Origin: Luteolibacter sp. Y139
GTDB taxonomy: Bacteria > Verrucomicrobiota > Verrucomicrobiia > Verrucomicrobiales > Akkermansiaceae
DNA length: 64,000 nt
Direction of reading: 5' to 3'
Assembly (NCBI RefSeq): GCF_038066715.1
Contig: NZ_JBBUKT010000002.1
Span: 558,001-622,000, forward strand
Shown here: positions 1 through 64,000 of the stretch, piece by piece
Layout of the letters: the number at the start of each line of letters is the position of its first letter
Position numbering within the stretch: the stretch's first letter is position 1
Program-made: the position numbers and the translations under genes
The notes under the pieces: model-generated
Told to the model about the DNA's origin: nothing
Seen by the model: the letters and a program-made list of their open reading frames with translations, nothing else
The model's database searches: none

Positions 1-104
1 TCGGCATCAGCTGACGTGTAGGGGGCCACTCCCGCTTGTGCGGCGGGGAGAAGCAGCCCTGAGACAAGCAGCGCACCGACGAAGGGGTTCGTCTGGATTT
101 TCAT
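1..104 (-). CDS. N-terminus of an exported protein (partial, cut by window edge)
   Basis: Reading the minus strand from an ATG at 104 gives 34 residues, open to the window edge, that form a textbook secretion signal. It starts MKIQTNPF, has a hydrophobic core GALLVSGLLLP, and ends in an AAQA-G cleavage site. The mature part begins VAPYTSADA. A weak purine stretch (ACGAGAA) lies just before the start. It is divergent from the sensor kinase at 360. Nothing can be said about function because only the first residues of the mature protein are visible. The signal peptide makes a real gene likely. Confidence 0.7.
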   Translation of the reverse strand, partial: MKIQTNPFVGALLVSGLLLPAAQAGVAPYTSADA

Positions 105-359
105 TTCTCGTGAATCTTGGGTCTGGGTTTGGGGTCGGGAGACGCCGCCGGGAACAACGGTGCGTCTGCGGGATTCAAGGAATCCGATCAATCCAGCTAG
201 GCCCGCATTTTCGCTTGTTTTCAATGAGATGCGGCTCCGTCACACCAATATGGGACGATGCGTAACACATTCGTGTGATGGCCCCTGTGGCTGCTTGCGT
301 CCCCCTGCGATTCCCTCTTGAAAGCGTTCCCCAACTATCCACGGATAGAGGGCAAACCC

Positions 360-2954
360 ATGCATTCACACGCTCCGACCCAAGCAGTTCGCGGCTGGCG
401 GCCACGCCAGCTGTCGCGGTGGGTCGCGTGGGTTTGCCTGCTTGCTCTAACAGGAGCTCTGCTGGCGGCGGAACCTAAGGTCGAACCCTATGAAGTGGAC
501 AGCAACACCATTCACTTGTGGCATCTCGATGAGCAGGGACCTCCATTCAAGGATGCGGTCAATGATGGGAGCGATCTGCGAGGTATGCACAACGGAGCGG
601 CTGCTGGGGAGCCCGGCTTGCTAGGACTGGGACGCTCGATTTCATTCCATCATGATGCCGGAGGAACACCGGGTGAACCCTCGCTCGCAGGCGCGATCGT
701 AACGGTGGCCCCTGTTCTCGCGAATGGCAGCGAGGACAATGCACCGGAGGGCTTCCGTTTTCAGGGTGAGAAGGGGGCATTCACCTTCGAGGCGATGCTG
801 AAGTTCGATGAACTGCCGTCCCAAGCCCGGTCCATCGCGCTTGCCATCATCACGATGGACGGTGAACAGAGCGACCGGATCTTCAGCTTCCGTGTGGAGC
901 GGGAGGGCTTCCTTTCCTTCACTCCTCTTCCCAACAGCGGCGCAGAGGGCGGCGCCATCGCGTCGATTCCAGTGCGCGGTCCGCACGCGATCAATACCAA
1001 GGACTGGTTCCATGTGGCCGTGTGTTACGACGGTCGGCCGGGAGTGCCGGGCTCCCTGCAGCTCTATTGGACACGGCTGGATGCTCCGCGCGAGTCAGCC
1101 AATCGGATCGGTCTCGGCATGCTTTCGCACAAGCTGGCCACAACGACGGGCGACTTCGCGATCGGCAACGAAGCGCGGAACCACCTTCCCGGGAATGCCG
1201 AGGCGGAGCCTTTCCCCGGGCTGATCGATGAAGTGCGGGTGAGTTCGGTGGCGAGGCATCCCACCGACTTCTGTTTCGTTTCTCCCGGGAAGCGCGGATC
1301 AGACTATGCCATCCCTCCAAAGGAAGCGAACGCACGTGGCGGCACCTTTCAACTGGGCTTCACCGGCGTGACGGTGGACGGCGAAGCAATCCAAGCAATT
1401 CCACCGGCAGGCACGCCACTGAGTCTCAGCCCGGGCCTGCACCGGATGGAGTTCGAGATCGGGGCAGGGTCGAATTTCGTCGGTCGTCCTGTGCAACTGC
1501 GCTGCCAACTCGGTGGATTCGACGAACACTGGCAGGAGAGCGTGCTGGGAATGAGCCTGACCTTCGAATTTTTGGATGCAGCCTCGAAGCCACTTTCCCA
1601 AGCCCAGTTCAACATGACGGGAAGCAGCCCCGGATGGGGGACGGGATTGGGCGACTCGAACACCACGATCAGGCGCGGAGCGCTCTACTCACCGGAGGAC
1701 GCGAGATTCCTGCGCGTCACGCTCAGTTCCGGAGCGCAGGACACCAGCGGCAGCTTGTGCCTCGATAACCTCGATATCCATCTCCCTGAGAGTCCGGAAA
1801 AACCGCTATGGGCCAACGGCCGGTTTGAAATCGGCTCGGACGTGCTTTCGCCGATGCGGGCTCCCACGGGCTGGTCGCGCGGTGGGGAAGAACCAGCCAT
1901 CGCCCTGGTTTCTAACAAGGATGGCTCTGCCATGCTGAGCCTCATCGATGGCGACCAGTCGATGGGTGGAAAGTGGACGGCCACCCAGGCACTTGATCCG
2001 GCGAAGACCGCGGGGCGAACGCTGATCGTCACGTGGCGCGAGGCCTACAACGTGATCACCGGCAACTTACAGCGAGCGACCTTTCTCAATGTTCCGCCGG
2101 GAGAGTATGTCTTCCGCGCGATTGGAATGACGAACGATTCCCGCCCTGAAACGGCGGCACTCACGCTGCCCATCCTGGTGCGCCCGCATGCCTGGCAGCG
2201 GGGATGGTTCTGGCCCGCGGTCACGACTTGCCTCAGCTCGCTGGTGGCGGTCGCACTGATCCGGCAACGCAACCGGCGCAACCGGCAACGGCTGCGCGAA
2301 CTCGCCTTCCAAGCCGCGTTGGAAAGAGACCGAACCCGCATTGCCCGTGACGTGCATGATGACCTCGGCACCCGCATCACGGTCCTCAACCTGGCGGCGA
2401 CCTTGGCCGGGCGTGCGATGGAAAGGGAACCTGACAAGGCGCGGAAGCAGCTCGAGAAGATGAAGTCTGTTTCCCGCAGTCTGGTGATCGCCATGGATGA
2501 ACTGGTATGGGCAATCGATCCCTCACACGACAACCTCGATGAGCTCGCCTCGCGGCTGACCCAGAATGCCGATGAGATCTTCCAGGATAGCGAAATCCGC
2601 TATCGCTATGACGTGCCGGATTCCTTGCCGCCGCTACCGGTGGGATCGGATTTCCGGCACAACGTTTCGATGGCGGTGCGCGAAGCCTTGAACAACGTCC
2701 TGAAGCACGCGGGCCCATGCGACCTCACCATGACCGTGAGTTTCGACGGCAAGCTTCTGGAGATCTCGATCCTGGATACCGGACGAGGCTTCACGGCAAC
2801 CGCCGCTCCGGGTGGCCACGGTCTCGGGAACTTCGAGTCCAGGCTTGCCGATATAGGCGGCACTTGCGAGGTTCGTTCCACTCCGGGAGAGGGGACTCTT
2901 GTTCGCTTCCTCTGCCCGGTTCCCAAAAACCCCAAAGCCCTTCCCGATGACTGA
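360..2954 (+). CDS. Membrane sensor histidine kinase with LamG and split Y_Y_Y sensor region
   Basis: 864 residues if started at the ATG at 360, which has AGAGGG about 8 bases upstream. An in-frame TTG at 318 is the alternative. Order of parts: signal/anchor segment (about 18-38), LamG-like concanavalin fold (about 48-300) that includes GLIDEVRVS, then a Y_Y_Y-type region (about 390-610), one membrane helix (about 615-636), a HisKA_3 dimerisation domain with phospho-acceptor His near 666 (ARDVHDDLGTRI), and a HATPase (N-box REALNNVLKHA, then DTGRGF and GHGLGNFESRL). The outer part should bind a carbohydrate or polymer ligand and the inner part phosphorylate the regulator encoded immediately downstream, whose start overlaps this stop. 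The Y_Y_Y strands appear separated by an inserted module of about 130 residues. The ligand is unknown. Confidence 0.88.
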   Translation: MHSHAPTQAVRGWRPRQLSRWVAWVCLLALTGALLAAEPKVEPYEVDSNTIHLWHLDEQGPPFKDAVNDGSDLRGMHNGAAAGEPGLLGLGRSISFHHDAGGTPGEPSLAGAIVTVAPVLANGSEDNAPEGFRFQGEKGAFTFEAMLKFDELPSQARSIALAIITMDGEQSDRIFSFRVEREGFLSFTPLPNSGAEGGAIASIPVRGPHAINTKDWFHVAVCYDGRPGVPGSLQLYWTRLDAPRESANRIGLGMLSHKLATTTGDFAIGNEARNHLPGNAEAEPFPGLIDEVRVSSVARHPTDFCFVSPGKRGSDYAIPPKEANARGGTFQLGFTGVTVDGEAIQAIPPAGTPLSLSPGLHRMEFEIGAGSNFVGRPVQLRCQLGGFDEHWQESVLGMSLTFEFLDAASKPLSQAQFNMTGSSPGWGTGLGDSNTTIRRGALYSPEDARFLRVTLSSGAQDTSGSLCLDNLDIHLPESPEKPLWANGRFEIGSDVLSPMRAPTGWSRGGEEPAIALVSNKDGSAMLSLIDGDQSMGGKWTATQALDPAKTAGRTLIVTWREAYNVITGNLQRATFLNVPPGEYVFRAIGMTNDSRPETAALTLPILVRPHAWQRGWFWPAVTTCLSSLVAVALIRQRNRRNRQRLRELAFQAALERDRTRIARDVHDDLGTRITVLNLAATLAGRAMEREPDKARKQLEKMKSVSRSLVIAMDELVWAIDPSHDNLDELASRLTQNADEIFQDSEIRYRYDVPDSLPPLPVGSDFRHNVSMAVREALNNVLKHAGPCDLTMTVSFDGKLLEISILDTGRGFTATAAPGGHGLGNFESRLADIGGTCEVRSTPGEGTLVRFLCPVPKNPKALPDD

Positions 2955-3579
2955 GAGCCCGGTGACCGTCGCGATCGTGGAAGATGATGGAGCGCTAAGG
3001 GAGAGCTTGATCGATCTGATCGAGACATCTCCCCGGTGGAAGCTCGCCGCCGCATTTTCGGACGGCGAGTCCGCGCTCAAGGTGCTCGCGAACACCCCGC
3101 CGAATGTCGTGCTGATGGACATTCAGCTGCCAGGGATGTCGGGAATCGAGTGTGTCGAGAAGCTGGCAGCTCGCCAGTTGGACACGGAGATCCTGATGCT
3201 GACGGTCTACGACAACAACGAGTGGATCTACAATGCACTCGCCGCCGGAGCATCCGGCTATCTCCTCAAACGCGACATTGCCGAGCGACTCTTGGAAGCG
3301 CTGGACGAGGTGCTTGCAGGCGGATCGCCGATGTCGGCTGCGATCGCCCGCAAGGTGGTGCGCCATTTCAAGAAGAAGTCTCCAGTCGAGAACCTTGACC
3401 TCACACCAAGGGAGACGCAGATCCTGAACTTGCTGGTGAAGGGCTCGCTCTACAAGGAGATCGCGTGGGACCTCGGGATCGGGGTCGAAACGGTGCGGAC
3501 GCATCTCCACAAGATCTACACGAAGCTCCATGTCCGCACACGGACGGAGGCTGTGGTGAAGTACCTCGGGCGGGACTAG
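2947..3579 (+). CDS. NarL/FixJ-family response regulator
   Basis: 210 residues from the ATG at 2947, which overlaps the kinase stop by 8 bases (ATGACTGA), so the pair is translationally coupled. The receiver domain has the acidic pair EDD near residue 10, phospho-acceptor Asp58 in VLMDIQLPG, the switch Thr in LMLTVYD and the Lys of YLLKRD. The C-terminal LuxR-type helix-turn-helix (about 150-200) reads LTPRETQILNLL and then VETVRTHLHKIYTKL. It should bind DNA after phosphorylation by the upstream LamG/Y_Y_Y kinase. Target genes are not evident; the convergent giant surface protein just downstream is one candidate by proximity only. A longer start at 2899 is possible but would overlap the kinase needlessly. 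Confidence 0.95.
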   Translation: MTESPVTVAIVEDDGALRESLIDLIETSPRWKLAAAFSDGESALKVLANTPPNVVLMDIQLPGMSGIECVEKLAARQLDTEILMLTVYDNNEWIYNALAAGASGYLLKRDIAERLLEALDEVLAGGSPMSAAIARKVVRHFKKKSPVENLDLTPRETQILNLLVKGSLYKEIAWDLGIGVETVRTHLHKIYTKLHVRTRTEAVVKYLGRD

Positions 3580-3613
3580 AATGCTTTGGCGGGTGATCCA
3601 AGGAGCCACCGAT

Positions 3614-6600
3614 TCAATCCGCCCGCACCCGCACGAAATCGCGGCCGGGCTGCAGGGGAACCAAAGAGCTCCGAGTGAATCCTGTGGCAGTGCCGGCATC
3701 GATTTCGCGAAGATCTCCCGCGCCGAAGTCCAGGTCGCTGCTGATTTCCACGGTGTAATGGACGCCGGGGAAACTGGTCCAAGTCAGACCCATGACCGCG
3801 GCACCGCCATTTGCTGGAGGAGTAGTGAACGGTGAGGTGAGAATCTTGAGGCGGTCTGCCGCATCGAAGGGATTGGTGAAGCTGTCGAGTTCGTCAGCGT
3901 TGGTGACTCCGTCGCCATCGGCGTCCGCCGATCCTTCGTTCGGTCCGACCGAGAAGCCCCACATCACTTCCAAGCGATCGTCCATGCCATCGAGGTCGCT
4001 GTCGACGAGAGGCGAGTTCACGGGGAAACTCTCGACGGCTCCGATGTCTGGTGCGGAGCCGATGGGCCGGGGGAGTTTCCGCTGGTCCGAGCCCGGTGAA
4101 GTGACGAGCAGGGTAGCGGCATCGATGACAGGTGACCCCGGCAGCGGAATGTGGCAGCGGGTCATGCCGCCGTAATTGCCGAGCGGTGCCAGGCCCGGGT
4201 TCAAGGGCGCAGAGGTAGTGCCGACCTTCGGGCCCGCGGGGAACAGAGCGGCGCAGGAATTGTTATTTCCCACGAAGTTGACTCCCTGCCGCGGATAGCG
4301 GGTCGAATTGGCGGCACCGGTGAAGTAGAAATCGTGGCCCGGGGTCGCGAAGGTGGTTCCGGTCACCTGGTTTCCGGCAACAAGGCAGTTGGCGATCCTG
4401 ATTTGATCCCATTCATCCAGATTGCTGCAACCGCCCCGGTCGGTGGCCTGATTGTAGGCCAAGGTGCAGTGATCCAATTCGATGGTGGCCGATCCTTGGA
4501 TGGCACCCCCTTCCTTTGCTGAATTTCCAGAGAACGTGCAGTTGGCCAAGCTGGCATGACCCTCCAAATGGAGGGCTCCACCGTAGCCGTCGGCGTGGTT
4601 GCCTTGGAACAGACACGAGTCCGCAGTGAGATCGCCTCCAGCGATGCGGACGGCCCCTCCCCAGCCAATGTTGGTCATGGCTGTATTCGCGTTCAACTCG
4701 CAACCCACGAGTGTGCCCGAGGCACGGGCGATGGTCACGCCTGCCCCTCCCGAGTCCCGGCGTCCGTGATGGATGGCCAGATTCTCAAGCCGGAAGTTCG
4801 AGCCGGTCCACGCATAAAAGACTCCGGATTGGGAGTTGCCTCCAATCGGAAAGAGGCGGCCTTCCGCGCGGATGGCGAGAGCTCCGGAAAGTTCGATCGT
4901 GGCACCCGCCAAGGTGATGCCTTCCGCCGGAAGGCCGGAGCCCAAACGGACTTCATCGTAACCCGGATTTAGCTCTGCTTCATCCACTGCTTGGCGAAGC
5001 GTCAGAGGAGACATCCCTCCCGACAAGCTATCGCCGGCACTCGTGACGCGGATGAAATCGCGAGTAGTGAACGACTGGGTGGATGAGTGAATCGCGGAGG
5101 CGGAAACATTCGCGACCACCTTCCAATGGTAAGTGGCGAGGGGCAACAGGCCAGTCGGTTCGATCCACGGCGACGTCACAGTGCCGATCGACGTCATCGC
5201 GGCAGGTGAGGTGCCGAGGAAGACTTCGTAGGAAGTCGCCGCGGGCTCGAAGATCCAGGTGAGGCGGGGTTTCACCGGGACACCGGCTTCATTGCCGACC
5301 GGGAAGAGAGCGGCCTCCAGCGACGAATGGTCTGCAGAGCCAAGATCGGGTGCAATTCCGCTGGTCCGCTGAACGCCGCGCTGGTCCGCCGAGGGAGGAT
5401 TGGCGAGCGACGCGGAGGCACGCCGGGCTGGTGACGCGCCGCCGGGGGGCATCGTGAAGGTTGCTCCGCCATGGTCGCCAAGATCAAGAAGCCGTGGATC
5501 GAGCGGATTTGCAGGAGTTCCAATAAGTGGGCCTGCGGGAAGCACGGTTTCCAACAGGTAGTTATTTCCGATCAAGTTGGTGCCTTCGACATGCAACCCG
5601 GCGGTGTCCCCCAGAAGATCATCGTTTTTCCAAACCCAATTGCTCGCGACGACTTGGGGGGAACCCGTATGGTTGCCTGCCACGATGCAGTTCCTGAGAT
5701 AGAGAGGACCGCTCCATTCGATCCCGGCGGCTGAATTGTTCGCTTGATTGCCGCTTACGGTCGTATGGGTCAGATCACCACGGACGAAGATGTCAATCGC
5801 AGCCCGGCGGCCCCGATTGGAGGCGACGGTGCAGTTGGTCATCTCCAGATCCTCCGCCCAGATCGTAGAGGAAGAAGTAGTGCCGCCCTCGGAAAGGGCC
5901 GAGTGATTGTATGCAAAGGTCGAATTCCGCGCGCGGAATATCCCGAAGGAATAAACGGCATTCCCGTCCATGGCCGCCCGATTGGCGAGGATGCTGCAAG
6001 AATCCATTTCCACCACGCCGTCATCATTTTCGATGGCCCCACCTTCATAGCCGCTGGAACAATTGCGGAGTTCCACCCGGCGAAGCGACATCCATGCGGA
6101 GTTGGTGATCCCTCCGCCGTTGTTCGATGCGTAGCCCTTTTGAAGGACGAGATTGGAAAGGGAGACGCTGGCATACCAATCGTCACATTCGAGCAGGCGA
6201 GTCTGATCGTTGCCATCGATCACGAACCGACCATCCGGAATGGAACCGTCGATCTCGACATCGGAGTCCAAGTTGAGAGCGCCCTTGGACAGGAGGAGCG
6301 GACCGGAAAGAATTGATGGACTGATGGAAATCTGATCCCGGCCGGGATTCGAGGCGGCGAGATGCAAGCATTCCCGCAAGGAAAGCCCCGAGCCGTCAGT
6401 GGGATTGGCATCATCTTCATCCGCAAGGGTGGTGACGGTGAAGCGCGAACGGGTGGTGAAGGCCATCACCGGCGAGGGAATGTGCACTTCGCCTCGCACG
6501 GCAATTACTTGCCACTGATAAGAAGTGCTGGATTCCAAGCTCACCGCAAAACTGTCCGACGAAGTCGAACCGATTTCGGTCAGAGGCCCGCCGGCAGCTC

Positions 6601-9600
6601 CGATGAGAATGAGATAGGAATCGGCTCCGCCTTCGAAATTCCATCGCAAGGTTTCTGACGGCAGGACACCCGTGGTCGCATTCGCCGGGTAGAAGAAAGC
6701 ATCGCTTGCGGACACCTCAATGGCACCGAGATCGGGAAGCGCGCCAGCGATTCGGGGAAGGCCACGTTGGTCAGCGGCTGGAAGGGATGCCAATACCATC
6801 CCGTGATTGAGGGCAGGGCTGCCGTATGCGGGAACGGTCATTGCGCCCGGATTGCTCTCGGTCGCCAAGAGCAGAAGCTTCGGGTCGAGGGGAGCCGAAG
6901 CCGTGCCGACAAGCGTCCCGCTCGGGAAGAGCGTCTCCGCCCCGGTATTGACGCCGATGAGATTGGCGCCTTGCGGGGTGAGATAGGAGGCGGAACTGGC
7001 AAAGACATCTGACCGCCGGTTGGTATTGTTGGTCTTGTTGCCAGCGACAATCGAGTTGGTGAGGACCGTCCCGGACAAGCCCACATACAATCCTCCGGCG
7101 TCTTGCGACAGATTGTTGGTGATGGTGCAGTGTGTAAGCTCGCAAGTCCCGGCGCAGTAAATGGCCCCTCCTTGGGCAGCCCGGTTTTCAGTGAAGGTGC
7201 AATTGGTGGCCCGGGTGATGCCAGAGGTGTGATAAAGCGCCCCGCCATTGGAGGTTGCGGCGTTCCCGGTGAAGATACTGTTCTCAACGACAAGTCGTCC
7301 GCCATTGTTGTAAAGCGCCGCACCGCCCGCTGAGGAGTTCCCATGGAACGTGCATCCAGACAGCGTGGCGGCTCCATCGCATCCCAGCGCACCACCGGAC
7401 AAGTTGATGGTTGATGCACCCGTGAACTTGAGCCGCCGGATGGTGGCTTCTCCTTCGACTGCGATGCGGAGTTGCCGGTTGCCGGCAAGATTCAAGGTGA
7501 GGCCGCCGGGCAGGTCCGACCCATCGATCTCACACTCAGAGGAAACGTTCAGTCCGGTCGCCTGCGACAGCGAAATGGTGGCACCGGAGAGGGCTGCCGC
7601 GAAGACGATCCGGTCCGGGCCCGGACGCGCGGCTGCGATTCCCAATGCTTCGCGGAGCGAGAGGCCGGCTCCTGACGGCGGATCGAGATCATTCTCGTCT
7701 GCAAGGGTGGTCACCACGATCGCCGTGCGAGTCGTGAACGAAGAGACAGTGCCCGTCGTGGTGACGCCGGAGATGGTTGCATCCACCCGCCAATAGTAGG
7801 AGGTGCCCGCTGTCAGCGTGGGAAGCTGGAAGCTGCCCCGGGTTGACGTACCCACCGAAGTCAGGCTGTCAGAGGATGTTCCGATGAAGATCTCAAAGCT
7901 CTGCCCGGATGCATTCCAAGCGAGCAACGGAGCCAAAGCCACTTCGGATGCTCCCGCCGCAGGGACTGAGAAAACAAGCGCCGGATCACGCTCCACTGCT
8001 CCCAGGGCGGCGGTCCCATCGAGCGGACGTGGTCTTCCCAATTGATCAGCGGCCGGGGTGGTGGAGAGTGTGAGTGCCTGGGCGAGGGAAGGAGAGCTTG
8101 GAACCGGCGGACAGTGTTGGGATTTGCCTGCGACATAGGTGCCGGCAGGAGCCAGACCGGCATTCAAGGGCGAGCTTGCGGTTCCCACCCATGACGTGGC
8201 CGGAAACATGGTTTCGGAACCGCTATTGTCGCCGATCAGGTTCCTTCCCAGATAAGTCAGGGAAGCCGTGACGCGGACATCCGGCGATCCTTCCAAGGCG
8301 CGGTTGCCGGCGATGATGGAGTTTTCGAGAGTCAAGGTGCCGGCGGACCGGTAGATGCCACCGCCGCGGAGGTTCGCGGTATTTCCGGTGATGGTGCAGT
8401 GAATCAGGTTGCAGGAACCGCTCTGCAGATAGATTCCTCCGCCGTTGCCCGCACGGTTTCCGGAAATGGTGCAATTCCGCGCCGTCAAGGTGCTGGTGAT
8501 GTTGATGGCTCCGCCGGAAAATGAAGATGCCCCGCCATTCATCAATGCGAGTGCCCTCAACTCCGTCGGTGCCCCAATTCGCAAGCATGCACCCACCACA
8601 CTGGCGCCGCCTGGCAGCGAGTCGCCTTCAATGATGAGATCCGACGAGATTGTCAGCGACCCTCGGGTGACGGTGACGGGGATGCCTGTCAGATCCGGGT
8701 GGAAGCGGATGATATCAAGCCCCGGATTGGAATTGGCCAAGGTGATCGCTTCTCGCAAGGAGACTCCCTCTTCCGGGAAGGTTGACGAGAGTTCGTCCGC
8801 GGCCTTGGTCACAACCAGCGGTTGCCTGACGACGAACGACAACAGGGGGCCTGGAATGGTGGAGCCGGAAACGATTGAATCGATCCGCCAGTAGTAGGTC
8901 GCCCCGACATCCAACATGGGCAATGCCATCCGCCCGGTTGAAGTCGTGCTCTGCAACGCCAGCGTCCCCGGGGCGGTGCCGAGATACACCTGATACTGGG
9001 AGGCGGAAAGTTGGTGCGACCATTCAAGCACCGGTGCCACCGCCGCATTTGTGGTGCCATCGGAGGGGAAGAAGCTGCTGGCGGATGCCTCCACCGAGCC
9101 CAAGTCGGCGGCGGTGCCGGAGACGCGCGGGAGTCCGCGCTGATCGATGGACGGGCTGTCGGCTGTCGCCACCGCTGCCTGGAGCAGCTTCGAACCTGAT
9201 AGAGGGAGGCAAGAACTTGTCCGGCCACCATTGACCGCCAAGGCTCCAAGGAGAGGATCCAATGGGGCGGCCGTCGTTCCCACCAGTGTGCCGGCGGGGA
9301 ATTGAGTGGTAACCCGGTTATTGCAAGAGATGAAGTTCTGGCCGCTCTTCTGAAAGTTGACGCCGTCCACGTATAGGTCGATGCGGCCACTTGAAGTGGT
9401 TGTGTTGCCCGAGATGACGGAGTTCTGCAGGCGCAAGGTTCCTCCACTGCCGGAAACCGAAACTCCTCCTCCCGGGAAGGACGTTGACCGGTTGTTCAGG
9501 ACCGTGCAGTGGATCAGGTCGACCGTTGTGAGAGAGCTGAAACTGACTGCGCCGGCTGTCAAAGCTTCGTTGTCTGCGACGGTGCAGTTGATAAGCTTAG

Positions 9601-10150
9601 TAATTCCGGATGAGACGGAGATCCCCCCGCCACCGCTGCCGCCTTCCATCCGGTTGGAAAGAATGGAGCATTGCTTCAAGGTGACCGTCCCTGAAGCGAG
9701 GATTCCGGCGCCGCTGTTTGATGAAACACATGCCGAGACGGTGCAATCCTCCATGGTCAGATTGCCGGTGTTCTGAATGCCATTGCGACCCCGCGTCACA
9801 TGGAGGCCACGCATCACGACGATCGAAGGAGTCGAGAACACCCGCTGGGTGAGATTGCCGTCGATCACTACGCCTGATGCCAGCGACATGGCGTCTATGG
9901 TCACGTTTTTCGAGAGTGTAAGTGTGCCCCGGCTAAGGAGGATGGTGCCTCCGTTCAGTGCCGGAGCGAACTTCACCGTGTCACCGGCGACGGCATCCCG
10001 GATGGCCTCGCGGAGCGAAAGGGTCGCACCGGCGGGTGCGTCGAGATCGTCGGACAAGGTGGTCACTGTTAGATCGGCCGCCCGGCTTTGGCAGAGCAGG
10101 GCGGCGATCAGGGCAGCGGTGGCAAAGAGCGTGCGGAGGGACTTGGTCAC
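3614..10150 (-). CDS. Giant exported right-handed beta-helix protein, five CSLREA/choice-of-anchor-Q units
   Basis: About 2178 residues from a GTG at 10150, which gives a clean signal peptide (MTKSLRTLF, hydrophobic core, SRAAD). An in-frame TTG at 10201 is less likely. Five units of about 370-460 residues follow. Each has a CSLREA-like start (LSLREAI, VSLREAI, LSLREAL, LSLRECL, LTLRQAV), then beta-helix rungs rich in N-C-T, G-G-G-I and SGN patterns, then a choice-of-anchor-Q-like stretch (PLDP, DQRGLPR, ADLGSVE). Units 1-4 and the last junction also carry a fibronectin-like segment (YYWRID, SYYWRVD). The C-terminus has an acidic calcium-binding-type segment (DSDLDGMDDR, ADADGDGVTNADE). It is probably a cell-surface or secreted adhesin or polysaccharide-binding protein. 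No catalytic site was recognised. Confidence 0.88.
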   Translation of the reverse strand: MTKSLRTLFATAALIAALLCQSRAADLTVTTLSDDLDAPAGATLSLREAIRDAVAGDTVKFAPALNGGTILLSRGTLTLSKNVTIDAMSLASGVVIDGNLTQRVFSTPSIVVMRGLHVTRGRNGIQNTGNLTMEDCTVSACVSSNSGAGILASGTVTLKQCSILSNRMEGGSGGGGISVSSGITKLINCTVADNEALTAGAVSFSSLTTVDLIHCTVLNNRSTSFPGGGVSVSGSGGTLRLQNSVISGNTTTSSGRIDLYVDGVNFQKSGQNFISCNNRVTTQFPAGTLVGTTAAPLDPLLGALAVNGGRTSSCLPLSGSKLLQAAVATADSPSIDQRGLPRVSGTAADLGSVEASASSFFPSDGTTNAAVAPVLEWSHQLSASQYQVYLGTAPGTLALQSTTSTGRMALPMLDVGATYYWRIDSIVSGSTIPGPLLSFVVRQPLVVTKAADELSSTFPEEGVSLREAITLANSNPGLDIIRFHPDLTGIPVTVTRGSLTISSDLIIEGDSLPGGASVVGACLRIGAPTELRALALMNGGASSFSGGAINITSTLTARNCTISGNRAGNGGGIYLQSGSCNLIHCTITGNTANLRGGGIYRSAGTLTLENSIIAGNRALEGSPDVRVTASLTYLGRNLIGDNSGSETMFPATSWVGTASSPLNAGLAPAGTYVAGKSQHCPPVPSSPSLAQALTLSTTPAADQLGRPRPLDGTAALGAVERDPALVFSVPAAGASEVALAPLLAWNASGQSFEIFIGTSSDSLTSVGTSTRGSFQLPTLTAGTSYYWRVDATISGVTTTGTVSSFTTRTAIVVTTLADENDLDPPSGAGLSLREALGIAAARPGPDRIVFAAALSGATISLSQATGLNVSSECEIDGSDLPGGLTLNLAGNRQLRIAVEGEATIRRLKFTGASTINLSGGALGCDGAATLSGCTFHGNSSAGGAALYNNGGRLVVENSIFTGNAATSNGGALYHTSGITRATNCTFTENRAAQGGAIYCAGTCELTHCTITNNLSQDAGGLYVGLSGTVLTNSIVAGNKTNNTNRRSDVFASSASYLTPQGANLIGVNTGAETLFPSGTLVGTASAPLDPKLLLLATESNPGAMTVPAYGSPALNHGMVLASLPAADQRGLPRIAGALPDLGAIEVSASDAFFYPANATTGVLPSETLRWNFEGGADSYLILIGAAGGPLTEIGSTSSDSFAVSLESSTSYQWQVIAVRGEVHIPSPVMAFTTRSRFTVTTLADEDDANPTDGSGLSLRECLHLAASNPGRDQISISPSILSGPLLLSKGALNLDSDVEIDGSIPDGRFVIDGNDQTRLLECDDWYASVSLSNLVLQKGYASNNGGGITNSAWMSLRRVELRNCSSGYEGGAIENDDGVVEMDSCSILANRAAMDGNAVYSFGIFRARNSTFAYNHSALSEGGTTSSSTIWAEDLEMTNCTVASNRGRRAAIDIFVRGDLTHTTVSGNQANNSAAGIEWSGPLYLRNCIVAGNHTGSPQVVASNWVWKNDDLLGDTAGLHVEGTNLIGNNYLLETVLPAGPLIGTPANPLDPRLLDLGDHGGATFTMPPGGASPARRASASLANPPSADQRGVQRTSGIAPDLGSADHSSLEAALFPVGNEAGVPVKPRLTWIFEPAATSYEVFLGTSPAAMTSIGTVTSPWIEPTGLLPLATYHWKVVANVSASAIHSSTQSFTTRDFIRVTSAGDSLSGGMSPLTLRQAVDEAELNPGYDEVRLGSGLPAEGITLAGATIELSGALAIRAEGRLFPIGGNSQSGVFYAWTGSNFRLENLAIHHGRRDSGGAGVTIARASGTLVGCELNANTAMTNIGWGGAVRIAGGDLTADSCLFQGNHADGYGGALHLEGHASLANCTFSGNSAKEGGAIQGSATIELDHCTLAYNQATDRGGCSNLDEWDQIRIANCLVAGNQVTGTTFATPGHDFYFTGAANSTRYPRQGVNFVGNNNSCAALFPAGPKVGTTSAPLNPGLAPLGNYGGMTRCHIPLPGSPVIDAATLLVTSPGSDQRKLPRPIGSAPDIGAVESFPVNSPLVDSDLDGMDDRLEVMWGFSVGPNEGSADADGDGVTNADELDSFTNPFDAADRLKILTSPFTTPPANGGAAVMGLTWTSFPGVHYTVEISSDLDFGAGDLREIDAGTATGFTRSSLVPLQPGRDFVRVRAD

Positions 10151-10305
10151 GGAAAGGTTTTGATACCCTTTATCAAGCGACAGGTGCGTCTGATAAGTCA
10201 ATTCTCACAAGACATGCTGCCTCTGGAATCCATGACTTCTCGAAGGTGCCGGAAATGGCACGGATCCGTAGCTGACAGCAACTCGTTCGTGAGAAGGCTG
10301 CAGCC

Positions 10306-11094
10306 TCAGGCCAACACCGGCCCGACCGCGGCGTGGCGGGTCAGGAATTCGTCGGCAAGGCCCATGTAGGCATTGGCACCGATACCGGTCGGATCGTGTT
10401 CGAAGATGGTCTTCGCGTAACTCGGCGCCTCACCCAGGCGGATGGTCCGCGGGATCACCGTGCGGTAAAGCGCTTCCGGGAAGTAGTTGCCGACTTCATC
10501 GACAACCTGTTTCGCCAGGTTGGTGCGGCCGTCGAACATCGTCATGACGATGCCTTCCAGCTTCAGCTCCGTGTTCGCGCCAGAATCGCGGATCTGATCG
10601 ATGACGTGGACGATTTTAGCCAAGCCTTCGAGGCCGAACCACTCGCACTGGAGCGGGATGAGGATTTCATCCGCCGCGGCTAGGGCGGAGGTCATCAGCA
10701 CGCCAAGCGACGGCGGTGTATCGAGAATGCAGACGTCGAACAGGTCGTTCGGCTTGAGTCCCTGAAGGTGGATGCGCAGGCGGGTGAGGTGGTCATCGCC
10801 GCGGGCGAGTTCGATTTCCACGCCGGCGAGATCCATGTGGGACGGGATCAGCGAGAGATTGTCGCGGCCGGTGGGGATGATCTTGTCGCGGACATTCGCC
10901 TGACCGAGCAGGGCGGGATAGACGGTGCCTTCGCCATCGCACTCGATGCCGAGACCGCTGGTGGTGTTCGCCTGCGGGTCGAGGTCGATCAATAGCACGC
11001 GTTGCCCGCGCAGGGCGAGGGCAGCGGAAAGGTTGAGCGCGGTGGTGGTTTTCCCCACGCCTCCTTTTTGATTGGCGACAGCAACGACTTTCAT
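10306..11094 (-). CDS. parA: ParA/Soj-family chromosome-partitioning ATPase
   Basis: 262 residues from the ATG at 11094. The first in-frame start further upstream adds a tail not typical of the family. The deviant Walker A box KGGVGKTTT lies near residue 10, the Walker A' motif is LLIDLDPQ, and Walker B is VCILDTPPSLG. Proteins of this family bind DNA non-specifically with ATP and are cycled by ParB. No parB or clear parS site is visible beside it, so it is either separated from its partner or an orphan ParA that positions another cargo. It is divergent from the xylanase-like gene and followed on the same strand by the giant beta-helix gene after 155 bases. Confidence 0.93.
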   Translation of the reverse strand: MKVVAVANQKGGVGKTTTALNLSAALALRGQRVLLIDLDPQANTTSGLGIECDGEGTVYPALLGQANVRDKIIPTGRDNLSLIPSHMDLAGVEIELARGDDHLTRLRIHLQGLKPNDLFDVCILDTPPSLGVLMTSALAAADEILIPLQCEWFGLEGLAKIVHVIDQIRDSGANTELKLEGIVMTMFDGRTNLAKQVVDEVGNYFPEALYRTVIPRTIRLGEAPSYAKTIFEHDPTGIGANAYMGLADEFLTRHAAVGPVLA

Positions 11095-11276
11095 GACGCG
11101 GCAAACAGCGGCGCGCAGTCTTCCGGGCTGGCGGCGTGGTGGCAAACAAAACCGCGATCTTGGCGGAATTCCCTCCTTCTCCCGCTCGCTTCGATCCGGA
11201 TTGCCCGCAGGACACGCTTTGCGCGTGCCGCCCGTATCATGAAATGATTAATTCGTGGCCGCCCAACCCGCGGATC

Positions 11277-13034
11277 ATGAAGCTCACGTCATTCCTCTTC
11301 TCCCTGCTGCCCGGGATTCTCGGGATGACCTTGCTTGCCGCAGAGCCGGTGACCGTCCCTTCCGGGGGAAGTGATTTGGCCGGGGAAGGGGCATCCTTGA
11401 AGGCCTATGCGGATCCTGCCCACGGCACTGCCACCAAGCGTGAGGGTGGGGGATGGAAGGTCGATGTGGCCCAGCCTGATGAGACCAAGGCATTCCTGGC
11501 GCAGGTTTCGATGGATTGCGGCGCCGACGCGCTCGCACCGGGGGAGATCGTAATGGCCTTGATCAAAGCCAAGTCCTCCGCGGGAACGGCATCGGTCGAG
11601 GCAAAGCTGCAGCTTGCCGATTCGCCCTACACGCCGGCTGCGCCAAGCAGCACGCTTGAGTTGGGCACCGAGATGAAGGAATTGCCGGTGGTCTTTCACG
11701 TGACCGATGCGATCGAGAAGGGTCATGCGATGCTGACGCTGCTGTGTGCGGCGAAGCAGCAGGCGGTGGAGGTGGATTCGGTCCGCGTCTTCCGCTATCC
11801 GGCCGGCACCGATACCTCCGGCTTCCCGCGAATCCGCCGCACCTATCCCGGCCGCGAGCCGGATGCGCCATGGCGGAAGGCCGCGCTGGAGCGGATCGAG
11901 CAACATCGCAAAGCTGACTTGTCGGTCAGTGTCCGCGGGGCGGATGGTAAGCCGCTCATTGGTGCCAAGGTCACCCTCACGTTGCGGAGACATGAGTTCG
12001 GCTTCGGCTCCGCGGTGACGGCCGAGCTTCTAACAGCCGAAACGGAGGATGCGCGGCGTTATCGAGAGATCGTCGACCGGTTGTTCAGTCGCGTGGTCTT
12101 CGAGAACGATCTCAAGGACTTCGGCTGGGAAACCGGCGCCGAGGGAAAAGACGAGCACAAGCAACAAATCGACCAGGCGTTCGGCTGGCTCGGACGACGG
12201 AAGATCGCGGTGCGTGGCCACTACCTGATGCAAGTCGCCGTGCCGCCGAACCTCACGGAGATGACAGATGCGGAGGCGATTCGCCGCCATTTTCTCGATA
12301 CGGCCCAGGAGCGCATCGACTTCGCCAGCGGCCGGGTTTGCGAATGGGATGTCGTCAATCACCCGGTCGCATGGAGCGGTGCGGACTTGCTCTCGAAACG
12401 GCCGGGATTGGAAAAGCTCGATCGCGAGATCTTCGGCTTGGCCTCGCGGGCGACCTCGCTTCCGTTCTTCGTCAATGAGGACCAAATCTTTCGTCCGGGT
12501 CGTCAGGCGGATGAAACGTTCGCCTACCTTGAAGCGCTCAAGCGCGATGGCTTCCGCGTCGATGGACTCGGCAATCAGGCGCATTTCGACGAGAGCTTCC
12601 TGCCTTCACCCGAGCAGCTTCTCGCCGTGACGGATCGCTTTGCGGCGGTAGTCCCGTGCCAGGAGGTCACCGAGTATGACATCGTCACGCAGGAGGACGA
12701 AGAACTGGCCGCCGACTACACGCGCGATACCTTGATCGCCTGCTTCAGCCATCCCGCCTACACTGGGTTCCTGCTGTGGGGATTCTGGGAGGGCCGTCAT
12801 TGGAAACCGGAGGCCGCCTCCTGGAACCGCGACTGGTCGATCCGCAAGCGCGGGGAAGTGCTGGAGGAATGGCTCGGCCGCCGCTGGACCACCCGTGTCA
12901 CGCTGACCACCGGGGAAAAAGGAATTGCCCGCTGGCGCGGGTTTCCCGGGTACTATCAGCTCGAGATGGGGGAGAAGCATCAGGAGTTCACCGTGTCCAA
13001 GGCTATCCCCTCGGCGGTGGTTGAGTTGCCCTGA
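11277..13034 (+). CDS. Exported GH10 xylanase-like protein with altered catalytic acid/base
   Basis: 585 residues from the ATG at 11277, giving signal peptide MKLTSFLFSLLPG through LLAAEP; the frame is open upstream but that part does not look like protein. An N-terminal carbohydrate-binding-like beta domain (about 25-190) precedes a GH10-type barrel (about 215-560). Landmarks: FGFGSAV, RGHYLMQV (usually RGHTLVWH), CEWDVVNHP, QAHFD, and the nucleophile strand EVTEYDI. The normal DVVNE acid/base Glu is His here (codon at 12360-12362), while the nucleophile Glu remains. The barrel family cleaves beta-1,4-xylan. This member may be inactive, use another residue, or act on another sugar. It stands alone; the next gene starts 50 bases later. 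Confidence 0.8.
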   Translation: MKLTSFLFSLLPGILGMTLLAAEPVTVPSGGSDLAGEGASLKAYADPAHGTATKREGGGWKVDVAQPDETKAFLAQVSMDCGADALAPGEIVMALIKAKSSAGTASVEAKLQLADSPYTPAAPSSTLELGTEMKELPVVFHVTDAIEKGHAMLTLLCAAKQQAVEVDSVRVFRYPAGTDTSGFPRIRRTYPGREPDAPWRKAALERIEQHRKADLSVSVRGADGKPLIGAKVTLTLRRHEFGFGSAVTAELLTAETEDARRYREIVDRLFSRVVFENDLKDFGWETGAEGKDEHKQQIDQAFGWLGRRKIAVRGHYLMQVAVPPNLTEMTDAEAIRRHFLDTAQERIDFASGRVCEWDVVNHPVAWSGADLLSKRPGLEKLDREIFGLASRATSLPFFVNEDQIFRPGRQADETFAYLEALKRDGFRVDGLGNQAHFDESFLPSPEQLLAVTDRFAAVVPCQEVTEYDIVTQEDEELAADYTRDTLIACFSHPAYTGFLLWGFWEGRHWKPEAASWNRDWSIRKRGEVLEEWLGRRWTTRVTLTTGEKGIARWRGFPGYYQLEMGEKHQEFTVSKAIPSAVVELP

Positions 13035-13084
13035 GAGGAATCTCGGCTCTTGCACGGAGGGGCCGCATCGCGGACGGATGGCTC

Positions 13085-14011
13085 GTGACCGAGGAATCCC
13101 AATCCCCGCCGACGCTGCAACGACGCATCGCACTTCTCCTGTGGCTGGTGCCGCTGGGGCTTGTTTTCACCAGTGGCATGGGCCTGTGGCTGCATTTCAA
13201 GGGCAAGGCCGCGGCGGAGCAAGCCGAGCAGGTGCGCTTCACCACGGCCATCGACGGAAAGCTACTGCAGGATGACATGGGCAAGATGCTCGGGTTTGTC
13301 GGTGAGCGCCATGTTTCCACCCCCGCCGGAGTCCAGGGACTCACCCGCGCGGAGGCTATGATCGAGGGCTCGCTCGGCCCGGCGAATGCGGGCTACAAGG
13401 TCGAGAAGATCTCGGGCCCGGAGATCGGGGAGACTCGCTGGCCCATCCTCATCGCCACCCTGCGTGGCAGTGATTCCAAGGCCGCGCCGCTGTGGATCGT
13501 GGCTCCTTATGATGCACGCCCGGGCTCCCCCGGTGCGGAGGCAAATGCCAGCGGCGTCGTCAGCGTGATGGCCGCTGCCCATGCCCTCGCAAATGCCTCG
13601 CCGAAGCTGACCGTCCATTTCGCCTTTGTGCCCCATGCCTACGATGCGGAGGCCCCGGTCATGGAACTTCAGGGGGAACTGGCCGAGCAGATCGGCAAAG
13701 CGGGCACCGTGCTTGTCGTCGAGGCCATGGGCGCGGCGGAGAAGCTCATGATCAGCTCGCGTGATGCCGGGAATGCGGCACTCCGCCAAGCGACAGGTCT
13801 CGGCGAGGTCGTGGGGGCGGAATCGATCTGCCTGGAGGATGACTTCGATTTGTCCTCCACCTTGTTCGAGTTCGGCCTGCCCACCGCCCGGGTTTCTACC
13901 CGGCGGGTGGTGAAGGCGGACGAAGCCGATGACACGGCCCCGGATGCGGCGGTTCATGCCGCCGCAACACGCGCTTTGGTGACTCTGATCGAAAGATTAT
14001 CAGGCTCATGA
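13085..14011 (+). CDS. Membrane-anchored M28-like protein lacking zinc ligands
   Basis: 308 residues from a GTG at 13085 (no ATG in frame nearby). An N-terminal membrane anchor (about 15-38) precedes an M28 aminopeptidase-like fold: LWIVAPYDARPG where active enzymes have a GAHYD motif, and GAEANASGVVSVMAAAHAL where they have GADDNASG. The Glu-Glu pair position reads HAYDAEA. First-shell His, Asp and Glu ligands are therefore mostly missing, although the surrounding fold motifs and a conserved NASG remain. This points to a non-catalytic relative, perhaps a binding or scaffolding protein in the periplasm. It lies between the GH10-like gene and tRNA-Ala. Confidence 0.65.
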   Translation: MTEESQSPPTLQRRIALLLWLVPLGLVFTSGMGLWLHFKGKAAAEQAEQVRFTTAIDGKLLQDDMGKMLGFVGERHVSTPAGVQGLTRAEAMIEGSLGPANAGYKVEKISGPEIGETRWPILIATLRGSDSKAAPLWIVAPYDARPGSPGAEANASGVVSVMAAAHALANASPKLTVHFAFVPHAYDAEAPVMELQGELAEQIGKAGTVLVVEAMGAAEKLMISSRDAGNAALRQATGLGEVVGAESICLEDDFDLSSTLFEFGLPTARVSTRRVVKADEADDTAPDAAVHAAATRALVTLIERLSGS

Positions 14012-14021
14012 AAAAAACCTC

Positions 14022-14050
14022 TTGCACGGCTCGGAGGTAACCCCTACCAA
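14022..14050 (+). promoter_or_regulatory. Candidate promoter of tRNA-Ala
   Basis: A TTGCAC (-35 like) at 14022-14027 and TACCAA (-10 like) at 14045-14050 are separated by 17 bases and lie about 40 bases before the mature tRNA. The -10 match is weak (T, A and A of TATAAT), so this rests mostly on spacing and location. Confidence 0.35.
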
Positions 14051-14058
14051 GCGCGCCA

Positions 14059-14075
14059 CCTCGCCGTTGGCGAGG
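14059..14075 (+). other. Hairpin in the tRNA-Ala leader
   Basis: A perfect 7-bp inverted repeat, CCTCGCC-GTT-GGCGAGG, lies 13 bases before the mature tRNA. There is no T-run, so it is not a standard terminator. It may be a processing signal for the 5' leader or the end of the preceding gene's transcript. Confidence 0.5.
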
Positions 14076-14088
14076 CGACAGGACACGA

Positions 14089-14161
14089 GGGGCATTAGCT
14101 CAGTTGGTAGAGCACTTGCATGGCATGCAAGGGGTCAGCGGTTCGAATCCGCTATGCTCCA
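14089..14161 (+). tRNA. tRNA-Ala (anticodon GGC)
   Basis: A 73-base cloverleaf. The acceptor stem GGGGCAT/ATGCTCC contains the G3:U70 wobble pair that identifies alanine tRNA, the D arm is GCTC/GAGC, and the anticodon stem CTTGC/GCAAG holds loop ATGGCAT (anticodon GGC, reads GCC/GCU). The variable loop is short, the T arm is AGCGG-TTCGAAT-CCGCT, and the discriminator is A. The CCA end is not encoded (the sequence continues CTCC), so it must be added by nucleotidyltransferase. It stands alone, not in a tRNA cluster. Confidence 0.97.
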
Positions 14162-14306
14162 CTCCTCCAGTCCTCGCCACCTTCTTCTTCCCGAAGGTGC
14201 TTTTTCCCCACGAAGATTCATCGCGGTGGGCATTGATCGATCGGCGTGAGCCACATTCCGGGATTTGGGCTTGGAAGAACACCCTCTCGTCGGGCTCAAT
14301 CACGGC

Positions 14307-14750
14307 ATGTTTAGCGCCAGCAAGCTTTCCGAGGAACAGAAGTCCGCCCTGCACCGCTGGGCCGCCGATGGCGCCAGCATCGCCGACCTCCAGAAGCACC
14401 TGAAGGACGAGTTCGACATCGGCATCACTTACATGGATGCCCGCTTCCTGGTGCTTGATCTTGGCATCGAACTCTTGGAAGCACCGAAGGAGGAAAAGAA
14501 ACCGGAAGACGAGGCGCCCAAGCCAGTGCCGACCGGGACCGTGGAAGTGACCATGGACGGCCTTGCGCTGCCCGGTGCGCTGGTTTCAGGCAAGGTGGTT
14601 TTTTCCGACGGCGAGTCCGCCATTTGGATGCTCGATCATCAAGGCCGTCCCGGTCTCGATCCCGACACGCCGGGCTATCGTCCGACGCAGGAGGATGTCA
14701 TCGACTTCCAGAAGCAACTTTCTGAAATGATCCGGAAGAAGGGCTACTAA
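14307..14750 (+). CDS. Small acidic conserved-type protein of unknown function
   Basis: 147 residues from the ATG at 14307. The N-terminal half (about 1-50) is helical and reads like a helix-turn-helix (EEQKSALHRWAADGASIADLQ, then YMDARFLV). A charged linker (KEEKKPEDEAPKP) follows, then a small beta domain (TGTVEVTMDGLALPGALVSGKVVFSDG) that ends in a helix rich in Lys. No signal peptide or membrane helix is visible, so it is probably cytoplasmic. I do not recognise a named family. The HTH-like start suggests nucleic-acid binding but this is a guess. Confidence 0.75.
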   Translation: MFSASKLSEEQKSALHRWAADGASIADLQKHLKDEFDIGITYMDARFLVLDLGIELLEAPKEEKKPEDEAPKPVPTGTVEVTMDGLALPGALVSGKVVFSDGESAIWMLDHQGRPGLDPDTPGYRPTQEDVIDFQKQLSEMIRKKGY

Positions 14751-14829
14751 GCGGACGATCGAGCACCGCTGGTCCCGATTGTGAAATATTTATGTAGAGA
14801 CTGTTTATCCTTGATGGGAAGACAACTGG

Positions 14830-14844
14830 CCGCCTAAGAGGCGG
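14830..14844 (+). promoter_or_regulatory. Hairpin covering the ribosome binding site of the next gene
   Basis: CCGCCT-AAG-AGGCGG forms a 6-bp stem with a 3-base loop ending two bases before the ATG at 14847. The only Shine-Dalgarno-like run (AGAGG) lies in the loop and 3' arm, so folding would hide it. This could regulate translation or be chance. Confidence 0.4.
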
Positions 14845-14846
14845 TC

Positions 14847-15290
14847 ATGTCTCGACTTAAGATTGCAGCTATCCTCGCTCTCGTCATTGGTCCTTGTCTT
14901 GCCTTCGTAGGCTTCAAGGAAAGGCAACGCATCGGGAAGATCGAAAAGGACGGCGTGGAAGTCGCGGGAATACCCACGGGCGGCCGAATCGAGACTGGTC
15001 GCAAGGGCGGCAAGACCCACAGGATCACCGTCACGTATCCTGCCGGCGGCCCACCCAACGCGACGTCCAAGGAATTCAAGGTCACGGGTGATTTCTTTGA
15101 ATCCATCTCCAGCGGTGAAACCATCACAGCGGACACCGTGAAGGTGAAGATGCTCGCGGATCAACCGGAGGAAGCGTTCATCGTGGACGGTTCGGATGAT
15201 GACCGTGTGCTGTTCCCGGTTGGCCTTGCCGCCTTCGCTCTGGGTGGGGTTGGCACTGCCTCCATGTTCCGCAAGGGACGCCAAGGCTGA
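14847..15290 (+). CDS. Two-helix membrane protein, DUF3592-like
   Basis: 147 residues from the ATG at 14847. An N-terminal membrane helix (about 5-22, AAILALVIGPCLAFVGF) is followed by an extracytoplasmic beta domain with the pattern seen in DUF3592 proteins (GVEVAGIPTGGRIE, then a THRITVTYPAGG strand and a VTGDFFE turn). A second helix near the C-terminus (about 122-140, VLFPVGLAAFALGGVG) precedes a short basic tail. The start lies right after a hairpin that could mask the ribosome binding site. A strong terminator follows 20 bases after the stop. The function of the family is not known. Confidence 0.75.
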   Translation: MSRLKIAAILALVIGPCLAFVGFKERQRIGKIEKDGVEVAGIPTGGRIETGRKGGKTHRITVTYPAGGPPNATSKEFKVTGDFFESISSGETITADTVKVKMLADQPEEAFIVDGSDDDRVLFPVGLAAFALGGVGTASMFRKGRQG

Positions 15291-15310
15291 TCACCAGCTA
15301 CTTTCAAGAA

Positions 15311-15345
15311 GGCCCGGCGGGAAATCCTGCCGGGCCTCTTTCTTT
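15311..15345 (+). terminator. Rho-independent terminator shared by convergent genes
   Basis: GGCCCGGCGG-GAAAT-CCTGCCGGGCC forms a GC-rich stem of about 10-11 bp with one wobble, followed by CTCTTTCTTT. It lies between the convergent ends of the DUF3592-like gene (15290) and the sugar dehydrogenase fusion (15357). The minus strand reads TTCTTG after the stem, so it may work both ways. Confidence 0.85.
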
Positions 15346-15356
15346 GCGGGAACGGG

Positions 15357-18300
15357 TCAGTTTTCCAGCAGCTCGACTCGGAAGAACTTCTTCGGATCAG
15401 CGGCGGGAAAGGCAATTTCAACCAACCCGCCGGCGACAGGCAGGCCTTGGTTCTGCGGCACGTCCCATGGCATCCAGCTTCCAAGATTGTCGGAGGTGTC
15501 GATGCGGAACGAGCGGTTCACTGGCAGGGTGAAGCTCAGCTTTGAGGGAGGCGAGGAGGTGACGGGTCGGAAGGCGCTCGTGCCATTGTGAGGATCGGTG
15601 CCCGCAAGGAACTCGTCGCGATTATTGAGTCCGTCACCATCAGCATCGGCGGCGGGATCGCCGGACGGATCATTGTCGGGTTCGAAGTTCGAATTACGCC
15701 AGGCATCGTAGGTTTGGCGGGCAGCGAGTTCGCCGTTGATCCAGTTGGTTACGAGCGTGACGTTGGCGGAGTCGATGACATTGCTCGCAAGCGGCGGCAT
15801 GCGGGTGAAGCCGCCGGTGACGGCCATGCGATGGAGGACGATCGAATGCGCGGTGTCACCGGGAACGACCAGCTTGTTCAATGGATCGCTGCCGCTATTG
15901 GCGGCGCTGCCGTTCACCAGCAGTGTCTGGGCCAGCGTCAGCTCCGGACGGCCGTCCCAGGACGGGGGACCGGTGCCGCCGCTCTTGTGGCAGTAGGAAC
16001 AGTTTACGGCTAGATAGGATCGCACGCGGGCTTCCAGCGAATAGGCGGTTTCCGTCGGTCGCAGATGGCGCGGCAGCAGGTTCGGCGAGCCGGGGTTGTT
16101 TGTGAAGTAGCCTTGCTGCTGGAGCGTGGTGAGCTGGTTGCCGGTGAAGCCGAGCATGTCGCTGCTCAGATTGAGCTGGCGGGTGTTGAAGGAGAGCGCA
16201 TGGCCTGCCTGCGAGGTGTGGCAGATCATGCACTCCGCGCGGCTGGGAATGTGCCAGGTCTGAGGAACCGTATTGCCATTGTCGGTGATGTTGAGCGCGA
16301 AATCGATACCGCCGTCCTCGACCAGCGTGGCTTCGGTGCCGGCATCGTTCCAGCGATAGCTCACGCCGTAAGCACCACTGGCGTTCTTCACGATGAGGCG
16401 CGTTTCGATGCGCTTCTTGCTGGCAGGCACGCCGCGCTGCATCTCCATGTCGAAATGCTTCACCCAAATCGTGCCGGTCGGTAGCGTCCATAGGCCATCC
16501 TTGGACCAGACAAACTGCGAGGTGCCGTTCGGGATCACCATCCAACGCCGCTTGATGGCGTTATCGCTCCAGAATGGCAGATTCACGTCGTAGGGGACCA
16601 GGCCCGGCGATGGCGAAAGGTCGCTGAGATCCGCGAACAGGCCGGTGGCGGAAAGTGTCGCGGGATAGGTATTCGCGACCGTAGAGGTCGTTAGCCGCCG
16701 GACGATGCCGTCGCCGATGTCGGCGAGCAAGATGTCCTGATTCGACGGATCGTAGCCGAAGGCCGCGATGTTGCCTTCACCGGCAAGGCGCTGGACGTTT
16801 GTGCCATTCAGGTCCATCGCCCAGATGTTTCCGGATTCATGGTCGCCGAAGATGTACTTCCCGGTTAGCGCGCCGATGCGGGTGCCGCGATAGACTCGCC
16901 CGCCGGTGACGGCCCTCCCTCCGAAGTCACCGTCCCGCCCGTAGTCGTAAACCGGGCCGGTGTGATAGGCGGTGAGGAAATTGGCGGGCATGGTCGGGTT
17001 CGTGGTGCGCGGCCCCGCGATCGTTCCTTCGCGATAGACCCAGCCGTAGTTCCCACCGCGGGTGATGATGTCCACTTCCTCGCGCGCGCTCTGTCCGACA
17101 TCACCGCACCACAGGGCCCCAGTCGCGGGATCGAAGCCCATGCGCCAGGGATTCCGCAGGCCAGTGGCCCAGAACTCGCGGCGCACGGTGCCGGTCACCG
17201 TGCTGCCATTGTAAGTTCCGTTCCAGTCGCCGCCGAGTGCCACCGTCACGAAGGGATTGGTCTTCGGAATGGCGAAGGCGGCTACGCCCGAGTAGAGCGG
17301 AATCGAAGCATGGGTGGTAGGCTCGACGCTGTTCGCCATGTTTCGGTCCACGTCGATACGGAGGATACCGGAAAAGAGATCCTTGTTGATGAGCTGGCTG
17401 TTGAAGGTGGGATCGTCGTTGCCATTTCCTTCGTCTCCGACGGAAATGTAGAGGTAGCCATCCTGAGGCCCGAAGTGAAGGTCGCCGCCATTGTGGTTAT
17501 CAAACTCGTCGCGCTGCTCGATGAGGATGCGCTCGGTGGTCGTGTCAGCGGCGTTGGGATTTCCCGCCTGGGTGGTGAACCGCGAGACCCGCTGGTAGCG
17601 CAGGCCGCTCTTGATCACCGAATAGGAGATGAAGAAGAAGCGGTTGGTCGCGTAGTTGGGATGAAAGGCCAGGCCTAACAGGCCGCACTCGGAACTGGTC
17701 TCGATGGTTTCGCTCTTGGTGGTGAGGTAGCCGGACAGATCCAGGAAGACGCTGGAAGTCGGGGACGCTGCCGTGACATTCGGAACCACCTTCAGCTGCC
17801 CGCCCTTTTCGCAGACGAACAGCCGCTGCGTCTCACCCGGCGGGGTGACCAGACAGAGCGGCTGGCTGAAGGTGAGCGTGCCCAGCGCATTCGGTAGCGA
17901 GTAGGCGGTGGCTGGCGGTGAAGCCGGGACATTCAACGCTGCATTCGCGATCTTCAGCGAGCTCGAGAACGTGATCGTGACCGTGCCGGTGGATGTTTGC
18001 CCGGTGCTATTGGAAATACGGTAGGTGAAGCTGTCGCCGGCCGGGGTCCCGGTGGTGTGGGTGTAGAGGATGGTTCCATCAGGGGAAACCGTTGCCGTGC
18101 CGGAGGCCGGAGGGCTTTCCACGATGAGCGAGGACCGGACGATCTCGCCGGAGTCGTTGGCCAATACGTTCAGCTTGGCCTTCTTTCCGTAAAGCATCGT
18201 CACCACATCCGCAGTCACGGAGGGCGCGGGAAAATTCGCGTCGGGTCCTGCTGCCGTGTTGGCCGAGATCTGCGCTTGGCTCAGTGCGTAGTCGTAGAGA

Positions 18301-19040
18301 CGGACTTCGTTGTAGGTGATGTTCGAATTCGAATCGTCCGAATACTGCGAACGCCCCAGCCAGTTGTTGACGTCGTTCAGTTCGTTGAGGCGGAAGTTGG
18401 TGTCGACGAAGGCGACTTGGCTGCCATTGCGATACCAAGTCCATCGTCCACCGGTGGCGGCATTTGCTCCCACACCCGCCTGAAAGGTGGCGACGTAGTG
18501 GTACTGAGTGCCGGCCGTGGTCGCGAGCGTGCTGTCGGCACCCAATTCAGCCGCCCCGTCATTGCGGGCGACCAGCTTCTTGTCGTTGAAGGTGGTCCCG
18601 CGACATTCGGCGATCATCAGGTCGTCGCGGGAATTGGTCCCGCCTCCTGGAGCACCGGCGCTATTGCCGATCTCGCCGGTGCCTGAGGTATTCATGCTGC
18701 CGAAGTCGAACAACCGCTGCCAATTCTTCGCCGAGACCGGTATGGCCCAGATTTCGACGGTCATGTTCGTCTTTGACGAGACGATGCCATTCGGCAGGTC
18801 TAGATAGGCGGAGATCGTGGCTGCGGCCACGTTTCCATTCGACGTGCCGGGAAGTGTGACCACGGTGCCATTCCTCACCGCCCCGGCCCCGACGATAGTC
18901 GCCGGAGCAGCGGAAATGACGTCGGTGATGACCGTGCCATTGGTTTGATTGCCCGTGGTATTGAACGTCCACCGGTGGGTGACCGTCTGGGCTTCAGCGG
19001 AGGCCAGCAGGCCGAGGAGAAGGAGCGCTTTCCGGGACAT
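15357..19040 (-). CDS. Exported LamG / sugar dehydrogenase / diheme cytochrome fusion
   Basis: 1227 residues from the ATG at 19040 (MSRKALLLLGLLASAEAQ signal peptide). Order: LamG-like domain (about 20-255), an Ig/cadherin-like linker (about 260-350, YGKKAKLNVLANDSG), a glucose/sorbosone dehydrogenase-type six-bladed propeller (about 375-770; HNGGDLHFG, GDEGNG, GLRNPWRMGFD, YGWVYREG), then a cytochrome-type region resembling the TIGR03806/SO_2930 family. That region has CxxCH motifs at 937-941 (CMICH) and 1014-1018 (CSYCH). The tail ends in a small beta domain (FRIDTSDNLGSW, FFRVELLEN). The likely role is periplasmic oxidation of a sugar or alcohol with electrons passed to covalently bound heme; the quinone cofactor is family knowledge, not seen here. 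It is paralogous to the next gene. Confidence 0.87.
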   Translation of the reverse strand: MSRKALLLLGLLASAEAQTVTHRWTFNTTGNQTNGTVITDVISAAPATIVGAGAVRNGTVVTLPGTSNGNVAAATISAYLDLPNGIVSSKTNMTVEIWAIPVSAKNWQRLFDFGSMNTSGTGEIGNSAGAPGGGTNSRDDLMIAECRGTTFNDKKLVARNDGAAELGADSTLATTAGTQYHYVATFQAGVGANAATGGRWTWYRNGSQVAFVDTNFRLNELNDVNNWLGRSQYSDDSNSNITYNEVRLYDYALSQAQISANTAAGPDANFPAPSVTADVVTMLYGKKAKLNVLANDSGEIVRSSLIVESPPASGTATVSPDGTILYTHTTGTPAGDSFTYRISNSTGQTSTGTVTITFSSSLKIANAALNVPASPPATAYSLPNALGTLTFSQPLCLVTPPGETQRLFVCEKGGQLKVVPNVTAASPTSSVFLDLSGYLTTKSETIETSSECGLLGLAFHPNYATNRFFFISYSVIKSGLRYQRVSRFTTQAGNPNAADTTTERILIEQRDEFDNHNGGDLHFGPQDGYLYISVGDEGNGNDDPTFNSQLINKDLFSGILRIDVDRNMANSVEPTTHASIPLYSGVAAFAIPKTNPFVTVALGGDWNGTYNGSTVTGTVRREFWATGLRNPWRMGFDPATGALWCGDVGQSAREEVDIITRGGNYGWVYREGTIAGPRTTNPTMPANFLTAYHTGPVYDYGRDGDFGGRAVTGGRVYRGTRIGALTGKYIFGDHESGNIWAMDLNGTNVQRLAGEGNIAAFGYDPSNQDILLADIGDGIVRRLTTSTVANTYPATLSATGLFADLSDLSPSPGLVPYDVNLPFWSDNAIKRRWMVIPNGTSQFVWSKDGLWTLPTGTIWVKHFDMEMQRGVPASKKRIETRLIVKNASGAYGVSYRWNDAGTEATLVEDGGIDFALNITDNGNTVPQTWHIPSRAECMICHTSQAGHALSFNTRQLNLSSDMLGFTGNQLTTLQQQGYFTNNPGSPNLLPRHLRPTETAYSLEARVRSYLAVNCSYCHKSGGTGPPSWDGRPELTLAQTLLVNGSAANSGSDPLNKLVVPGDTAHSIVLHRMAVTGGFTRMPPLASNVIDSANVTLVTNWINGELAARQTYDAWRNSNFEPDNDPSGDPAADADGDGLNNRDEFLAGTDPHNGTSAFRPVTSSPPSKLSFTLPVNRSFRIDTSDNLGSWMPWDVPQNQGLPVAGGLVEIAFPAADPKKFFRVELLEN

Positions 19041-19140
19041 CGGCCGGGACGATAGGCGCATTCCGCGGGAAGGCAAAAGACTTCCGGTGACGGATGGGGT
19101 GAAGTTGCTTGAAAGAGATGCCGCGTCGCTCGCGAACGGC

Positions 19141-21855
19141 TCAATTCTCGATCAACTCCACCCGGAAGAAGCGTTTTGCATCGGCGGGCGGAAAGGCGAT
19201 TTCGACCAAACCTCCGGCGACGGGGAGGCCTTGGTTTTGCGGAATGTCCCACGGAGCCCACTGGCCGAGATTGCTGGAGACATCCACCCGGTAAGAACGG
19301 TTGGCCGGCAGCGTGAAGCGAAGCAATGGCGGAGTTGGCGAGACCTGGGGGCGGAAGGCGCTCGATCCGTTGTTCGGATCGGTTCCAGCAAGGAACTCAT
19401 CGCGGTTCGAGATTCCATCACCATCGGCATCGACTGCGGCTGCTCCCAGTGGATCATTGTCCGGCTCGAAATGCAGCGCGCGCCAAGCCTCATAGTTGAG
19501 CCGGTCGTCCAACTCTCCGTTGATCCAAGTCGTCAGTAGCGACACGCTGGCTGTATCGATAACATTGCTGGCGAGCGGCGGCATGCGGGTGAAGCCATTG
19601 GTGACCCCCACGCGATTGAGCACGATGGAGTGCAGCGTGTCGCCGGGGACCACGAGCTTGTTGACCGGATTGCCGTTGTTATTGGTTGCGCTGCCGTTGA
19701 CGAGACCGGTCGCATCAAGGAGTAGCTCGGGCCGTCCATCCCAAGCACCGCCGCCGGTGCCGCCTGCCTTGTGGCAATAGGAGCAATTCACGGCGAGGTA
19801 GGAGCGAACGCGGGCTTCGACCGAGTAGGCAGCTTCATCCCCGCGCAAATGGCGTGGCAGGAAATTGGGCGAGCCGGGGTTGTTAGGAAAGTAGCCCTGA
19901 TTGAAGAGGGTCGTGAGCTGGTTGCCCGTGTGGCCCGACATGTCGGACTCCAGATTGAGCTGCCGTGTATTGAAAGAGAGCGCATACCCGGCCTGCGGCG
20001 TGTGGCAGATCATGCATTGGCCGCGGGCAGGGATGGTCCAGGTCTGCGGCACGGGGTTCCCGTTTTCCGTCACCGCGAGCGGGAAGCTTTCGCCTTCATC
20101 CTCCACCAGTGTCGCCTCAGTGCCCGCGGCATTCCACTTGTAGCTGACTCCGTAGGCACCGGTGGCATTCTTCACCAGCAGACGGGTCTCGATGCGCTTC
20201 TTGCTGGCGGGGACGCCACGCTGCATCTCCATGTCGAAATGCTTCACCCAAATCGTGCCGGTGGGCAGGGTCCACTGGCCGTCCTTCGACCAGGTGAAAG
20301 TGGCGCTCGCGTTCGGCAGTGTGAACCAGCGGCGCTTGATGGCGTGATCGCTCCAGAAGGGCAGGTTCACGTCGTAGGGCACCACGCCCGGAGCGGGGGT
20401 GAGCGTAGCGACGTTCGAGAAGAGACCGGTTTCGCTAAGCAGGTCAGGGAAGGTGGTGCCGGTCGTGCTGGAAACCACGCGCATGATGCGATTCCCATCT
20501 TCATCCGCGATCAGGACATCCTGGGTCGCGGGATCGAGGCCAAATGCGGAGATGCCCCCCTCGCCGAGGATTCGCTGAACGCCACTGCCGTCCAGATTGA
20601 TCGTCCAGATATTGCCGCTGCCGTTGTCGCCGAAGATGTACTTGCCGTAGAGCGAACTGACCCCGCCACCGCGGATGACCACGCCGCCGATGATTGCGTT
20701 GCCGATGAAATTGGCCCCGCCGGTGGAGTGGGAATAGCTGTAGACCGGATCGATGGAGGTGAAGCCTGCGGGCTGCGTCGGGTGGTCGGGAGTTGAGTCA
20801 TCCCAAGGTCCTTCGGACGGCCCTTCCCGATAAACCCAGCCGTAGTTACCTCCCTTGGTAACGCGATTGACTTCCTCCCGCGAGCTGCCGCCAACATCGC
20901 CAACCCACATGTCTCCGTTCAGCGGGTCGAAAGAGTAGCGCCAGGGATTGCGCAAGCCGACAGCCCAGAATTCGCTGCGCACGTAAGCCGATGCGATCGG
21001 CAGGCCATTGAAGGTGGTGGCTCCCACGAAAGGGTTGTCCGCAGGAATCGAGTAGCGGGCGATCCCTGCGTCGCGCTTCACGGCGTCCGGTGGAGGACTC
21101 GTCGGATATTCGGCGGGATTCGGATGCGGACTTGGCTCCAGATTCCCCGGCTTCTTGTCGACATCGAGCCGCATAATGGCCGAGAAGAAGTCCTTGTCGA
21201 TCCGCTGCGAGTTGAACTGCTGATCATTCTGGGCGCCCTCGTCACCCATGCTGTAGTAGAGATATCCGTCCGTTCCGAAATGCAGGTCGCCGCCGTTGTG
21301 ATTCACCTGCTCGTCGCGTTGCTCAATCAGGACAAGCTCGCTGGTGGAGTCGGCAGCATTTGGATTTGCCGCCTGGGTGGTGAACCGGGACAAACGGTCG
21401 TGCAAGGGAGGCGTGCTGCCGCTTCCGATGCCGGAGCTGTAGGTGATGTAGAAGTAGCGGTTTTGAGCATACTGCGGATGGAAGGCCAGTCCGAGCAAAC
21501 CCATCTCGGAACCTGTATTTCCCGTGCGCAGCACTTCATTCGCCCGGGCATCAAGCAGTCCCACCAGATCGAGAAACAACACCTTGGTCGGCGATGCCAA
21601 GGTAACATCGGGGATCACATAAATCTTCCCACCCTGTTCCACGACAAAGAGCCGCTTGTTGTCCCCCGGCGGAGAGACGAGGCAGACCGGCTCGGTGAAC
21701 GTCAGGGTAGGGAACGCATTTTCCAGTGCGATGCTCGTCGGCGGTGGCGTGGCCGGCACATTCAGCGCGGGATTCGGCTGACGCAGCGGCAATGGATCCG
21801 CAAGGGCGGAGGCGACCAGGAAGACTAACAGCGACGGGAGGGGGGGCCGGCACAT
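19141..21855 (-). CDS. Exported sugar dehydrogenase / diheme cytochrome fusion (paralog)
   Basis: 904 residues from the ATG at 21855, chosen because it opens a signal peptide (MCRPPLPSLLVFLVASALAD). The frame is open further upstream, but that extension overlaps the divergent ydcF promoter region. It lacks the LamG domain of its downstream paralog but otherwise matches it: propeller landmarks (HNGGDLHFG, GLRNPWRYSFD, NYGWVYREG), the shared FWSDHAIKRRW and KHFDMEMQRGVPASKKRIETR blocks, heme motifs at 614-618 (CMICH) and 691-695 (CSYCH), and the same C-terminal domain ending FFRVELIEN. The two genes are 100 bases apart on the same strand and arose by tandem duplication. Likely a periplasmic oxidase-type enzyme delivering electrons to heme; the substrate is unknown. 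Confidence 0.87.
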   Translation of the reverse strand: MCRPPLPSLLVFLVASALADPLPLRQPNPALNVPATPPPTSIALENAFPTLTFTEPVCLVSPPGDNKRLFVVEQGGKIYVIPDVTLASPTKVLFLDLVGLLDARANEVLRTGNTGSEMGLLGLAFHPQYAQNRYFYITYSSGIGSGSTPPLHDRLSRFTTQAANPNAADSTSELVLIEQRDEQVNHNGGDLHFGTDGYLYYSMGDEGAQNDQQFNSQRIDKDFFSAIMRLDVDKKPGNLEPSPHPNPAEYPTSPPPDAVKRDAGIARYSIPADNPFVGATTFNGLPIASAYVRSEFWAVGLRNPWRYSFDPLNGDMWVGDVGGSSREEVNRVTKGGNYGWVYREGPSEGPWDDSTPDHPTQPAGFTSIDPVYSYSHSTGGANFIGNAIIGGVVIRGGGVSSLYGKYIFGDNGSGNIWTINLDGSGVQRILGEGGISAFGLDPATQDVLIADEDGNRIMRVVSSTTGTTFPDLLSETGLFSNVATLTPAPGVVPYDVNLPFWSDHAIKRRWFTLPNASATFTWSKDGQWTLPTGTIWVKHFDMEMQRGVPASKKRIETRLLVKNATGAYGVSYKWNAAGTEATLVEDEGESFPLAVTENGNPVPQTWTIPARGQCMICHTPQAGYALSFNTRQLNLESDMSGHTGNQLTTLFNQGYFPNNPGSPNFLPRHLRGDEAAYSVEARVRSYLAVNCSYCHKAGGTGGGAWDGRPELLLDATGLVNGSATNNNGNPVNKLVVPGDTLHSIVLNRVGVTNGFTRMPPLASNVIDTASVSLLTTWINGELDDRLNYEAWRALHFEPDNDPLGAAAVDADGDGISNRDEFLAGTDPNNGSSAFRPQVSPTPPLLRFTLPANRSYRVDVSSNLGQWAPWDIPQNQGLPVAGGLVEIAFPPADAKRFFRVELIEN

Positions 21856-21991
21856 GGGGCGGAAGATATGCAGCGCGGGTGCCAGAACAAGCCCTTTGAG
21901 GTGAAACTTGGCATTGCATTTTGAGATGGCGGCAAGCCACCCGGGCTTGACAATTGGCGGCTTGCGAAGGTGCTTCGGCGCGGTGAGAAGC

Positions 21992-22582
21992 ATGCGCATC
22001 CGTCGGTTTGGCCGCGGCGTCGGGATCCTGACGCTGGTGGTTGCGCTGTGGCTGGCTGCGGTGGCAGGGTGGATCGTGGCATTTGGCGGCACGGATCACG
22101 CCCAGCGGTCCGATTGTGCGATCGTGTTGGGAGCGGCGGCGTATGGCAGCAAGCCCTCGCCGGTCTTTGCGGAGCGCATCAACCATGCCGTTTCCCTTTA
22201 TCAGTCGGGCACGGTGAAGTGCCTGCTTTTCACCGGCGGCAGCGTGATCGAGGCGGACCAATCGGAAAGCGCGGTGGCGCGCAGCCATGCAATTGCTGCC
22301 GGGGTGCCCGCCGACGCGATTTTCACGGAAAGCCAGTCCCGCACCACCGAGCAAAATCTGGTGCAAGCGAAGGGCGTGATGAAGGAACACGGCCTGAAGA
22401 CCGCTGTGATCGTCAGCGATCCACTGCATCTGAAGCGCGCGGCCTCGATGGCCGAGGATCTGGGCATCGATGCGGTGACGTCGCCGACGCCGACGTCACG
22501 CTATCGGACATGGAAGGTGAAGACGGGCTTCCTGATGCGGGAGGTGTTTTACCTCCATGGCTATTGGATCACGGGGAAGTGA
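21992..22582 (+). CDS. YdcF/SanA-family membrane protein (DUF218)
   Basis: 196 residues from the ATG at 21992, with GAGAAG 5 bases upstream. One N-terminal membrane helix (about 8-28, VGILTLVVALWLAAVAGW) precedes a DUF218 domain: DCAIVLGAAAYGSKPSPVF near residue 45, then LLFTGGS, SRTTEQN and DPLHLKRA. Family members such as SanA and YdcF are linked to envelope barrier function and nucleotide-like ligand binding, though their chemistry is not settled. It is divergent from the dehydrogenase-cytochrome gene, with 136 bases between starts, and meets the small minus-strand gene at 22592 end to end. Confidence 0.88.
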   Translation: MRIRRFGRGVGILTLVVALWLAAVAGWIVAFGGTDHAQRSDCAIVLGAAAYGSKPSPVFAERINHAVSLYQSGTVKCLLFTGGSVIEADQSESAVARSHAIAAGVPADAIFTESQSRTTEQNLVQAKGVMKEHGLKTAVIVSDPLHLKRAASMAEDLGIDAVTSPTPTSRYRTWKVKTGFLMREVFYLHGYWITGK

Positions 22583-22591
22583 TGCTCGCGA

Positions 22592-22930
22592 TCATGGCGA
22601 TAGTTTCGACCGAGCCTCGCGATAGCGGTTGATCGATATCACCAGAAGAATGAGCCCTACGAAGCCGATGGTGAGACCGATCGCCGCTGGGCACAGCAAC
22701 AGGCCGATGTGAACCGACCATTGTTCCGTGTCACCGAAACCACTGGCGCCCAAATCGGAAAAGGCGCTCATCATGCTCATGACGGTGGCCCCGATCCCGA
22801 GCAAGGTAGGGAAAGCGGTAAGCATCGACGAACTCCAGATGGCCCGCTTCCAGAAGCGTTGACGCGCGGTGATTTCCTCCGGGGCGGGAGGAGCCGCGGG
22901 TGCTTCCGGAGGCAGGTAGGGCTGGGCCAT
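22592..22930 (-). CDS. Small two-helix membrane protein with ExbB/TolQ-like segments
   Basis: 112 residues. After a Pro/Ala-rich N-terminus there are two hydrophobic spans: about 36-58 (FPTLLGIGATVMSMMSAF) and about 75-100 (LLLCPAAIGLTIGFVGLILL). The first resembles the GxxGTVxGMxxAF signature of the second ExbB/TolQ/MotA channel helix, and the second resembles their third helix. A complete ExbB is about twice this length and has a large cytoplasmic part, so this is at most a minimal relative. No ExbD partner is nearby. The ATG at 22930 follows the aldo/keto reductase stop on the same strand by 9 bases, so the two are probably cotranscribed. Confidence 0.7.
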   Translation of the reverse strand: MAQPYLPPEAPAAPPAPEEITARQRFWKRAIWSSSMLTAFPTLLGIGATVMSMMSAFSDLGASGFGDTEQWSVHIGLLLCPAAIGLTIGFVGLILLVISINRYREARSKLSP

Positions 22931-22939
22931 CGTTTCGTC

Positions 22940-23956
22940 TTAGCCCTCGGCGTCGTCCTTCTGGACGGCCGGTGCAATCGCATCGATGATTTCGAGCGCC
23001 TCGTCATCCAGTGCAGGGGCTTGCAGCGCGGCGAGCGAGTCATCGAGCTGGGCGACCGTGCGTGCGCCGATGATTGCGGAGGTGACAGCGCTCTGGCTGA
23101 GCACCCAGCGCAGGGCGAGATGCTGCAGGCTCATCCCACGGTCCTCGGCGAAGCGATGCAGCGCGCGGATCTTCTCGATTTGAGCATCCACCTGTGAGGT
23201 TTGAAGAAAGCCCTCGGAACGAGCGGCGCGCGAACCGGCGGGAATCCCGTTCACATACTTGCCGGTGAGCATGCCCTGGGCGAGCGGGCTGAAGACAATG
23301 GAACCAATGCCCTTTTCCTCGAGCCAGTCGTGGATGCCTTCAGCTTCCGGCCAGCGGTTGAGGATGGAATGCGGCGGCTGATAGATCAGGCAGCGGACGC
23401 CCATGTCCTTGAGGATCTTCACCGCTTGCTTGAGCATCTTCGGCGGATACTTCGAGAGGCCCACGTAGAGTGCGCGACCGGAGTTCACCGCGGTGGCGAG
23501 GGCGGACATGGTTTCCTCCAGCCGCGTGTCCTTGTCGGGACGATGCGAATAGAAGATGTCCACGTAGTCGAGGCGCAGGCGCTTGAGCGATTGGTCGAGC
23601 GAGGCGAGGACGTGCTTGCGCGAACCCCACTCGCCATAGGGGCCTTGCCACATGTCGTGGCCGGCCTTGGACGAAATGATCAGTTCGTCGCGATGCGCGG
23701 CGAAGTCTTCGGAAAGGATGCGGCCGACGTTTTCCTCGGCGCTGCCCGGAGGTGGACCGTAGTTGTTCGCGAGGTCGAAATGGGTGACGCCGCGATCAAA
23801 GGCACGGCGTAGGATGGCGCGGGCCTCGTGCTGGTCATCGACGTGGCCGAAATTGTGCCAGCAGCCGAGCGAGATTTCGGGCAGCAGCAGGCCGGAATCG
23901 CCACAGCGGCGGAAGGGCATGCGGCCATCGTAGCGGGTAGGATCGGCGGAGTACAT
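22940..23956 (-). CDS. Aldo/keto reductase, YghZ/Gpr-type
   Basis: 338 residues, the full length for the AKR14/Kvbeta-like YghZ group. Catalytic tetrad candidates are Asp in THFDLANNYG, Tyr50-60 region NNYGPPPGSAEENVG, Lys in IISSKAGHDMW and His in YSHRPD. The WQGPYGEWGSRKH block is typical of L-glyceraldehyde-3-phosphate reductases. The C-terminus carries the NADPH-binding SAVTSAIIGART motif. It should reduce small aldehydes, including methylglyoxal-type toxins, in the cytoplasm. It sits between a VOC protein (20 bases upstream) and a small membrane protein, perhaps one transcript. Confidence 0.93.
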   Translation of the reverse strand: MYSADPTRYDGRMPFRRCGDSGLLLPEISLGCWHNFGHVDDQHEARAILRRAFDRGVTHFDLANNYGPPPGSAEENVGRILSEDFAAHRDELIISSKAGHDMWQGPYGEWGSRKHVLASLDQSLKRLRLDYVDIFYSHRPDKDTRLEETMSALATAVNSGRALYVGLSKYPPKMLKQAVKILKDMGVRCLIYQPPHSILNRWPEAEGIHDWLEEKGIGSIVFSPLAQGMLTGKYVNGIPAGSRAARSEGFLQTSQVDAQIEKIRALHRFAEDRGMSLQHLALRWVLSQSAVTSAIIGARTVAQLDDSLAALQAPALDDEALEIIDAIAPAVQKDDAEG

Positions 23957-23976
23957 GGTCGTAAGGTGGATAGGGC

Positions 23977-24459
23977 TCAGGGCGTGGTTTGGCGCGCCGC
24001 TTTTTTCAGGAGGTGATTCGGATTGATCACGAACTCGTATTTCAGGCCGTCGGGATCGGTGAAGTAGGTGGCGTAGTATCCGTTGCCGTATTCAGGGCAA
24101 TCGCAGGGTGCGTCTTCGATGGTGCAGAGGCCTTGATCAGCCAAGGGAACGAGCACCTCTCGATGAAAACGGTCCACGTCATCGCGGTCTTCCGCACAGA
24201 AGGCGATGTGACAGTGATGTCCGAGCGCGCCTCGCTGGTGAGGCACCGCCTTGAGAGGCTCGCGAACCTGACAGATGCTGATCTCGTGCGGGGTGTCCAA
24301 GTCCCAGCGCTTCCAGTCTTCGTAGCCGTAATCCTCGCCATAGTCGCTGTCATTCAGCTCATACCCCAGATGACGGAACATCGCCGCGTAGAATGGCGAT
24401 GAACGCTCAACGTTCGAGACGTTGATGATCATGTGGTGGAGCAGGCCGCGATGGGACAT
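23977..24459 (-). CDS. VOC-family (glyoxalase/dioxygenase-fold) protein
   Basis: 160 residues, one VOC domain pair. Metal-ligand candidates are His8/9 in LLHHMIINVS, His in GHHCHIAF near residue 82 and Glu in KYEFVIN near 145. The usual FYAAMF helix and FTDPDGLKYEF strand are clear. Proteins of this size include glyoxalase I, dioxygenases and antibiotic-binding proteins; the sequence does not decide among them. It ends 20 bases before the aldo/keto reductase start, so a joint aldehyde-detoxifying role is possible. Its ATG at 24459 is 6 bases from the upstream protease stop. Confidence 0.88.
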   Translation of the reverse strand: MSHRGLLHHMIINVSNVERSSPFYAAMFRHLGYELNDSDYGEDYGYEDWKRWDLDTPHEISICQVREPLKAVPHQRGALGHHCHIAFCAEDRDDVDRFHREVLVPLADQGLCTIEDAPCDCPEYGNGYYATYFTDPDGLKYEFVINPNHLLKKAARQTTP

Positions 24460-24465
24460 GGCAAA

Positions 24466-25713
24466 TCAAAGGGAACGGAGAGCATCGATGCGCGTCAGCA
24501 CCGGTGGATGAGAGTAGTCGAGGAAGACGCGGAACGGATGCGGAGTCAGATTGGAAAGGTTCTTGGCCGAGAGCTTCTTCAAAGCGGTGACGAGCGACTC
24601 GGGCTGACCCGTTGCCTTCGCGGCATACGCATCCGCTTCGAACTCGTGCTTCCGTGACCACGCTGCGGAAGCGATGCCTAACAGACGACTCGCGGGTGCG
24701 AAGAGCAAGCCGAACAGCACCAGTCCGACATGAGCGGAGATCTTTGTCACGCCGAAGGCCGCGAAGAGTTCATGGGAGAATTTCCCTCCGTCGATCACAA
24801 GCCCCAGCAGGAAGAACAGCGCGCACGCCTGAAGAACGGACACTACGAGCCGCTGGACGATGTGGCGGAGCTTGAAGTGGCCGATTTCATGGGCAAGCAC
24901 GGCGACCAGTTCATCCTGCGTCTGCTCTTCGATCAGCGTGTCGTAGAGCGCGATCTTCTTGGTCTTGCCGAAGCCGGTGAAGAAGGCATTGGCCTTGGTC
25001 GAGCGCTTGGAGCCGTCCATCACCGAGATCTCCGCGAGCGGGAAACCGCACTTTTCCGCCATGGCGTGGATCGCGCGGAGCAGCGGGCCGTCGGCCATGG
25101 GCGTGAACTTGTTGAATAAGGGCAGGATCAAGGTCGGCGCGAGCCAGGTAAGGAAGAGCTGGAAGGCGACGAAAAAGCCCCAAGCCCACAGCCAGGCATG
25201 CTGCACGTGGGTGAAGATCCACAGGATGCCCGCGGCCAGCGGCAAGCCGATCACGGCGGCGAGCACGAGGCCCTTGATCTGATCGATCACGAAGGTCTTC
25301 GGCGTGGTCTTGTTGAAGCCGAACTTTTCCTCGATCACGAAGGTATCGTAAATCGAGAAGGGGAGATGGAGCAGCGTGTGACCGACGAAGAGCAGGCCGA
25401 GGAAAACCAAACCGGCCGGGATTTCACCCGCCACCAAGCTGCGGGAAAGGCCATCCAACCAGCCGAAGCCGCCGAGGACCCAGAAGATCAGCAAGGTCGT
25501 CAGCGAGAAGGTCGAGTGGATGATCTCAAACCGCGCCGATTCCCGGGTGTAGGCCTGCGATTGCGCGTAGCGCTCGGCATCGAAGACATCGGTGAACTCC
25601 TTCGGCAGGTCGGGCGACAGCGCCTTCAGGTTCAGCAGGGTGGCGATGAAATCCAGCTTCCACAGCGCGAATAGCGCCACGAGGATGAGGAGGGCGACGG
25701 CATTCCATTCCAT
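24466..25713 (-). CDS. Ste24-like M48 membrane metallopeptidase
   Basis: 415 residues with about seven hydrophobic spans. The zinc site is HEIGH near residue 275 (LAHEIGHFKLRH), with the third ligand Glu in HEFEADAYA near 350. The SKRSTKANAFFTGFGKTKKI stretch is the signature of the Ste24/CAAX-protease (M48A) group and the N-terminal M48 domain (IEEKFGFNKTTPKTF) is complete, so this is closer to Ste24 than to HtpX. Bacterial members are thought to cleave damaged or membrane proteins; there is no prenylated substrate in bacteria. It is the first gene of a probable minus-strand run of four genes (M48, VOC, AKR and small membrane protein). Confidence 0.93.
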   Translation of the reverse strand: MEWNAVALLILVALFALWKLDFIATLLNLKALSPDLPKEFTDVFDAERYAQSQAYTRESARFEIIHSTFSLTTLLIFWVLGGFGWLDGLSRSLVAGEIPAGLVFLGLLFVGHTLLHLPFSIYDTFVIEEKFGFNKTTPKTFVIDQIKGLVLAAVIGLPLAAGILWIFTHVQHAWLWAWGFFVAFQLFLTWLAPTLILPLFNKFTPMADGPLLRAIHAMAEKCGFPLAEISVMDGSKRSTKANAFFTGFGKTKKIALYDTLIEEQTQDELVAVLAHEIGHFKLRHIVQRLVVSVLQACALFFLLGLVIDGGKFSHELFAAFGVTKISAHVGLVLFGLLFAPASRLLGIASAAWSRKHEFEADAYAAKATGQPESLVTALKKLSAKNLSNLTPHPFRVFLDYSHPPVLTRIDALRSL

Positions 25714-25785
25714 GGGCGGCGAAGGATGTACCGGGGCCGCCGGGGTGGATAGTGGTTTTTGGAGGTTTGCCGGGGCCGGGAAAAA

Positions 25786-25812
25786 TAGGTCCTATGGGAC
25801 CCATGCGACCTA
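25786..25812. repeat. Palindromic GGTCC/GGACC-type element at a gene start
   Basis: TAGGTC (25786-25791) and GACCTA (25807-25812) are inverted repeats enclosing a second near-palindrome ATGGGACCCAT (25794-25804). The element spans the possible starts of the following lipoprotein gene and is translated there as MGPMRPM. From memory, similar Met-Gly-Pro-Met runs occur in hypothetical proteins of this phylum, which would suggest a dispersed intergenic repeat; this is recollection rather than a search result. Confidence 0.45.
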
Positions 25813-26411
25813 TGGTCCTCTTTCTCTGCGCGCTTCTCCCAAGCTGCGCCGCCATTTCCGCGAAGAAGCACACCTACGGCCGCGGCGCGGCGGTGCCGGT
25901 CAACGGCGCGCAGGTCTCCCTCAGCGTGAAGCCCGAGGGCACGGCGGGTGGGAGCTTCGTTGTCAGCGCCATGGTGGTTTCAGGCGGAATGGCCACCTTG
26001 GACGGACCGTTCCGCTGGCGGATCGAGGCGACGGGTGAGGAGGGGAAACAGCAGTCGCTGGTGGTTCACCGGCTCCGGACGGTCACCACGGTGACCAAAC
26101 GGGACGAGTGGTATCCGGTGAAACACTTGGGCCAGCGGGCAGAATTCCGTCCGGTAAAGGCCGCGCCGGGCCGCACCCGGGCGGTGTTTGAGATCCCCGG
26201 CTACCTAGAGGTGAAGCCTCGCGAGGACGGGATGCTCACGATTCTGGCCGATGTCTCGGTGCAGACGGCCGGCCGGTGGCAGCGGGAGTTGCTGAAATTC
26301 CGGCTGGATCCCGCGGAGAAGCGCCAGGACGAGTTCATCTTCTTGCCGGCCGAGATTGTAAAAAGCCTCGGCACCGATCCCGCCGATTGGGAGGATCCCG
26401 GCTGGGATTGA
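25794..26411 (+). CDS. Putative lipoprotein of unknown function
   Basis: 205 residues from the ATG at 25794; ATGs at 25803 and 25812 are equally possible (MGPMRPMVLF). A short hydrophobic run leads to a lipobox-like LLPSC, giving a lipidated Cys near residue 18. The rest is an all-beta, secreted-looking domain with no Cys and motifs such as GPFRWRIEATGEEG, VTKRDEWYPVKH and FEIPGYLEVKP. I recognise no family. It is divergent from the M48 protease and ends 47 bases before the start of penicillin-binding protein 2 on the same strand, so a link with the cell wall is possible by location only. Confidence 0.72.
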   Translation: MGPMRPMVLFLCALLPSCAAISAKKHTYGRGAAVPVNGAQVSLSVKPEGTAGGSFVVSAMVVSGGMATLDGPFRWRIEATGEEGKQQSLVVHRLRTVTTVTKRDEWYPVKHLGQRAEFRPVKAAPGRTRAVFEIPGYLEVKPREDGMLTILADVSVQTAGRWQRELLKFRLDPAEKRQDEFIFLPAEIVKSLGTDPADWEDPGWD

Positions 26412-26458
26412 GCGTTGCTCCCGGCCTCGGCAAGTGCTTCATTTGTCTCCAGATCGCC

Positions 26459-28486
26459 GTGAGTCGCCTATTTACCCACCTTCTTTTCGGTGCCGTCGCG
26501 GCGACCGCTTGCCCGGCGCAGGACCTCGCTGCCATTTCCGATCCCGGACAGGCCGGCGGTTCAGCGAGTGACGCTTCCATCTTCACGCGCCGTGATGCGC
26601 GGGCGATCACCCTGTCGATCCCGGCGCCGCGCGGGATGATTCTGGACCGCAATGGTCAGCCCTTCGCGCAGAGCCGCGTGGCTTGGCAGCTCGGGCTCCA
26701 GTACCAGCAATTTGAAAAGGCGGACCGCGAATTCGTCGTCGAGTGGGGGCGGGCCCGCATCGAGAAGGCGAAGCTGCTGGTTCCCGGCGTCAGCGAGCCG
26801 ACCGATGAGGAACTTTGGAATCACTACCGCGAGCGCCGCTGGCTGCCGCTGCTGATTTCGACGCACCTCAACAAGGCCCAGAAGGAAAAGATCGAGTCCA
26901 ATCTCGGCTCCGGCCTGATCCTGCATCCGGTTTACCAGCGCTACTATCCGCACGGATCGATGGCGGCGCATATCATCGGCTACACCGGCAGCGTCGGAAA
27001 ATTGCCGACCGGCCCGATCAATTTCAACGAGCCCCTGTGGGAGGAGAGCGAAGGCCGTTCCGGCCTTGAGTATCTCTACAACAAGGAACTCAGCGGCCAG
27101 TCCGGCATGAAGAAGCTGCTCTACGATGAGCACGGCCGGAAGTTCCCCGAGGAACAGCCGAAGCGCCCGCGTCCTGGTGGCAACGTGATCACGACGCTGA
27201 ACCTCGAATGGCAAAAGCATGCCGAGGACGTGCTGAAAGAGCATGCCCGCCGCGGTGCCTTCGTGTTGATCGACGTGAACACCGGCGAGGTGCTGGTGAT
27301 GGCCTCGCGCCCGTCCTTCGATCTAAACGAGTGGATTCCCGGCATGTCCGAGAAGCGGCTGAAGGAGCTGCAGGACGATGCCGCCACGCCGCTCTACGGT
27401 CGTGCGTTCCAGTCCGCTTATCCTCCCGGCTCCTGCTTCAAGCCGATCGTCGCGATGACGGCACTCGATTCCGGGGAAGTCGATGCGGACACCGCCATCG
27501 ATTGTCCGGGATCGATCACCATTGGCGATCACACCTTCCACAACCACAACAAGAGGGACGCCGGCGCGATCAACGTGATCCAGGCGCTCGCCACCTCGAA
27601 CAACATCTGGTTCGGCAAGGTGGGCATGCGGCTGGGTGCGAACACCTTCCTCAATACCGCCCGCCGTTTCGGCTTCGGCGACAAGACCGGTCTGGACTTG
27701 GTCGGAGAGAATCCCGGCAATATTCCGACGAACGAGTGGATGCTGGCGGTGGAAAAACGCCGCTTCAAGGACGGCGACGCTTTCAACATGTCGATCGGCC
27801 AGGGCCCGGTGCTGGTGACCCCGCTGCAGGTGGCTCAGTCCATGGCAGGCATTGCCAACGGCGGCGTGCTGCCCAAGCTCCACTTGGTCAATCAGGTTCA
27901 GGATGCCTACGGTCGCGTCATCAAGCAGGCGATGCCAGAGCGCCGCAACTGGCTCGGGATCGACGAAAAGGCGATCAAGACCACCCGCGAAGGAATGCGC
28001 GAGGTCGTCGATGGCGGCACCGGCCAAGCTGCCGGCCTGAGTTTCACCGAACTCTGCGGCAAGACCGGCACCGCCCAGTGGAAGATCAACGATCACACCA
28101 ACCTCGCGTGGTTTGCCGGCTTCATGCCCTACGATGAGCCGCGTTTCGCCTTCGCCGCCGTTTATGAAGGCCGGCCAGGTGAGAATCCCAGCGGCGGTAA
28201 GAATGCGGCTCCGATCGTGAAATCGTTCTTCGAGCCTCTGAAGGATGAGTTCAAGGAGATCATCGCCCCGGCACCGAAGGCTTTGGAAGTGATCGACGAG
28301 TCCGTGGCTGCGCCGAAGGCCCAGCCGGTCACCGAAGACGAGGCGGAAGGCGTGGTGAAAACTCCTGAAGGCAAGATTCTCGACACCAAGCCCAAGCCGA
28401 GCGGCAACGAAGCGGACGTAGCGCCGATTCCGCGGGCACTGGAAGTTGATCCGTCGGAGATCGAGGAACCCGAGGACGGACAATGA
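26459..28486 (+). CDS. mrdA: Penicillin-binding protein 2 (peptidoglycan transpeptidase)
   Basis: 675 residues from a GTG at 26459, the start that leaves a normal N-terminus (MSRLFTHLLFGAVAATACPAQ); a longer reading to 26276 overlaps the lipoprotein gene. The N-terminal dimerisation region includes PRGMILDRNGQPFAQSR. The transpeptidase domain has Ser325-x-x-Lys328 (PGSCFKP), Ser380-Asn-Asn (ATSNNIW) and Lys535-Thr-Gly (GKTGTAQW). It crosslinks peptidoglycan for cell elongation and is the target of beta-lactams such as mecillinam. The acidic, Pro-rich C-terminal tail (about 600-675) is extra. No rodA or mreBCD is in the window. The N-terminal hydrophobic stretch is short and could be a cleaved signal or a lipidated Cys rather than a classic anchor. 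Confidence 0.93.
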   Translation: MSRLFTHLLFGAVAATACPAQDLAAISDPGQAGGSASDASIFTRRDARAITLSIPAPRGMILDRNGQPFAQSRVAWQLGLQYQQFEKADREFVVEWGRARIEKAKLLVPGVSEPTDEELWNHYRERRWLPLLISTHLNKAQKEKIESNLGSGLILHPVYQRYYPHGSMAAHIIGYTGSVGKLPTGPINFNEPLWEESEGRSGLEYLYNKELSGQSGMKKLLYDEHGRKFPEEQPKRPRPGGNVITTLNLEWQKHAEDVLKEHARRGAFVLIDVNTGEVLVMASRPSFDLNEWIPGMSEKRLKELQDDAATPLYGRAFQSAYPPGSCFKPIVAMTALDSGEVDADTAIDCPGSITIGDHTFHNHNKRDAGAINVIQALATSNNIWFGKVGMRLGANTFLNTARRFGFGDKTGLDLVGENPGNIPTNEWMLAVEKRRFKDGDAFNMSIGQGPVLVTPLQVAQSMAGIANGGVLPKLHLVNQVQDAYGRVIKQAMPERRNWLGIDEKAIKTTREGMREVVDGGTGQAAGLSFTELCGKTGTAQWKINDHTNLAWFAGFMPYDEPRFAFAAVYEGRPGENPSGGKNAAPIVKSFFEPLKDEFKEIIAPAPKALEVIDESVAAPKAQPVTEDEAEGVVKTPEGKILDTKPKPSGNEADVAPIPRALEVDPSEIEEPEDGQ

Positions 28487-28518
28487 TCTCCTGACGTCGG
28501 ACACCGAGAACCACGGGA

Positions 28519-29016
28519 ATGTCGACGTCTCGCAAGGAGTCCCGCCGGAAACGGCCTGGGTGTCTGGTGATTTCGATCCTCGGTGGGATCGCGGGTTTTG
28601 CGTTCCTGATGCTGGTCTTTCCGAATTGCGATGCCAACTCGAAGCAGGGGCGGATGGCGAGATCGCTATCGCGCGACCAGTTGGCCGGCCTGCATCGGGC
28701 GATGACGAAGCTATGGGACAAGATTCCCAAGGAGGAGCGGGAGTCCGCACACATCCGTTTCGGCAGCGATCAGATCCCGGAGGAATTCGGCGGGCTGGAT
28801 GCCCATTTGGTGCGGATTCGGGATGGAAACTCCATCATCCGCTTGCAGGGCTGTATGGATCATTATCTGGACCTGGTCTTTTACGGAGTTGGCGAACCCA
28901 CGTCACGTGGGGATCATTCTCCCCGTATCGTCCTGATGTCGGGAGAACACGAGATTCAAACGGAAACCCTCTGGCGACCGGACCAGGAGGCACCGGTGCC
29001 CGAATCCGGAAAATAG
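28519..29016 (+). CDS. Small membrane-anchored protein of unknown function
   Basis: 165 residues. A basic start (MSTSRKESRRKRPG) precedes one membrane helix (about 14-34, CLVISILGGIAGFAFLMLVF) and then an extracytoplasmic domain with SLSRDQLAGLHRAMTKLWD and LQGCMDHYLDLVFYG. The orientation from the basic start is cytoplasm-in. I recognise no family. It begins 32 bases after mrdA and is followed by a clear terminator at 29108, so it is probably the last gene of the mrdA transcript. Confidence 0.75.
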   Translation: MSTSRKESRRKRPGCLVISILGGIAGFAFLMLVFPNCDANSKQGRMARSLSRDQLAGLHRAMTKLWDKIPKEERESAHIRFGSDQIPEEFGGLDAHLVRIRDGNSIIRLQGCMDHYLDLVFYGVGEPTSRGDHSPRIVLMSGEHEIQTETLWRPDQEAPVPESGK

Positions 29017-29107
29017 TCTTCGCAGCCGGATGCCGCCCGGGATCGCGTGTCAAAACTCCCTGTTTTCGGGACTGGACGCGGCCCGACTTTGGCGGCAGAT
29101 ACCCCAT

Positions 29108-29130
29108 GCCCCGCAAGCGCGGGGCTTTTT
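29108..29130 (+). terminator. Rho-independent terminator
   Basis: GCCCCGC-AAGC-GCGGGGC-TTTTT: a perfect 7-bp GC stem, 4-base loop and five T. It follows the small membrane protein gene by 91 bases but lies only 25 bases before the next start (29155), so it could also act as an attenuator for the downstream gene. Confidence 0.9.
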
Positions 29131-29154
29131 CACCTACCGACCCAAGTCACGATC

Positions 29155-29580
29155 ATGGACATTCAAATTGCCACACTTTGCGACTTCGCCGCTGACTACA
29201 ACGGCAAGCTCGTCATCTCCGGCACCTTCGACACTCTCGCCGCCCGCCAGCTCCCGGTCGTGCACCCGAGCTGCAGCCTCGCTCTCCGCTTCTGCTTCAC
29301 CCCGGAAGACTCCGGCCGCCACAAGCTCTCCATCAACATCATCAACGAAGATGGCGAGCCGCTCGATCCCCAGAACATGCCGATCGAGCCGGAATTCGAA
29401 GTGCAGCTTCCTGCTGGCGTTCCGTTCCTCACCCGCAACGTGATCCTCAACCTTCAGGGCCTCCAGTTCCCGAAGGGCGGCATCTACTCGATCGACCTCG
29501 GCTGCGACGGCGAACTGCTGATGCGCCTGCCGCTTCGCATCGTTCAGGTCCAGCAGCAACAGCCTGAGCCTGTCGCCTAA
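29155..29580 (+). CDS. DUF6941-like small soluble protein
   Basis: 141 residues from the ATG at 29155 (MDIQIATLCDFAADYNGKL), the start that fits the family opening; an in-frame start at 29047 would read through the terminator. The all-beta pattern ISGTFDTLAARQLPVVHP, then LRFCFTPEDSG and RNVILNLQGLQFPKGGIY, is what I recall for DUF6941 proteins, found across bacteria with no known role. The C-terminus is Gln-rich (VQVQQQQPEP). There is no signal or membrane segment. The next gene starts 3 bases after this stop, so they are translated together. Confidence 0.75.
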   Translation: MDIQIATLCDFAADYNGKLVISGTFDTLAARQLPVVHPSCSLALRFCFTPEDSGRHKLSINIINEDGEPLDPQNMPIEPEFEVQLPAGVPFLTRNVILNLQGLQFPKGGIYSIDLGCDGELLMRLPLRIVQVQQQQPEPVA

Positions 29581-29583
29581 GAC

Positions 29584-30381
29584 GTGTCGTTGACCCGTTA
29601 CTCCTGTGCCCTGGTGACCGGCGCTTCCGCCGGTCTCGGGGCCGAGTTTGCCCGCCAGCTCGCGCCGCGTTGCGAGACGCTGGTGATCATCGCCCGCCGT
29701 GCGGAGCGTTTGGTCGAGCTGGCTGGCGAATTGGAGAAGAGTCATCCCGGCCTGCGTGTCTTGCCGCTGGAGGCGGATCTCACCGATCCGAACGCGCGGT
29801 TGCAGGCTGTAGGCCATTTGCTTTCCAAGGGGCTCGTCCCCGACCTGCTGGTGAATAACGCCGGCATGGGTGACTACGGTGAGTTCGTCACCTCGGACTG
29901 GATGAAGATCGAGGCGATGCTGCGACTGAACGTCGAGGCGCTGACCCATCTCACCCACGCCTTGCTACCCTCGATGATCGAGCGGAGGAGCGGGGCGATT
30001 CTCAACGTCAGCTCGCTCGCGAGCTTGCTGCCGATTCCGGACTTCGCGGTCTATGCGGCGACCAAGGCGTATGTCAGCAGCTTTTCCGAAGCCTTGCGCA
30101 TCGAGGTGAAGGATCACGGCATCCGCGTGATGGCACTCTGTCCCGGGCCGGTGCATACCGAGTTCGGCGAGGTCGCCGGACGCTCGCCGGGAACCGACTT
30201 CGGAGCGCGGGAGTGGTTCTACGTGCCGCAGGAGCAGGTTGTCCGCGAGGCTTTGTGTGGTCTCGCTTGCGATCGTCCGCGCGTGTATCCCGGCTGGAAA
30301 GTCGCTGCCGCAGCAGTGGGCATTTCGCTGCTACCACTGGCGATCATCCGGATCGTGATGGCGACGCGGCCGCGGAAATAA
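29584..30381 (+). CDS. Short-chain dehydrogenase/reductase
   Basis: 265 residues from a GTG at 29584. Classical SDR features: TGASAGLGAEFARQL (cofactor loop) near residue 14, NNAGMGDYG near 92, catalytic Ser in LNVSSLASLLP near 142 and Tyr-x-x-x-Lys (YAATK) near 158. Arg residues after the second strand (ARRAERL) suggest NADP(H) preference. The C-terminus carries a hydrophobic span (VAAAAVGISLLPLAIIRIV), which would tether it to the membrane, as in the DltE/YqjQ-like ketoacyl reductase group. The substrate is unknown. It is coupled to the DUF6941-like gene. Confidence 0.93.
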   Translation: MSLTRYSCALVTGASAGLGAEFARQLAPRCETLVIIARRAERLVELAGELEKSHPGLRVLPLEADLTDPNARLQAVGHLLSKGLVPDLLVNNAGMGDYGEFVTSDWMKIEAMLRLNVEALTHLTHALLPSMIERRSGAILNVSSLASLLPIPDFAVYAATKAYVSSFSEALRIEVKDHGIRVMALCPGPVHTEFGEVAGRSPGTDFGAREWFYVPQEQVVREALCGLACDRPRVYPGWKVAAAAVGISLLPLAIIRIVMATRPRK

Positions 30382-30398
30382 CGACCGCGTAGCGGTCG
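30382..30398 (-). terminator. Probable terminator of the feo operon
   Basis: CGACCGC-GTA-GCGGTCG, a perfect 7-bp stem, sits between the convergent ends of the short-chain dehydrogenase (30381) and the Cys-rich gene (30411). On the minus strand it is followed by TTATTTCC, a weak T-tract, so it more likely ends the feo transcript. Confidence 0.5.
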
Positions 30399-30410
30399 AA
30401 GGAAGCACGC

Positions 30411-30539
30411 CTACTTCCCGCAGCCACAGTTGTGGCCGCAGTTCTTCTTTTTCTTCCCGCCGCCGGTTGCCTTGCGGACCAGGAAGAGCACCGCGAGCAC
30501 CACCGCGGCAAGTGCCGCCCATGTCTGCCAGTCGTTCAT
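30411..30539 (-). CDS. FeoB-associated Cys-rich membrane protein (42 residues)
   Basis: A 42-residue reading frame: MNDWQTW, a membrane helix (about 8-22, AALAAVVLAVLFLV), a Lys run (GGGKKKK) and a Cys/His-rich tail NCGHNCGCGK. This is the pattern of the small FeoB-associated Cys-rich proteins (Pfam PF12669). It starts one base after the feoB stop triplet region on the same strand, in the place where such genes usually lie. Three Cys and one His at the C-terminus could bind iron. Role proposed for the family: FeoB partner, FeoC-like; not proven. Confidence 0.85.
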   Translation of the reverse strand: MNDWQTWAALAAVVLAVLFLVRKATGGGKKKKNCGHNCGCGK

Positions 30540-30540
30540 C

Positions 30541-32421
30541 TCAGAAGAAAAGTAGGGCAATGTGGTAGGCGACGAAAGCCGCCACCCAGGCGAAGACGCT
30601 CATGAAGGCGAATTGTCCGGCGGCCCATTTCCACGAACCCGACTCGCGGGCGACGACCGCAGAAGTCGGCAGGCACTGCAGGGCGTAAATGAAGAAGACC
30701 AGCAACGAGACGACGGCGGGAATCGTGAACATCTTCCGCCCATCCGGCCAAGTCTCCTCGGACAAGCGCGTGCGCAAGCGTTTCCAAGTCTCTTCGTCGG
30801 TGTCCGCTTCTTCCACGTGGTAGAGCTGGGTCATCGTGGAGACGAATACCTCGCGCGCGGCGAAGGAGGTGAGAATGGCGGTGCCACCACGCCAGTCCAA
30901 GCCCAGCGGCCTGACCGCCGGCTCGGTGAGGTGACCGACACGGCCGATGACGCTGTGATCCAACTGCTCGGCTGGGTCATCACTCCCGGACTTCGGGTAG
31001 GTCTGAGCCGCCCAGAGGAGCACACTGATGGCGAAAATGACGGTGCCCGCCTTGTAGAGGAAGGACCAGGCGCGACCGGCGACGTGGCGGAAGATGTAGC
31101 TCCACTGCGGCCCGCGGTAGGGCGGCAGCTCCAGCATGAAGTGCTTCGGCATCTCCTCCGGACCGAGCTTGCCGCGGAGAATGCGCGCGACGATCAAGGC
31201 GGTCACGGTACCCAGGACATAAATCGCGAAGAACACCAGCGCCTGGGTTAGCTTGCTTTCCGAACTCAGGAGCAGCGGTACCAGCACCAGATAGACCGGC
31301 AAGCGCGCGGAACAGCTCATCCATGGTGCGACGAACATCGTGGTCAGCCGTTCCTTCGCCGAGTCGATCGTGCGGGTGGCCATGATCCCGGGAATCGCGC
31401 AGGCATACGAGCTGAACAGCGGCAGGAAGGCCTTTCCGCTCAAGCCGGCCTTGCCCATCAGTCCATCCATCAGGAAGGCGGCACGGGCCATGTAGCCGGA
31501 GCTTTCCAGCAAGCCGATGAAAAGGAACAGCAGCACGATCTGCGGCAGGAAGACCACCACACTGCCAACGCCACCGATGATCCCATCTACGATGAGGCTG
31601 CGTAGATCACCTTCCGCCATGGCGCCGGTGACATAATTGGCCAACCACTTTTGTCCGTCCTCGATCCAGCCCATCGGCAGCTCCGCGAAGGAGAAGATCG
31701 CCCAGAAGATCGCCAGCATGGTGAGGACGAATGCGATCCAGCCGAAGATCGGATCCAGCAGCCATTGGTCGAGCTTGTCGGAAAGTGTCGAGGTATGGCC
31801 ATCGGGCCGGCGGGCGGCCACTTCGCACATGCGCAGGACCAGCGCCCGGCGTCGCTCGCCGATCTCGCCTTCCGGACCGTGCGTCCACGGCGTATCCGCC
31901 ACCGGAGGGAAGGGGTGGCGCAGTGCCTGCTTGAGTTCCACGATGCCTTTGCCGGCATTCGCCTGTACCGGCACGACGGGCACGCCGAGTTCTTCGGAAA
32001 GCTTCTGGGGATCGAGCCGCAGGCCGGCCTTTTCGGCCATATCCACCATGTTCAGGGCGACGACGACCGGCACGCCGGTTTCGATCACCTGCAAGGTCAG
32101 CACGAGGTGACGCTCGAGATTCGAGGCGTCCACCACCGAGACCACCACGTCCGGCCTCGGCTCGCCCTCGATTTCGCCGAGCAGCACCTTGCGGGCGATC
32201 TGCTGGTCGACGCTATCACCATCGAAGTCATAGCAACCGGGAAGATCGACCAGCCGGAGCTTGTGGCCGTGTGGCGTGAAAAACTCTCCGCTTTTGCGCT
32301 CCACCGTGACGCCGGCATAGTTGCCGACCTGCTGGTTGGCCCCCGTCAGGGCATTGAAGAGCGTGGTTTTCCCGGCATTGGGGTTGCCGGCGAGGGCGAC
32401 GGTTTCGAGGGAACCGGACAT
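30541..32421 (-). CDS. feoB: Ferrous iron transport GTPase FeoB
   Basis: 626 residues. The N-terminal G domain has G1 GNPNAGKTT (12-20), G2 around NYAGVTVERKSG, G3 DLPGCYD and G4 NMVD. Then come the gate regions and about eight to nine membrane helices, including SGYMARAAFLMDGLMGK and SSYACAIPGIMATRTID. The conserved Cys-x-x-Pro of the gate is CAIP here, as in some FeoB subtypes. It is shorter than the E. coli protein (773 residues), mainly because the C-terminal part is compact. It imports Fe2+ across the inner membrane. Order: feoA, feoB, then the Cys-rich gene. No Fur box was identified in the upstream region. Confidence 0.96.
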   Translation of the reverse strand: MSGSLETVALAGNPNAGKTTLFNALTGANQQVGNYAGVTVERKSGEFFTPHGHKLRLVDLPGCYDFDGDSVDQQIARKVLLGEIEGEPRPDVVVSVVDASNLERHLVLTLQVIETGVPVVVALNMVDMAEKAGLRLDPQKLSEELGVPVVPVQANAGKGIVELKQALRHPFPPVADTPWTHGPEGEIGERRRALVLRMCEVAARRPDGHTSTLSDKLDQWLLDPIFGWIAFVLTMLAIFWAIFSFAELPMGWIEDGQKWLANYVTGAMAEGDLRSLIVDGIIGGVGSVVVFLPQIVLLFLFIGLLESSGYMARAAFLMDGLMGKAGLSGKAFLPLFSSYACAIPGIMATRTIDSAKERLTTMFVAPWMSCSARLPVYLVLVPLLLSSESKLTQALVFFAIYVLGTVTALIVARILRGKLGPEEMPKHFMLELPPYRGPQWSYIFRHVAGRAWSFLYKAGTVIFAISVLLWAAQTYPKSGSDDPAEQLDHSVIGRVGHLTEPAVRPLGLDWRGGTAILTSFAAREVFVSTMTQLYHVEEADTDEETWKRLRTRLSEETWPDGRKMFTIPAVVSLLVFFIYALQCLPTSAVVARESGSWKWAAGQFAFMSVFAWVAAFVAYHIALLFF

Positions 32422-32432
32422 TGGGAAATCAA

Positions 32433-32684
32433 TCAGGCGACGGCGACCATCACCTGGCTCGCCAACTCGCGGCTGAGGGCGAGACGGGTGCCGCAGACGG
32501 AGCAGATCAAATTGCGGCCATCGGCCAGCTTGCGAACCTGAAGGGTCTCGCAGAATCCAAGCTTGCGGAGCTGATCGCAGGCCGGGCCATTCAGGAACTT
32601 GATGCGGAAATCACAACCGACCTTCGCCTGGCTCAGGCTGAGCAAGCTGTCGGTTTCGAGTTCCTGGGCCGTCGCGTGCGCCAT
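32433..32684 (-). CDS. feoA: Ferrous iron transport accessory protein FeoA
   Basis: 83 residues from the ATG at 32684, which has AGGA upstream; an ATG at 32738 would add 18 residues with no good ribosome site. The body is the small SH3-like FeoA fold: LLSLSQAKVGCDFRIKFLNG, DQLRKLGFCETLQVRKL and the closing TRLALSRELASQVMV. FeoA normally binds FeoB and is needed for transport. It also has three Cys (VGCDF, PACDQ, ICSVCG) that could bind metal. feoB follows after 11 bases. Confidence 0.88.
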   Translation of the reverse strand: MAHATAQELETDSLLSLSQAKVGCDFRIKFLNGPACDQLRKLGFCETLQVRKLADGRNLICSVCGTRLALSRELASQVMVAVA

Positions 32685-32829
32685 CGCCGCGATGGTCCTG
32701 CAATTGAGATGAGTTTGCAACAAGATTTCCGGGGGCATTTGTCACGCCGGTCTCGGGCGACAGGGTAGCTCCGAAATCCCGCCGGATCGGGCTTCATTCT
32801 TCCGTCGCCCTCATCATCATGGGTGCGAA

Positions 32830-33318
32830 ATGCCCGTCCCGGTAGAAACAGAGGAGGAGAGCTCAACCATTCCCTTGGGGTTACGGTTGGCGATTCTCTT
32901 TGTCTGGATCGTGAACGTCGGACTTGTTTTCGTCCTTCTCGGTCTTTCGTTTCTCGTCATCGCGACCCTTATTCCTGCGGCTCTTAGCGCAGCTCCGTAT
33001 CCTCAGGGGGTAGTGGTCAGCATGGGCGCGGTGGTTGCCGAGATGATCGTGGTCGGAATGCTCTCGGGTGCCATCTGGCTCGCCATGCATCTGGAGAGTC
33101 GCCCGACCGGCTTGTCACCCCGGCACCCGGGACGCGGGATCGTTTTGCCGATGGTGGGCACTCCCATAGTCGGGGGGATCATCGCGGTCCCGTTTTGGGT
33201 TCCCTCCATCTTCATCCACGACGTTTCCCGGACGTTTCCGTGGCCTCTCGTCTGGGGTGCCGCTGGAATCGGCGCATTTTCCCTGTATCGCTATCTCGAC
33301 CGCATCTTGCCGAAATGA
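32830..33318 (+). CDS. Membrane array protein 1 (four-helix, unknown function)
   Basis: 162 residues from the ATG at 32830. A Glu-rich N-terminus (VETEEESS) precedes four predicted membrane helices: about 17-42, 52-80, 105-125 and 133-150. Between helices 2 and 3 is a hydrophilic loop (HLESRPTGLSPRHPGRG). Then come VLPMVG, FWVPSIFIHDVSRTFPWPL and the C-terminal LYRYLDRILPK. I recognise no named family. Its stop overlaps the start of the next copy by four bases (ATGA). Divergent from feoA with about 145 bases between them; no Fur-type site was seen there. Confidence 0.85.
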   Translation: MPVPVETEEESSTIPLGLRLAILFVWIVNVGLVFVLLGLSFLVIATLIPAALSAAPYPQGVVVSMGAVVAEMIVVGMLSGAIWLAMHLESRPTGLSPRHPGRGIVLPMVGTPIVGGIIAVPFWVPSIFIHDVSRTFPWPLVWGAAGIGAFSLYRYLDRILPK

Positions 33319-33830
33319 TGGAAGAGCCCGAATGGGAACAGGGAAGCACAGGAGCTCATCCGGTGACGGAAGAAGTGGCTGTGCCTCTTGGTCCTCGGCT
33401 TGCCATGCTCTTTTTGTGGGCTGTCACCGTGGTCCTCATTTTCGTCATTCTTAGTCTGACGCTCATTGTGATCCCGACCCTTGTCTCTTCGGCTCTCAGC
33501 GCAGATCCGTATCCCAAGCGGGTGTGGGGCAGTCTTGTCGCGGTGGTGACCGTGATGACCGCGGTTGGAATGCACTCGGGCACCACCTGGTTGTCCATGC
33601 AAATGGAGAGTCGCTGGACCGGGGCGCTGCCCCCGCACCCGGGACGTGGGATCGTTTTGCCGATGGTGGGCATTGTCGTGATTGCGGGGATCATCGCGGT
33701 CCTGTTTTGGGTTCCCTCCATCTTCATCCACGACGTTTCCCGAACGTTTCCATGGCCTCTCATCTGGAGCACCGTTGGAATCGGCGCATTTTTCCTGTAT
33801 CGCTATCTGGACCACATCTTGCCGAAATGA
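33315..33830 (+). CDS. Membrane array protein 2 (four-helix, unknown function)
   Basis: 171 residues from the ATG at 33315 (a second ATG follows at 33318). It is the closest copy to protein 1: the segment from HPGRGIVLPMVG to the end is nearly identical, including WVPSIFIHDVSRTFPWPL, with LDHILPK at the tail. The N-terminus MMEEPEWEQGS is shared with copy 3 but not with copy 1, so the array looks like a mosaic of duplications. Four membrane helices are predicted. Start and stop overlap both neighbours, giving strict translational coupling. Confidence 0.85.
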   Translation: MMEEPEWEQGSTGAHPVTEEVAVPLGPRLAMLFLWAVTVVLIFVILSLTLIVIPTLVSSALSADPYPKRVWGSLVAVVTVMTAVGMHSGTTWLSMQMESRWTGALPPHPGRGIVLPMVGIVVIAGIIAVLFWVPSIFIHDVSRTFPWPLIWSTVGIGAFFLYRYLDHILPK

Positions 33831-34363
33831 TGGAAGAGCCCGAATGGGAACGCGAGGAAGTGACTGGTCCGCCGGTGATCAGCCAGCTTGCGTTGCCGTT
33901 CGGCCTGCGGGTGACGATTTTGTTTGTCCGTGCGGTGATCGCTTTGATCGTGCTTCCGACCTTGTTCTCAGGCGTGCTCGCGGTCTGGGGAATTGTTGAT
34001 ATGTCCTACCTCTGGCAGCGTCCTTTTGATGCGATCGCCAATCGTGTGATTGTTTGGGTTTCCTTCGTGGGACTGGTCACGATGCTGTGTTCGGCCACCT
34101 GGCTTCACGGCCATCTGGGCGGGCAGACCCAGTCGGCGGATAGGATCGGAGTCGCGAGGAGTCAGGATCACGTGGTGCGCCAGATCTTCTTCCCGGCGCT
34201 GGCCTTCACCGCGATTTACAGCTTTCTGGCAGTCCTGATGTGGGTGCCGTCCTTGGTGGCCAGTGGTATCGGGAAGACCTATCCTTGGCCACTGTTCTGG
34301 GGATCGGTTGGCGGCGGCTCGGTCCTTCTGTATCGCTATCTCGATCGCATCTTGCCGAAGTGA
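33827..34363 (+). CDS. Membrane array protein 3 (four-helix, unknown function)
   Basis: 178 residues from the ATG at 33827, the longest copy. The N-terminus MMEEPEWERE matches copy 2, but the core has diverged (VLPTLFSGVLAVWG, ATWLHGHLGGQTQSAD). The loop before helix 3 is longer and carries Asp/Arg/His (RIGVARSQDHVVRQ). The C-terminal half keeps the array pattern: LMWVPSLVASGIGKTYPWPLFWGSVGGGSV and LYRYLDRILPK. Unlike copy 2 it lost the HPGRGIV motif. It ends overlapping the next ATG by one base (TGATG). Confidence 0.85.
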   Translation: MMEEPEWEREEVTGPPVISQLALPFGLRVTILFVRAVIALIVLPTLFSGVLAVWGIVDMSYLWQRPFDAIANRVIVWVSFVGLVTMLCSATWLHGHLGGQTQSADRIGVARSQDHVVRQIFFPALAFTAIYSFLAVLMWVPSLVASGIGKTYPWPLFWGSVGGGSVLLYRYLDRILPK

Positions 34364-34884
34364 TGGACGTGCCTGAATCGGAACGCGAGAAGACCACCAC
34401 TCGTCCAGTGGTCGAAGAACCACTCCCGCCGTTCGGGTTGCTGGCGGCGATCCTGTTTGTCCGGTTGATCGCCGCACTGACGTTCTTCATAACGGCGGGA
34501 GCAGTCTTGACCGCGCTGGTTCAAGTGATGGTCGGCCCGTTTGCGGAAGACCCCTTTCCGGACGCCCTTGTCGCGAGCCTGCTTTCCGTCGCGGTGTCAG
34601 TGGTGCTGGCCGTGATGCAGGGAGGCGCGGTGTGGTTGGATTCGGTTCTGAGCAAACGGCCCTTTTCTTGGGCGGGAGAGCAGGGCGGGCATCCTGCGAG
34701 ACTGTTGTTCCTGCCCATCATTGGCTGCGTGGCAGGCTATGGCTCGGTGGCGGTACTTGCCTGGCTACCCTCGATTGGGAAAAGCAACGTTGCCGAGACA
34801 TGGCTATGGCCGCTGGCGTGGGGAAGCATTGGCGCGGGAGCACTGTTCCTTTATCGTTATCTCGACCGGAGCCTGCCGCGCTGA
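34363..34884 (+). CDS. Membrane array protein 4 (four-helix, unknown function)
   Basis: 173 residues from the ATG at 34363. The N-terminus is MDVPESEREKTTTRP, then the shared PPFGLLAAILFVR entry. Four membrane helices. The middle loop reads SKRPFSWAGEQGGHPARLLFLP, so the G-HPxR motif seen in copies 1, 2 and 5 is back. The end is LYRYLDRSLPR. It is followed by only 14 bases before copy 5, with a GAGGAT ribosome site. No catalytic motif or metal-binding set is apparent. Confidence 0.85.
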   Translation: MDVPESEREKTTTRPVVEEPLPPFGLLAAILFVRLIAALTFFITAGAVLTALVQVMVGPFAEDPFPDALVASLLSVAVSVVLAVMQGGAVWLDSVLSKRPFSWAGEQGGHPARLLFLPIIGCVAGYGSVAVLAWLPSIGKSNVAETWLWPLAWGSIGAGALFLYRYLDRSLPR

Positions 34885-34898
34885 GGATATTTCAATCT

Positions 34899-35411
34899 AT
34901 GGAGGAACCCCTTGCTAATTCGGAAATCGAGGTGGAAAAGACACCGCTTGGGATTCACCTCACGCTGCAGTTCTTGCGGCTATCGATGGTGGTGATGGTT
35001 TTTCCATTGTTGGGATCCTGCCTGCTGGCAGTGGCGTCGCTTTTTGTTGGGGCGTTCTTCTCCTCCACCGTCCCCAAGGCCATCGGCTTCAGCATGATGG
35101 GGCTGGGCAGTTTCATCATGATGCTGACTACGATCACCGCGACCGCATGGATGGAATGCCATCTCAACAAGAGCCCGGTTCCCTTTGCCTCTGCCTGGGT
35201 GGCGGGCCGGCCCGGGCACCCGGCACGGAAACTGGTCTTGCCTGCCGTCGGCAGCGTCGCATTCTACGGCTATGTTGCCGTCTTGTTCTGGATCGCCGCG
35301 GATCCCGGTCCGGAGTCGGAGCGGAGCGCCGGGTGGGCAGTCGCGTGGGGCAGCGCGGCGGTGATGGCCACCTTGCTGTATCGTTATTTGAAAGCGAAGT
35401 TGCCCGAGTGA
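34899..35411 (+). CDS. Membrane array protein 5 (four-helix, unknown function)
   Basis: 170 residues from the ATG at 34899. It is the most diverged copy: MEEPLANSEIEVEKTPLGIHLTLQFLR at the start, but its charged middle loop (NKSPVPFASAWVAGRPGHPARKLVLP) aligns with copies 1, 2 and 4. WVPS is replaced by FWIAADPGPES and the end is LYRYLKAKLPE. Four membrane helices are predicted. It meets uxaC end to end (13 bases apart, convergent). It is the only copy that does not overlap its upstream neighbour. Confidence 0.82.
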   Translation: MEEPLANSEIEVEKTPLGIHLTLQFLRLSMVVMVFPLLGSCLLAVASLFVGAFFSSTVPKAIGFSMMGLGSFIMMLTTITATAWMECHLNKSPVPFASAWVAGRPGHPARKLVLPAVGSVAFYGYVAVLFWIAADPGPESERSAGWAVAWGSAAVMATLLYRYLKAKLPE

Positions 35412-35424
35412 CGGGCGGATGCTG

Positions 35425-36825
35425 TTAGAAGCCGAAGTAGCGGCTCGCGTTTCCGCTGCAGACGTCTGCGATCAGCTTCGACAGCGCATCAAAGTCGTCC
35501 GGCAGTTCACCGCGATCCGTTTCGGTGCCGATCAGATTGCAGAGGATCCGCCGGAAGTATTCGTGGCGCGGGAAGGAGAGGAAGGAACGCGAGTCCGTGA
35601 GCATGCCGACGAAGCGCGAGAGCAGGCCGGTGGACGACAGCGCATTGAGCTGGAGCTCCATGCCGTCCTTCTGATCGAGGAACCACCAGCCGCTGCCGAA
35701 CTGGATCTTGCCCGCGACGGTGCCGTCCTGGAACGCACCGGTCATGGCGGCGAAGAGGTAGTTATCACGCGGATTGATATTGTAGAGGATCACTTGCGGC
35801 AGGCAGCCGCGTTGGGCAAGCGTGCCTAGATAGGTGATCAGCGCCGCGCCCTGGCGCTCGTCGCCGATGGTGTCGAAGCCAGCATCCGGGCCGAGCAGGT
35901 TGAACATCCGCGGGTTGACATTGCGGAAGGGGCCGAGGTGGAGCTGCTTGGTCCAGCCCTTCGCGGCATCCTGCTGGCCGAAGAAGACCATCAGGAAGAA
36001 GGTGAACTTCTCCTTTTCTTCGGCAGTGACCGGCAGGCCACGGCGCGCCTTGTCAAAGATGATCGAGGCATCGGCATCATCGCACGGCAATCCCGGGCAG
36101 CGCTCCAATCCATGGTCGGAGAGACGGCAGCCGGCGGCGTGGAAATCATCGTGGCGCTTCTGCAGGGCCTGCAGCAGGTCCGAGACGTGATGGATGCCAG
36201 TGTCGGTGATTTCCTCGAGCTTCTCGATCCATGCATTGAATGCCTTCGGGCTATCGACGGCGAAGGCCTTGTCGGGACGGAAGGTTGGCAGGACCTTCGT
36301 TTGCAGCGGGCTGAAGGCGATGGTCTCGTGATGGTCTAGCGGATCGGCTGGATCGTCGGTGGTGCCCACCATCTTCACCTGGAATTTGTCGAGGATGCCA
36401 TGGACGCAGAAGTCCTTTTCCGCGAGGCGCGCGTTGGCTTCTTCCCAGATCTCGTCAGCAGTGGCCGGGCTCAGGAGAAGATCGATCCCGAAGTAGCGAC
36501 GCAACTCGAGATGCGTCCAGTGGTGGATCGGGTTGCGCAGGGTGTAGGGCACAGTCTCGGCCCAGGCCTGGAACTTCTCGCGAGGGGAAGCGGAGCCGGT
36601 GATGTATTCCTCATCGACGCCATTGGCGCGCAGGAGCCGCCACTTGTAATGGTCTCCGCCCAGCCAGATATCGGCGAGGTTTTCCCAGCGATGATTGGTC
36701 GCGATCTCCTTCGGCGAGAGATGGCAGTGGTAGTCGTAGATCGGCTGGTCCTTGGCCACCTCGTGAAACAGACGGCGAGCGGTCGGCGATTGGAGGAGGA
36801 AGGATTCTTCGTCGAGGTAGGCCAT
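35425..36825 (-). CDS. uxaC: Glucuronate isomerase
   Basis: 466 residues, the usual length. It isomerises D-glucuronate to D-fructuronate (and D-galacturonate to D-tagaturonate) in the first cytoplasmic step of hexuronate catabolism. Family landmarks: YDYHCHLSPKEIATN near residue 30 (metal-site His pair), GGDHYKWRLLRANGV, TVPYTLRNPIHHWTHLEL, VGTTDDPADPL and the C-terminal TDSRSFLSFPRHEYFRRILCNLIG. It is a member of the amidohydrolase superfamily. It stands 82 bases after moaE on the same strand, but no other uronate genes (uxaB, kduID) are in the window. It fits a pectin or glucuronoxylan diet alongside the xylanase-like and beta-helix proteins. Confidence 0.97.
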   Translation of the reverse strand: MAYLDEESFLLQSPTARRLFHEVAKDQPIYDYHCHLSPKEIATNHRWENLADIWLGGDHYKWRLLRANGVDEEYITGSASPREKFQAWAETVPYTLRNPIHHWTHLELRRYFGIDLLLSPATADEIWEEANARLAEKDFCVHGILDKFQVKMVGTTDDPADPLDHHETIAFSPLQTKVLPTFRPDKAFAVDSPKAFNAWIEKLEEITDTGIHHVSDLLQALQKRHDDFHAAGCRLSDHGLERCPGLPCDDADASIIFDKARRGLPVTAEEKEKFTFFLMVFFGQQDAAKGWTKQLHLGPFRNVNPRMFNLLGPDAGFDTIGDERQGAALITYLGTLAQRGCLPQVILYNINPRDNYLFAAMTGAFQDGTVAGKIQFGSGWWFLDQKDGMELQLNALSSTGLLSRFVGMLTDSRSFLSFPRHEYFRRILCNLIGTETDRGELPDDFDALSKLIADVCSGNASRYFGF

Positions 36826-36907
36826 GGGCGTGAGGAGATGGGCGCGACCATGGCAGGATGCACGGGCCCGGCAAGAGGTTCCTCGCCGGAGTTGTCATAC
36901 AAATGGG

Positions 36908-37384
36908 TTACCCGTGACGGGGGTGATGGACGTGGTCGCGCACGTCCTGGTGCCGGTGGCCCGCCTCATGGCAGTGATCGCAGCGGACCCAGCCGGAAGT
37001 GCCGTCGGCGAAGTGCTCCTTCTTCCAAATCGGGACGCGGAACTTTACCTCATCGATGATGTAGCGGCAGGCATCGAAGGCGGCATCGCGATGCGCCGCG
37101 GTCACCACCACCACCACCGCGAGTTCGCCGATGGCGAGGCTGCCGACGCGATGGTGGCAGCGCGCGTGGAGGATCTCGAATTTCTGCCGGGCTTCGTGGA
37201 CGATGCGGTTCCCTTCCTTCTCTGCCAAACTACGATAAGCCTCGTACTCGAGCGAATGCACGGCCTGGCCCTGGTGGTGATTCCGCACCCAGCCCTCGAA
37301 CGAGCAGAAGCCGCCGGCTGCGGGGTCGAGGATGCTTTCGCGCAGCGCGCGCGGGTCGATGGGATCGGTGACGATGGCAAACAT
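36908..37384 (-). CDS. moaE: Molybdopterin synthase large subunit MoaE with His/Cys-rich tail
   Basis: 158 residues. The MoaE fold is clear: FCSFEGWVRNHHQGQ, LEYEAY, ARCHHRVGSLAIGE, VVVTAAHR and the catalytic Lys in PIWKKEHFADG. With MoaD it transfers two sulfurs to precursor Z to make molybdopterin. The last 25 or so residues (WVRCDHCHEAGHRHQDVRDHVHHPRHG) are unusual: two Cys and about seven His, a probable metal-binding tail. It starts 3 bases after the mobA-moaD fusion stop, so it is co-translated with its own small subunit. Confidence 0.95.
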   Translation of the reverse strand: MFAIVTDPIDPRALRESILDPAAGGFCSFEGWVRNHHQGQAVHSLEYEAYRSLAEKEGNRIVHEARQKFEILHARCHHRVGSLAIGELAVVVVVTAAHRDAAFDACRYIIDEVKFRVPIWKKEHFADGTSGWVRCDHCHEAGHRHQDVRDHVHHPRHG

Positions 37385-37387
37385 GGC

Positions 37388-38206
37388 TCAACCTCCGGCA
37401 ACAGGGGGAATGAAAACGATTTCGTCACCATCGGAAATCAGCTCGTCCCACTCGCAGAAGTCGCCATTGCGGGCGGCCCGCAGACTGCCGATTTCCAAGG
37501 GAAGGCGGTGGAGGAACCGCAGCTCCTCATAGAGCCCGGCGGGGGTGCAGGCGATGGTCTCGACCCGCTCCTCATCGAGTCCACGGGATTCGCGGAGCTT
37601 GGCGAAGTAGAGGACGTGGACGACCTTCGTCGTCACGCCATGCTGGAGCTTGGCGAAGCACTCGGCGAGTTCCTGGGGCGTGTTGGCATTGTCGAGTGCC
37701 TCGGCATGGGGAAGAGCGAGCACGAGCGGATTGAGCGCTTCGAGGAAATGCCGGGCGCAATGATCTCCCCGGCCAAGCGCCTCCGCAGCCTTAGAAATAC
37801 CAGAAACCTCGTAGATGGTGCACAGCGGCTCCGCCCGCCCATCGATGCGGTTGGCGAAGCAGGTTGCGTGGCGCGTGGGGTCACGATGGGCGAAGAGGTG
37901 CGCCAGCGTGGTCTCATCGAGCAGGAACAAATCACAGCTGATCACCAACACGGGAGAGTCGGGTTTCTTCGCATGAATGGCGGCCAAGGCAGCCAAGGGG
38001 CCACCGCCCGCGACTTGATCCGCCACGACGGGCAGGTCGATCGGAGGAGCGGAGTCATCGCGCATCGAAAGGAACACCTCGCCACCAATCAATTGGGCGA
38101 GTCGCGCCAGCCAATCGATTTGGCGAACGCCATCCGGACGCTCGATGGTCGCCTTGTCTCGGCCCATGCGCTGGCTCTTGCCGCCGATGAGGATGAGGGT
38201 GGTCAT
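37388..38206 (-). CDS. MobA-MoaD fusion (molybdenum cofactor guanylyltransferase + sulfur carrier)
   Basis: 272 residues joining two functions. Residues about 1-190 are MobA-like: LILIGGKSQRMGRDKA (nucleotide loop), then VISCDLFLLDE (Asp of the metal site) and ERCxx-type EPLCTIYEVSG. Residues about 193-272 are MoaD-like: VHVLYFAKLRESRGL to the DEIVFIPPVAGG end whose Gly-Gly is the thiocarboxylate carrier. MobA adds GMP to molybdopterin; MoaD gives sulfur to MoaE. The two activities are at opposite ends of the pathway. The start overlaps the moaC stop by 4 bases and moaE follows after 3 bases. A separate MoaD is not seen in the window. A frameshift or sequencing artefact is unlikely because the frame is continuous. 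Confidence 0.92.
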   Translation of the reverse strand: MTTLILIGGKSQRMGRDKATIERPDGVRQIDWLARLAQLIGGEVFLSMRDDSAPPIDLPVVADQVAGGGPLAALAAIHAKKPDSPVLVISCDLFLLDETTLAHLFAHRDPTRHATCFANRIDGRAEPLCTIYEVSGISKAAEALGRGDHCARHFLEALNPLVLALPHAEALDNANTPQELAECFAKLQHGVTTKVVHVLYFAKLRESRGLDEERVETIACTPAGLYEELRFLHRLPLEIGSLRAARNGDFCEWDELISDGDEIVFIPPVAGG

Positions 38207-38679
38207 TTCGAGTCAGCCTTGTAGTCGCTCTTGCCGCCGGTCTTCTCCAACAGCTTCACGCCGTGGATCACCATCGCCGGATCGAGTGCCTTGCACATGT
38301 CGTAGAAAGCGAGGGCGGCGATGCTCGCGCCGGTCAGCGCTTCCATTTCCACGCCGGTCTTGCCAGTGGTCTTGCAGGTGCAGCGGATGCAGGCTTCCCG
38401 GCCCTCGAAAGTCACCTCGAACTTGCACGAGTCGAGCGGCAGTGGGTGACAGAGAGGAATGAGCGATGATGTCTGCTTCGCTCCCATCGTGCCCGCGAGG
38501 ATGGCCGTCTGAAACACGGGACCTTTCTTCGTGGCAAAGTCGCGACCGTCGAACTGGGCCGCCACCGCGTCATTCACCGTGACTCGTGCCTCGGCAGTTG
38601 CAATGCGGACCGTGATCTCCTTCGCCGACACATCGACCATTGCGGCTTGGTTCTGCTCGTTGACGTGGGACAGGGACAT
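38203..38679 (-). CDS. moaC: Cyclic pyranopterin monophosphate synthase MoaC
   Basis: 158 residues, normal size. Motifs: MVDVSAKEITVR-ATAEARV near residue 14, KKGPVFQTAILAGTMGAKQTSSLIPLCHPL (the conserved KGxxxxTAxxAGxxxAK-LIPLCHPL block), then GVEMEALTGASIAALAFYDMCKALD with the catalytic Lys region at the end. It completes the conversion of GTP to cPMP with MoaA. Its ATG overlaps the moeA stop by one base, and its own stop overlaps the mobA-moaD start by four bases. Confidence 0.97.
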   Translation of the reverse strand: MSLSHVNEQNQAAMVDVSAKEITVRIATAEARVTVNDAVAAQFDGRDFATKKGPVFQTAILAGTMGAKQTSSLIPLCHPLPLDSCKFEVTFEGREACIRCTCKTTGKTGVEMEALTGASIAALAFYDMCKALDPAMVIHGVKLLEKTGGKSDYKADSK

Positions 38680-39833
38680 TAGGGAAAGGGATGGAAATCA
38701 AAGGTGTCAGCCGGCCGACCTGGCGGAACCTCGACGATGCCGCAGGATCCCGCTACCGAAATGAAATCGCCGGAGTTCCCTGGAGGACGAGCGAGCAATG
38801 TGCCATCCGGGCCCGTCGCCACGGTCAGTAGCCATGAGAACTTCGGCAGCGGCGTGGGAACCTCATTCATGCGCACCCGAGGCGGAGAGAACTCTCGTCC
38901 TTCCAATCGCGACAGCGCTGGGAGCACGTGGCGCGTGAAGGTCGCAAGCACCGACACCGGATTCCCCGGTAGTGCGAACACCGCAGGTGGACCGGACCAG
39001 AAGGCCAGCGGTTTGCCAGGGCGTTGCTCGACGCCGTGGAACGCGGGCTTGCCAAGCCGCTCCTCTAACAGACCGCGAATGAAGTCTTTCTTGCCCTTCG
39101 AGATCCCGCCGCAAATCAGCAGCACATCGCAGCTCGCCAGCGCCTCGTCGAGTTGTCGCCCACAGATCGCCGGATCGTCCGGAGCATGATCGTGGAAAAC
39201 GATGGGACTGCCACGACGGGTGAGCATGGCTTCAAGCATGGGGCCATTGGAGCGGCGGATCTCCCATGGCTGTGGCGTGGCGTCCGGCGGCACCGCTTCG
39301 TCACCGGTCGAAAGGATCGCTACCTTTGCTCGACGGAAGACCTCCGCCTCGGTCAGTCCCACCGATGCAGCGATGGCGATCTCCACCGGGCCGATGGAGT
39401 TGCCAGCAGCCACCAGCATTGCTCCGGCGTCAGCGTCGCTTCCGGCATCGTGGATGAACTGGCCTTTCTTGAAGCTCGCCGCGGGCCGTCCCGAATCAAG
39501 GTCTTCATAGGGAACGACCGTGTCACAATCGTCTGGCACCACGGCACCGGTCATGATCTCCCACGCCTGTCCCGGCGGAAGCGCACCTGGCGGCGGATCT
39601 CCCGCAGCGTGCAGGCCAGCGAAAAGGACAGGACCGGTAGCGGGCAACGTGTCGGCGGCAAAGGCAATCCCATCCATCATCGCCCGGCGGTAGGGCGGGA
39701 AGGGGCGGTCGGCGCTGATCGGCGCAGCCAAGGTCCTGCCGAGGGCAGCGGCCAGCGCAACCGTCTCCGTGCCGAGGGGGCGCAGCGAGGCCGTGTGCGC
39801 ATCGGCTTCGGCGAGGGTTAGCAGACGGTCCAT
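38679..39833 (-). CDS. moeA: Molybdopterin molybdenumtransferase MoeA
   Basis: 384 residues from the ATG at 39833, which follows the transporter stop by 4 bases; an ATG at 39884 would overlap it. MoeA landmarks: FPPYRRAMMDGIAF, GAVVPDDCDTVVPYEDL, GPVEIAIAASVGLTEAEVFRRAKVAILSTGDE, CGGISKGKKDFI and LPGNPVSVLATF. It inserts molybdate into adenylylated molybdopterin. No mogA/moaB adenylyltransferase is seen in the window. Order on this strand: VOC, transporter, moeA, moaC, mobA-moaD, moaE. Confidence 0.97.
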   Translation of the reverse strand: MDRLLTLAEADAHTASLRPLGTETVALAAALGRTLAAPISADRPFPPYRRAMMDGIAFAADTLPATGPVLFAGLHAAGDPPPGALPPGQAWEIMTGAVVPDDCDTVVPYEDLDSGRPAASFKKGQFIHDAGSDADAGAMLVAAGNSIGPVEIAIAASVGLTEAEVFRRAKVAILSTGDEAVPPDATPQPWEIRRSNGPMLEAMLTRRGSPIVFHDHAPDDPAICGRQLDEALASCDVLLICGGISKGKKDFIRGLLEERLGKPAFHGVEQRPGKPLAFWSGPPAVFALPGNPVSVLATFTRHVLPALSRLEGREFSPPRVRMNEVPTPLPKFSWLLTVATGPDGTLLARPPGNSGDFISVAGSCGIVEVPPGRPADTFDFHPFP

Positions 39834-39837
39834 GGCA

Positions 39838-40203
39838 TCAAGATTTGACTCCGGAGGGCAGCAAAGCCAGCGCGAGGAAAGCACAAATGGCCAGCGAAAC
39901 CCCGACGTAGACCGGAATCGTCAGCGTTTCCTTGAAGAGCAGGAAGCCCATCACATTCCCGATGATGATCGATCCGGCGCCAAACAAGGCCACCGTGCGT
40001 CCCAGCTCCATCGCCGAGTAGATGTAGAGCTGGCCGAAAACGGCGATCTGACGGATGACCGTGTAGAGCAGGAACCACCACGTGAGGAATGCCGCGGGCG
40101 TAAAGCCCTGCGTCTTCATCGCCCGCGCCCCGATCACGTCGGAGATCGAGAACAGCAGCTGCGAGCCGATGATGAGGAAGGCGGGCGATTTCCAGAAAGG
40201 CAC
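39838..40203 (-). CDS. Half-size DMT/EamA-type transporter (121 residues)
   Basis: 121 residues with four hydrophobic spans: about 9-29 (FLIIGSQLLFSISDVIGARA), 37-58 (FLTWWFLLYTVIRQIAVFG), 68-88 (VALFGAGSIIIGNVMGFLLF) and 95-116 (VYVGVSLAICAFLALALL). The size and the GSxxIxGNVxGFLLFKE pattern fit the drug/metabolite half-transporters, which pair to make a full unit. The substrate is not known. It sits inside the molybdenum cofactor cluster, 4 bases before moeA, which is the only hint of a role. Confidence 0.78.
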   Translation of the reverse strand: MPFWKSPAFLIIGSQLLFSISDVIGARAMKTQGFTPAAFLTWWFLLYTVIRQIAVFGQLYIYSAMELGRTVALFGAGSIIIGNVMGFLLFKETLTIPVYVGVSLAICAFLALALLPSGVKS

Positions 40204-40234
40204 GCCGTTCCGATGCGCGAGGCTTGCCAGCGGG

Positions 40235-40597
40235 TCAAGCCTTGGCGACGCCCCGGCTGGAGAGCTGGATCGGATTGCCCGCAGGATCCTTGGTGTCGGC
40301 GAATGAGAAGCCGTTCCACTCGTGGACCTTGCCGAACTTCAGCCCTTCACCGGTGAGCCGCTCCACCTCGGCTCGGACGTCGCTCACGGCGAAGACGATT
40401 TTTGCCGGAGAGTGGGATGATACGCCGGCCGGAAGCTTGCCGCGATGCAGGGCCAGATTGCAGCCGCCGGCGCCGAGCTCGATCCAGCCGTCTTCTTCCG
40501 GTCCGACTGTTTCCATGCCGAAGTGCTGCTGGTAGAAGGCCGCGACCTTCGGGAGGTCGGCGACGAAGAGGATGATCCGGCTGATGTGAGGAGCCAT
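40235..40597 (-). CDS. VOC-family protein (glyoxalase-fold)
   Basis: 120 residues, one VOC domain: ISRIILFVADLPKVAAFYQQHFG at the start, WIELGAGGCNLALHR in the middle and FSFADTKDPAGNPIQLS at the end. The metal ligands of active glyoxalase I are not all present (His at position 4; Glu in WIEL; Gln in IQLS), so it may be a binding protein. The next gene on this strand is the half-size transporter 31 bases away. It is divergent from moaA, with a promoter-like TATAAC very close to the ATG. Confidence 0.85.
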   Translation of the reverse strand: MAPHISRIILFVADLPKVAAFYQQHFGMETVGPEEDGWIELGAGGCNLALHRGKLPAGVSSHSPAKIVFAVSDVRAEVERLTGEGLKFGKVHEWNGFSFADTKDPAGNPIQLSSRGVAKA

Positions 40598-40607
40598 GGC
40601 AGGATCG

Positions 40608-40634
40608 GTTATACACTTGGTCGCCTGACCTCAA
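40608..40634 (-). promoter_or_regulatory. Candidate promoter of the VOC/molybdenum cofactor run
   Basis: On the minus strand TTGAGG (40634-40629) and TATAAC (40613-40608) are 15 bases apart, and TATAAC ends only 10 bases before the ATG at 40597. The -10 matches 5 of 6 positions. The spacing is short and the transcript would have almost no leader. Confidence 0.35.
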
Positions 40635-40710
40635 TCCCGCGGTCACGGTTCATCCGGCACCTGAGACCTTTTCATTTCCCGAATCGCTGATTCGCGGCCA
40701 TGGTTTCCCC

Positions 40711-41712
40711 GTGAGCCAACCGGTGGATCGACTCGGACGCGGCGTGCGGGATCTGCGGATCTCGTTGACCGACCGTTGCAATTTCCGCTGCCGGTATTGC
40801 ATGCCCGTGGAGGTCTTCGGGCCTGGCTATCGCTTTTTGCCGCGTGAGGACTTGCTCAGCTTCGAGGAAATCGTGCGCCTGACCCGCCTGCTGGTTCCGC
40901 TGGGGGTGGAGAAGGTCCGTCTCACCGGGGGTGAGCCACTACTGCGTCGCGGCATCGAGGATCTGGTGGCGATGCTTTCGTCGATCGACGGGGTGAAGGA
41001 TCTCGCGATCACCACGAATGGCGTGCTGCTCGCCCACCATGCCGAGGCGCTGGCCTTGGCCGGTCTGAGCCGGGTGACCGTGAGCCTTGATGCGATGGAC
41101 CCCGAGATCTTCGCCCGCATGAATGGCGTGGGAGCGAAGGTCGAGCGCGTGCTGGCCGGGATCAATGCGGCGCAGACCTACGGACTCAAGGTGAAGGTGA
41201 ATGCCGTGATCCAGCGCGGTGTGAACGAAGGCGAAGTGCTTCCGCTCGCACGCTGGGCGAAGGCCCAAGGCGTTGACCTGCGATACATCGAGTACATGGA
41301 CGTCGGTGAGACCAATGGCTGGAAGCTGGCCGAGGTGGTGCCGGCTACGGAGTTGCTGGAAATTCTCTCCACGGAGTTCGATCTGGCGCCACGGGATGCG
41401 GCTTATCGCGGCGAGGTAGCAGCGCATTGGCGTCATCGCGATGGAGCGGGGGAAATCGGCGTGATCGCCTCGGTGACGCGGCCCTTTTGCCGGGACTGCC
41501 AGCGGCTGCGGCTGTCGGCGGATGGCAAGTTTTTTACCTGCCTGTTTGCGGCCGATGGCCATGACATCCGCGGCCTGCTCCGCGGCGGGGCGGGGGATGA
41601 GGTTTTGAAGGCTGCCGTGCATGGCCTGTGGTCGGTGCGGGACGATCGTTACTCGGAAGAGCGCGGCCTGGTCCCGCATCCGAAGGCCGAGATGAGCTAC
41701 CTCGGCGGCTAG
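40711..41712 (+). CDS. moaA: GTP 3',8-cyclase MoaA (radical SAM)
   Basis: 333 residues from a GTG at 40711. The radical SAM cluster motif CNFRCRYC lies near residue 24, the GGEPLLR motif follows, and the C-terminal second iron-sulfur cluster cysteines are in PFCRDCQRLRLSADGKFFTC. It ends in the family's Gly-Gly (EMSYLGG). It makes the cyclised GTP that MoaC turns into cPMP. It is divergent from the minus-strand cluster that holds the rest of the pathway. A CGAATC-GCT-GATTCG hairpin lies 16 bases upstream of the start; I see no full molybdenum cofactor riboswitch. Confidence 0.97.
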   Translation: MSQPVDRLGRGVRDLRISLTDRCNFRCRYCMPVEVFGPGYRFLPREDLLSFEEIVRLTRLLVPLGVEKVRLTGGEPLLRRGIEDLVAMLSSIDGVKDLAITTNGVLLAHHAEALALAGLSRVTVSLDAMDPEIFARMNGVGAKVERVLAGINAAQTYGLKVKVNAVIQRGVNEGEVLPLARWAKAQGVDLRYIEYMDVGETNGWKLAEVVPATELLEILSTEFDLAPRDAAYRGEVAAHWRHRDGAGEIGVIASVTRPFCRDCQRLRLSADGKFFTCLFAADGHDIRGLLRGGAGDEVLKAAVHGLWSVRDDRYSEERGLVPHPKAEMSYLGG

Positions 41713-41838
41713 TGCGAATGGGATGTCCATATGATGTGCATCCATTTGCAGGAAAAAGATTTATGAGGGCCGTTATAGGCCGGGGAGAGCTCGAAAAGCT
41801 GCTGGCCAACCGGGCGAAGCGGGAGTTAGATCCCTATC

Positions 41839-43968
41839 GTGAGACTTCCGCCCCTCGGACTCCGCGCGAAGATCGCGTTGGCACTGGCGATTGCCGCCGT
41901 GCTTCCGCTCTTGGTGGGGTTGATCGTGCTCGAGACCTTCGGCTTCGGTCACATGCTCGATACCAAGGGGCGTCTATATGAATCCGAGGCGCGGACTCTG
42001 GCCAGGTCCTTGGAAACCGCCGTCGAATCGCAGGCTGGACATTTCTGGAGTTGGGTCGCTGCTGATCCATCGCTGCCGGATTTCGTGAGCATACCGATCC
42101 CACCGGCAACCAAGGAGGAAATCGCCGCGATCGAGAAGCGCTGGCCGAAGTTGTCCGTGGACGATCCGTTGCTGCACGGGGTCCTGGAAAACCCGGGGTC
42201 AGAGAGCCTCAATCGCTATGTGAAATCCCATCCGCAGGCCGCGGAGATCTTGGTGACCGAAGCCACGGGCCGCGTGGTCGCCGCCACCCGCAAGACGACG
42301 GACTACGACCAATCGGACGAGGAATGGTGGACCATTGGGCGCAATCTCAAGGAGGGGGGCATGTGGACGGAGGTGCTGCATTTTGATGCGAGCGCGAGGG
42401 TGTTTTCCTTGGATCTGGTGATGCCGCTGCATCGCGATGGCCAGTTCGTCGGTGTGGCCAAGCTGGTGCTGGATGTTTCGCCGATGTTTCATGCTCTCCG
42501 CCCCTCGGATGATGACGACCGGGCCCGCCTGGAGATTCTCTTGTCCGATGGCCACGTTCTCGCTCGCACCGGCGACAAGGGATTCCAACCGCTACAGGAG
42601 ACACTGGAGGCTGATTCGTTGCTGGCGATGAGGGTTGGCCGCACCGGCTGGACCTTGACCGGGAAGGGAACCAACGATGAGCGGATGACGGGCTTTGCGG
42701 CGATCCAGTCGCCGGAGATCGACCGGCAGCTGTTCGAGCCGGGGGGCTATGTCCTCTATTCGACGCCGAAAGAGACGGTGGTCGCGCCCCTCCGGCGGCA
42801 GGTGCTTTTGATCGGGGGAGCGGCAGGGTTGGCCACGGGAATCTGCGTGCTGGCGGGCTTCGCATTCGTGGACCGCAAGATCCTACAGCCCATCGCCATG
42901 CTGAGCCAGGCGACGCGAGCCCTGGCGGAAACGGTGCGGCTGCGGAAAGACCCGACCCTTTCCGAAAGCGAGGCGGACTCGAAGCGGCGCGCTGCGAAAG
43001 AGGATCTGGAGCGTATCGAATCCATCAAGACGGGTGACGAGGTCGAGGACCTCGCGGCCGACTTCGGCATCATGACCTCGCGGGTGATGCGCTATCATCG
43101 CGAGCTGGAGTCGGAGGTCGATTCGAAGACCGCCTTGCTGCGTGAGGAATTGGAGATGGCGCGCGAGTTCCAGAATGCGCTGCTGCCCTCGGGCTATCCG
43201 GATACCAGCCGCCACAGCGATCCGCTGCGTCTCGGCTTCGCGCATTTTTATCAGCCAGCCTCGACCGTCGGCGGGGATTTCTTCGACCTCATGGAGCTCG
43301 ATGAACATCGCACCGGTGTCCTGATCGCGGATGTGATGGGCCACGGTGCACGCTCGGCGCTGGTCACCGCGATCTTGCGGGCCGTGGTGCGGAACCACGT
43401 GATCTCCGCCGGAAACCCGGGCGACTTCCTCGGCATCCTCAATCGCGAACTCCACGACGTGATCGAGCGCAGCCAGCAGACGCTCTTCGTTACCGCCTTC
43501 TTCATGGTGATCGATACCCGTGAGGCGAAAGCGACCTGGGCGGTGGCCGGGCACCCCTCACCCCTGCGGGCACGCCGGAGCACGGGAAATCCGCCGCAGA
43601 TGCTGTGGAATGGCGCGCAGAAGCAACCTGCGCTCGGCCTCATGGCGGACGTCGTCTATCACACCTCGTCATCGCCGATCCGGGCAGGGGACGTGTTCCT
43701 GCTCTTCACCGACGGCGTGGTGGAGGCGGAGAATCCGGGCGGGAAGGAATTCGGCATCCCGCGCCTGATTTCCACCTTCGATGAGTCGCTCGACGGGCCC
43801 CTGGCAGCCATGCCCGCGAAGATCGTCTGCGAGGTCGCTTCCTTCCAGAAACGCCGCCATCATGATGACGATGTTTGCGTGGTGGCCGTTGAGGTTCTGC
43901 CAGGTGTGATCCCTGATATCGCCAGCAGGGGGGCACCCCTGACAGGATCGGTCCCGAGCGGTGCTTGA
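41839..43968 (+). CDS. Membrane sensor with SpoIIE-type PP2C phosphatase
   Basis: 709 residues from a GTG at 41839. Order: membrane helix (about 9-32), large extracytoplasmic sensor (about 33-310, Cache-like), second helix (about 318-340), HAMP-like linker and coiled coil (about 345-440), then a SpoIIE/RsbU phosphatase (about 440-690). Metal-binding motifs: VGGDFFD near 477, IADVMGHG near 498, and LLFTDGVVEAENPGG. It should dephosphorylate an anti-anti-sigma factor to release a stress or general sigma factor, as in RsbU. No anti-sigma or STAS partner is in the window. It is followed 31 bases later by pgk on the same strand. Confidence 0.9.
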   Translation: MRLPPLGLRAKIALALAIAAVLPLLVGLIVLETFGFGHMLDTKGRLYESEARTLARSLETAVESQAGHFWSWVAADPSLPDFVSIPIPPATKEEIAAIEKRWPKLSVDDPLLHGVLENPGSESLNRYVKSHPQAAEILVTEATGRVVAATRKTTDYDQSDEEWWTIGRNLKEGGMWTEVLHFDASARVFSLDLVMPLHRDGQFVGVAKLVLDVSPMFHALRPSDDDDRARLEILLSDGHVLARTGDKGFQPLQETLEADSLLAMRVGRTGWTLTGKGTNDERMTGFAAIQSPEIDRQLFEPGGYVLYSTPKETVVAPLRRQVLLIGGAAGLATGICVLAGFAFVDRKILQPIAMLSQATRALAETVRLRKDPTLSESEADSKRRAAKEDLERIESIKTGDEVEDLAADFGIMTSRVMRYHRELESEVDSKTALLREELEMAREFQNALLPSGYPDTSRHSDPLRLGFAHFYQPASTVGGDFFDLMELDEHRTGVLIADVMGHGARSALVTAILRAVVRNHVISAGNPGDFLGILNRELHDVIERSQQTLFVTAFFMVIDTREAKATWAVAGHPSPLRARRSTGNPPQMLWNGAQKQPALGLMADVVYHTSSSPIRAGDVFLLFTDGVVEAENPGGKEFGIPRLISTFDESLDGPLAAMPAKIVCEVASFQKRRHHDDDVCVVAVEVLPGVIPDIASRGAPLTGSVPSGA

Positions 43969-43999
43969 CTTGCCGGGCGTCTTCGGGCAGTCCCGCGCC

Positions 44000-45196
44000 A
44001 TGGCCAAGCTCTCGATCCGCGACCTCGACGTCAACGGCAAGGAAGTCCTCATGCGTGTGGACTTCAATGTTCCGCTGGAAGGCGGCGTCATCACCGACGA
44101 TACCCGCATCCAGGGCGCGGTTCCTTCGATCCAACATCTTCTCAAGGGCGGCGCGAAGCTCGTGCTCTGCTCCCACCTCGGTCGTCCGAAGGGTGGTCCC
44201 GAGCCGAAGTTCTCGCTCGCTCCCGCCGCTACTCGCCTCGGCGAGCTCATCGGCCAGGAAGTGAAGCTCGCTCCGGATTGCATCGGCGATGAGGTCGCCG
44301 CCCTGCGTGCCGCCCTCCAGCCCGGCCAAGTGCTCATTCTGGAAAACACCCGTTTTTACCCGGCTGAAGAAGCCAACGAAGCCGACTTCGCCAAGGCCCT
44401 CGCCGGCAGCGCCGAGATCTACGTGAACGACGCTTTCGGCACCGCTCACCGCGCCCACGCTTCCACCGAAGGCGTCACGCACTTCGTGTCCAAGAGCGCC
44501 ATGGGCTTCCTCGTCGAGAACGAGCTCGAGTATCTCGAAGGCAAGCTGGAGAACCCGGAACGCCCGTTCCTCGTCGTCATGGGCGGCTCGAAGGTTTCGG
44601 ACAAGATCCAAGTGATCAATCGCCTCATGGAAAAGGCCGATGCCTTCCTGATCGGTGGCGCGATGGCCAATACTTTCCGCAAGGCACAGGGCTACCACAC
44701 CGGCAACAGCCGCGTGGAAGCCGACAAGCTTGACCTCGCCCTCGATATCCTGGCCCAGGCCAAGGCGAAGGGCGTAGGCTTCCTGCTGCCTGCCGACACC
44801 CGCATCACCCAGGAGTTCAAGGAAGGTGCCGAGACCAAGTGCACCGCTCCTTATGAAAAGGGCGGCGAAACTCCGGATGGCTGGGAAGGCATCGATATCG
44901 GTGACGTCGCCATCGGCGAGTTCGTCGCCGAAGTGGCCAAGGCCAAGACCATCATCTGGAACGGCCCGATGGGCGTGTTCGAGATCGACAGCTTCGGTCA
45001 CGGCACCAAGGCGGTCGCCGAAGCCATGGCCAAGGCTGATGCCGTCACCATCGTCGGCGGTGGTGATTCCGTCACCGCCGTGAACAAATACGGTCTCGAC
45101 GAGAAGATGACCTTCATCTCTACCGGTGGCGGCGCTTCCTTGGAATTGCTTGAAGGCAAGGTGCTTCCCGGCGTTGCTGCCCTAACCGAGGCTTGA
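44000..45196 (+). CDS. pgk: Phosphoglycerate kinase
   Basis: 398 residues from the ATG at 44000. Family motifs: MRVDFNVPLEGG near residue 18, SHLGRPKGG near 57, FYPAEEANE, YVNDAFGTAHRAHAS, GGAMANTF and the nucleotide-site NGPMGVFEIDSFGHGT. It transfers phosphate from 1,3-bisphosphoglycerate to ADP in glycolysis. tpiA follows after 43 bases on the same strand and a terminator follows tpiA, so these two form a glycolytic operon. The in-frame start at 43961 is less likely because it overlaps the phosphatase. Confidence 0.98.
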   Translation: MAKLSIRDLDVNGKEVLMRVDFNVPLEGGVITDDTRIQGAVPSIQHLLKGGAKLVLCSHLGRPKGGPEPKFSLAPAATRLGELIGQEVKLAPDCIGDEVAALRAALQPGQVLILENTRFYPAEEANEADFAKALAGSAEIYVNDAFGTAHRAHASTEGVTHFVSKSAMGFLVENELEYLEGKLENPERPFLVVMGGSKVSDKIQVINRLMEKADAFLIGGAMANTFRKAQGYHTGNSRVEADKLDLALDILAQAKAKGVGFLLPADTRITQEFKEGAETKCTAPYEKGGETPDGWEGIDIGDVAIGEFVAEVAKAKTIIWNGPMGVFEIDSFGHGTKAVAEAMAKADAVTIVGGGDSVTAVNKYGLDEKMTFISTGGGASLELLEGKVLPGVAALTEA

Positions 45197-45239
45197 GTTG
45201 GCCCGAATCCCGCTGTCCACTCCGCACCCATCCTAATTC

Positions 45240-46010
45240 ATGATCCGTAAGCCCATCTTTGCCGCGAACTGGAAGATGAACATCGGTCCATCCGAGACCG
45301 AGGACTTCGCCAAGAGCTTCTTGTCGAAAGTCCAGAATCGCACGTTCCCCGCCGACATCGTCATCGCGCCGCCGTTCGTCTCGCTGGCCAAGGCCGCCGA
45401 GATCCTCGGCAACGTCTCCAGCATCGCGCTCGCCGCACAGAATTGCTCGCAATACGACTCCGGTGCCTACACCGGTGAGATCAGCGGCATGATGCTGAAG
45501 GAGTTCTTCGTCCACTACGTCATCCTCGGCCACAGCGAGCGCCGTGCGATCTTCGGCGAGACCGACGAGGTGATCAACGCCAAGGTCCGCAAGGCCCGCG
45601 AGCTCAACCTCAAGCCGATCTTCTGCATCGGCGAGACGCTCGATGAGCGGAAGGCCGGCCAGCTTGAAAAGGTGCTTCGTACCCAAGTCAGCCAAGGCCT
45701 CAAGGGCGTGACCGAGCGTGACCTGCAGGACATCGTGATCGCCTATGAACCCGTCTGGGCCATCGGCACCGGTGTCACTGCTACCGCCGAGCAGGCTCAG
45801 GAGGCACACGCTTTCGTCCGCTCGCTCGTCGCCGAGCAGTTCGGCAACGACGCCGCTGCCAAGATCCGCATCCAGTACGGCGGCTCGGTGAAGCCCGGCA
45901 ATGCCGCCGAGCTGATGGCCTGCCCGGATATCGACGGCGCGCTCATCGGTGGCGCCTCGCTTGAGCCGCAGAGCTTCCTGGACATCATCCAGAATGGCGC
46001 ACCGGCCTGA
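45240..46010 (+). CDS. tpiA: Triosephosphate isomerase
   Basis: 256 residues, full length. N-terminal ANWKMN (Lys near residue 12), catalytic His in VILGHSERR near 96-100, and the catalytic Glu in AYEPVWAIGTG near 168-172. The GGSVKPGNA and GGASLEPQSF phosphate-binding loops are present. It interconverts dihydroxyacetone phosphate and glyceraldehyde 3-phosphate. It is the second gene of the pgk-tpiA pair, ending 30 bases before a strong terminator. Confidence 0.98.
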   Translation: MIRKPIFAANWKMNIGPSETEDFAKSFLSKVQNRTFPADIVIAPPFVSLAKAAEILGNVSSIALAAQNCSQYDSGAYTGEISGMMLKEFFVHYVILGHSERRAIFGETDEVINAKVRKARELNLKPIFCIGETLDERKAGQLEKVLRTQVSQGLKGVTERDLQDIVIAYEPVWAIGTGVTATAEQAQEAHAFVRSLVAEQFGNDAAAKIRIQYGGSVKPGNAAELMACPDIDGALIGGASLEPQSFLDIIQNGAPA

Positions 46011-46040
46011 GGCGGGTAGCTCACAGGTTCCATAATCTCA

Positions 46041-46071
46041 GAAAGGCAGCCCTCGGGCTGCCTTTCTTTTT
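46041..46071 (+). terminator. Rho-independent terminator of pgk-tpiA
   Basis: GAAAGGCAGCCC-TC-GGGCTGCCTTTC, a perfect 12-bp stem with a 2-base loop, followed by TTTTT. It ends the pgk-tpiA transcript. Confidence 0.93.
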
Positions 46072-46157
46072 GCAACCCTGGGAGGTCCAACGGCGACAAG
46101 ATCGCCGGATTGCCGCTTGAGTTTCCGGCGCGGGAGGAAATGCTCCCCCCGTCCGCC

Positions 46158-46958
46158 ATGAAAGTCACCCTCGCTTCCGTTTTTGCCCTCGTTGCCCCCG
46201 CAGTCATCGCCGCGGACGCCCCGAAGTCGCTCGCCGACTACCTGATCCCGAACACGATGATCAAAGGCGAGGTCGTGGTGGTGGTGCCGCCCAAGGAGCT
46301 CGACAAGTACATCGCGAAGGTCGAGGAAGCCGCCCGCAAGGATCCGGACTGGTTCAAGGAGCACGCCAAGAATGGCAAGCCGGGCGTACCGCTGCCCTTC
46401 GATGAGCGCCTCGGCCTCACCAAGGAAGAATACGACGACTATCTCAAGTACTGGGGCAAGCGTGAGTTCAAGGGCGTCGAAGCCGTGCCAATCCGCCTCA
46501 GCGAAGGCAGCGACGGCCGCTGGAGCATCATCGTCGGCGGACGTGCTTCCACGCTTTCCACCCTCAAGTTCGATCCCAAGGCCGACATCTTCAAGTCGCC
46601 GAACGGCGAGCTGAAGCGGATCGAGGATGTGGACGCCGATGGCAATAGCACGCTCGGCGCGTGGACCGGCCACGAGTGGAAGCTCGAGGAGAAGTCCAGC
46701 CTCGGAACTCTCAAGGAGAATTTTGCGATCGGGAAAACCGGCGACAAGAAATACGGCCTGCTGATCTACCGCCTCCAGGAAATCTCGGAACAGGGCAGCA
46801 AGATCGCCGACGATGGCATGGTCGTCCGCTTCCCTTTGGGTGAAGCCGGAATCCTGAAGACCAAGCCCAACCCGGGACCAGCACCGGCAGAGGATCCTTC
46901 TGCGAAGCCGACTCCGGCTCCAAAGACAGCCCCCAAGCCTTCCACGAAGAAGAAGTGA
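46158..46958 (+). CDS. Exported protein of unknown function with Pro/Ala-rich tail
   Basis: 266 residues from the ATG at 46158 (MKVTLASVFALVAPAVIAAD signal peptide). The mature part starts SLADYLIPNTMIKGEVVVVVPPKELDKYI, continues with charged helical segments (WFKEHAKNG, TKEEYDDYLKYWGKREFKG) and an all-beta middle (GRWSIIVGGRAS), and ends in a low-complexity PxxPxP/Lys tail (APAEDPSAKPTPAPK). I recognise no family. It is periplasmic or outer-membrane associated. It comes 17 bases before the AsmA-like gene on the same strand, so the two may be co-expressed. Confidence 0.75.
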   Translation: MKVTLASVFALVAPAVIAADAPKSLADYLIPNTMIKGEVVVVVPPKELDKYIAKVEEAARKDPDWFKEHAKNGKPGVPLPFDERLGLTKEEYDDYLKYWGKREFKGVEAVPIRLSEGSDGRWSIIVGGRASTLSTLKFDPKADIFKSPNGELKRIEDVDADGNSTLGAWTGHEWKLEEKSSLGTLKENFAIGKTGDKKYGLLIYRLQEISEQGSKIADDGMVVRFPLGEAGILKTKPNPGPAPAEDPSAKPTPAPKTAPKPSTKKK

Positions 46959-46975
46959 GGTTGAAGTGAGGTGAC

Positions 46976-48364
46976 ATGCCCGCAGCTCCGCCTCCCCGGT
47001 GGAAGCGCCGGATCCGGTGGATCCTGGCGGTGCTGCTCGTGAGCCCCTTCTTGCTGCTGGTCCTCGCCAATGTCCTGCTCGCCACTCCGTGGGCGAGAGG
47101 ATATCTGGGCCGCAAGCTCTCCGACCGCATCGGCGTCGAAACGGTAGTGGGGCAGGTGACCTGCACTCCGTGGGGCGGGCTCGCGGTCAGTGATCTGAGA
47201 TGCCTTCAGCCGCCGCCTTTGCGGGAGTCGCTGAAAGCACCGCTGCTGGAAGTGCGCGAGATCCGGGCCTATCCGCAATGGAACCGGCTCCTGCACGGCG
47301 AGATCGCGGCCTCATCGGTCCGCATCGAGCGACCACGGTTGGCGCTGTCCCTCGAAATGGCCGCCTCCATGGTGTCTGCGGCAGCGTCGACATCCCCACC
47401 TCCCGTGGTCGTGGCTCCTCCACCGGTGATCGCGGCGGAAGCACCAGCAGCAAGCGGGATTGCTCCACCTCAGGCGGCCGCTCCACCCAATACCACTCCC
47501 GCGACGCCGCCACCCGCGCCGGACGCCTCGATTGGCACGGCATGGATCGAGATCGTGGATGGAGAAGGGGAACTATGGCTGTCCGGTGTGAGGCTCGCTT
47601 CGCTCCACGGTGGCGAAGGAAAGATCCCGTTCTCAGGCGCGCCGGCGTTTTCGAAGTTCCAGCTTCGGGAGCTGGAACTGCTCGGCCGGAATCTCGGCCA
47701 TGATCTCGCGCTGCCGCTGTCGTGGCGCGCGCCTGAGCTCCGATGCAACACTGGAGAAGTTCAGTTGGCGGATTTGCAGGTGAAGCTCTCTGCCGCCGTG
47801 GGAGTCATGCCCGGGGTGCCCTTCGCCGTCGATATCGTCGTCCCGAAACAAGAAGCGCACGGCGACCGATGGTTGGAACACATCAAGCCCGCGGCAGGGC
47901 AGTTCGAGGCTCGATTGCAGGGAGTCGGGCTCATGCGCCATCCTTCGACCTGGCAAGGGCTTGCTGCCGCGACGGCCGGGACGGTGACGATGCAACTCGG
48001 GGAGCAAGCGATGGCCTTCGATGAGGGCCGTGCCTCGATGGTGCTGCAGGGTGGCGTGCTACAATGCCCGGACGTCCGGCTGACCGGTGAGCGTGCTTCC
48101 TTTCTCGGCAACGGCCAGCTCCGTTCCGATGGACAAGGGACCGGGGTCTTGCGCGTGGTCGTTCCTCCGGACACTGCCGCTGCCTGGACCCAGCGTCTCA
48201 CCATCGGGGACCGGGCACCGGTGTTCGCTCCTCTTGAAACACCGGACCGGATGTTCATCGATCTACGATGGGTCCCGTACTTGGGAGGTCAGGGAATCGA
48301 ACTCGGCGCCGGTGGCCCCATCGTACCTGCGGGAGAGGTGTTCAAGCTGCTGTCCGGCGGATGA
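46976..48364 (+). CDS. AsmA-like envelope protein
   Basis: 462 residues from the ATG at 46976 (GAGGTG ribosome site). A basic start (RWKRRIRW) precedes one membrane helix (about 15-36, ILAVLLVSPFLLLVLANVLL). Then comes an AsmA/DUF748-type beginning (RGYLGRKLSDRIGVETVVGQVTCTPWGGLAVSDLRC), a Pro/Ala-rich linker (about 140-185) and a large beta domain with repeated strands. AsmA-like proteins act in lipid transfer or outer-membrane assembly in the periplasm. The match is moderate and the linker is an addition. It meets the serine hydrolase gene end to end. Confidence 0.68.
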   Translation: MPAAPPPRWKRRIRWILAVLLVSPFLLLVLANVLLATPWARGYLGRKLSDRIGVETVVGQVTCTPWGGLAVSDLRCLQPPPLRESLKAPLLEVREIRAYPQWNRLLHGEIAASSVRIERPRLALSLEMAASMVSAAASTSPPPVVVAPPPVIAAEAPAASGIAPPQAAAPPNTTPATPPPAPDASIGTAWIEIVDGEGELWLSGVRLASLHGGEGKIPFSGAPAFSKFQLRELELLGRNLGHDLALPLSWRAPELRCNTGEVQLADLQVKLSAAVGVMPGVPFAVDIVVPKQEAHGDRWLEHIKPAAGQFEARLQGVGLMRHPSTWQGLAAATAGTVTMQLGEQAMAFDEGRASMVLQGGVLQCPDVRLTGERASFLGNGQLRSDGQGTGVLRVVVPPDTAAAWTQRLTIGDRAPVFAPLETPDRMFIDLRWVPYLGGQGIELGAGGPIVPAGEVFKLLSGG

Positions 48365-48367
48365 CCG

Positions 48368-49498
48368 TCACGCCCGCCATTCCGGCGCACACTTCGTCAT
48401 GTCCCACATCAGCCGGTCGAGGGCGGAATTGATGTCCCCGCTCCGGGCATTGGTAAAGCCCGCCCAGCACATGCCGCTGGCAGTGGTGACGGCGATGCTG
48501 GCGGTGCCCGGCAAGCTGCCATTATGCCAATGATTCGGCACCGCGTTCACCGCCCAGCCGCTCGCGTATCCGGCGTTCGCCTTGGTGCCCCGGAACATTT
48601 CCTTGAGCGTCGCCTCCCTGAGCAAATCGGGCGTTTCGGCGAGACCGTCGAAGTGGGTCAGGAATTTCACCAGATCCTCCGGACGGGCGATCCAACCGCC
48701 ATGGGAATCCATGCGGCGGACATTCATGTTATAGGGATTCTCGCCATTGCGACCGTAATAAACCACCTCATCGGCCCCTCGCTCGGCGAGCGTGTTGCCG
48801 GCGATCTTCATCGTGTGGATGTCGCAACGCTCGAGCACCGTTTCCCGCACGTGCTGGTCGTAAGGCTTGCCTGTTAGTTTCTCGACGATGCGCCCCAGCA
48901 CGCAGTAGCCGAAGTTCGAGTAGGCGTAGGAGGTGCCGGGATCGTTCTGCAACGGATGATCGCGCACGGTGCGGGCGATCAAGTCGGCGTGTCCCAGTTC
49001 CGGATGCTGGAACATGGGATCGTCCCGATCATTGCCCCAGCCGCCCGCAGTGTGGGTAAGCAGGTGATGCACCGTGACATCACCGACCTTCGGCGGGAGC
49101 TTTTTCCCGCCATCCACGGCCAGCAGCCCGTCGGGTACGAAGACCTTGGCGTCCGGCTTCAGCTTGCCCTGTTCAATGAGGCCGTAGATCGCGACGGAGG
49201 TGAGGGGCTTGGAGACGCTGGCGATGCGGAAGGTGTGCTCCGGCGTCAGCTTTTCCTGGCTGGTCTCGTCGGCAAAGCCATAGGCGCCACGGAAGACCAT
49301 CTTCCCCTGGTGAGCGAATGCCACCGAGAGCCCCGGCACCGAGAACTCCTTCATGAACTTCTGGGCGAGCGCCTCAATCGCCTCTGCTTCCTTGCCCGCG
49401 GGATCGAGGGTCGGCACCGCCCAGGCCCGGGGAAAGGCAAGGGCAGGGAGTGTAAAAGCCAGTCGTTTCAGGCAGTTACGACGATCAATCGGAGGCAT
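48368..49498 (-). CDS. Exported beta-lactamase-fold serine hydrolase
   Basis: 376 residues from the ATG at 49498. The start MPPIDRRNCLKRLAFTLP has an Arg-Arg pair before a hydrophobic run, so Tat export is possible. Class C/EstB-type motifs: Ser-x-x-Lys (IASVSKPL) near residue 90, Tyr-x-Asn (YAYSNFGY) near 173, and a Gly-rich end strand (HNGSLPGTAS) replacing the usual KTG with HNG. This set fits esterases or D-aminopeptidases of the same fold rather than a known beta-lactamase. Its substrate is unknown. Convergent with the AsmA-like gene. Confidence 0.87.
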   Translation of the reverse strand: MPPIDRRNCLKRLAFTLPALAFPRAWAVPTLDPAGKEAEAIEALAQKFMKEFSVPGLSVAFAHQGKMVFRGAYGFADETSQEKLTPEHTFRIASVSKPLTSVAIYGLIEQGKLKPDAKVFVPDGLLAVDGGKKLPPKVGDVTVHHLLTHTAGGWGNDRDDPMFQHPELGHADLIARTVRDHPLQNDPGTSYAYSNFGYCVLGRIVEKLTGKPYDQHVRETVLERCDIHTMKIAGNTLAERGADEVVYYGRNGENPYNMNVRRMDSHGGWIARPEDLVKFLTHFDGLAETPDLLREATLKEMFRGTKANAGYASGWAVNAVPNHWHNGSLPGTASIAVTTASGMCWAGFTNARSGDINSALDRLMWDMTKCAPEWRA

Positions 49499-49634
49499 GG
49501 GAAGCGGGCGGAATCGGATCAAAACGGGCGCGTGTGCTGCTTTCTGTCAGGGTCCGTAATCCCACGAATCTAACTGACTTGGACTCAAGGCCGAATGAAA
49601 CTTAATTTCTGCGATCCTTAAACCCCGGTTCATT

Positions 49635-51395
49635 TTGCACGATAGCTTTCCTTTATTCACATTCCTCCGTCACGGCCTGCGCATCGCCGCGGTCGTGTGC
49701 TTGGTCGCTCCTGCGGTCCAAGCCGCGACCTATCACGTGGATCCCGCGACGGGCAATATGTCCAACCCCGGCACCGCCAGCCAGCCGTGGAGCACCCTTG
49801 AGGCCGTTTTCACCGCCAATAAGACCTTCGCCGCCGGAGACGAAATCCTGCTCTACTCCGGCTATCACGGCGCGCCGATCGTGAAGGGGAACAATAGCGA
49901 CTTCGTGAAGATCCGCCCTGCCGCGGGAGCCACGCCGAAGCTCAAGAACCTGATCGTCCGGTCCGGTTCGCGCTGGGACATCTCCGGCCTCGATATCTGT
50001 CCTGAGCACCAAGCCGCCGGTACCACCTACACCTCGGCCCCATTGGTCGAGATCGAGAGCTCGGCGAATTACATCACGATGCACGACTGCTTGACCCGCG
50101 GGGCACTGAGCACTTCGGGATGGAGCATCGACAACTGGAAGAACCTCGCCGGCCGCGGCATCCGCACCGCCGCGACCAACACGCTCTTGGAGAACAATCG
50201 CATCGAGGTGAGCAGCCACGCGCTCACCGTGCGCCGGACTGCTTCCTTCACCACCGTGCGGAAGAATACCATCAAGGGTTTCTCCTGCGATGGCATGCAG
50301 GCCCTGGCTGACGATTGCCTCTACGAAGGAAACACCATCACCGACGGCTACATTTTCGATAACGCCCACAATCACGATGACTTCTTCCAGAGCTGGTCGG
50401 TCGGCAGCGATGGCTTTACCTCCGGCGAAGGCACCATTGCCCGTGTCACGGTGAGAGGGAACCTGTTCATCAGCCGCACGGATCGCAATCAGCCTTATCC
50501 CACCGAACCGCAGGGCATCGGTCTCTTCGACGGCTACTATCAGGATTGGGTGATCGAGAACAACGTCATCGCGACCAATGCCGGTCACGGCATCGCGATC
50601 TACGGTGCCATCGACTGCAAGGTGGTGAACAACACCGTGATCGAGAATCCCTTCAATGCCCCGAGCTCGACCCGCCCCTGGATCAAGATCGCCGCGCACA
50701 AGACCCGCACCACGCCGTCTACTGGAAATCTGGTCCGCAACAACATCACTGCCAAGCCGGTCGATCCGGTCGCCGATAGTTCCACCGTGGACTACAACCA
50801 GACGACCACGTCCTACACGAGCTACTTCGCGGACTTCTCCAATTTCGACTTCAAGCTGAAGTCGACCTCGCCGGCGAAGGATGCAGGCACGACCGCCAGT
50901 GCGCCTCTGACCGACATTGCCGGGACCGTTCGCAGCGCACCCTATGATTTGGGTGCCTACGAATTCGGCGCTTCAAGTGGGGCTGCAGGAACGACCTACG
51001 CGTCCTGGCTCCAAGCGAACGGGCTGCCCGTGGATGGCTCCGGTCTTGGCGCGAAGACCGCCAATCCATCGAAGGACGGCGTCACCAATGAGATGAAGTT
51101 CGCGCTCGGCCTGCCGACCACGGTTCAAGGTCATGGCGGTCGCGTGACGACGGGAACCAGCATCGTATCCAACCAACGCTACCTGACGCTCACATTCATC
51201 TGTCCCGATCCCGCGCCGGAAGGGGTAAGCTACGAGGTGGAATCCGCGGCGAATCTTTCGGCCTGGTCCGCCACGAGTGTGACTGAAATGTCAAATACGG
51301 TGACCGGGGGGCTTAGAACCCGGATTTTCCGCGACACCGCCCCGATCGGCAGGGACGCGAAGCGTTTTATTCGTCTTGAAGCGACGGCCCCGTAG
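49635..51395 (+). CDS. Exported right-handed beta-helix protein
   Basis: 586 residues from a TTG at 49635. No ATG is available nearby, so this start is not secure. The signal peptide is strong (LRIAAVVCLVAPAVQAA). A beta-helix body follows (about 30-430): YHVDPATGNMSNPGTASQPWSTLEAVF, then rungs with LIVRSG, ENNRIEV, VRKNTIKG and NNTVIEN. The C-terminus carries a short domain that resembles the end modules of other exported proteins here (SYEVESAANLSAWSAT, FIRLEATAP). The family includes pectate lyases and alginate epimerases; I do not see a catalytic set that decides. Probably secreted and polysaccharide-directed. Confidence 0.83.
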   Translation: MHDSFPLFTFLRHGLRIAAVVCLVAPAVQAATYHVDPATGNMSNPGTASQPWSTLEAVFTANKTFAAGDEILLYSGYHGAPIVKGNNSDFVKIRPAAGATPKLKNLIVRSGSRWDISGLDICPEHQAAGTTYTSAPLVEIESSANYITMHDCLTRGALSTSGWSIDNWKNLAGRGIRTAATNTLLENNRIEVSSHALTVRRTASFTTVRKNTIKGFSCDGMQALADDCLYEGNTITDGYIFDNAHNHDDFFQSWSVGSDGFTSGEGTIARVTVRGNLFISRTDRNQPYPTEPQGIGLFDGYYQDWVIENNVIATNAGHGIAIYGAIDCKVVNNTVIENPFNAPSSTRPWIKIAAHKTRTTPSTGNLVRNNITAKPVDPVADSSTVDYNQTTTSYTSYFADFSNFDFKLKSTSPAKDAGTTASAPLTDIAGTVRSAPYDLGAYEFGASSGAAGTTYASWLQANGLPVDGSGLGAKTANPSKDGVTNEMKFALGLPTTVQGHGGRVTTGTSIVSNQRYLTLTFICPDPAPEGVSYEVESAANLSAWSATSVTEMSNTVTGGLRTRIFRDTAPIGRDAKRFIRLEATAP

Positions 51396-51412
51396 GTGGT
51401 GAATCCCGCCCG

Positions 51413-52117
51413 GTGCTTCCGGTCTCTATTCTTTATCAAGACGATGCGCTGGTCGCCATCGACAAGCCGGCCGGGATGATCGTCCATCCGGGCCGCGAGG
51501 CCGAGGGCCCCGAGTGGGTGGCCATGAAGCGCGTCCGCGACATGCTCGGTCGCCAAGTGCACACGGTTCACCGGTTGGATCGCCCGACTTCCGGCGTGCT
51601 TCTTTTTGCTCTCGATCTTGATACCTGCGCCCGGGTCCAGCAGTGCTTCGAAAAGCGTCTGGTGGAGAAAACCTACCTCGCGGTGGTGGAGGGGACCGCC
51701 CCGGAGCGATGGACCTGCGAGACGGCGCTGCATCGCGTGCCGGGAGAAGCCCCTCAATCGTGCAAAACCGACTTTGAACGAGTCGCCGTGGTTCCGGCCG
51801 GAAGCTTCGGACGATTACCCCAGCTCTCGCTTTCACTTCTCAAGGTCGCCCCACACACCGGCCGCTATCATCAGATCCGCCGGCATTTGTTGGAAGCCGG
51901 CCATCCGATCGTCGGCGACTTCCGCTATGCGGGTGCGGACCGGAGCATGGAGCTGGGCGAAGCTCTCGGCACCGGAACGCGGATGCTGCTCCAGGCGAGG
52001 TCGCTGCTGCTGCCACATCCCCACACGGGAGAAATGTTTGAGATCACCGCGCCCGCCGATGTGGACTTCCTCCGCTGCTTCCCGGCGATGGAACAGGAAC
52101 TACGGCCAGTGCCGTAG
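51413..52117 (+). CDS. RluA/TruC-family pseudouridine synthase
   Basis: 234 residues from a GTG at 51413. The catalytic Asp lies in HRLDRPTSGVLL near residue 60. Other family signs: YQDDALVAIDKPAGMIVHPG at the start, KTYLAVVEG, and HTGRYHQIRRHLLEAGHPIVGDFRYAG. There is no S4 domain, and the HRLDRPTSG form is the one seen in TruC, the enzyme that modifies U65 of tRNA; RluA-type targets remain possible. The gene begins 17 bases after the beta-helix gene on the same strand and ends inside a hairpin shared with the convergent methyltransferase. Confidence 0.9.
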   Translation: MLPVSILYQDDALVAIDKPAGMIVHPGREAEGPEWVAMKRVRDMLGRQVHTVHRLDRPTSGVLLFALDLDTCARVQQCFEKRLVEKTYLAVVEGTAPERWTCETALHRVPGEAPQSCKTDFERVAVVPAGSFGRLPQLSLSLLKVAPHTGRYHQIRRHLLEAGHPIVGDFRYAGADRSMELGEALGTGTRMLLQARSLLLPHPHTGEMFEITAPADVDFLRCFPAMEQELRPVP

Positions 52118-52120
52118 TTC
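52097..52120. terminator. Hairpin at the convergent ends of pseudouridine synthase and methyltransferase
   Basis: GAACTACGGC-CAGT-GCCGTAGTTC: a perfect 10-bp stem whose 5' arm and stop codon belong to the pseudouridine synthase gene. No T-run follows on either strand. It could stall transcription from both sides or protect mRNA ends. Confidence 0.55.
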
Positions 52121-52122
52121 AT

Positions 52123-52881
52123 TCAGTTGCCGAGGTAAACGCGCGAATCGTAATCGATCGAGACCTGTCCGTCCTGCTGGTGCTCATTGAACAACCGGCG
52201 GAGTTCCGCCAGCATTGACTCATGGCCCGGTCGCCCCGGAGCCGGCGTGTAGGAGGACGAAAGCAACCGGCCTTCCAATCCCTCGTAATCGAAGCGCTGG
52301 GAATTGGGAAAGGTGTGGACCTCGTAGCCACCGGGAAAGACCAGCTTCAGCGACTCCGGCCCGATATTCTCGTGGCGGATCTCGGCATAGTCGGTGCCAA
52401 ACTTCCGCAGCATGGCTTCGTAGTCGCGAAGGAATGGTGTGGAGTCCAGGTGCCGTTCATTCCAGATCAGCGCGATTTTGCCGCCGGACTTGAGGATGCG
52501 GCGGAACTCCGCACGAGCTTCCGGGGTGTCGAACCAGTGATACGCCTGTGCCGAAACAATTAGATCAGCACCATGGTCCGCGAGCGTCGTCGCCTGCGCG
52601 CTGCCATCCACGCTGTGAAAGCGGGGATAACCGGCCAGCAAGCGCTCCGCAGCCTCGCGCATCGGCGGGTTTGGCTCCACGCCGTTCACCGCGTAGCCGG
52701 CTTTCAACAGCAGCTCCGAAAAGATGCCCGTGCCCGAGCCGATATCGGCGATCACGCTCTCCGGCGTCAGCTTGGCCTCCCGCTCTAACAGGGCGATCAG
52801 CTCCTGCGGATAGCTCGGTCGATAGCGGATGTAGTTCTCCACCCGGTTGGAGAAGCGCTGTTCCGGGGATTGCTGGCTCAC
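52123..52881 (-). CDS. Class I SAM-dependent methyltransferase
   Basis: 252 residues from a GTG at 52881, which lies 7 bases after the opgG stop; the longer reading to 52950 overlaps opgG. SAM-binding motif I VIADIGSGTGIFSELLLKAG near residue 43, acidic motif II VNGVEPN, and the motif IV region ADLIVSAQAYHWFD. This matches Methyltransf_11/25-type enzymes that methylate small molecules or lipids; the substrate is not evident. It shares a strand with opgG, so it may be in the same transcript. Confidence 0.92.
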   Translation of the reverse strand: MSQQSPEQRFSNRVENYIRYRPSYPQELIALLEREAKLTPESVIADIGSGTGIFSELLLKAGYAVNGVEPNPPMREAAERLLAGYPRFHSVDGSAQATTLADHGADLIVSAQAYHWFDTPEARAEFRRILKSGGKIALIWNERHLDSTPFLRDYEAMLRKFGTDYAEIRHENIGPESLKLVFPGGYEVHTFPNSQRFDYEGLEGRLLSSSYTPAPGRPGHESMLAELRRLFNEHQQDGQVSIDYDSRVYLGN

Positions 52882-52888
52882 GGTACGG

Positions 52889-54487
52889 TCAGTGCGTTTT
52901 CTTCCAGAGATACAACCAGCGCTCGGATACGATCTTGCCGGTGCTCTCATCGAGCAACTCGCAGGTCATATCCAGGTCGTTCACGTCCTTGCCCGGATCG
53001 AGCACGAAGAAGGCGCGCAGTACCTGTGGCATGTGGACGTCCTTGCTGCGGCCGAGACCGGCGGGCAGGGCATCCACATTGGCCATGCTCAGGTCGCTCA
53101 GGCCGACGTGGAGGATTTTCACGCCCGGCTGATTCACGGTGACCACGGGCTTGAACTTCGAAATATCATCCCACTTCGGATCGCCCACCTTCTGCTCGGG
53201 AGTCAGAGGCTTGGCGAAATCGATCGCGACCAGCACTTCATCCGGCTTCTGGACGGGATTGCCGAGGCGCGTGTCGCGCACCGTGAAGAGTCCGGATGGC
53301 GGGAGATCACGCATCCACTTCAGGCGATAGTGAAACTGGAAGGGCTTGCCCACTTCCGGTCCGGGCGTTGGCTCCCAGACGAGGATGACATTGTCATTCG
53401 TCTCATCCACGGTCGGCATTTCGATCAGGTGGATCTTTCCGTTGGAGAAGCCGGACACGGGCTCGACCTTCACGCTCGGGCGGTTGTGATAGGCGGCTTC
53501 CGGGTCCTGATAGGAGCTGAAGGAACGGTCGCGCTGGACGAGTGCCCACGAGCGCGGGTTTTCCATCGTGAAGACACAGTGGCGGAATTGTCCCTGTGTG
53601 TGCTCCAGCGGGCGGTAGTGGAGATTGCCGCTGCCGAGCTCCATCAGGAATCCATCGCTATCGTGCACCTCCGGACGGAAATCGTAGGGGCGGGGATGGG
53701 TGTTCTCGCCGAACCAGAACATGCTGGAGAACGGTGCCAGCCCGAGCTGTTTGACCGGCCGGCGGAGCGTGAGCTCGGCCTCGATGTCCATGACCGTCTC
53801 GACGCCCGGCGTCACCGTGAACTTGTAGGCGCCGGCCACGCTCTCGCCTTCTAACAAGGCGTGGGCGACCAGCGTGTTCGAATCCTTAGCGGGCTTCTCC
53901 AGGTAGAACTCGCGGAAGTCCGGAAACTCCTCCGGTACGCCCGGCAGGCCGCTATTGATGGAGAGTCCGCGGGCGGAGAGGCCGTAGGGGGCTTCCTTCG
54001 GAATGGCGCGGAAGTAGCTCGCACCGAGGAAGACGAGGAACTCGTCCATGTATTCCGGCGAGTTGAGGTGGGTCCGGGCTCGCCAGCCGGCATAGCCGGG
54101 AGGAGGTGGCGTGCCAGCCGGGATCGTGTTCTTCCCGTAGTCGAAGAGGTTCGTGTCGAAATCGAGATGCTTTGCCTGGCTATCGGCCACTTCAAAAACG
54201 GACACGGTCTTTTTCGCCGTCCATCCCGGGTGGAAGAAGTCGATGGAGAATGGCCCTTGGTCCCACCACAGCCCGGATTCCATCTTGAAGCGGATATCGC
54301 GGTGCTGGTCGTAGCTCAGGTTTGCCCAGAAGGCCGCCAAGTCATTGGGGCGCGGCTGATAGGGCTTTGCCGCCAGGTCACGGGCCTTTTCGCGGAGCAG
54401 GTCGAAGGTGAACACCTCGGCGTGTAAGGTGGGCATGGCGGAGACGCAAGCAGCGGCGGCGGCGATCAGGAGGCGGACGCGGGTCAT
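52889..54487 (-). CDS. opgG: Periplasmic glucan biosynthesis protein OpgG (MdoG)
   Basis: 532 residues from the ATG at 54487 (signal peptide MTRVRLLIAAAAACVSAMPTLHAE). The OpgG fold is clear: LAAKPYQPRPNDLAAFWANLSYDQHRDIRF near residue 35, SSMFWFGENTHPRPYDFRPEVHDSDGFLM, FMENPRSWALVQRDRSFSSYQDPEAAYHNRPSVKVEP and GFSNGKIHLIEMPT. In E. coli, OpgG and OpgH make osmoregulated beta-glucans in the periplasm. No opgH glucosyltransferase is in the window, so the partner is elsewhere or the protein works with another glycosyltransferase. Confidence 0.95.
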   Translation of the reverse strand: MTRVRLLIAAAAACVSAMPTLHAEVFTFDLLREKARDLAAKPYQPRPNDLAAFWANLSYDQHRDIRFKMESGLWWDQGPFSIDFFHPGWTAKKTVSVFEVADSQAKHLDFDTNLFDYGKNTIPAGTPPPPGYAGWRARTHLNSPEYMDEFLVFLGASYFRAIPKEAPYGLSARGLSINSGLPGVPEEFPDFREFYLEKPAKDSNTLVAHALLEGESVAGAYKFTVTPGVETVMDIEAELTLRRPVKQLGLAPFSSMFWFGENTHPRPYDFRPEVHDSDGFLMELGSGNLHYRPLEHTQGQFRHCVFTMENPRSWALVQRDRSFSSYQDPEAAYHNRPSVKVEPVSGFSNGKIHLIEMPTVDETNDNVILVWEPTPGPEVGKPFQFHYRLKWMRDLPPSGLFTVRDTRLGNPVQKPDEVLVAIDFAKPLTPEQKVGDPKWDDISKFKPVVTVNQPGVKILHVGLSDLSMANVDALPAGLGRSKDVHMPQVLRAFFVLDPGKDVNDLDMTCELLDESTGKIVSERWLYLWKKTH

Positions 54488-54579
54488 TGGGGTGAAGCGT
54501 GGTCCGTCCCGGCGGCGGGAGCAAGGCAGGGATGCAGCAGCCGCCGACAATTGCGGCGGGGTGAGCTCTGGCCCTGGCG

Positions 54580-55392
54580 TTAGAATAGCCAAGGCTCGGA
54601 CGGGCGACTGCCGGCAGCGGCCGGGCTCATCGGAGCGGAGGGCGGCATGAACCGGGGATTGTAGGTTTCAAGTCGCTCCAATTCTTCCTTCCAGAATTCA
54701 GACATGGCCGGTGACGAAGAGAGGGGCAGCTCGTCCAACAATGTGAACAGGGGGTCGACGTCGCCGCCCGCAAATCCGACGATCAGTTGCCAAGCCCGCT
54801 CCGGCTCGGAAGTCGGGAGGGTGAGGGAAAGCGGCACCGTCGATCGCGTTAGCCCATGGGGATAGGCATGCAGTGGCAGATCCGGGGTCACTGCCCGGTG
54901 GACATTCCGCACCAAAGAGCCGAACAGATGGCGAAAGGACGCTGGCAGCGGGCCGATGCCTTGCGGTTCGCGAAGCAACTGTAGCCGAAGCATCCCGCGG
55001 TGGGTCTCGCCCGCCAGCCACCACGGCGGACCAATCCAGACGCCCGCCCGGTTGAAAGGCGGGCGGCGTTCCAACAAAAGCTCCCGTTCTCGCTCGATGG
55101 CGTGCGCGGGCGAGTCGCAGAGTTCCCACTCGATCCGGCGAATCCCCGCCACCAGTCGCCGCGTGCGGCGCGGATGTCGGTCCAGCGTCACGTGCCGGTA
55201 ACTCCCGACCCGAGCCCGCAGGTTCGCCGACTGGCCGATGTAGAGCAGGCGCTCCGCCTCGCCCGTGAAGAAATAGACGCCCGGGCTTTCCGGCAGTCCC
55301 GAGAAGAAGGCAGGGCCGAAACGCATCGTCAGGGGATCCTCCAGACGGAAGAGGATCCGCTGGTTGCCCCGGTGGCCCTGTGCTTGCTTCAT
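54580..55392 (-). CDS. GIY-YIG nuclease-domain protein
   Basis: 270 residues from the ATG at 55392. Near the N-terminus: PESPGVYFFTGEAERLLYIGQSANLRARVGSYRH, with the GIY (GVY) and YIG halves about 12 residues apart and catalytic Arg in LRARV. A second conserved Glu is in ERERELLLERRPPFNRAG. The remaining 150 or so residues form a separate domain I do not recognise, ending in a Pro/Ala-rich tail. The domain cuts DNA in UvrC and Slx1; this stand-alone form may be a repair or mobile-type nuclease. It is 93 bases from opgG on the same strand. Confidence 0.85.
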   Translation of the reverse strand: MKQAQGHRGNQRILFRLEDPLTMRFGPAFFSGLPESPGVYFFTGEAERLLYIGQSANLRARVGSYRHVTLDRHPRRTRRLVAGIRRIEWELCDSPAHAIERERELLLERRPPFNRAGVWIGPPWWLAGETHRGMLRLQLLREPQGIGPLPASFRHLFGSLVRNVHRAVTPDLPLHAYPHGLTRSTVPLSLTLPTSEPERAWQLIVGFAGGDVDPLFTLLDELPLSSSPAMSEFWKEELERLETYNPRFMPPSAPMSPAAAGSRPSEPWLF

Positions 55393-55511
55393 CGCCCGGT
55401 CGACACGATGGACGGGTCTGCCTCCGGGCTCAAGCAAGAGGGCTAGAATTCCGGAAACTGATGCCGGATTGATGGGATAACTCCCTACTGGGTGACTGGG
55501 AGGATCTACGC

Positions 55512-55541
55512 ATGCGGATCCCCTCTGTTAAGCGCTTATGA
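55512..55541 (+). CDS. Possible nine-residue leader peptide
   Basis: ATG-initiated frame MRIPSVKRL, stopping at TGA 55539-55541, with GGGAGG about 8 bases before the ATG. It overlaps the 28-base palindrome at 55520-55547, so a ribosome on it would open that structure. This is the arrangement expected of a translational attenuator, but the frame is very short and could be chance. A GTG-started 24-codon frame also crosses the site. Confidence 0.25.
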   Translation: MRIPSVKRL

Positions 55542-55547
55542 GAGGGG
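55520..55547. promoter_or_regulatory. 28-base near-palindrome, possible operator or attenuator
   Basis: Two 14-base arms (CCCCTCTGTTAAGC and GCTTATGAGAGGGG) pair at 12 of 14 positions, centred on the perfect palindrome TAAGCGCTTA. A second perfect palindrome, TCGTACGA, follows immediately. Such symmetry fits a dimeric regulator site or a structured RNA leader; the long distance to the kinase start (about 180 bases) leaves both open. Confidence 0.5.
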
Positions 55548-55637
55548 TCGTACGAAATTCACTTAGGAGGGGAAAATCGGCACATACTGAGATCCAAGAA
55601 CATCGCCGGATGGAGACCTCCAAAACGTCGTAAGCTC

Positions 55638-55665
55638 TTGCATACAATTGCATTTCGCATAATAT
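55638..55665 (+). promoter_or_regulatory. Candidate promoter of the GAF kinase gene
   Basis: TTGCAT (55638-55643) and TAATAT (55660-55665) are 16 bases apart in the only A/T-rich patch of the gap, about 65 bases before the ATG at 55730. Each box matches partly (3 of 6 and 4 of 6). Confidence 0.35.
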
Positions 55666-55729
55666 GCATGCGGGACAATGGGGCATTATGGCTTGTTAGC
55701 CCAACAGCTTGCGAATATAGGTCGATGAC

Positions 55730-56896
55730 ATGCGATTCGGATCTCACGATGCAGGCCGCGAGCGGTTGGAGAGTTTGAAGGCATCCGGCCTTTTGGGGGA
55801 TGCGCATGGGATTGATTTCGACCGGGTGACCGAACTCGCGGCGAAGGCGGCGAATGTCCCGGTCTCTCTGGTGTCCCTGGTGGACCAGGACAGGCAGGTT
55901 TTCGCCGGTGCCTGTGGGCTTTCGGGCGCGCTGGCGGATTCGCGGCAGACCCCCATCGACTACTCCTTTTGCCAGCACACGGTGAACCTGCGGCAACCGC
56001 TGGTGATCCCGGACGCGCGGAAGAATCCACTGGTCGCGAAAAATCCGGCGATCAAGGAATTCGGCGTCGTGGCCTACCTTGGCTTTCCCGTCCTCGGGGC
56101 CGGACAGCATCTCTACGGGGCCGTCTGTGCGGTTGATACCGAACCCCGGCAGTGGCGGGAGGATGAGATCGAGATCATCCGCGGATTCACCTCGATCGTG
56201 TCCGCCTTGATCGATCAACACTTGGCCCGGCTCTATCAGAAGCTTTTGACGGACGTGCTGCTGCACGATCTGAAGGGACCCTTGGGTCGCATCCGCATGG
56301 CAGCGGACGTGTTTGTGGCGCGAGCCAGCGAACTGCCGCAGCCACTGGACACGCTGGCCCAGTCCCTGAAAGGGAATGCAGATCAGGCGTCCGCGATGGT
56401 CGCCTCGCTGCTCGGCAAGAGCCGCCAGACCGCCAAGTGCGATGATCTGCGAGCCACGGCGGAAGCAGCCGCGAGACAACTCCGCCCACGGGCTGAGGAA
56501 AAGGGCATCCAGATTCGGGTCGACGATCCGGGCACCGCGATTCCGCTGGAGCTTCCGGAGCGGGTGATGGCGCAGGTGCTGGAGCATCTGATCGGAAACT
56601 CGATCCGCTTCAGCAATGTCGGAGAGGTGCGCATCCGGATCAAACGGGTGGGCGAGGCTGCAATCATCGACGTGGAGGACGATGGCCCCGGCTTCCAGGC
56701 GATCGACTATCCCCGGATCTTCCAGCGCTATGCGCCGCTCAGCGCGAAGCCCTCGGGCGGCGAGGCTTCTGCCGGCTTGGGCCTTTCTATCGTGAAGAGC
56801 CTGCTGGAAAGCGAGGGCGGGACGATCGTCCTGCTCAGCCACCCCGGAGAGAGCGCCGTCTTCCGCATCACGGTGCCGGTGCGCCGGGCCGAATGA
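55730..56896 (+). CDS. Soluble GAF-domain histidine kinase
   Basis: 388 residues from the ATG at 55730, with no membrane helix. GAF domain (about 10-165: VPVSLVSLVDQDRQVFAG, DSRQTPIDYSFCQHTV, FGVVAYLGFPV, GAVCAVD). HisKA-like helix with the phospho-acceptor His in LLHDLKGPLGRIRMAAD near residue 184. HATPase (about 255-385) with N-box VLEHLIGNSIRFSN, DDGPGF and GLGLSIVKSLLESEGG. Bacteria use such GAF kinases for redox, light or small-molecule sensing. No response regulator gene is adjacent. It follows the palindromic gap and precedes two small exported protein genes on the same strand. Confidence 0.92.
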   Translation: MRFGSHDAGRERLESLKASGLLGDAHGIDFDRVTELAAKAANVPVSLVSLVDQDRQVFAGACGLSGALADSRQTPIDYSFCQHTVNLRQPLVIPDARKNPLVAKNPAIKEFGVVAYLGFPVLGAGQHLYGAVCAVDTEPRQWREDEIEIIRGFTSIVSALIDQHLARLYQKLLTDVLLHDLKGPLGRIRMAADVFVARASELPQPLDTLAQSLKGNADQASAMVASLLGKSRQTAKCDDLRATAEAAARQLRPRAEEKGIQIRVDDPGTAIPLELPERVMAQVLEHLIGNSIRFSNVGEVRIRIKRVGEAAIIDVEDDGPGFQAIDYPRIFQRYAPLSAKPSGGEASAGLGLSIVKSLLESEGGTIVLLSHPGESAVFRITVPVRRAE

Positions 56897-56959
56897 CCTT
56901 CGCATGAGGTCAGAGTCGCCTCTTGTCGAATGGGGCTTCCGGTGGCAAGGATTCCCCTG

Positions 56960-57658
56960 ATGAAGGCGAGGCACATGCTTGCGATGGTGGTGACGACGGT
57001 GCTGTCGGCGACGGCAGCAGTCGCCCAGGAGGAAAAGAAGGAAGCCGCACCGGCCGCCCAAGAGATCGCGATCGAGGGCAAGGACGGAAAGACCATCCAG
57101 GCGGAGGTTCTCTCAGCCGACGAGGACTCGGTGAAAATCCGTCGTGCCGATGGCAAGGAGTTCGATCTTCCATTCGCCCGGCTCAGCGACGCGGGCACGG
57201 CCGCGGTCAAGAAAGTCATCGCCGAGCGGGAAGCCGAGGTCGCCCGCCTGAAGGCCGAGGAAGAAGACGAGAAGAAGCCCGGCGTTCGTCCCAAGATCCC
57301 GGACGATCCGAAGACACCCGATGACCTCCCCGAGAAGTTCGTCGTCAAGAAGGGCCAGACCGTGATCGTCCGCTTCTCCCTGGCCGAAGACGGCTTGGCC
57401 CGCCCGAAGATCATCAAGGAAGTCCCCCAGGACCGCTCTTACATGCAGGTCGAGTTCAAGGACGGCGATCCTTTGACCGCCGCCCTCACCTCGACCTTCC
57501 CAAAGACGCTGAAACTCCGCTGCCTCGCCAAGAAAGCGGGCGAGACCACCTACAACGAGATCACCATCGTCCCCCTCAAGAGCGGCACTCCCAGCTTCGA
57601 GACTTGGTCGGATCCATACGAAGAACTCGTGTTCTTCGACTTTGTCTATCTTGAGTAA
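56960..57658 (+). CDS. Exported SHD1-like (SLA1-homology) protein
   Basis: 232 residues from the ATG at 56960 (MKARHMLAMVVTTVLSATAAVAQ signal peptide). An SHD1-like strand set follows (about 40-80): IAIEGKDGKTIQAEVLSADEDSVKIRRADGKEFDLPFARLS. A coiled-coil/charged linker (AEREAEVARLKAEEEDEKKPG) leads to a C-terminal beta domain (about 125-232) with KFVVKKGQTVIVRFSLAEDG and CLAKKAGETTYNEITIVPL. In Verrucomicrobiota and Planctomycetes, SHD1-like domains occur in exported proteins of unknown role. It begins 63 bases after the kinase, so the two may be cotranscribed. Confidence 0.8.
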   Translation: MKARHMLAMVVTTVLSATAAVAQEEKKEAAPAAQEIAIEGKDGKTIQAEVLSADEDSVKIRRADGKEFDLPFARLSDAGTAAVKKVIAEREAEVARLKAEEEDEKKPGVRPKIPDDPKTPDDLPEKFVVKKGQTVIVRFSLAEDGLARPKIIKEVPQDRSYMQVEFKDGDPLTAALTSTFPKTLKLRCLAKKAGETTYNEITIVPLKSGTPSFETWSDPYEELVFFDFVYLE

Positions 57659-57693
57659 TGCGGGTTTAATCGCGCCACGATTATCACGCCGAC

Positions 57694-58266
57694 ATGGAAT
57701 CAACATCCGACAGGAGATTTCACCGTCTTCATGGGTGGTTCGTTGCGATGAGCCTGCTGGCTGGGATCGGGATTCAAGTTCAGCTGCTTCACGCAGCTGC
57801 GGACGATCACGCAGCAGCGGAGCAACTTGGGACAATGGAGCGGATATTCAAAAAGAATACCCCTCCAACCGGCATCACGGTCCGGACGAAGGAAGGGACT
57901 GAAAAGGATATCGTTGAGATGCTGCTACGGGGGATGGCACCGGACCAAGTCTCTGATCTACTAGGTAAGCCCGAAAAGGTATTTGTCCCTTCCGGAAGCT
58001 CCGGCCCCTCTAGCTTTCCGTCGGAATGGTCAGATGCGGATGAAGAGTGGTGGATTTACCCCAATCGCAAAACAAAGGATGGGCGGTACCTTCAGTTGCT
58101 TTTCGCAAACCGCTCCGGTGGGAAAAAGATTCTGTTCTCCGTTTGGCTGTGGCCGAGCGAAACGGACTCCCAACAACGCAGCGCTGGCCAACCCGCCACC
58201 GCTCCCCAGACGAAGTCAGAGGGCAAGGAGAAGCCTCAACCGCAATCGAAGCCTGCCCCGAGGTAG
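57694..58266 (+). CDS. Exported protein with a BamE-like motif
   Basis: 190 residues from the ATG at 57694. A hydrophobic segment (about 12-35, WFVAMSLLAGIGIQVQLLHA) acts as signal or anchor. The middle has LLRGMAPDQVSDLLGKPEKVF, the G-M-xxxQVxxLLGxP pattern of SmpA/OmlA/BamE-type folds, then DEEWWIYPNRKTKDGRYLQLLFANRSGGKKI, consistent with its beta hairpin. The tail is Pro/Gln/Lys-rich. BamE-like domains often bind membrane or other proteins in the periplasm. It follows the SHD1-like gene by 35 bases and ends convergent with the giant RCC1 gene. Confidence 0.72.
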   Translation: MESTSDRRFHRLHGWFVAMSLLAGIGIQVQLLHAAADDHAAAEQLGTMERIFKKNTPPTGITVRTKEGTEKDIVEMLLRGMAPDQVSDLLGKPEKVFVPSGSSGPSSFPSEWSDADEEWWIYPNRKTKDGRYLQLLFANRSGGKKILFSVWLWPSETDSQQRSAGQPATAPQTKSEGKEKPQPQSKPAPR

Positions 58267-58293
58267 CGACTGACGAGTCCCAAGCGTTCGAAT

Positions 58294-61200
58294 TCAGCGA
58301 GTGACCACGACCCTCAGGAACTTCGCCCGGGTCGTCTCGTTTTCATCATCGAAAACAAGGCTCACGGTTTCCGCTCCGTCTTCTTGGGGCGTGAGGGTTT
58401 CGATATAGTGGGTCCCCTGCATGGCCGGTTGCCAGTTCGACAAGCTATCACTGCTTTGCTCGATGGCGTAGGCGATTCCGGCAGCACCGCCGGCGGGGCG
58501 GCGGTAGGTGAGCGTGAATCCTTCCGGTCCCATCAGGACCTGTGGCCGGTGCTCGGCAGGGGAGCCGGACTTGGGATGGCTGCCGAAGGAATACTCCACG
58601 AGATTGACGAGCCCATCTCGATCGAAGTCGAACGAATCGCCCGCACTACCGGTATTGGAAATGGTGCCAAAGTGAGTGAGTCGCCAGTTTTCCAGTGGCG
58701 TAATCCCCACGCCGGAGAGCACCACATCGAAGACGCTTTCGTCGCGATCATTGCTCTCCACTCGCAAGGTGGTTTGACGAGTGCCCGCTGCCATGGGCTG
58801 CAGGGCTGCCGTGAAGGAGATCTGGCCTCCGATCGGAACAGTTGCGGGGAGCGTCCCGGCATTGAGCGCGAAGTCCGCAGTGTTTCCTCCGGACAACGCG
58901 ATGGTGGCTACATTCAGATCGGCTGTACCAGTATTCCGGATCGTGAAGGTTCGGGGCGCACTGGAGGTGCCGATCAACTGATTGCCCATGCTGAGGGTGG
59001 CTTCGGTCAAGGCCAGGTTATGTGAGCCGCCTGCCGAGATGGCGCGCCCTCCCGACAGACTATCGGGCAGGCTACCTGTCGATTCACCCCACTGGACGAT
59101 GGTACCGTCGGCCTTCAGCGCCACGGTCCGGTTGCCCCGCGATGCGATCGCTTTGACACCTGTCAGTCCGGCCGGAACCGTGGTCTGGCCGTTAGAATTG
59201 GAACCCCAGGCAACCACCGTCCCGTCGGTCTTCAGAGCCACTGTGTGCAATACTCCGGCCGCGACGGCTTGCACGCCGGTCAGGCCCGCGGGAATCGTCC
59301 GTTGACCTTGGGTATTGTCACCCCAGGCGGTCACGGTGCCATTGCTCCTGACGGCCACTGTGTGACGACCTCCAGCCGCGATCCCTGTGACGGAGGTCAA
59401 TCCGCCCGGAACGGTCCGCTGGCCATACTGATTGTCTCCCCATGCAACGACCGTTCCGTCCTCTTTCAACGCGACCGTGTGATAGGAGCCCGCCACGATA
59501 GCCCGCACGCTCGTGGCCGCAGCGGAGACGGTGCTTTGCCCATACTGGTTGTCACCCCATGCGACGACTGTACCATTGGTCTTGAGCGCGACCGTATGCC
59601 TTTCGCCAGCGGCGATTCCTTTGACCGCCGTGAGTCCTGCAGGGATGGTCCGCTGGCCATAGGAATTGTCACCCCAAGCCGCCACCGTTTCATCGCTCTT
59701 GATCACTACGGTGTGATTCGCCCCGGCCGCGACTGCTTTGACCGTGTGGAGGCCTGTGGTCGGCGGGAACTGCCCATACAAATTCACACCCCATGACCGC
59801 ACATTCCCGATCGTCAGCTCCGTGCCGCTGCCATGTTCCACGACGATCTCCGGCGTGGTCCCGGTGCCCTGTAGGTTGATCTCGAACGGACTCTCATCGT
59901 CATCACTGCTCGTGAGCGAAAGGATCGCATTACGCGCTCCGGCACTAGTCGCCGAGAATCTCACGATCACCGAAGTGGACGCCCCAGGCAGAAGCGTCGT
60001 GGCGGGCGGGGAGACGATGCTGAAATCCGTGGCATGAGTTCCGGACAGTGTGGGCGCGATATTGGTGAGCAGGCCATAGCCTGAATTCACCAGCGTGAAG
60101 GTCAGTTCAGTAGAGCTTTCGGCGACGACGCTATTCGCAAAGGAGCGGATGCCGGAATTGTCGCTGAGTTCGTTGGCGGGATCGGTTCCACTTCCGGCAA
60201 ACACACCGAGCTCCGGCAGGGCCGAACCGGAAAGGGCGAGGTCGAAGTTCGCTTCGTCGGGGTCGTTGCTCTGGACACGCAGCGTGGAGTAGCGGATGCC
60301 AGTAGCGCCGGGGGTGAAGGTCACGGAGACGGTGGCCTCTGCGCCGGGGGCGAGAGTGCCGGGGATGCCACTTGGGGTCACTTGGAAGTCGCTGGCATTT
60401 CCACCGGTGGCACTCACTCCGGTCAGCACCAGATTGGCGACGCCGGTATTGCGGATCGTGAAGGTTTTCAACGGGCTCGTGGTGCCTAACAACTGGCTGC
60501 CGAAGTCCACGGCGGAATCCACCAGAGCGACCATGTGATAGTCACCGGGCGCGATGGCCCGGACACCTTTTAAGTCCTCGGGCATGACCAGCGGTTCGAC
60601 AGGATTGCTACCCCACCTGAGAATCCTGCCGTCGTTGGTCACGGCGAATGTCTGGTAGCCGATTGCGGCGATCGCCTTGATGCCGGTAAGTCCCGCGGGA
60701 ATGCTCGTCTGGCCGCGCCCGTTGTAGCCCCATGCGACGATCGTTCCATCGCTGCGAAGCGCCACGGAGTGCCCCAAGCCAGCGGCCACGGCCTGAACGC
60801 CGGTGAGGCCAGCCGGGACATTCAACTCGCCGGAGTAGTTCTGACCCCAGGCAACCACCGTGCCGTCGGTCTTCAATGCAAGCACGTGGGAGTAGCCTGC
60901 AGCTACCTCCTTTACTCCAGACAGGCCCACCGGAACCGGCGCACCACCGGTTCCATAGTAACCCCACACAGCGACCGTGCCGTTGGATTTCACCACCGCC
61001 GTCCCATCGGACCCTGTCGACACAAATGCCAGAGGGCCGAGATCGACGGGTATATCTCCCAGGGTAGAGGGATCGCCCCACGCGACCAGCGAGCTGTCAT
61101 TCTTCAGCAATAAATTATGACCTCCACCTGAGGCGATGGCCTTGACCCCGCTGAGGCCGGCTGTGGGAGGGGTGGACCTGTTGTGCAGGTTGTATCCCCA

Positions 61201-62646
61201 GCCAATCGCCCGGCCGCCAGTGGTCAGGGCCATGCTGTGCTGGGTGCCTGCGGCAATCGCCTTGATCCCGGTATTCGGAGAGAGGGGGATGGATGTCTGG
61301 CCGTCGGTATTGCGCCCCCATGCCATGACCTTGGCCGTTTCCAAAGGCACTCCGGGAGTCTGCTCGACCGTGATGTCGGCATAACCCCGGGTACCGGTCA
61401 GGGCGATCTCGAACGAACCCTCGAGGGGATCGTTGTTAGCGATCTTTAGCAAGGCGGTGCGAGTGTCACCTGAACCCGGAGTGGCGTGACAGGTGAAGGA
61501 AACAGCGAAGCTGGTCTGTCCTCCCGGCGGGACCGGGGAGGTCATGCCGCTGACATTGACGGCGAAGTCGGCAGCATCAGGGCCACTCACATTGAAACCA
61601 GTGAGGTCGAGAGGCTGATCTCCCGTATTGCGGATGACGAAAGTACGTAGCGGGCTCGTGGTGCCAAGGGCTTGGTTACTGAAGACCACTTCCGAGTTCA
61701 CGACCGCCGCATTGCATTCGCCACCAGCGGCAATCGAACGGATCCCGCGCAACGGATTCACGAGGGCAGGTTGGTTTGACACGGTTCCACCCCAGGTGGA
61801 AAGAGTGCCATCTTGCCTGAGTGCCAGACTGTGCGTCTCGCCCGCGTCCACCGCGATGAACCGGTCCAGGCTGGGAGGCACCGTCACCTTGTAGTAGACG
61901 TCATTGCCCCACGCCGCGACCGAGCCGTCACTGCGGATCGCCATCGTATGGTCATCCGCCGCGATGGCTTGGATGCCAGTTGTCCCGGCGGGGAAGCTCG
62001 CCTGACTGCCACTGGTATCGCCCCAACCCACGAGCGTCCCATCGGTCTTCAGCGCCACGGAGTGATCGTATCCGGCTGCGACCGCCCGGACGCCGGAAAG
62101 TCCGGTGGGAATGACGGATTTGGAGAAACGGTTGTTGCCCCATGCCACCACCGTCCCGTCGGTCTTCAGCGCCAGCGTGTGGTTGTGGCCGGCGGAGATC
62201 GCTTGGACTCCCGTGAGGCCGGGAGGCACAGTTGTCTGACCGTCAGAATTATAACCCCAGGCAACAACAGTGCCGTCCGCCTTGAGGGCCACGCAGTGGG
62301 TTCCTCCGGCCGAAATCGCGGTCACGTCCTGAAGCCCGGCGGGCGGAGTGAAAATGCCGGAAGAATTGCTACCCCAGACGACCACAGTGCCATCGCTTTT
62401 CAGGGCCAGGGCGCTGGTCCTGCCAAGATCGACCTGGCGTATCCCGGATAGTCCGGCGGGGACCACCGTCTGGTTCCACTCCGTGTCTCCCCACACCCTC
62501 ACCGTCCCGGTCTCCAAGGGAGTGCCATCGGCAGCTTCAATGACGATATCACTCGCCGCATTCGCGCAGGCCAAGGATGTCCACCAAATGAGAATCGCAG
62601 CACAGGAGAGCCGGATGCCGGGGGAGCGATCTGCGTGTCGAATCAT
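58294..62646 (-). CDS. Giant exported RCC1-repeat / choice-of-anchor-D protein
   Basis: 1450 residues from the ATG at 62646, with a signal peptide (about 1-31). Three RCC1-like propeller blocks (about 45-315, 435-710 and 945-1215), each made of about 50-residue repeats with patterns VVAWG-N, GLTGVQAIAAG and HTVALKTDG. Between and after them are four choice-of-anchor-D/ASPM-SPD2-like domains (about 320-420, 715-810, 840-930 and 1220-1320; e.g. TFTIRNTG, LRVESND). The end domain (about 1330-1450) includes FDFDRDGLVNLVEYSFGS, an EF-hand-like segment. It is an extracellular repeat protein with no catalytic site. No partner is identified nearby. Confidence 0.9.
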   Translation of the reverse strand: MIRHADRSPGIRLSCAAILIWWTSLACANAASDIVIEAADGTPLETGTVRVWGDTEWNQTVVPAGLSGIRQVDLGRTSALALKSDGTVVVWGSNSSGIFTPPAGLQDVTAISAGGTHCVALKADGTVVAWGYNSDGQTTVPPGLTGVQAISAGHNHTLALKTDGTVVAWGNNRFSKSVIPTGLSGVRAVAAGYDHSVALKTDGTLVGWGDTSGSQASFPAGTTGIQAIAADDHTMAIRSDGSVAAWGNDVYYKVTVPPSLDRFIAVDAGETHSLALRQDGTLSTWGGTVSNQPALVNPLRGIRSIAAGGECNAAVVNSEVVFSNQALGTTSPLRTFVIRNTGDQPLDLTGFNVSGPDAADFAVNVSGMTSPVPPGGQTSFAVSFTCHATPGSGDTRTALLKIANNDPLEGSFEIALTGTRGYADITVEQTPGVPLETAKVMAWGRNTDGQTSIPLSPNTGIKAIAAGTQHSMALTTGGRAIGWGYNLHNRSTPPTAGLSGVKAIASGGGHNLLLKNDSSLVAWGDPSTLGDIPVDLGPLAFVSTGSDGTAVVKSNGTVAVWGYYGTGGAPVPVGLSGVKEVAAGYSHVLALKTDGTVVAWGQNYSGELNVPAGLTGVQAVAAGLGHSVALRSDGTIVAWGYNGRGQTSIPAGLTGIKAIAAIGYQTFAVTNDGRILRWGSNPVEPLVMPEDLKGVRAIAPGDYHMVALVDSAVDFGSQLLGTTSPLKTFTIRNTGVANLVLTGVSATGGNASDFQVTPSGIPGTLAPGAEATVSVTFTPGATGIRYSTLRVQSNDPDEANFDLALSGSALPELGVFAGSGTDPANELSDNSGIRSFANSVVAESSTELTFTLVNSGYGLLTNIAPTLSGTHATDFSIVSPPATTLLPGASTSVIVRFSATSAGARNAILSLTSSDDDESPFEINLQGTGTTPEIVVEHGSGTELTIGNVRSWGVNLYGQFPPTTGLHTVKAVAAGANHTVVIKSDETVAAWGDNSYGQRTIPAGLTAVKGIAAGERHTVALKTNGTVVAWGDNQYGQSTVSAAATSVRAIVAGSYHTVALKEDGTVVAWGDNQYGQRTVPGGLTSVTGIAAGGRHTVAVRSNGTVTAWGDNTQGQRTIPAGLTGVQAVAAGVLHTVALKTDGTVVAWGSNSNGQTTVPAGLTGVKAIASRGNRTVALKADGTIVQWGESTGSLPDSLSGGRAISAGGSHNLALTEATLSMGNQLIGTSSAPRTFTIRNTGTADLNVATIALSGGNTADFALNAGTLPATVPIGGQISFTAALQPMAAGTRQTTLRVESNDRDESVFDVVLSGVGITPLENWRLTHFGTISNTGSAGDSFDFDRDGLVNLVEYSFGSHPKSGSPAEHRPQVLMGPEGFTLTYRRPAGGAAGIAYAIEQSSDSLSNWQPAMQGTHYIETLTPQEDGAETVSLVFDDENETTRAKFLRVVVTR

Positions 62647-62873
62647 GGATCGCGCTCTTTCTCCAAAGTCTCGCCACTTGAGAAGTACATTTGTCTAACA
62701 GGGCTGCCAATTTTGATATCTAGTCGGGTGACTCGAGGCGGGGATAGGGAAGCCTGATTCGCGCCGACTGGAGAGCGGCTTTCAATTTCATCCACTCTTC
62801 ACCGTCAGCTTCAGCGATTCACTGGCGATGGATGGCCGATCTCGATAATCCCCGTTCCATCAGATTTCGGTCA

Positions 62874-63296
62874 ATGTCCCGCAAGTTCCGCCTCTTCCTG
62901 TTCCCCTCTCCGATCCTGCCGTTGATTCTGGCAGTGTCATGTTGCTCAAATCCAGGGTGCGAGAATGAGGTCCGCGAGCAGTTGGTTTCACCAGACGGGG
63001 TCAACAAGGTGGTGATTTTCAGCCGCAATTGTGGAGCGACGACCGATTTCAACTGTCAGGCGAGCATTTTGCCGGTCAGCAAGCCGCTGCCAAATGACGT
63101 GGGTAATGCCTTCATTTTTGACAAGGGAGAGGCGAAGGTTGTTTGGCGGGACTCGAAGACGCTTTCGGTATCCGCCGATAGCTCCGCCCGGAGTTTCAAG
63201 CGGGAAGAGGTGCTTCAAGGGGTCGAGCTCAAATACTCAATCGTGGCGGACGAACCGGCTTCCGGGAAAGTGCAGGCCATCGGTGAGTCCGGATGA
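62874..63296 (+). CDS. Putative lipoprotein, DUF5412-like
   Basis: 140 residues from the ATG at 62874 (MSRKFRLFLFPSPILPLIL start). The signal ends at a lipobox-like ILAVSC, so lipidation at Cys24 or Cys25 (SCCSNPGC) is likely. The body has PDGVNKVVIFSRNCGATTDFNCQASILP, which I recall as the core pattern of DUF5412 proteins; this is from memory. The frame is open upstream to 62832, but the ATG at 62874 gives the clean signal. It comes 81 bases before a transglutaminase-like gene on the same strand. Confidence 0.72.
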   Translation: MSRKFRLFLFPSPILPLILAVSCCSNPGCENEVREQLVSPDGVNKVVIFSRNCGATTDFNCQASILPVSKPLPNDVGNAFIFDKGEAKVVWRDSKTLSVSADSSARSFKREEVLQGVELKYSIVADEPASGKVQAIGESG

Positions 63297-63377
63297 CACG
63301 AGGTTTCGGGTGCCAACCCTGCCTCCCGTTCATCCTTGCAAGGCTTGGCACGGCGGGCGCTTCATGGGTCCTACCTC

Positions 63378-64000
63378 ATGGCCATCCGCGTTGGACTTCA
63401 TCACGTCACTGAATACCGCTACGACCGCGAGGTCAATCTGTCGCCTCACGTGATCCGGTTGCGGCCCTGCGTCCACTCGCGGACGCCGGTGCTGGCCTAC
63501 TCGCTGAACATCCAGCCGGCGAATCACTTCGTCAATTGGCAGCAGGACCCCTTTGGCAACTGGGCGGCGCGGGTCGTATTCCCGGAGAAAACCCGGAATT
63601 TCCGGATCGAGGTCGATCTGGTGGCTGACCTGACGGTCATCAACCCCTTCGATTTCTTCCTGGAGGAGTATGCCGAAAATTGGCCCTTCGACTACCCGCC
63701 CGCGCTGAAGCACGAGCTCTCGCCCTACCTGAAGATCCGCGAGCGCGGACCGCGGATGATGGAGTGGCTGGGCGGCATCTCGCGGGAGAAGCGCCGGACG
63801 ATCGATTTCCTGGTGGACGTGAACACCCGCGTGAACCAGTCGCTGGGTTATGGGATCCGCTTGGAGGCGGGCGTGCAAAATTGCGAGGAGACCTTCGAGG
63901 CCGGGACAGGGTCCTGCCGGGATTTCGCCTATCTGCTGGTGCAGGCGCTGCGGCATCTGGGGCTGGCGGCGCGATTTGTTTCCGGATATTCGGTTCAGCT
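63378..64000 (+). CDS. Transglutaminase-like protein, N-terminal part (cut by window edge)
   Basis: At least 207 residues from the ATG at 63378, running to the window end. The start MAIRVGLHHVTEYRYDREVNLSPHVIRLRP is the N-terminal bacterial transglutaminase-like domain, and GSCRDFAYLLVQALRHLGLAARFVSGYSV holds the catalytic Cys region (Cys near residue 179). The His and Asp of the triad lie beyond the window. Long versions with a DUF2126 C-terminus exist in this phylum, but this cannot be judged here. It is probably cytoplasmic; no signal peptide is present. Confidence 0.9.
   Translation, partial: MAIRVGLHHVTEYRYDREVNLSPHVIRLRPCVHSRTPVLAYSLNIQPANHFVNWQQDPFGNWAARVVFPEKTRNFRIEVDLVADLTVINPFDFFLEEYAENWPFDYPPALKHELSPYLKIRERGPRMMEWLGGISREKRRTIDFLVDVNTRVNQSLGYGIRLEAGVQNCEETFEAGTGSCRDFAYLLVQALRHLGLAARFVSGYSVQ

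Follow-up and report, generated by a model that had tools for sequence, protein, structure and literature searches.

The locus raises the question of whether five adjacent genes for similar small membrane proteins encode the parts of one machine or are variants of a single protein. They lie in the window, by which we mean the whole 64,000-nucleotide stretch of Luteolibacter sp. Y139 DNA that was analysed. All five are in-frame paralogues on the plus strand, spanning 32830-35411 and encoding 162, 171, 178, 173 and 170 amino acids. The genes and their immediate neighbours are as follows.

30541..32421, minus strand: feoB, beyond feoA
32433..32738, minus strand: feoA, the divergent upstream neighbour; shared in relatives G008 and G011 only
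32830..33318, plus strand: copy 1, 162 aa, predicted four-helix membrane protein
33315..33830, plus strand: copy 2, 171 aa; start overlaps the copy 1 stop (ATGA); AlphaFold model with four helices
33827..34363, plus strand: copy 3, 178 aa; start overlaps the copy 2 stop (ATGA)
34363..34884, plus strand: copy 4, 173 aa; 1-nt start overlap with the copy 3 stop (TGATG)
34899..35411, plus strand: copy 5, 170 aa; the copy closest to the single genes of G008 (46%) and G011 (41%)
35425..36825, minus strand: uxaC (glucuronate isomerase), the convergent downstream neighbour

The first-pass annotation described a run of five consecutive paralogues of 162 to 178 residues, with starts and stops overlapping at the first three junctions. 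Open reading frames and alignment agree on the former, and the overlaps can be read directly in the DNA (4 nt at 1/2, 4 nt at 2/3 and 1 nt at 3/4). Between copies 4 and 5 there is a 14-nt gap and no overlap. The five are homologous end to end, with 29-65% identity and 21 invariant columns in the alignment. The entry and ending that had been given for them, PxGxR/L and LYRYLDR-LP, hold as general motifs but not to the letter: copy 5 enters with PLGIH and ends in LYRYLKAKLPE, and copy 2 ends in LYRYLDH. No further credible copies were found elsewhere in the 7.1-Mb genome. A scan for sigma-70 promoters found none. Terminator-like sites exceed those in shuffled sequence, but they are short consensus matches within genes and were set aside. 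The five copies are probably cotranscribed from one message.

Hydropathy of the copies shows hydrophobic blocks compatible with about four helices. AlphaFold models, built from the five window sequences for two of the copies, have four long helices at moderate confidence (copy 5, pLDDT 71.9; copy 2, pLDDT 71.1). The two lines of evidence agree with the first prediction of about four membrane helices per copy, for which structure prediction of single copies had been proposed as a check. Under the positive-inside rule, positively charged segments fall on the cytoplasmic side of the membrane. Most members have an acidic N-terminal tail and carry positive charge at the C-terminal end and on the loop that joins helices 2 and 3. 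Taken with the rule, this charge pattern suggests that both ends are inside, so that both tails and the middle loop are probably cytoplasmic. The proteins presumably reside in the inner membrane.

No family had been recognised by eye, and none was recognised in Pfam, NCBIfam, PHROG, PADLOC or solved structures. The proposed HMM search against Pfam and DUFs was run with 14 members, namely the five copies and nine genes of relatives, all with an intact open reading frame. Pfam-A and NCBIfam gave no match above the curated cut-off; the weak hits were far below it, and each family hit one of the 14 members only (E up to 1). DUF443 had no match in the 14 members (E up to 1). The copies matched none of the PADLOC models of anti-phage defence and nothing of weight in PHROGs. 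Plasmid records gave no match to copy 2 and phage records none to copy 5, and no relative emerged when the five-copy alignment was used in a broad public scan. Foldseek against the PDB gave no match with E < 0.001. The best VIA-align result (Z 9.1, rmsd 3.3 over 96 residues) was to a designed channel and is within the range of common helical arrangements; ferritin-like and designed-bundle fold matches were set aside as generic helical resemblance. A profile search of solved structures returned weak partial matches only, the best being TARP gamma-2 (E 0.02-0.07 over 51 residues), which we read as chance between hydrophobic helices. A literature search found no paper on such arrays in the Luteolibacter/Haloferula group.

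That group is the window's genus, and a family profile built from the 14 members found full-length members in 8 of its 18 genomes. A full-length member is absent from the other 10, or from 9 if a doubtful gene in G014 is counted. This possible remote member (L173:2887-3423, 178 aa, adjoining an ilvD-like gene) matched 62 profile positions and is clearly similar at its N-terminal end only. Outside the genus, 195 family, 387 phylum and 387 order genomes yielded weak partial hits only, none of them credible; these larger searches scored only the first candidates per genome and might overlook a very distant relative. Weak partial hits in G013, G017, G204, G212, G377, G699, G135 and G616 were left out of the counts. 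Judged by these comparisons and at the sensitivity used, the family is undescribed and genus-restricted. Five copies occur in the window genome (G000) only, a number that for the window species rests on one genome. The first-pass annotation had reasoned that single-copy genomes with no conservation of the array would speak against its reading, and the comparison of copy number that it called for found just that: relatives carry one, three or none. The array is a gene family that has expanded locally, not a five-part machine conserved among relatives.

The family is found in two types of neighbourhood. In G000, G008 and G011, it sits between feoAB and uxaC, with one gene there in G008 and G011. 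In G003, G007, G009, G010 and G015, the gene immediately upstream of it is of the DUF5069 type and runs divergently from a sulfatase gene. This second type is a sulfatase/DUF5069/deoA neighbourhood, as we take these genes to be from inspection of their sequences. G000, G008 and G011 keep the sulfatase/DUF5069 pair with no family gene behind it. The single gene of Haloferula sp. BvORR071 (G015) is like the window copies in being of the same family, full length and in an open frame; it differs in being one copy beside the DUF5069-type gene instead of feoAB and uxaC. G009 has a three-gene tandem of the family behind its DUF5069-type gene (L022:7804-9436), with the last two genes overlapping; this is apparently a separate, independent expansion.

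Some neighbouring features deserve a record of their own. The DUF5069-type gene (L023:8514-8954 and its relatives) is well conserved and divergent from the sulfatase gene in many genus genomes, and a literature search found no paper mentioning DUF5069. The window genome has a second, diverged uxaC-like gene (G000:C1:1189309-1190685, 59% identity). Near the array, the minus strand of the window carries a molybdopterin gene run at 36908-39884, which we take from the sequences to be moaE, a mobA-moaD-like fusion (272 aa), moaC and moeA. Also on the minus strand, two adjacent large open reading frames at 15357-22092 encode 1239 and 983 aa; they are paralogues in tandem and share 63% identity over 894 residues.

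The divergent position next to feoA had prompted the thought of an iron or stress link, with the family acting in ferrous iron uptake or iron stress and driven from the region shared with feoAB. The position is kept in G000, G008 and G011, but the linkage is not conserved across the genus beyond these three. The family of the other clade adjoins the DUF5069-type gene, and feoAB is elsewhere in 4 of the 4 such carriers whose feo locus was read. There is no family gene and no uxaC near feoA/feoB in G002, G003, G007, G009, G012, G014 and G015. In addition, feoB is present in 17 of the 18 genus genomes, many of them family-free, and the feoA-array intergenic region has a conserved block at the feoA start and little conservation towards the array. 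We regard an iron accessory role as very improbable.

The same comparison bears on the idea, also from the first-pass annotation, that the five are co-translated subunits of one hetero-oligomeric membrane complex. Overlapping stop and start codons at three junctions would suit such a complex, as would the similar lengths and the same predicted fold in the two modelled copies. However, relatives in the same neighbourhood and elsewhere manage with one gene, 10 of the 18 genus genomes have no full-length member, and the G009 trio has no one-to-one match with the five window copies. Nor need the coupling signal subunit assembly, since a duplication that spans the junction carries the coupling along with it, and coupling is therefore also its expected residue. 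A required complex of five does not fit these genomes, and we consider the hetero-oligomer quite unlikely. With most carriers getting by on a single copy and many relatives lacking the family, the array is neither a five-part machine nor a general feo component.

The signs of how the copies arose are in the junctions, where blocks of 113 nt, each reaching from the end of a gene into the start of its downstream neighbour, recur along the array.

33232..33344, plus strand: junction block 1/2, end of copy 1 and start of copy 2; direct repeat family D2
33744..33856, plus strand: junction block 2/3, 88% identity to the 1/2 block
34277..34389, plus strand: junction block 3/4, 76% identity to the 2/3 block

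Identity between copies is also mosaic. Copies 1 and 2 had been called almost identical in DNA over their second half. This was too strong, with 45-nt windows there at 70-98% identity and the 113-nt junction block at 88%, but the contrast between halves is real: 16 of 28 fourfold sites differ in the first half, compared with 5 of 32 in the second (Fisher p=0.001). In column shuffling, the longest run of polymorphic sites shared by this pair has p=0.001, with no correction for the 10 pairs. The first ~30 nt of copies 2 and 3 stand out from the background as shared (N-terminal run p=0.0002 by the same shuffling, likewise uncorrected), and the N-termini reported as common to them are borne out. 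The 113-nt blocks and mosaic DNA identity suggest that the copies expand and mix by recombination. They are also in keeping with the original proposal of a repeatedly expanding, overlapping set.

The following course of events would account for the array. A single gene would have been amplified to five in the window species by tandem duplication, and the copies would recombine with one another, aided by the homology blocks across each stop/start junction. Exchange or unequal crossing-over through these blocks would add or remove whole in-frame genes. The overlapping stop and start would be copied along in the exchange, and because the blocks cross the junction, frames and coupling would stay intact. 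Copy 5 is the best candidate for the gene in the ancestral position, since by sequence it is closest to the single gene found at the same place in G008 and G011. In the tree, the grouping of copy 5 with those two genes has 92/94 support, below the tool's own threshold, and copies 3 and 4 are without resolved placement; for these reasons, an older duplication followed by loss in the relatives may instead have occurred.

In a stretch that is otherwise conserved, no gene changes as fast as this family does: it has 46% identity to G008 and 41% to G011, compared to 75-95% and 68-95%, respectively, for the syntenic neighbours. The dN/dS of copy 5 against its orthologues is 0.46 and 0.40, rough values with dS near 1, which suggests that they are held as coding sequence, but weakly. 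Across the members, identity peaks where helix 1 is entered and along helix 4, while loops 2 and 3 and the outer half of helices 1-2 are the least alike. Within the set of five copies, and likewise within the three orthologues, the C-terminus too shows high identity. Weak constraint extends to the copies themselves, with dN/dS among them at 0.36-0.70 and a ratio of 0.78 for the second half of copies 1 and 2. Together with the patchy presence (8 of 18 genus genomes) and fast divergence, this would agree with near-equivalent copies of a dispensable orphan gene, kept by drift or a slight dosage gain, their variety being functionless. Nevertheless, all five frames and all nine genes of relatives are open, positions F25, W84, W146 and W150 (copy 5 numbering) are conserved family-wide, and the copies differ widely yet retain motifs that drift alone would erode. 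We hold neutral or dosage duplication to be a real, if lesser, possibility, and at least as likely as the immunity-like protection considered below.

Our preferred account, to which we give about an even chance, is that these small inner-membrane proteins form a rapidly diverging family confined to the genus, that a single gene is sufficient, and that it has been amplified here to five recombining variants. The copies are most likely versions of a single stand-alone envelope protein made together, not dedicated subunits. Their role could be envelope protection or tuning where variety or dosage is useful, for example an immunity-like action against membrane-acting toxins, although we rate this as doubtful. 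Small membrane proteins commonly occur as tandem families confined to one lineage, and most of these families lack an explanation. The present array is a clean example: its neighbourhood is conserved, single-copy relatives are available for comparison, the genus has another tandem expansion, and the junction blocks can account for the multiplication of copies with frame and coupling intact. The array overturns no known system, and it offers a defined gene set for deletion.

Among known systems, the tandem immunity genes esaG, tsaI and tipC invite comparison. By analogy, each window copy might guard against a variant membrane-acting toxin of competitors. The array does have the general tandem-immunity pattern of non-identical tandem paralogues, conserved blocks and mosaic exchange, along with rapid divergence and patchy distribution. 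Recombination at conserved blocks drives the evolution of the esaG and tipC arrays; tsaI (DUF443) genes stand in strings of non-identical copies, and their product is a polytopic membrane protein (PMC9484751). The window array is like all three in its paralogue strings and homology blocks, like esaG and tipC in mosaic exchange, and like tsaI in being multi-pass. It differs from these type VII secretion system (T7SS) immunity genes in phylum, in having four predicted helices and not five, and in having overlapping genes, and little recombination was found among tsaI genes (PMC9484751). The window proteins match neither DUF443 nor another immunity family nor PADLOC. The neighbourhoods that were examined (feoAB, uxaC and molybdopterin genes; sulfatase/DUF5069/deoA) showed no toxin gene or secretion system, T7SS included, a search of the window genome for a colicin pore-forming domain found none, and Rhs-core genes are in 17 of the 18 genus genomes irrespective of family presence. 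Lack of a linked toxin may also be compatible with orphan immunity arrays. On balance, an immunity-like repertoire appears rather unlikely. It would be a long shot that this is an undescribed genus-specific envelope immunity family, a self-recombining repertoire outside known toxin systems; if true, the stop/start junctions of overlapping genes would double as the recombination blocks that maintain it. The link to tandem immunity genes is one of analogy only. The staphylococcal lpl genes encode lipoproteins, as opposed to four-helix membrane proteins, and no homology is claimed, but they share with the window array a junction-spanning block between neighbouring genes. In lpl, a block of ~130 nt is shared by neighbours, exchange takes in the 3' part of a gene together with the 5' part of its successor, and copy number varies (PMC9484751). 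Exchange through the junction blocks of the window array would follow the same logic.
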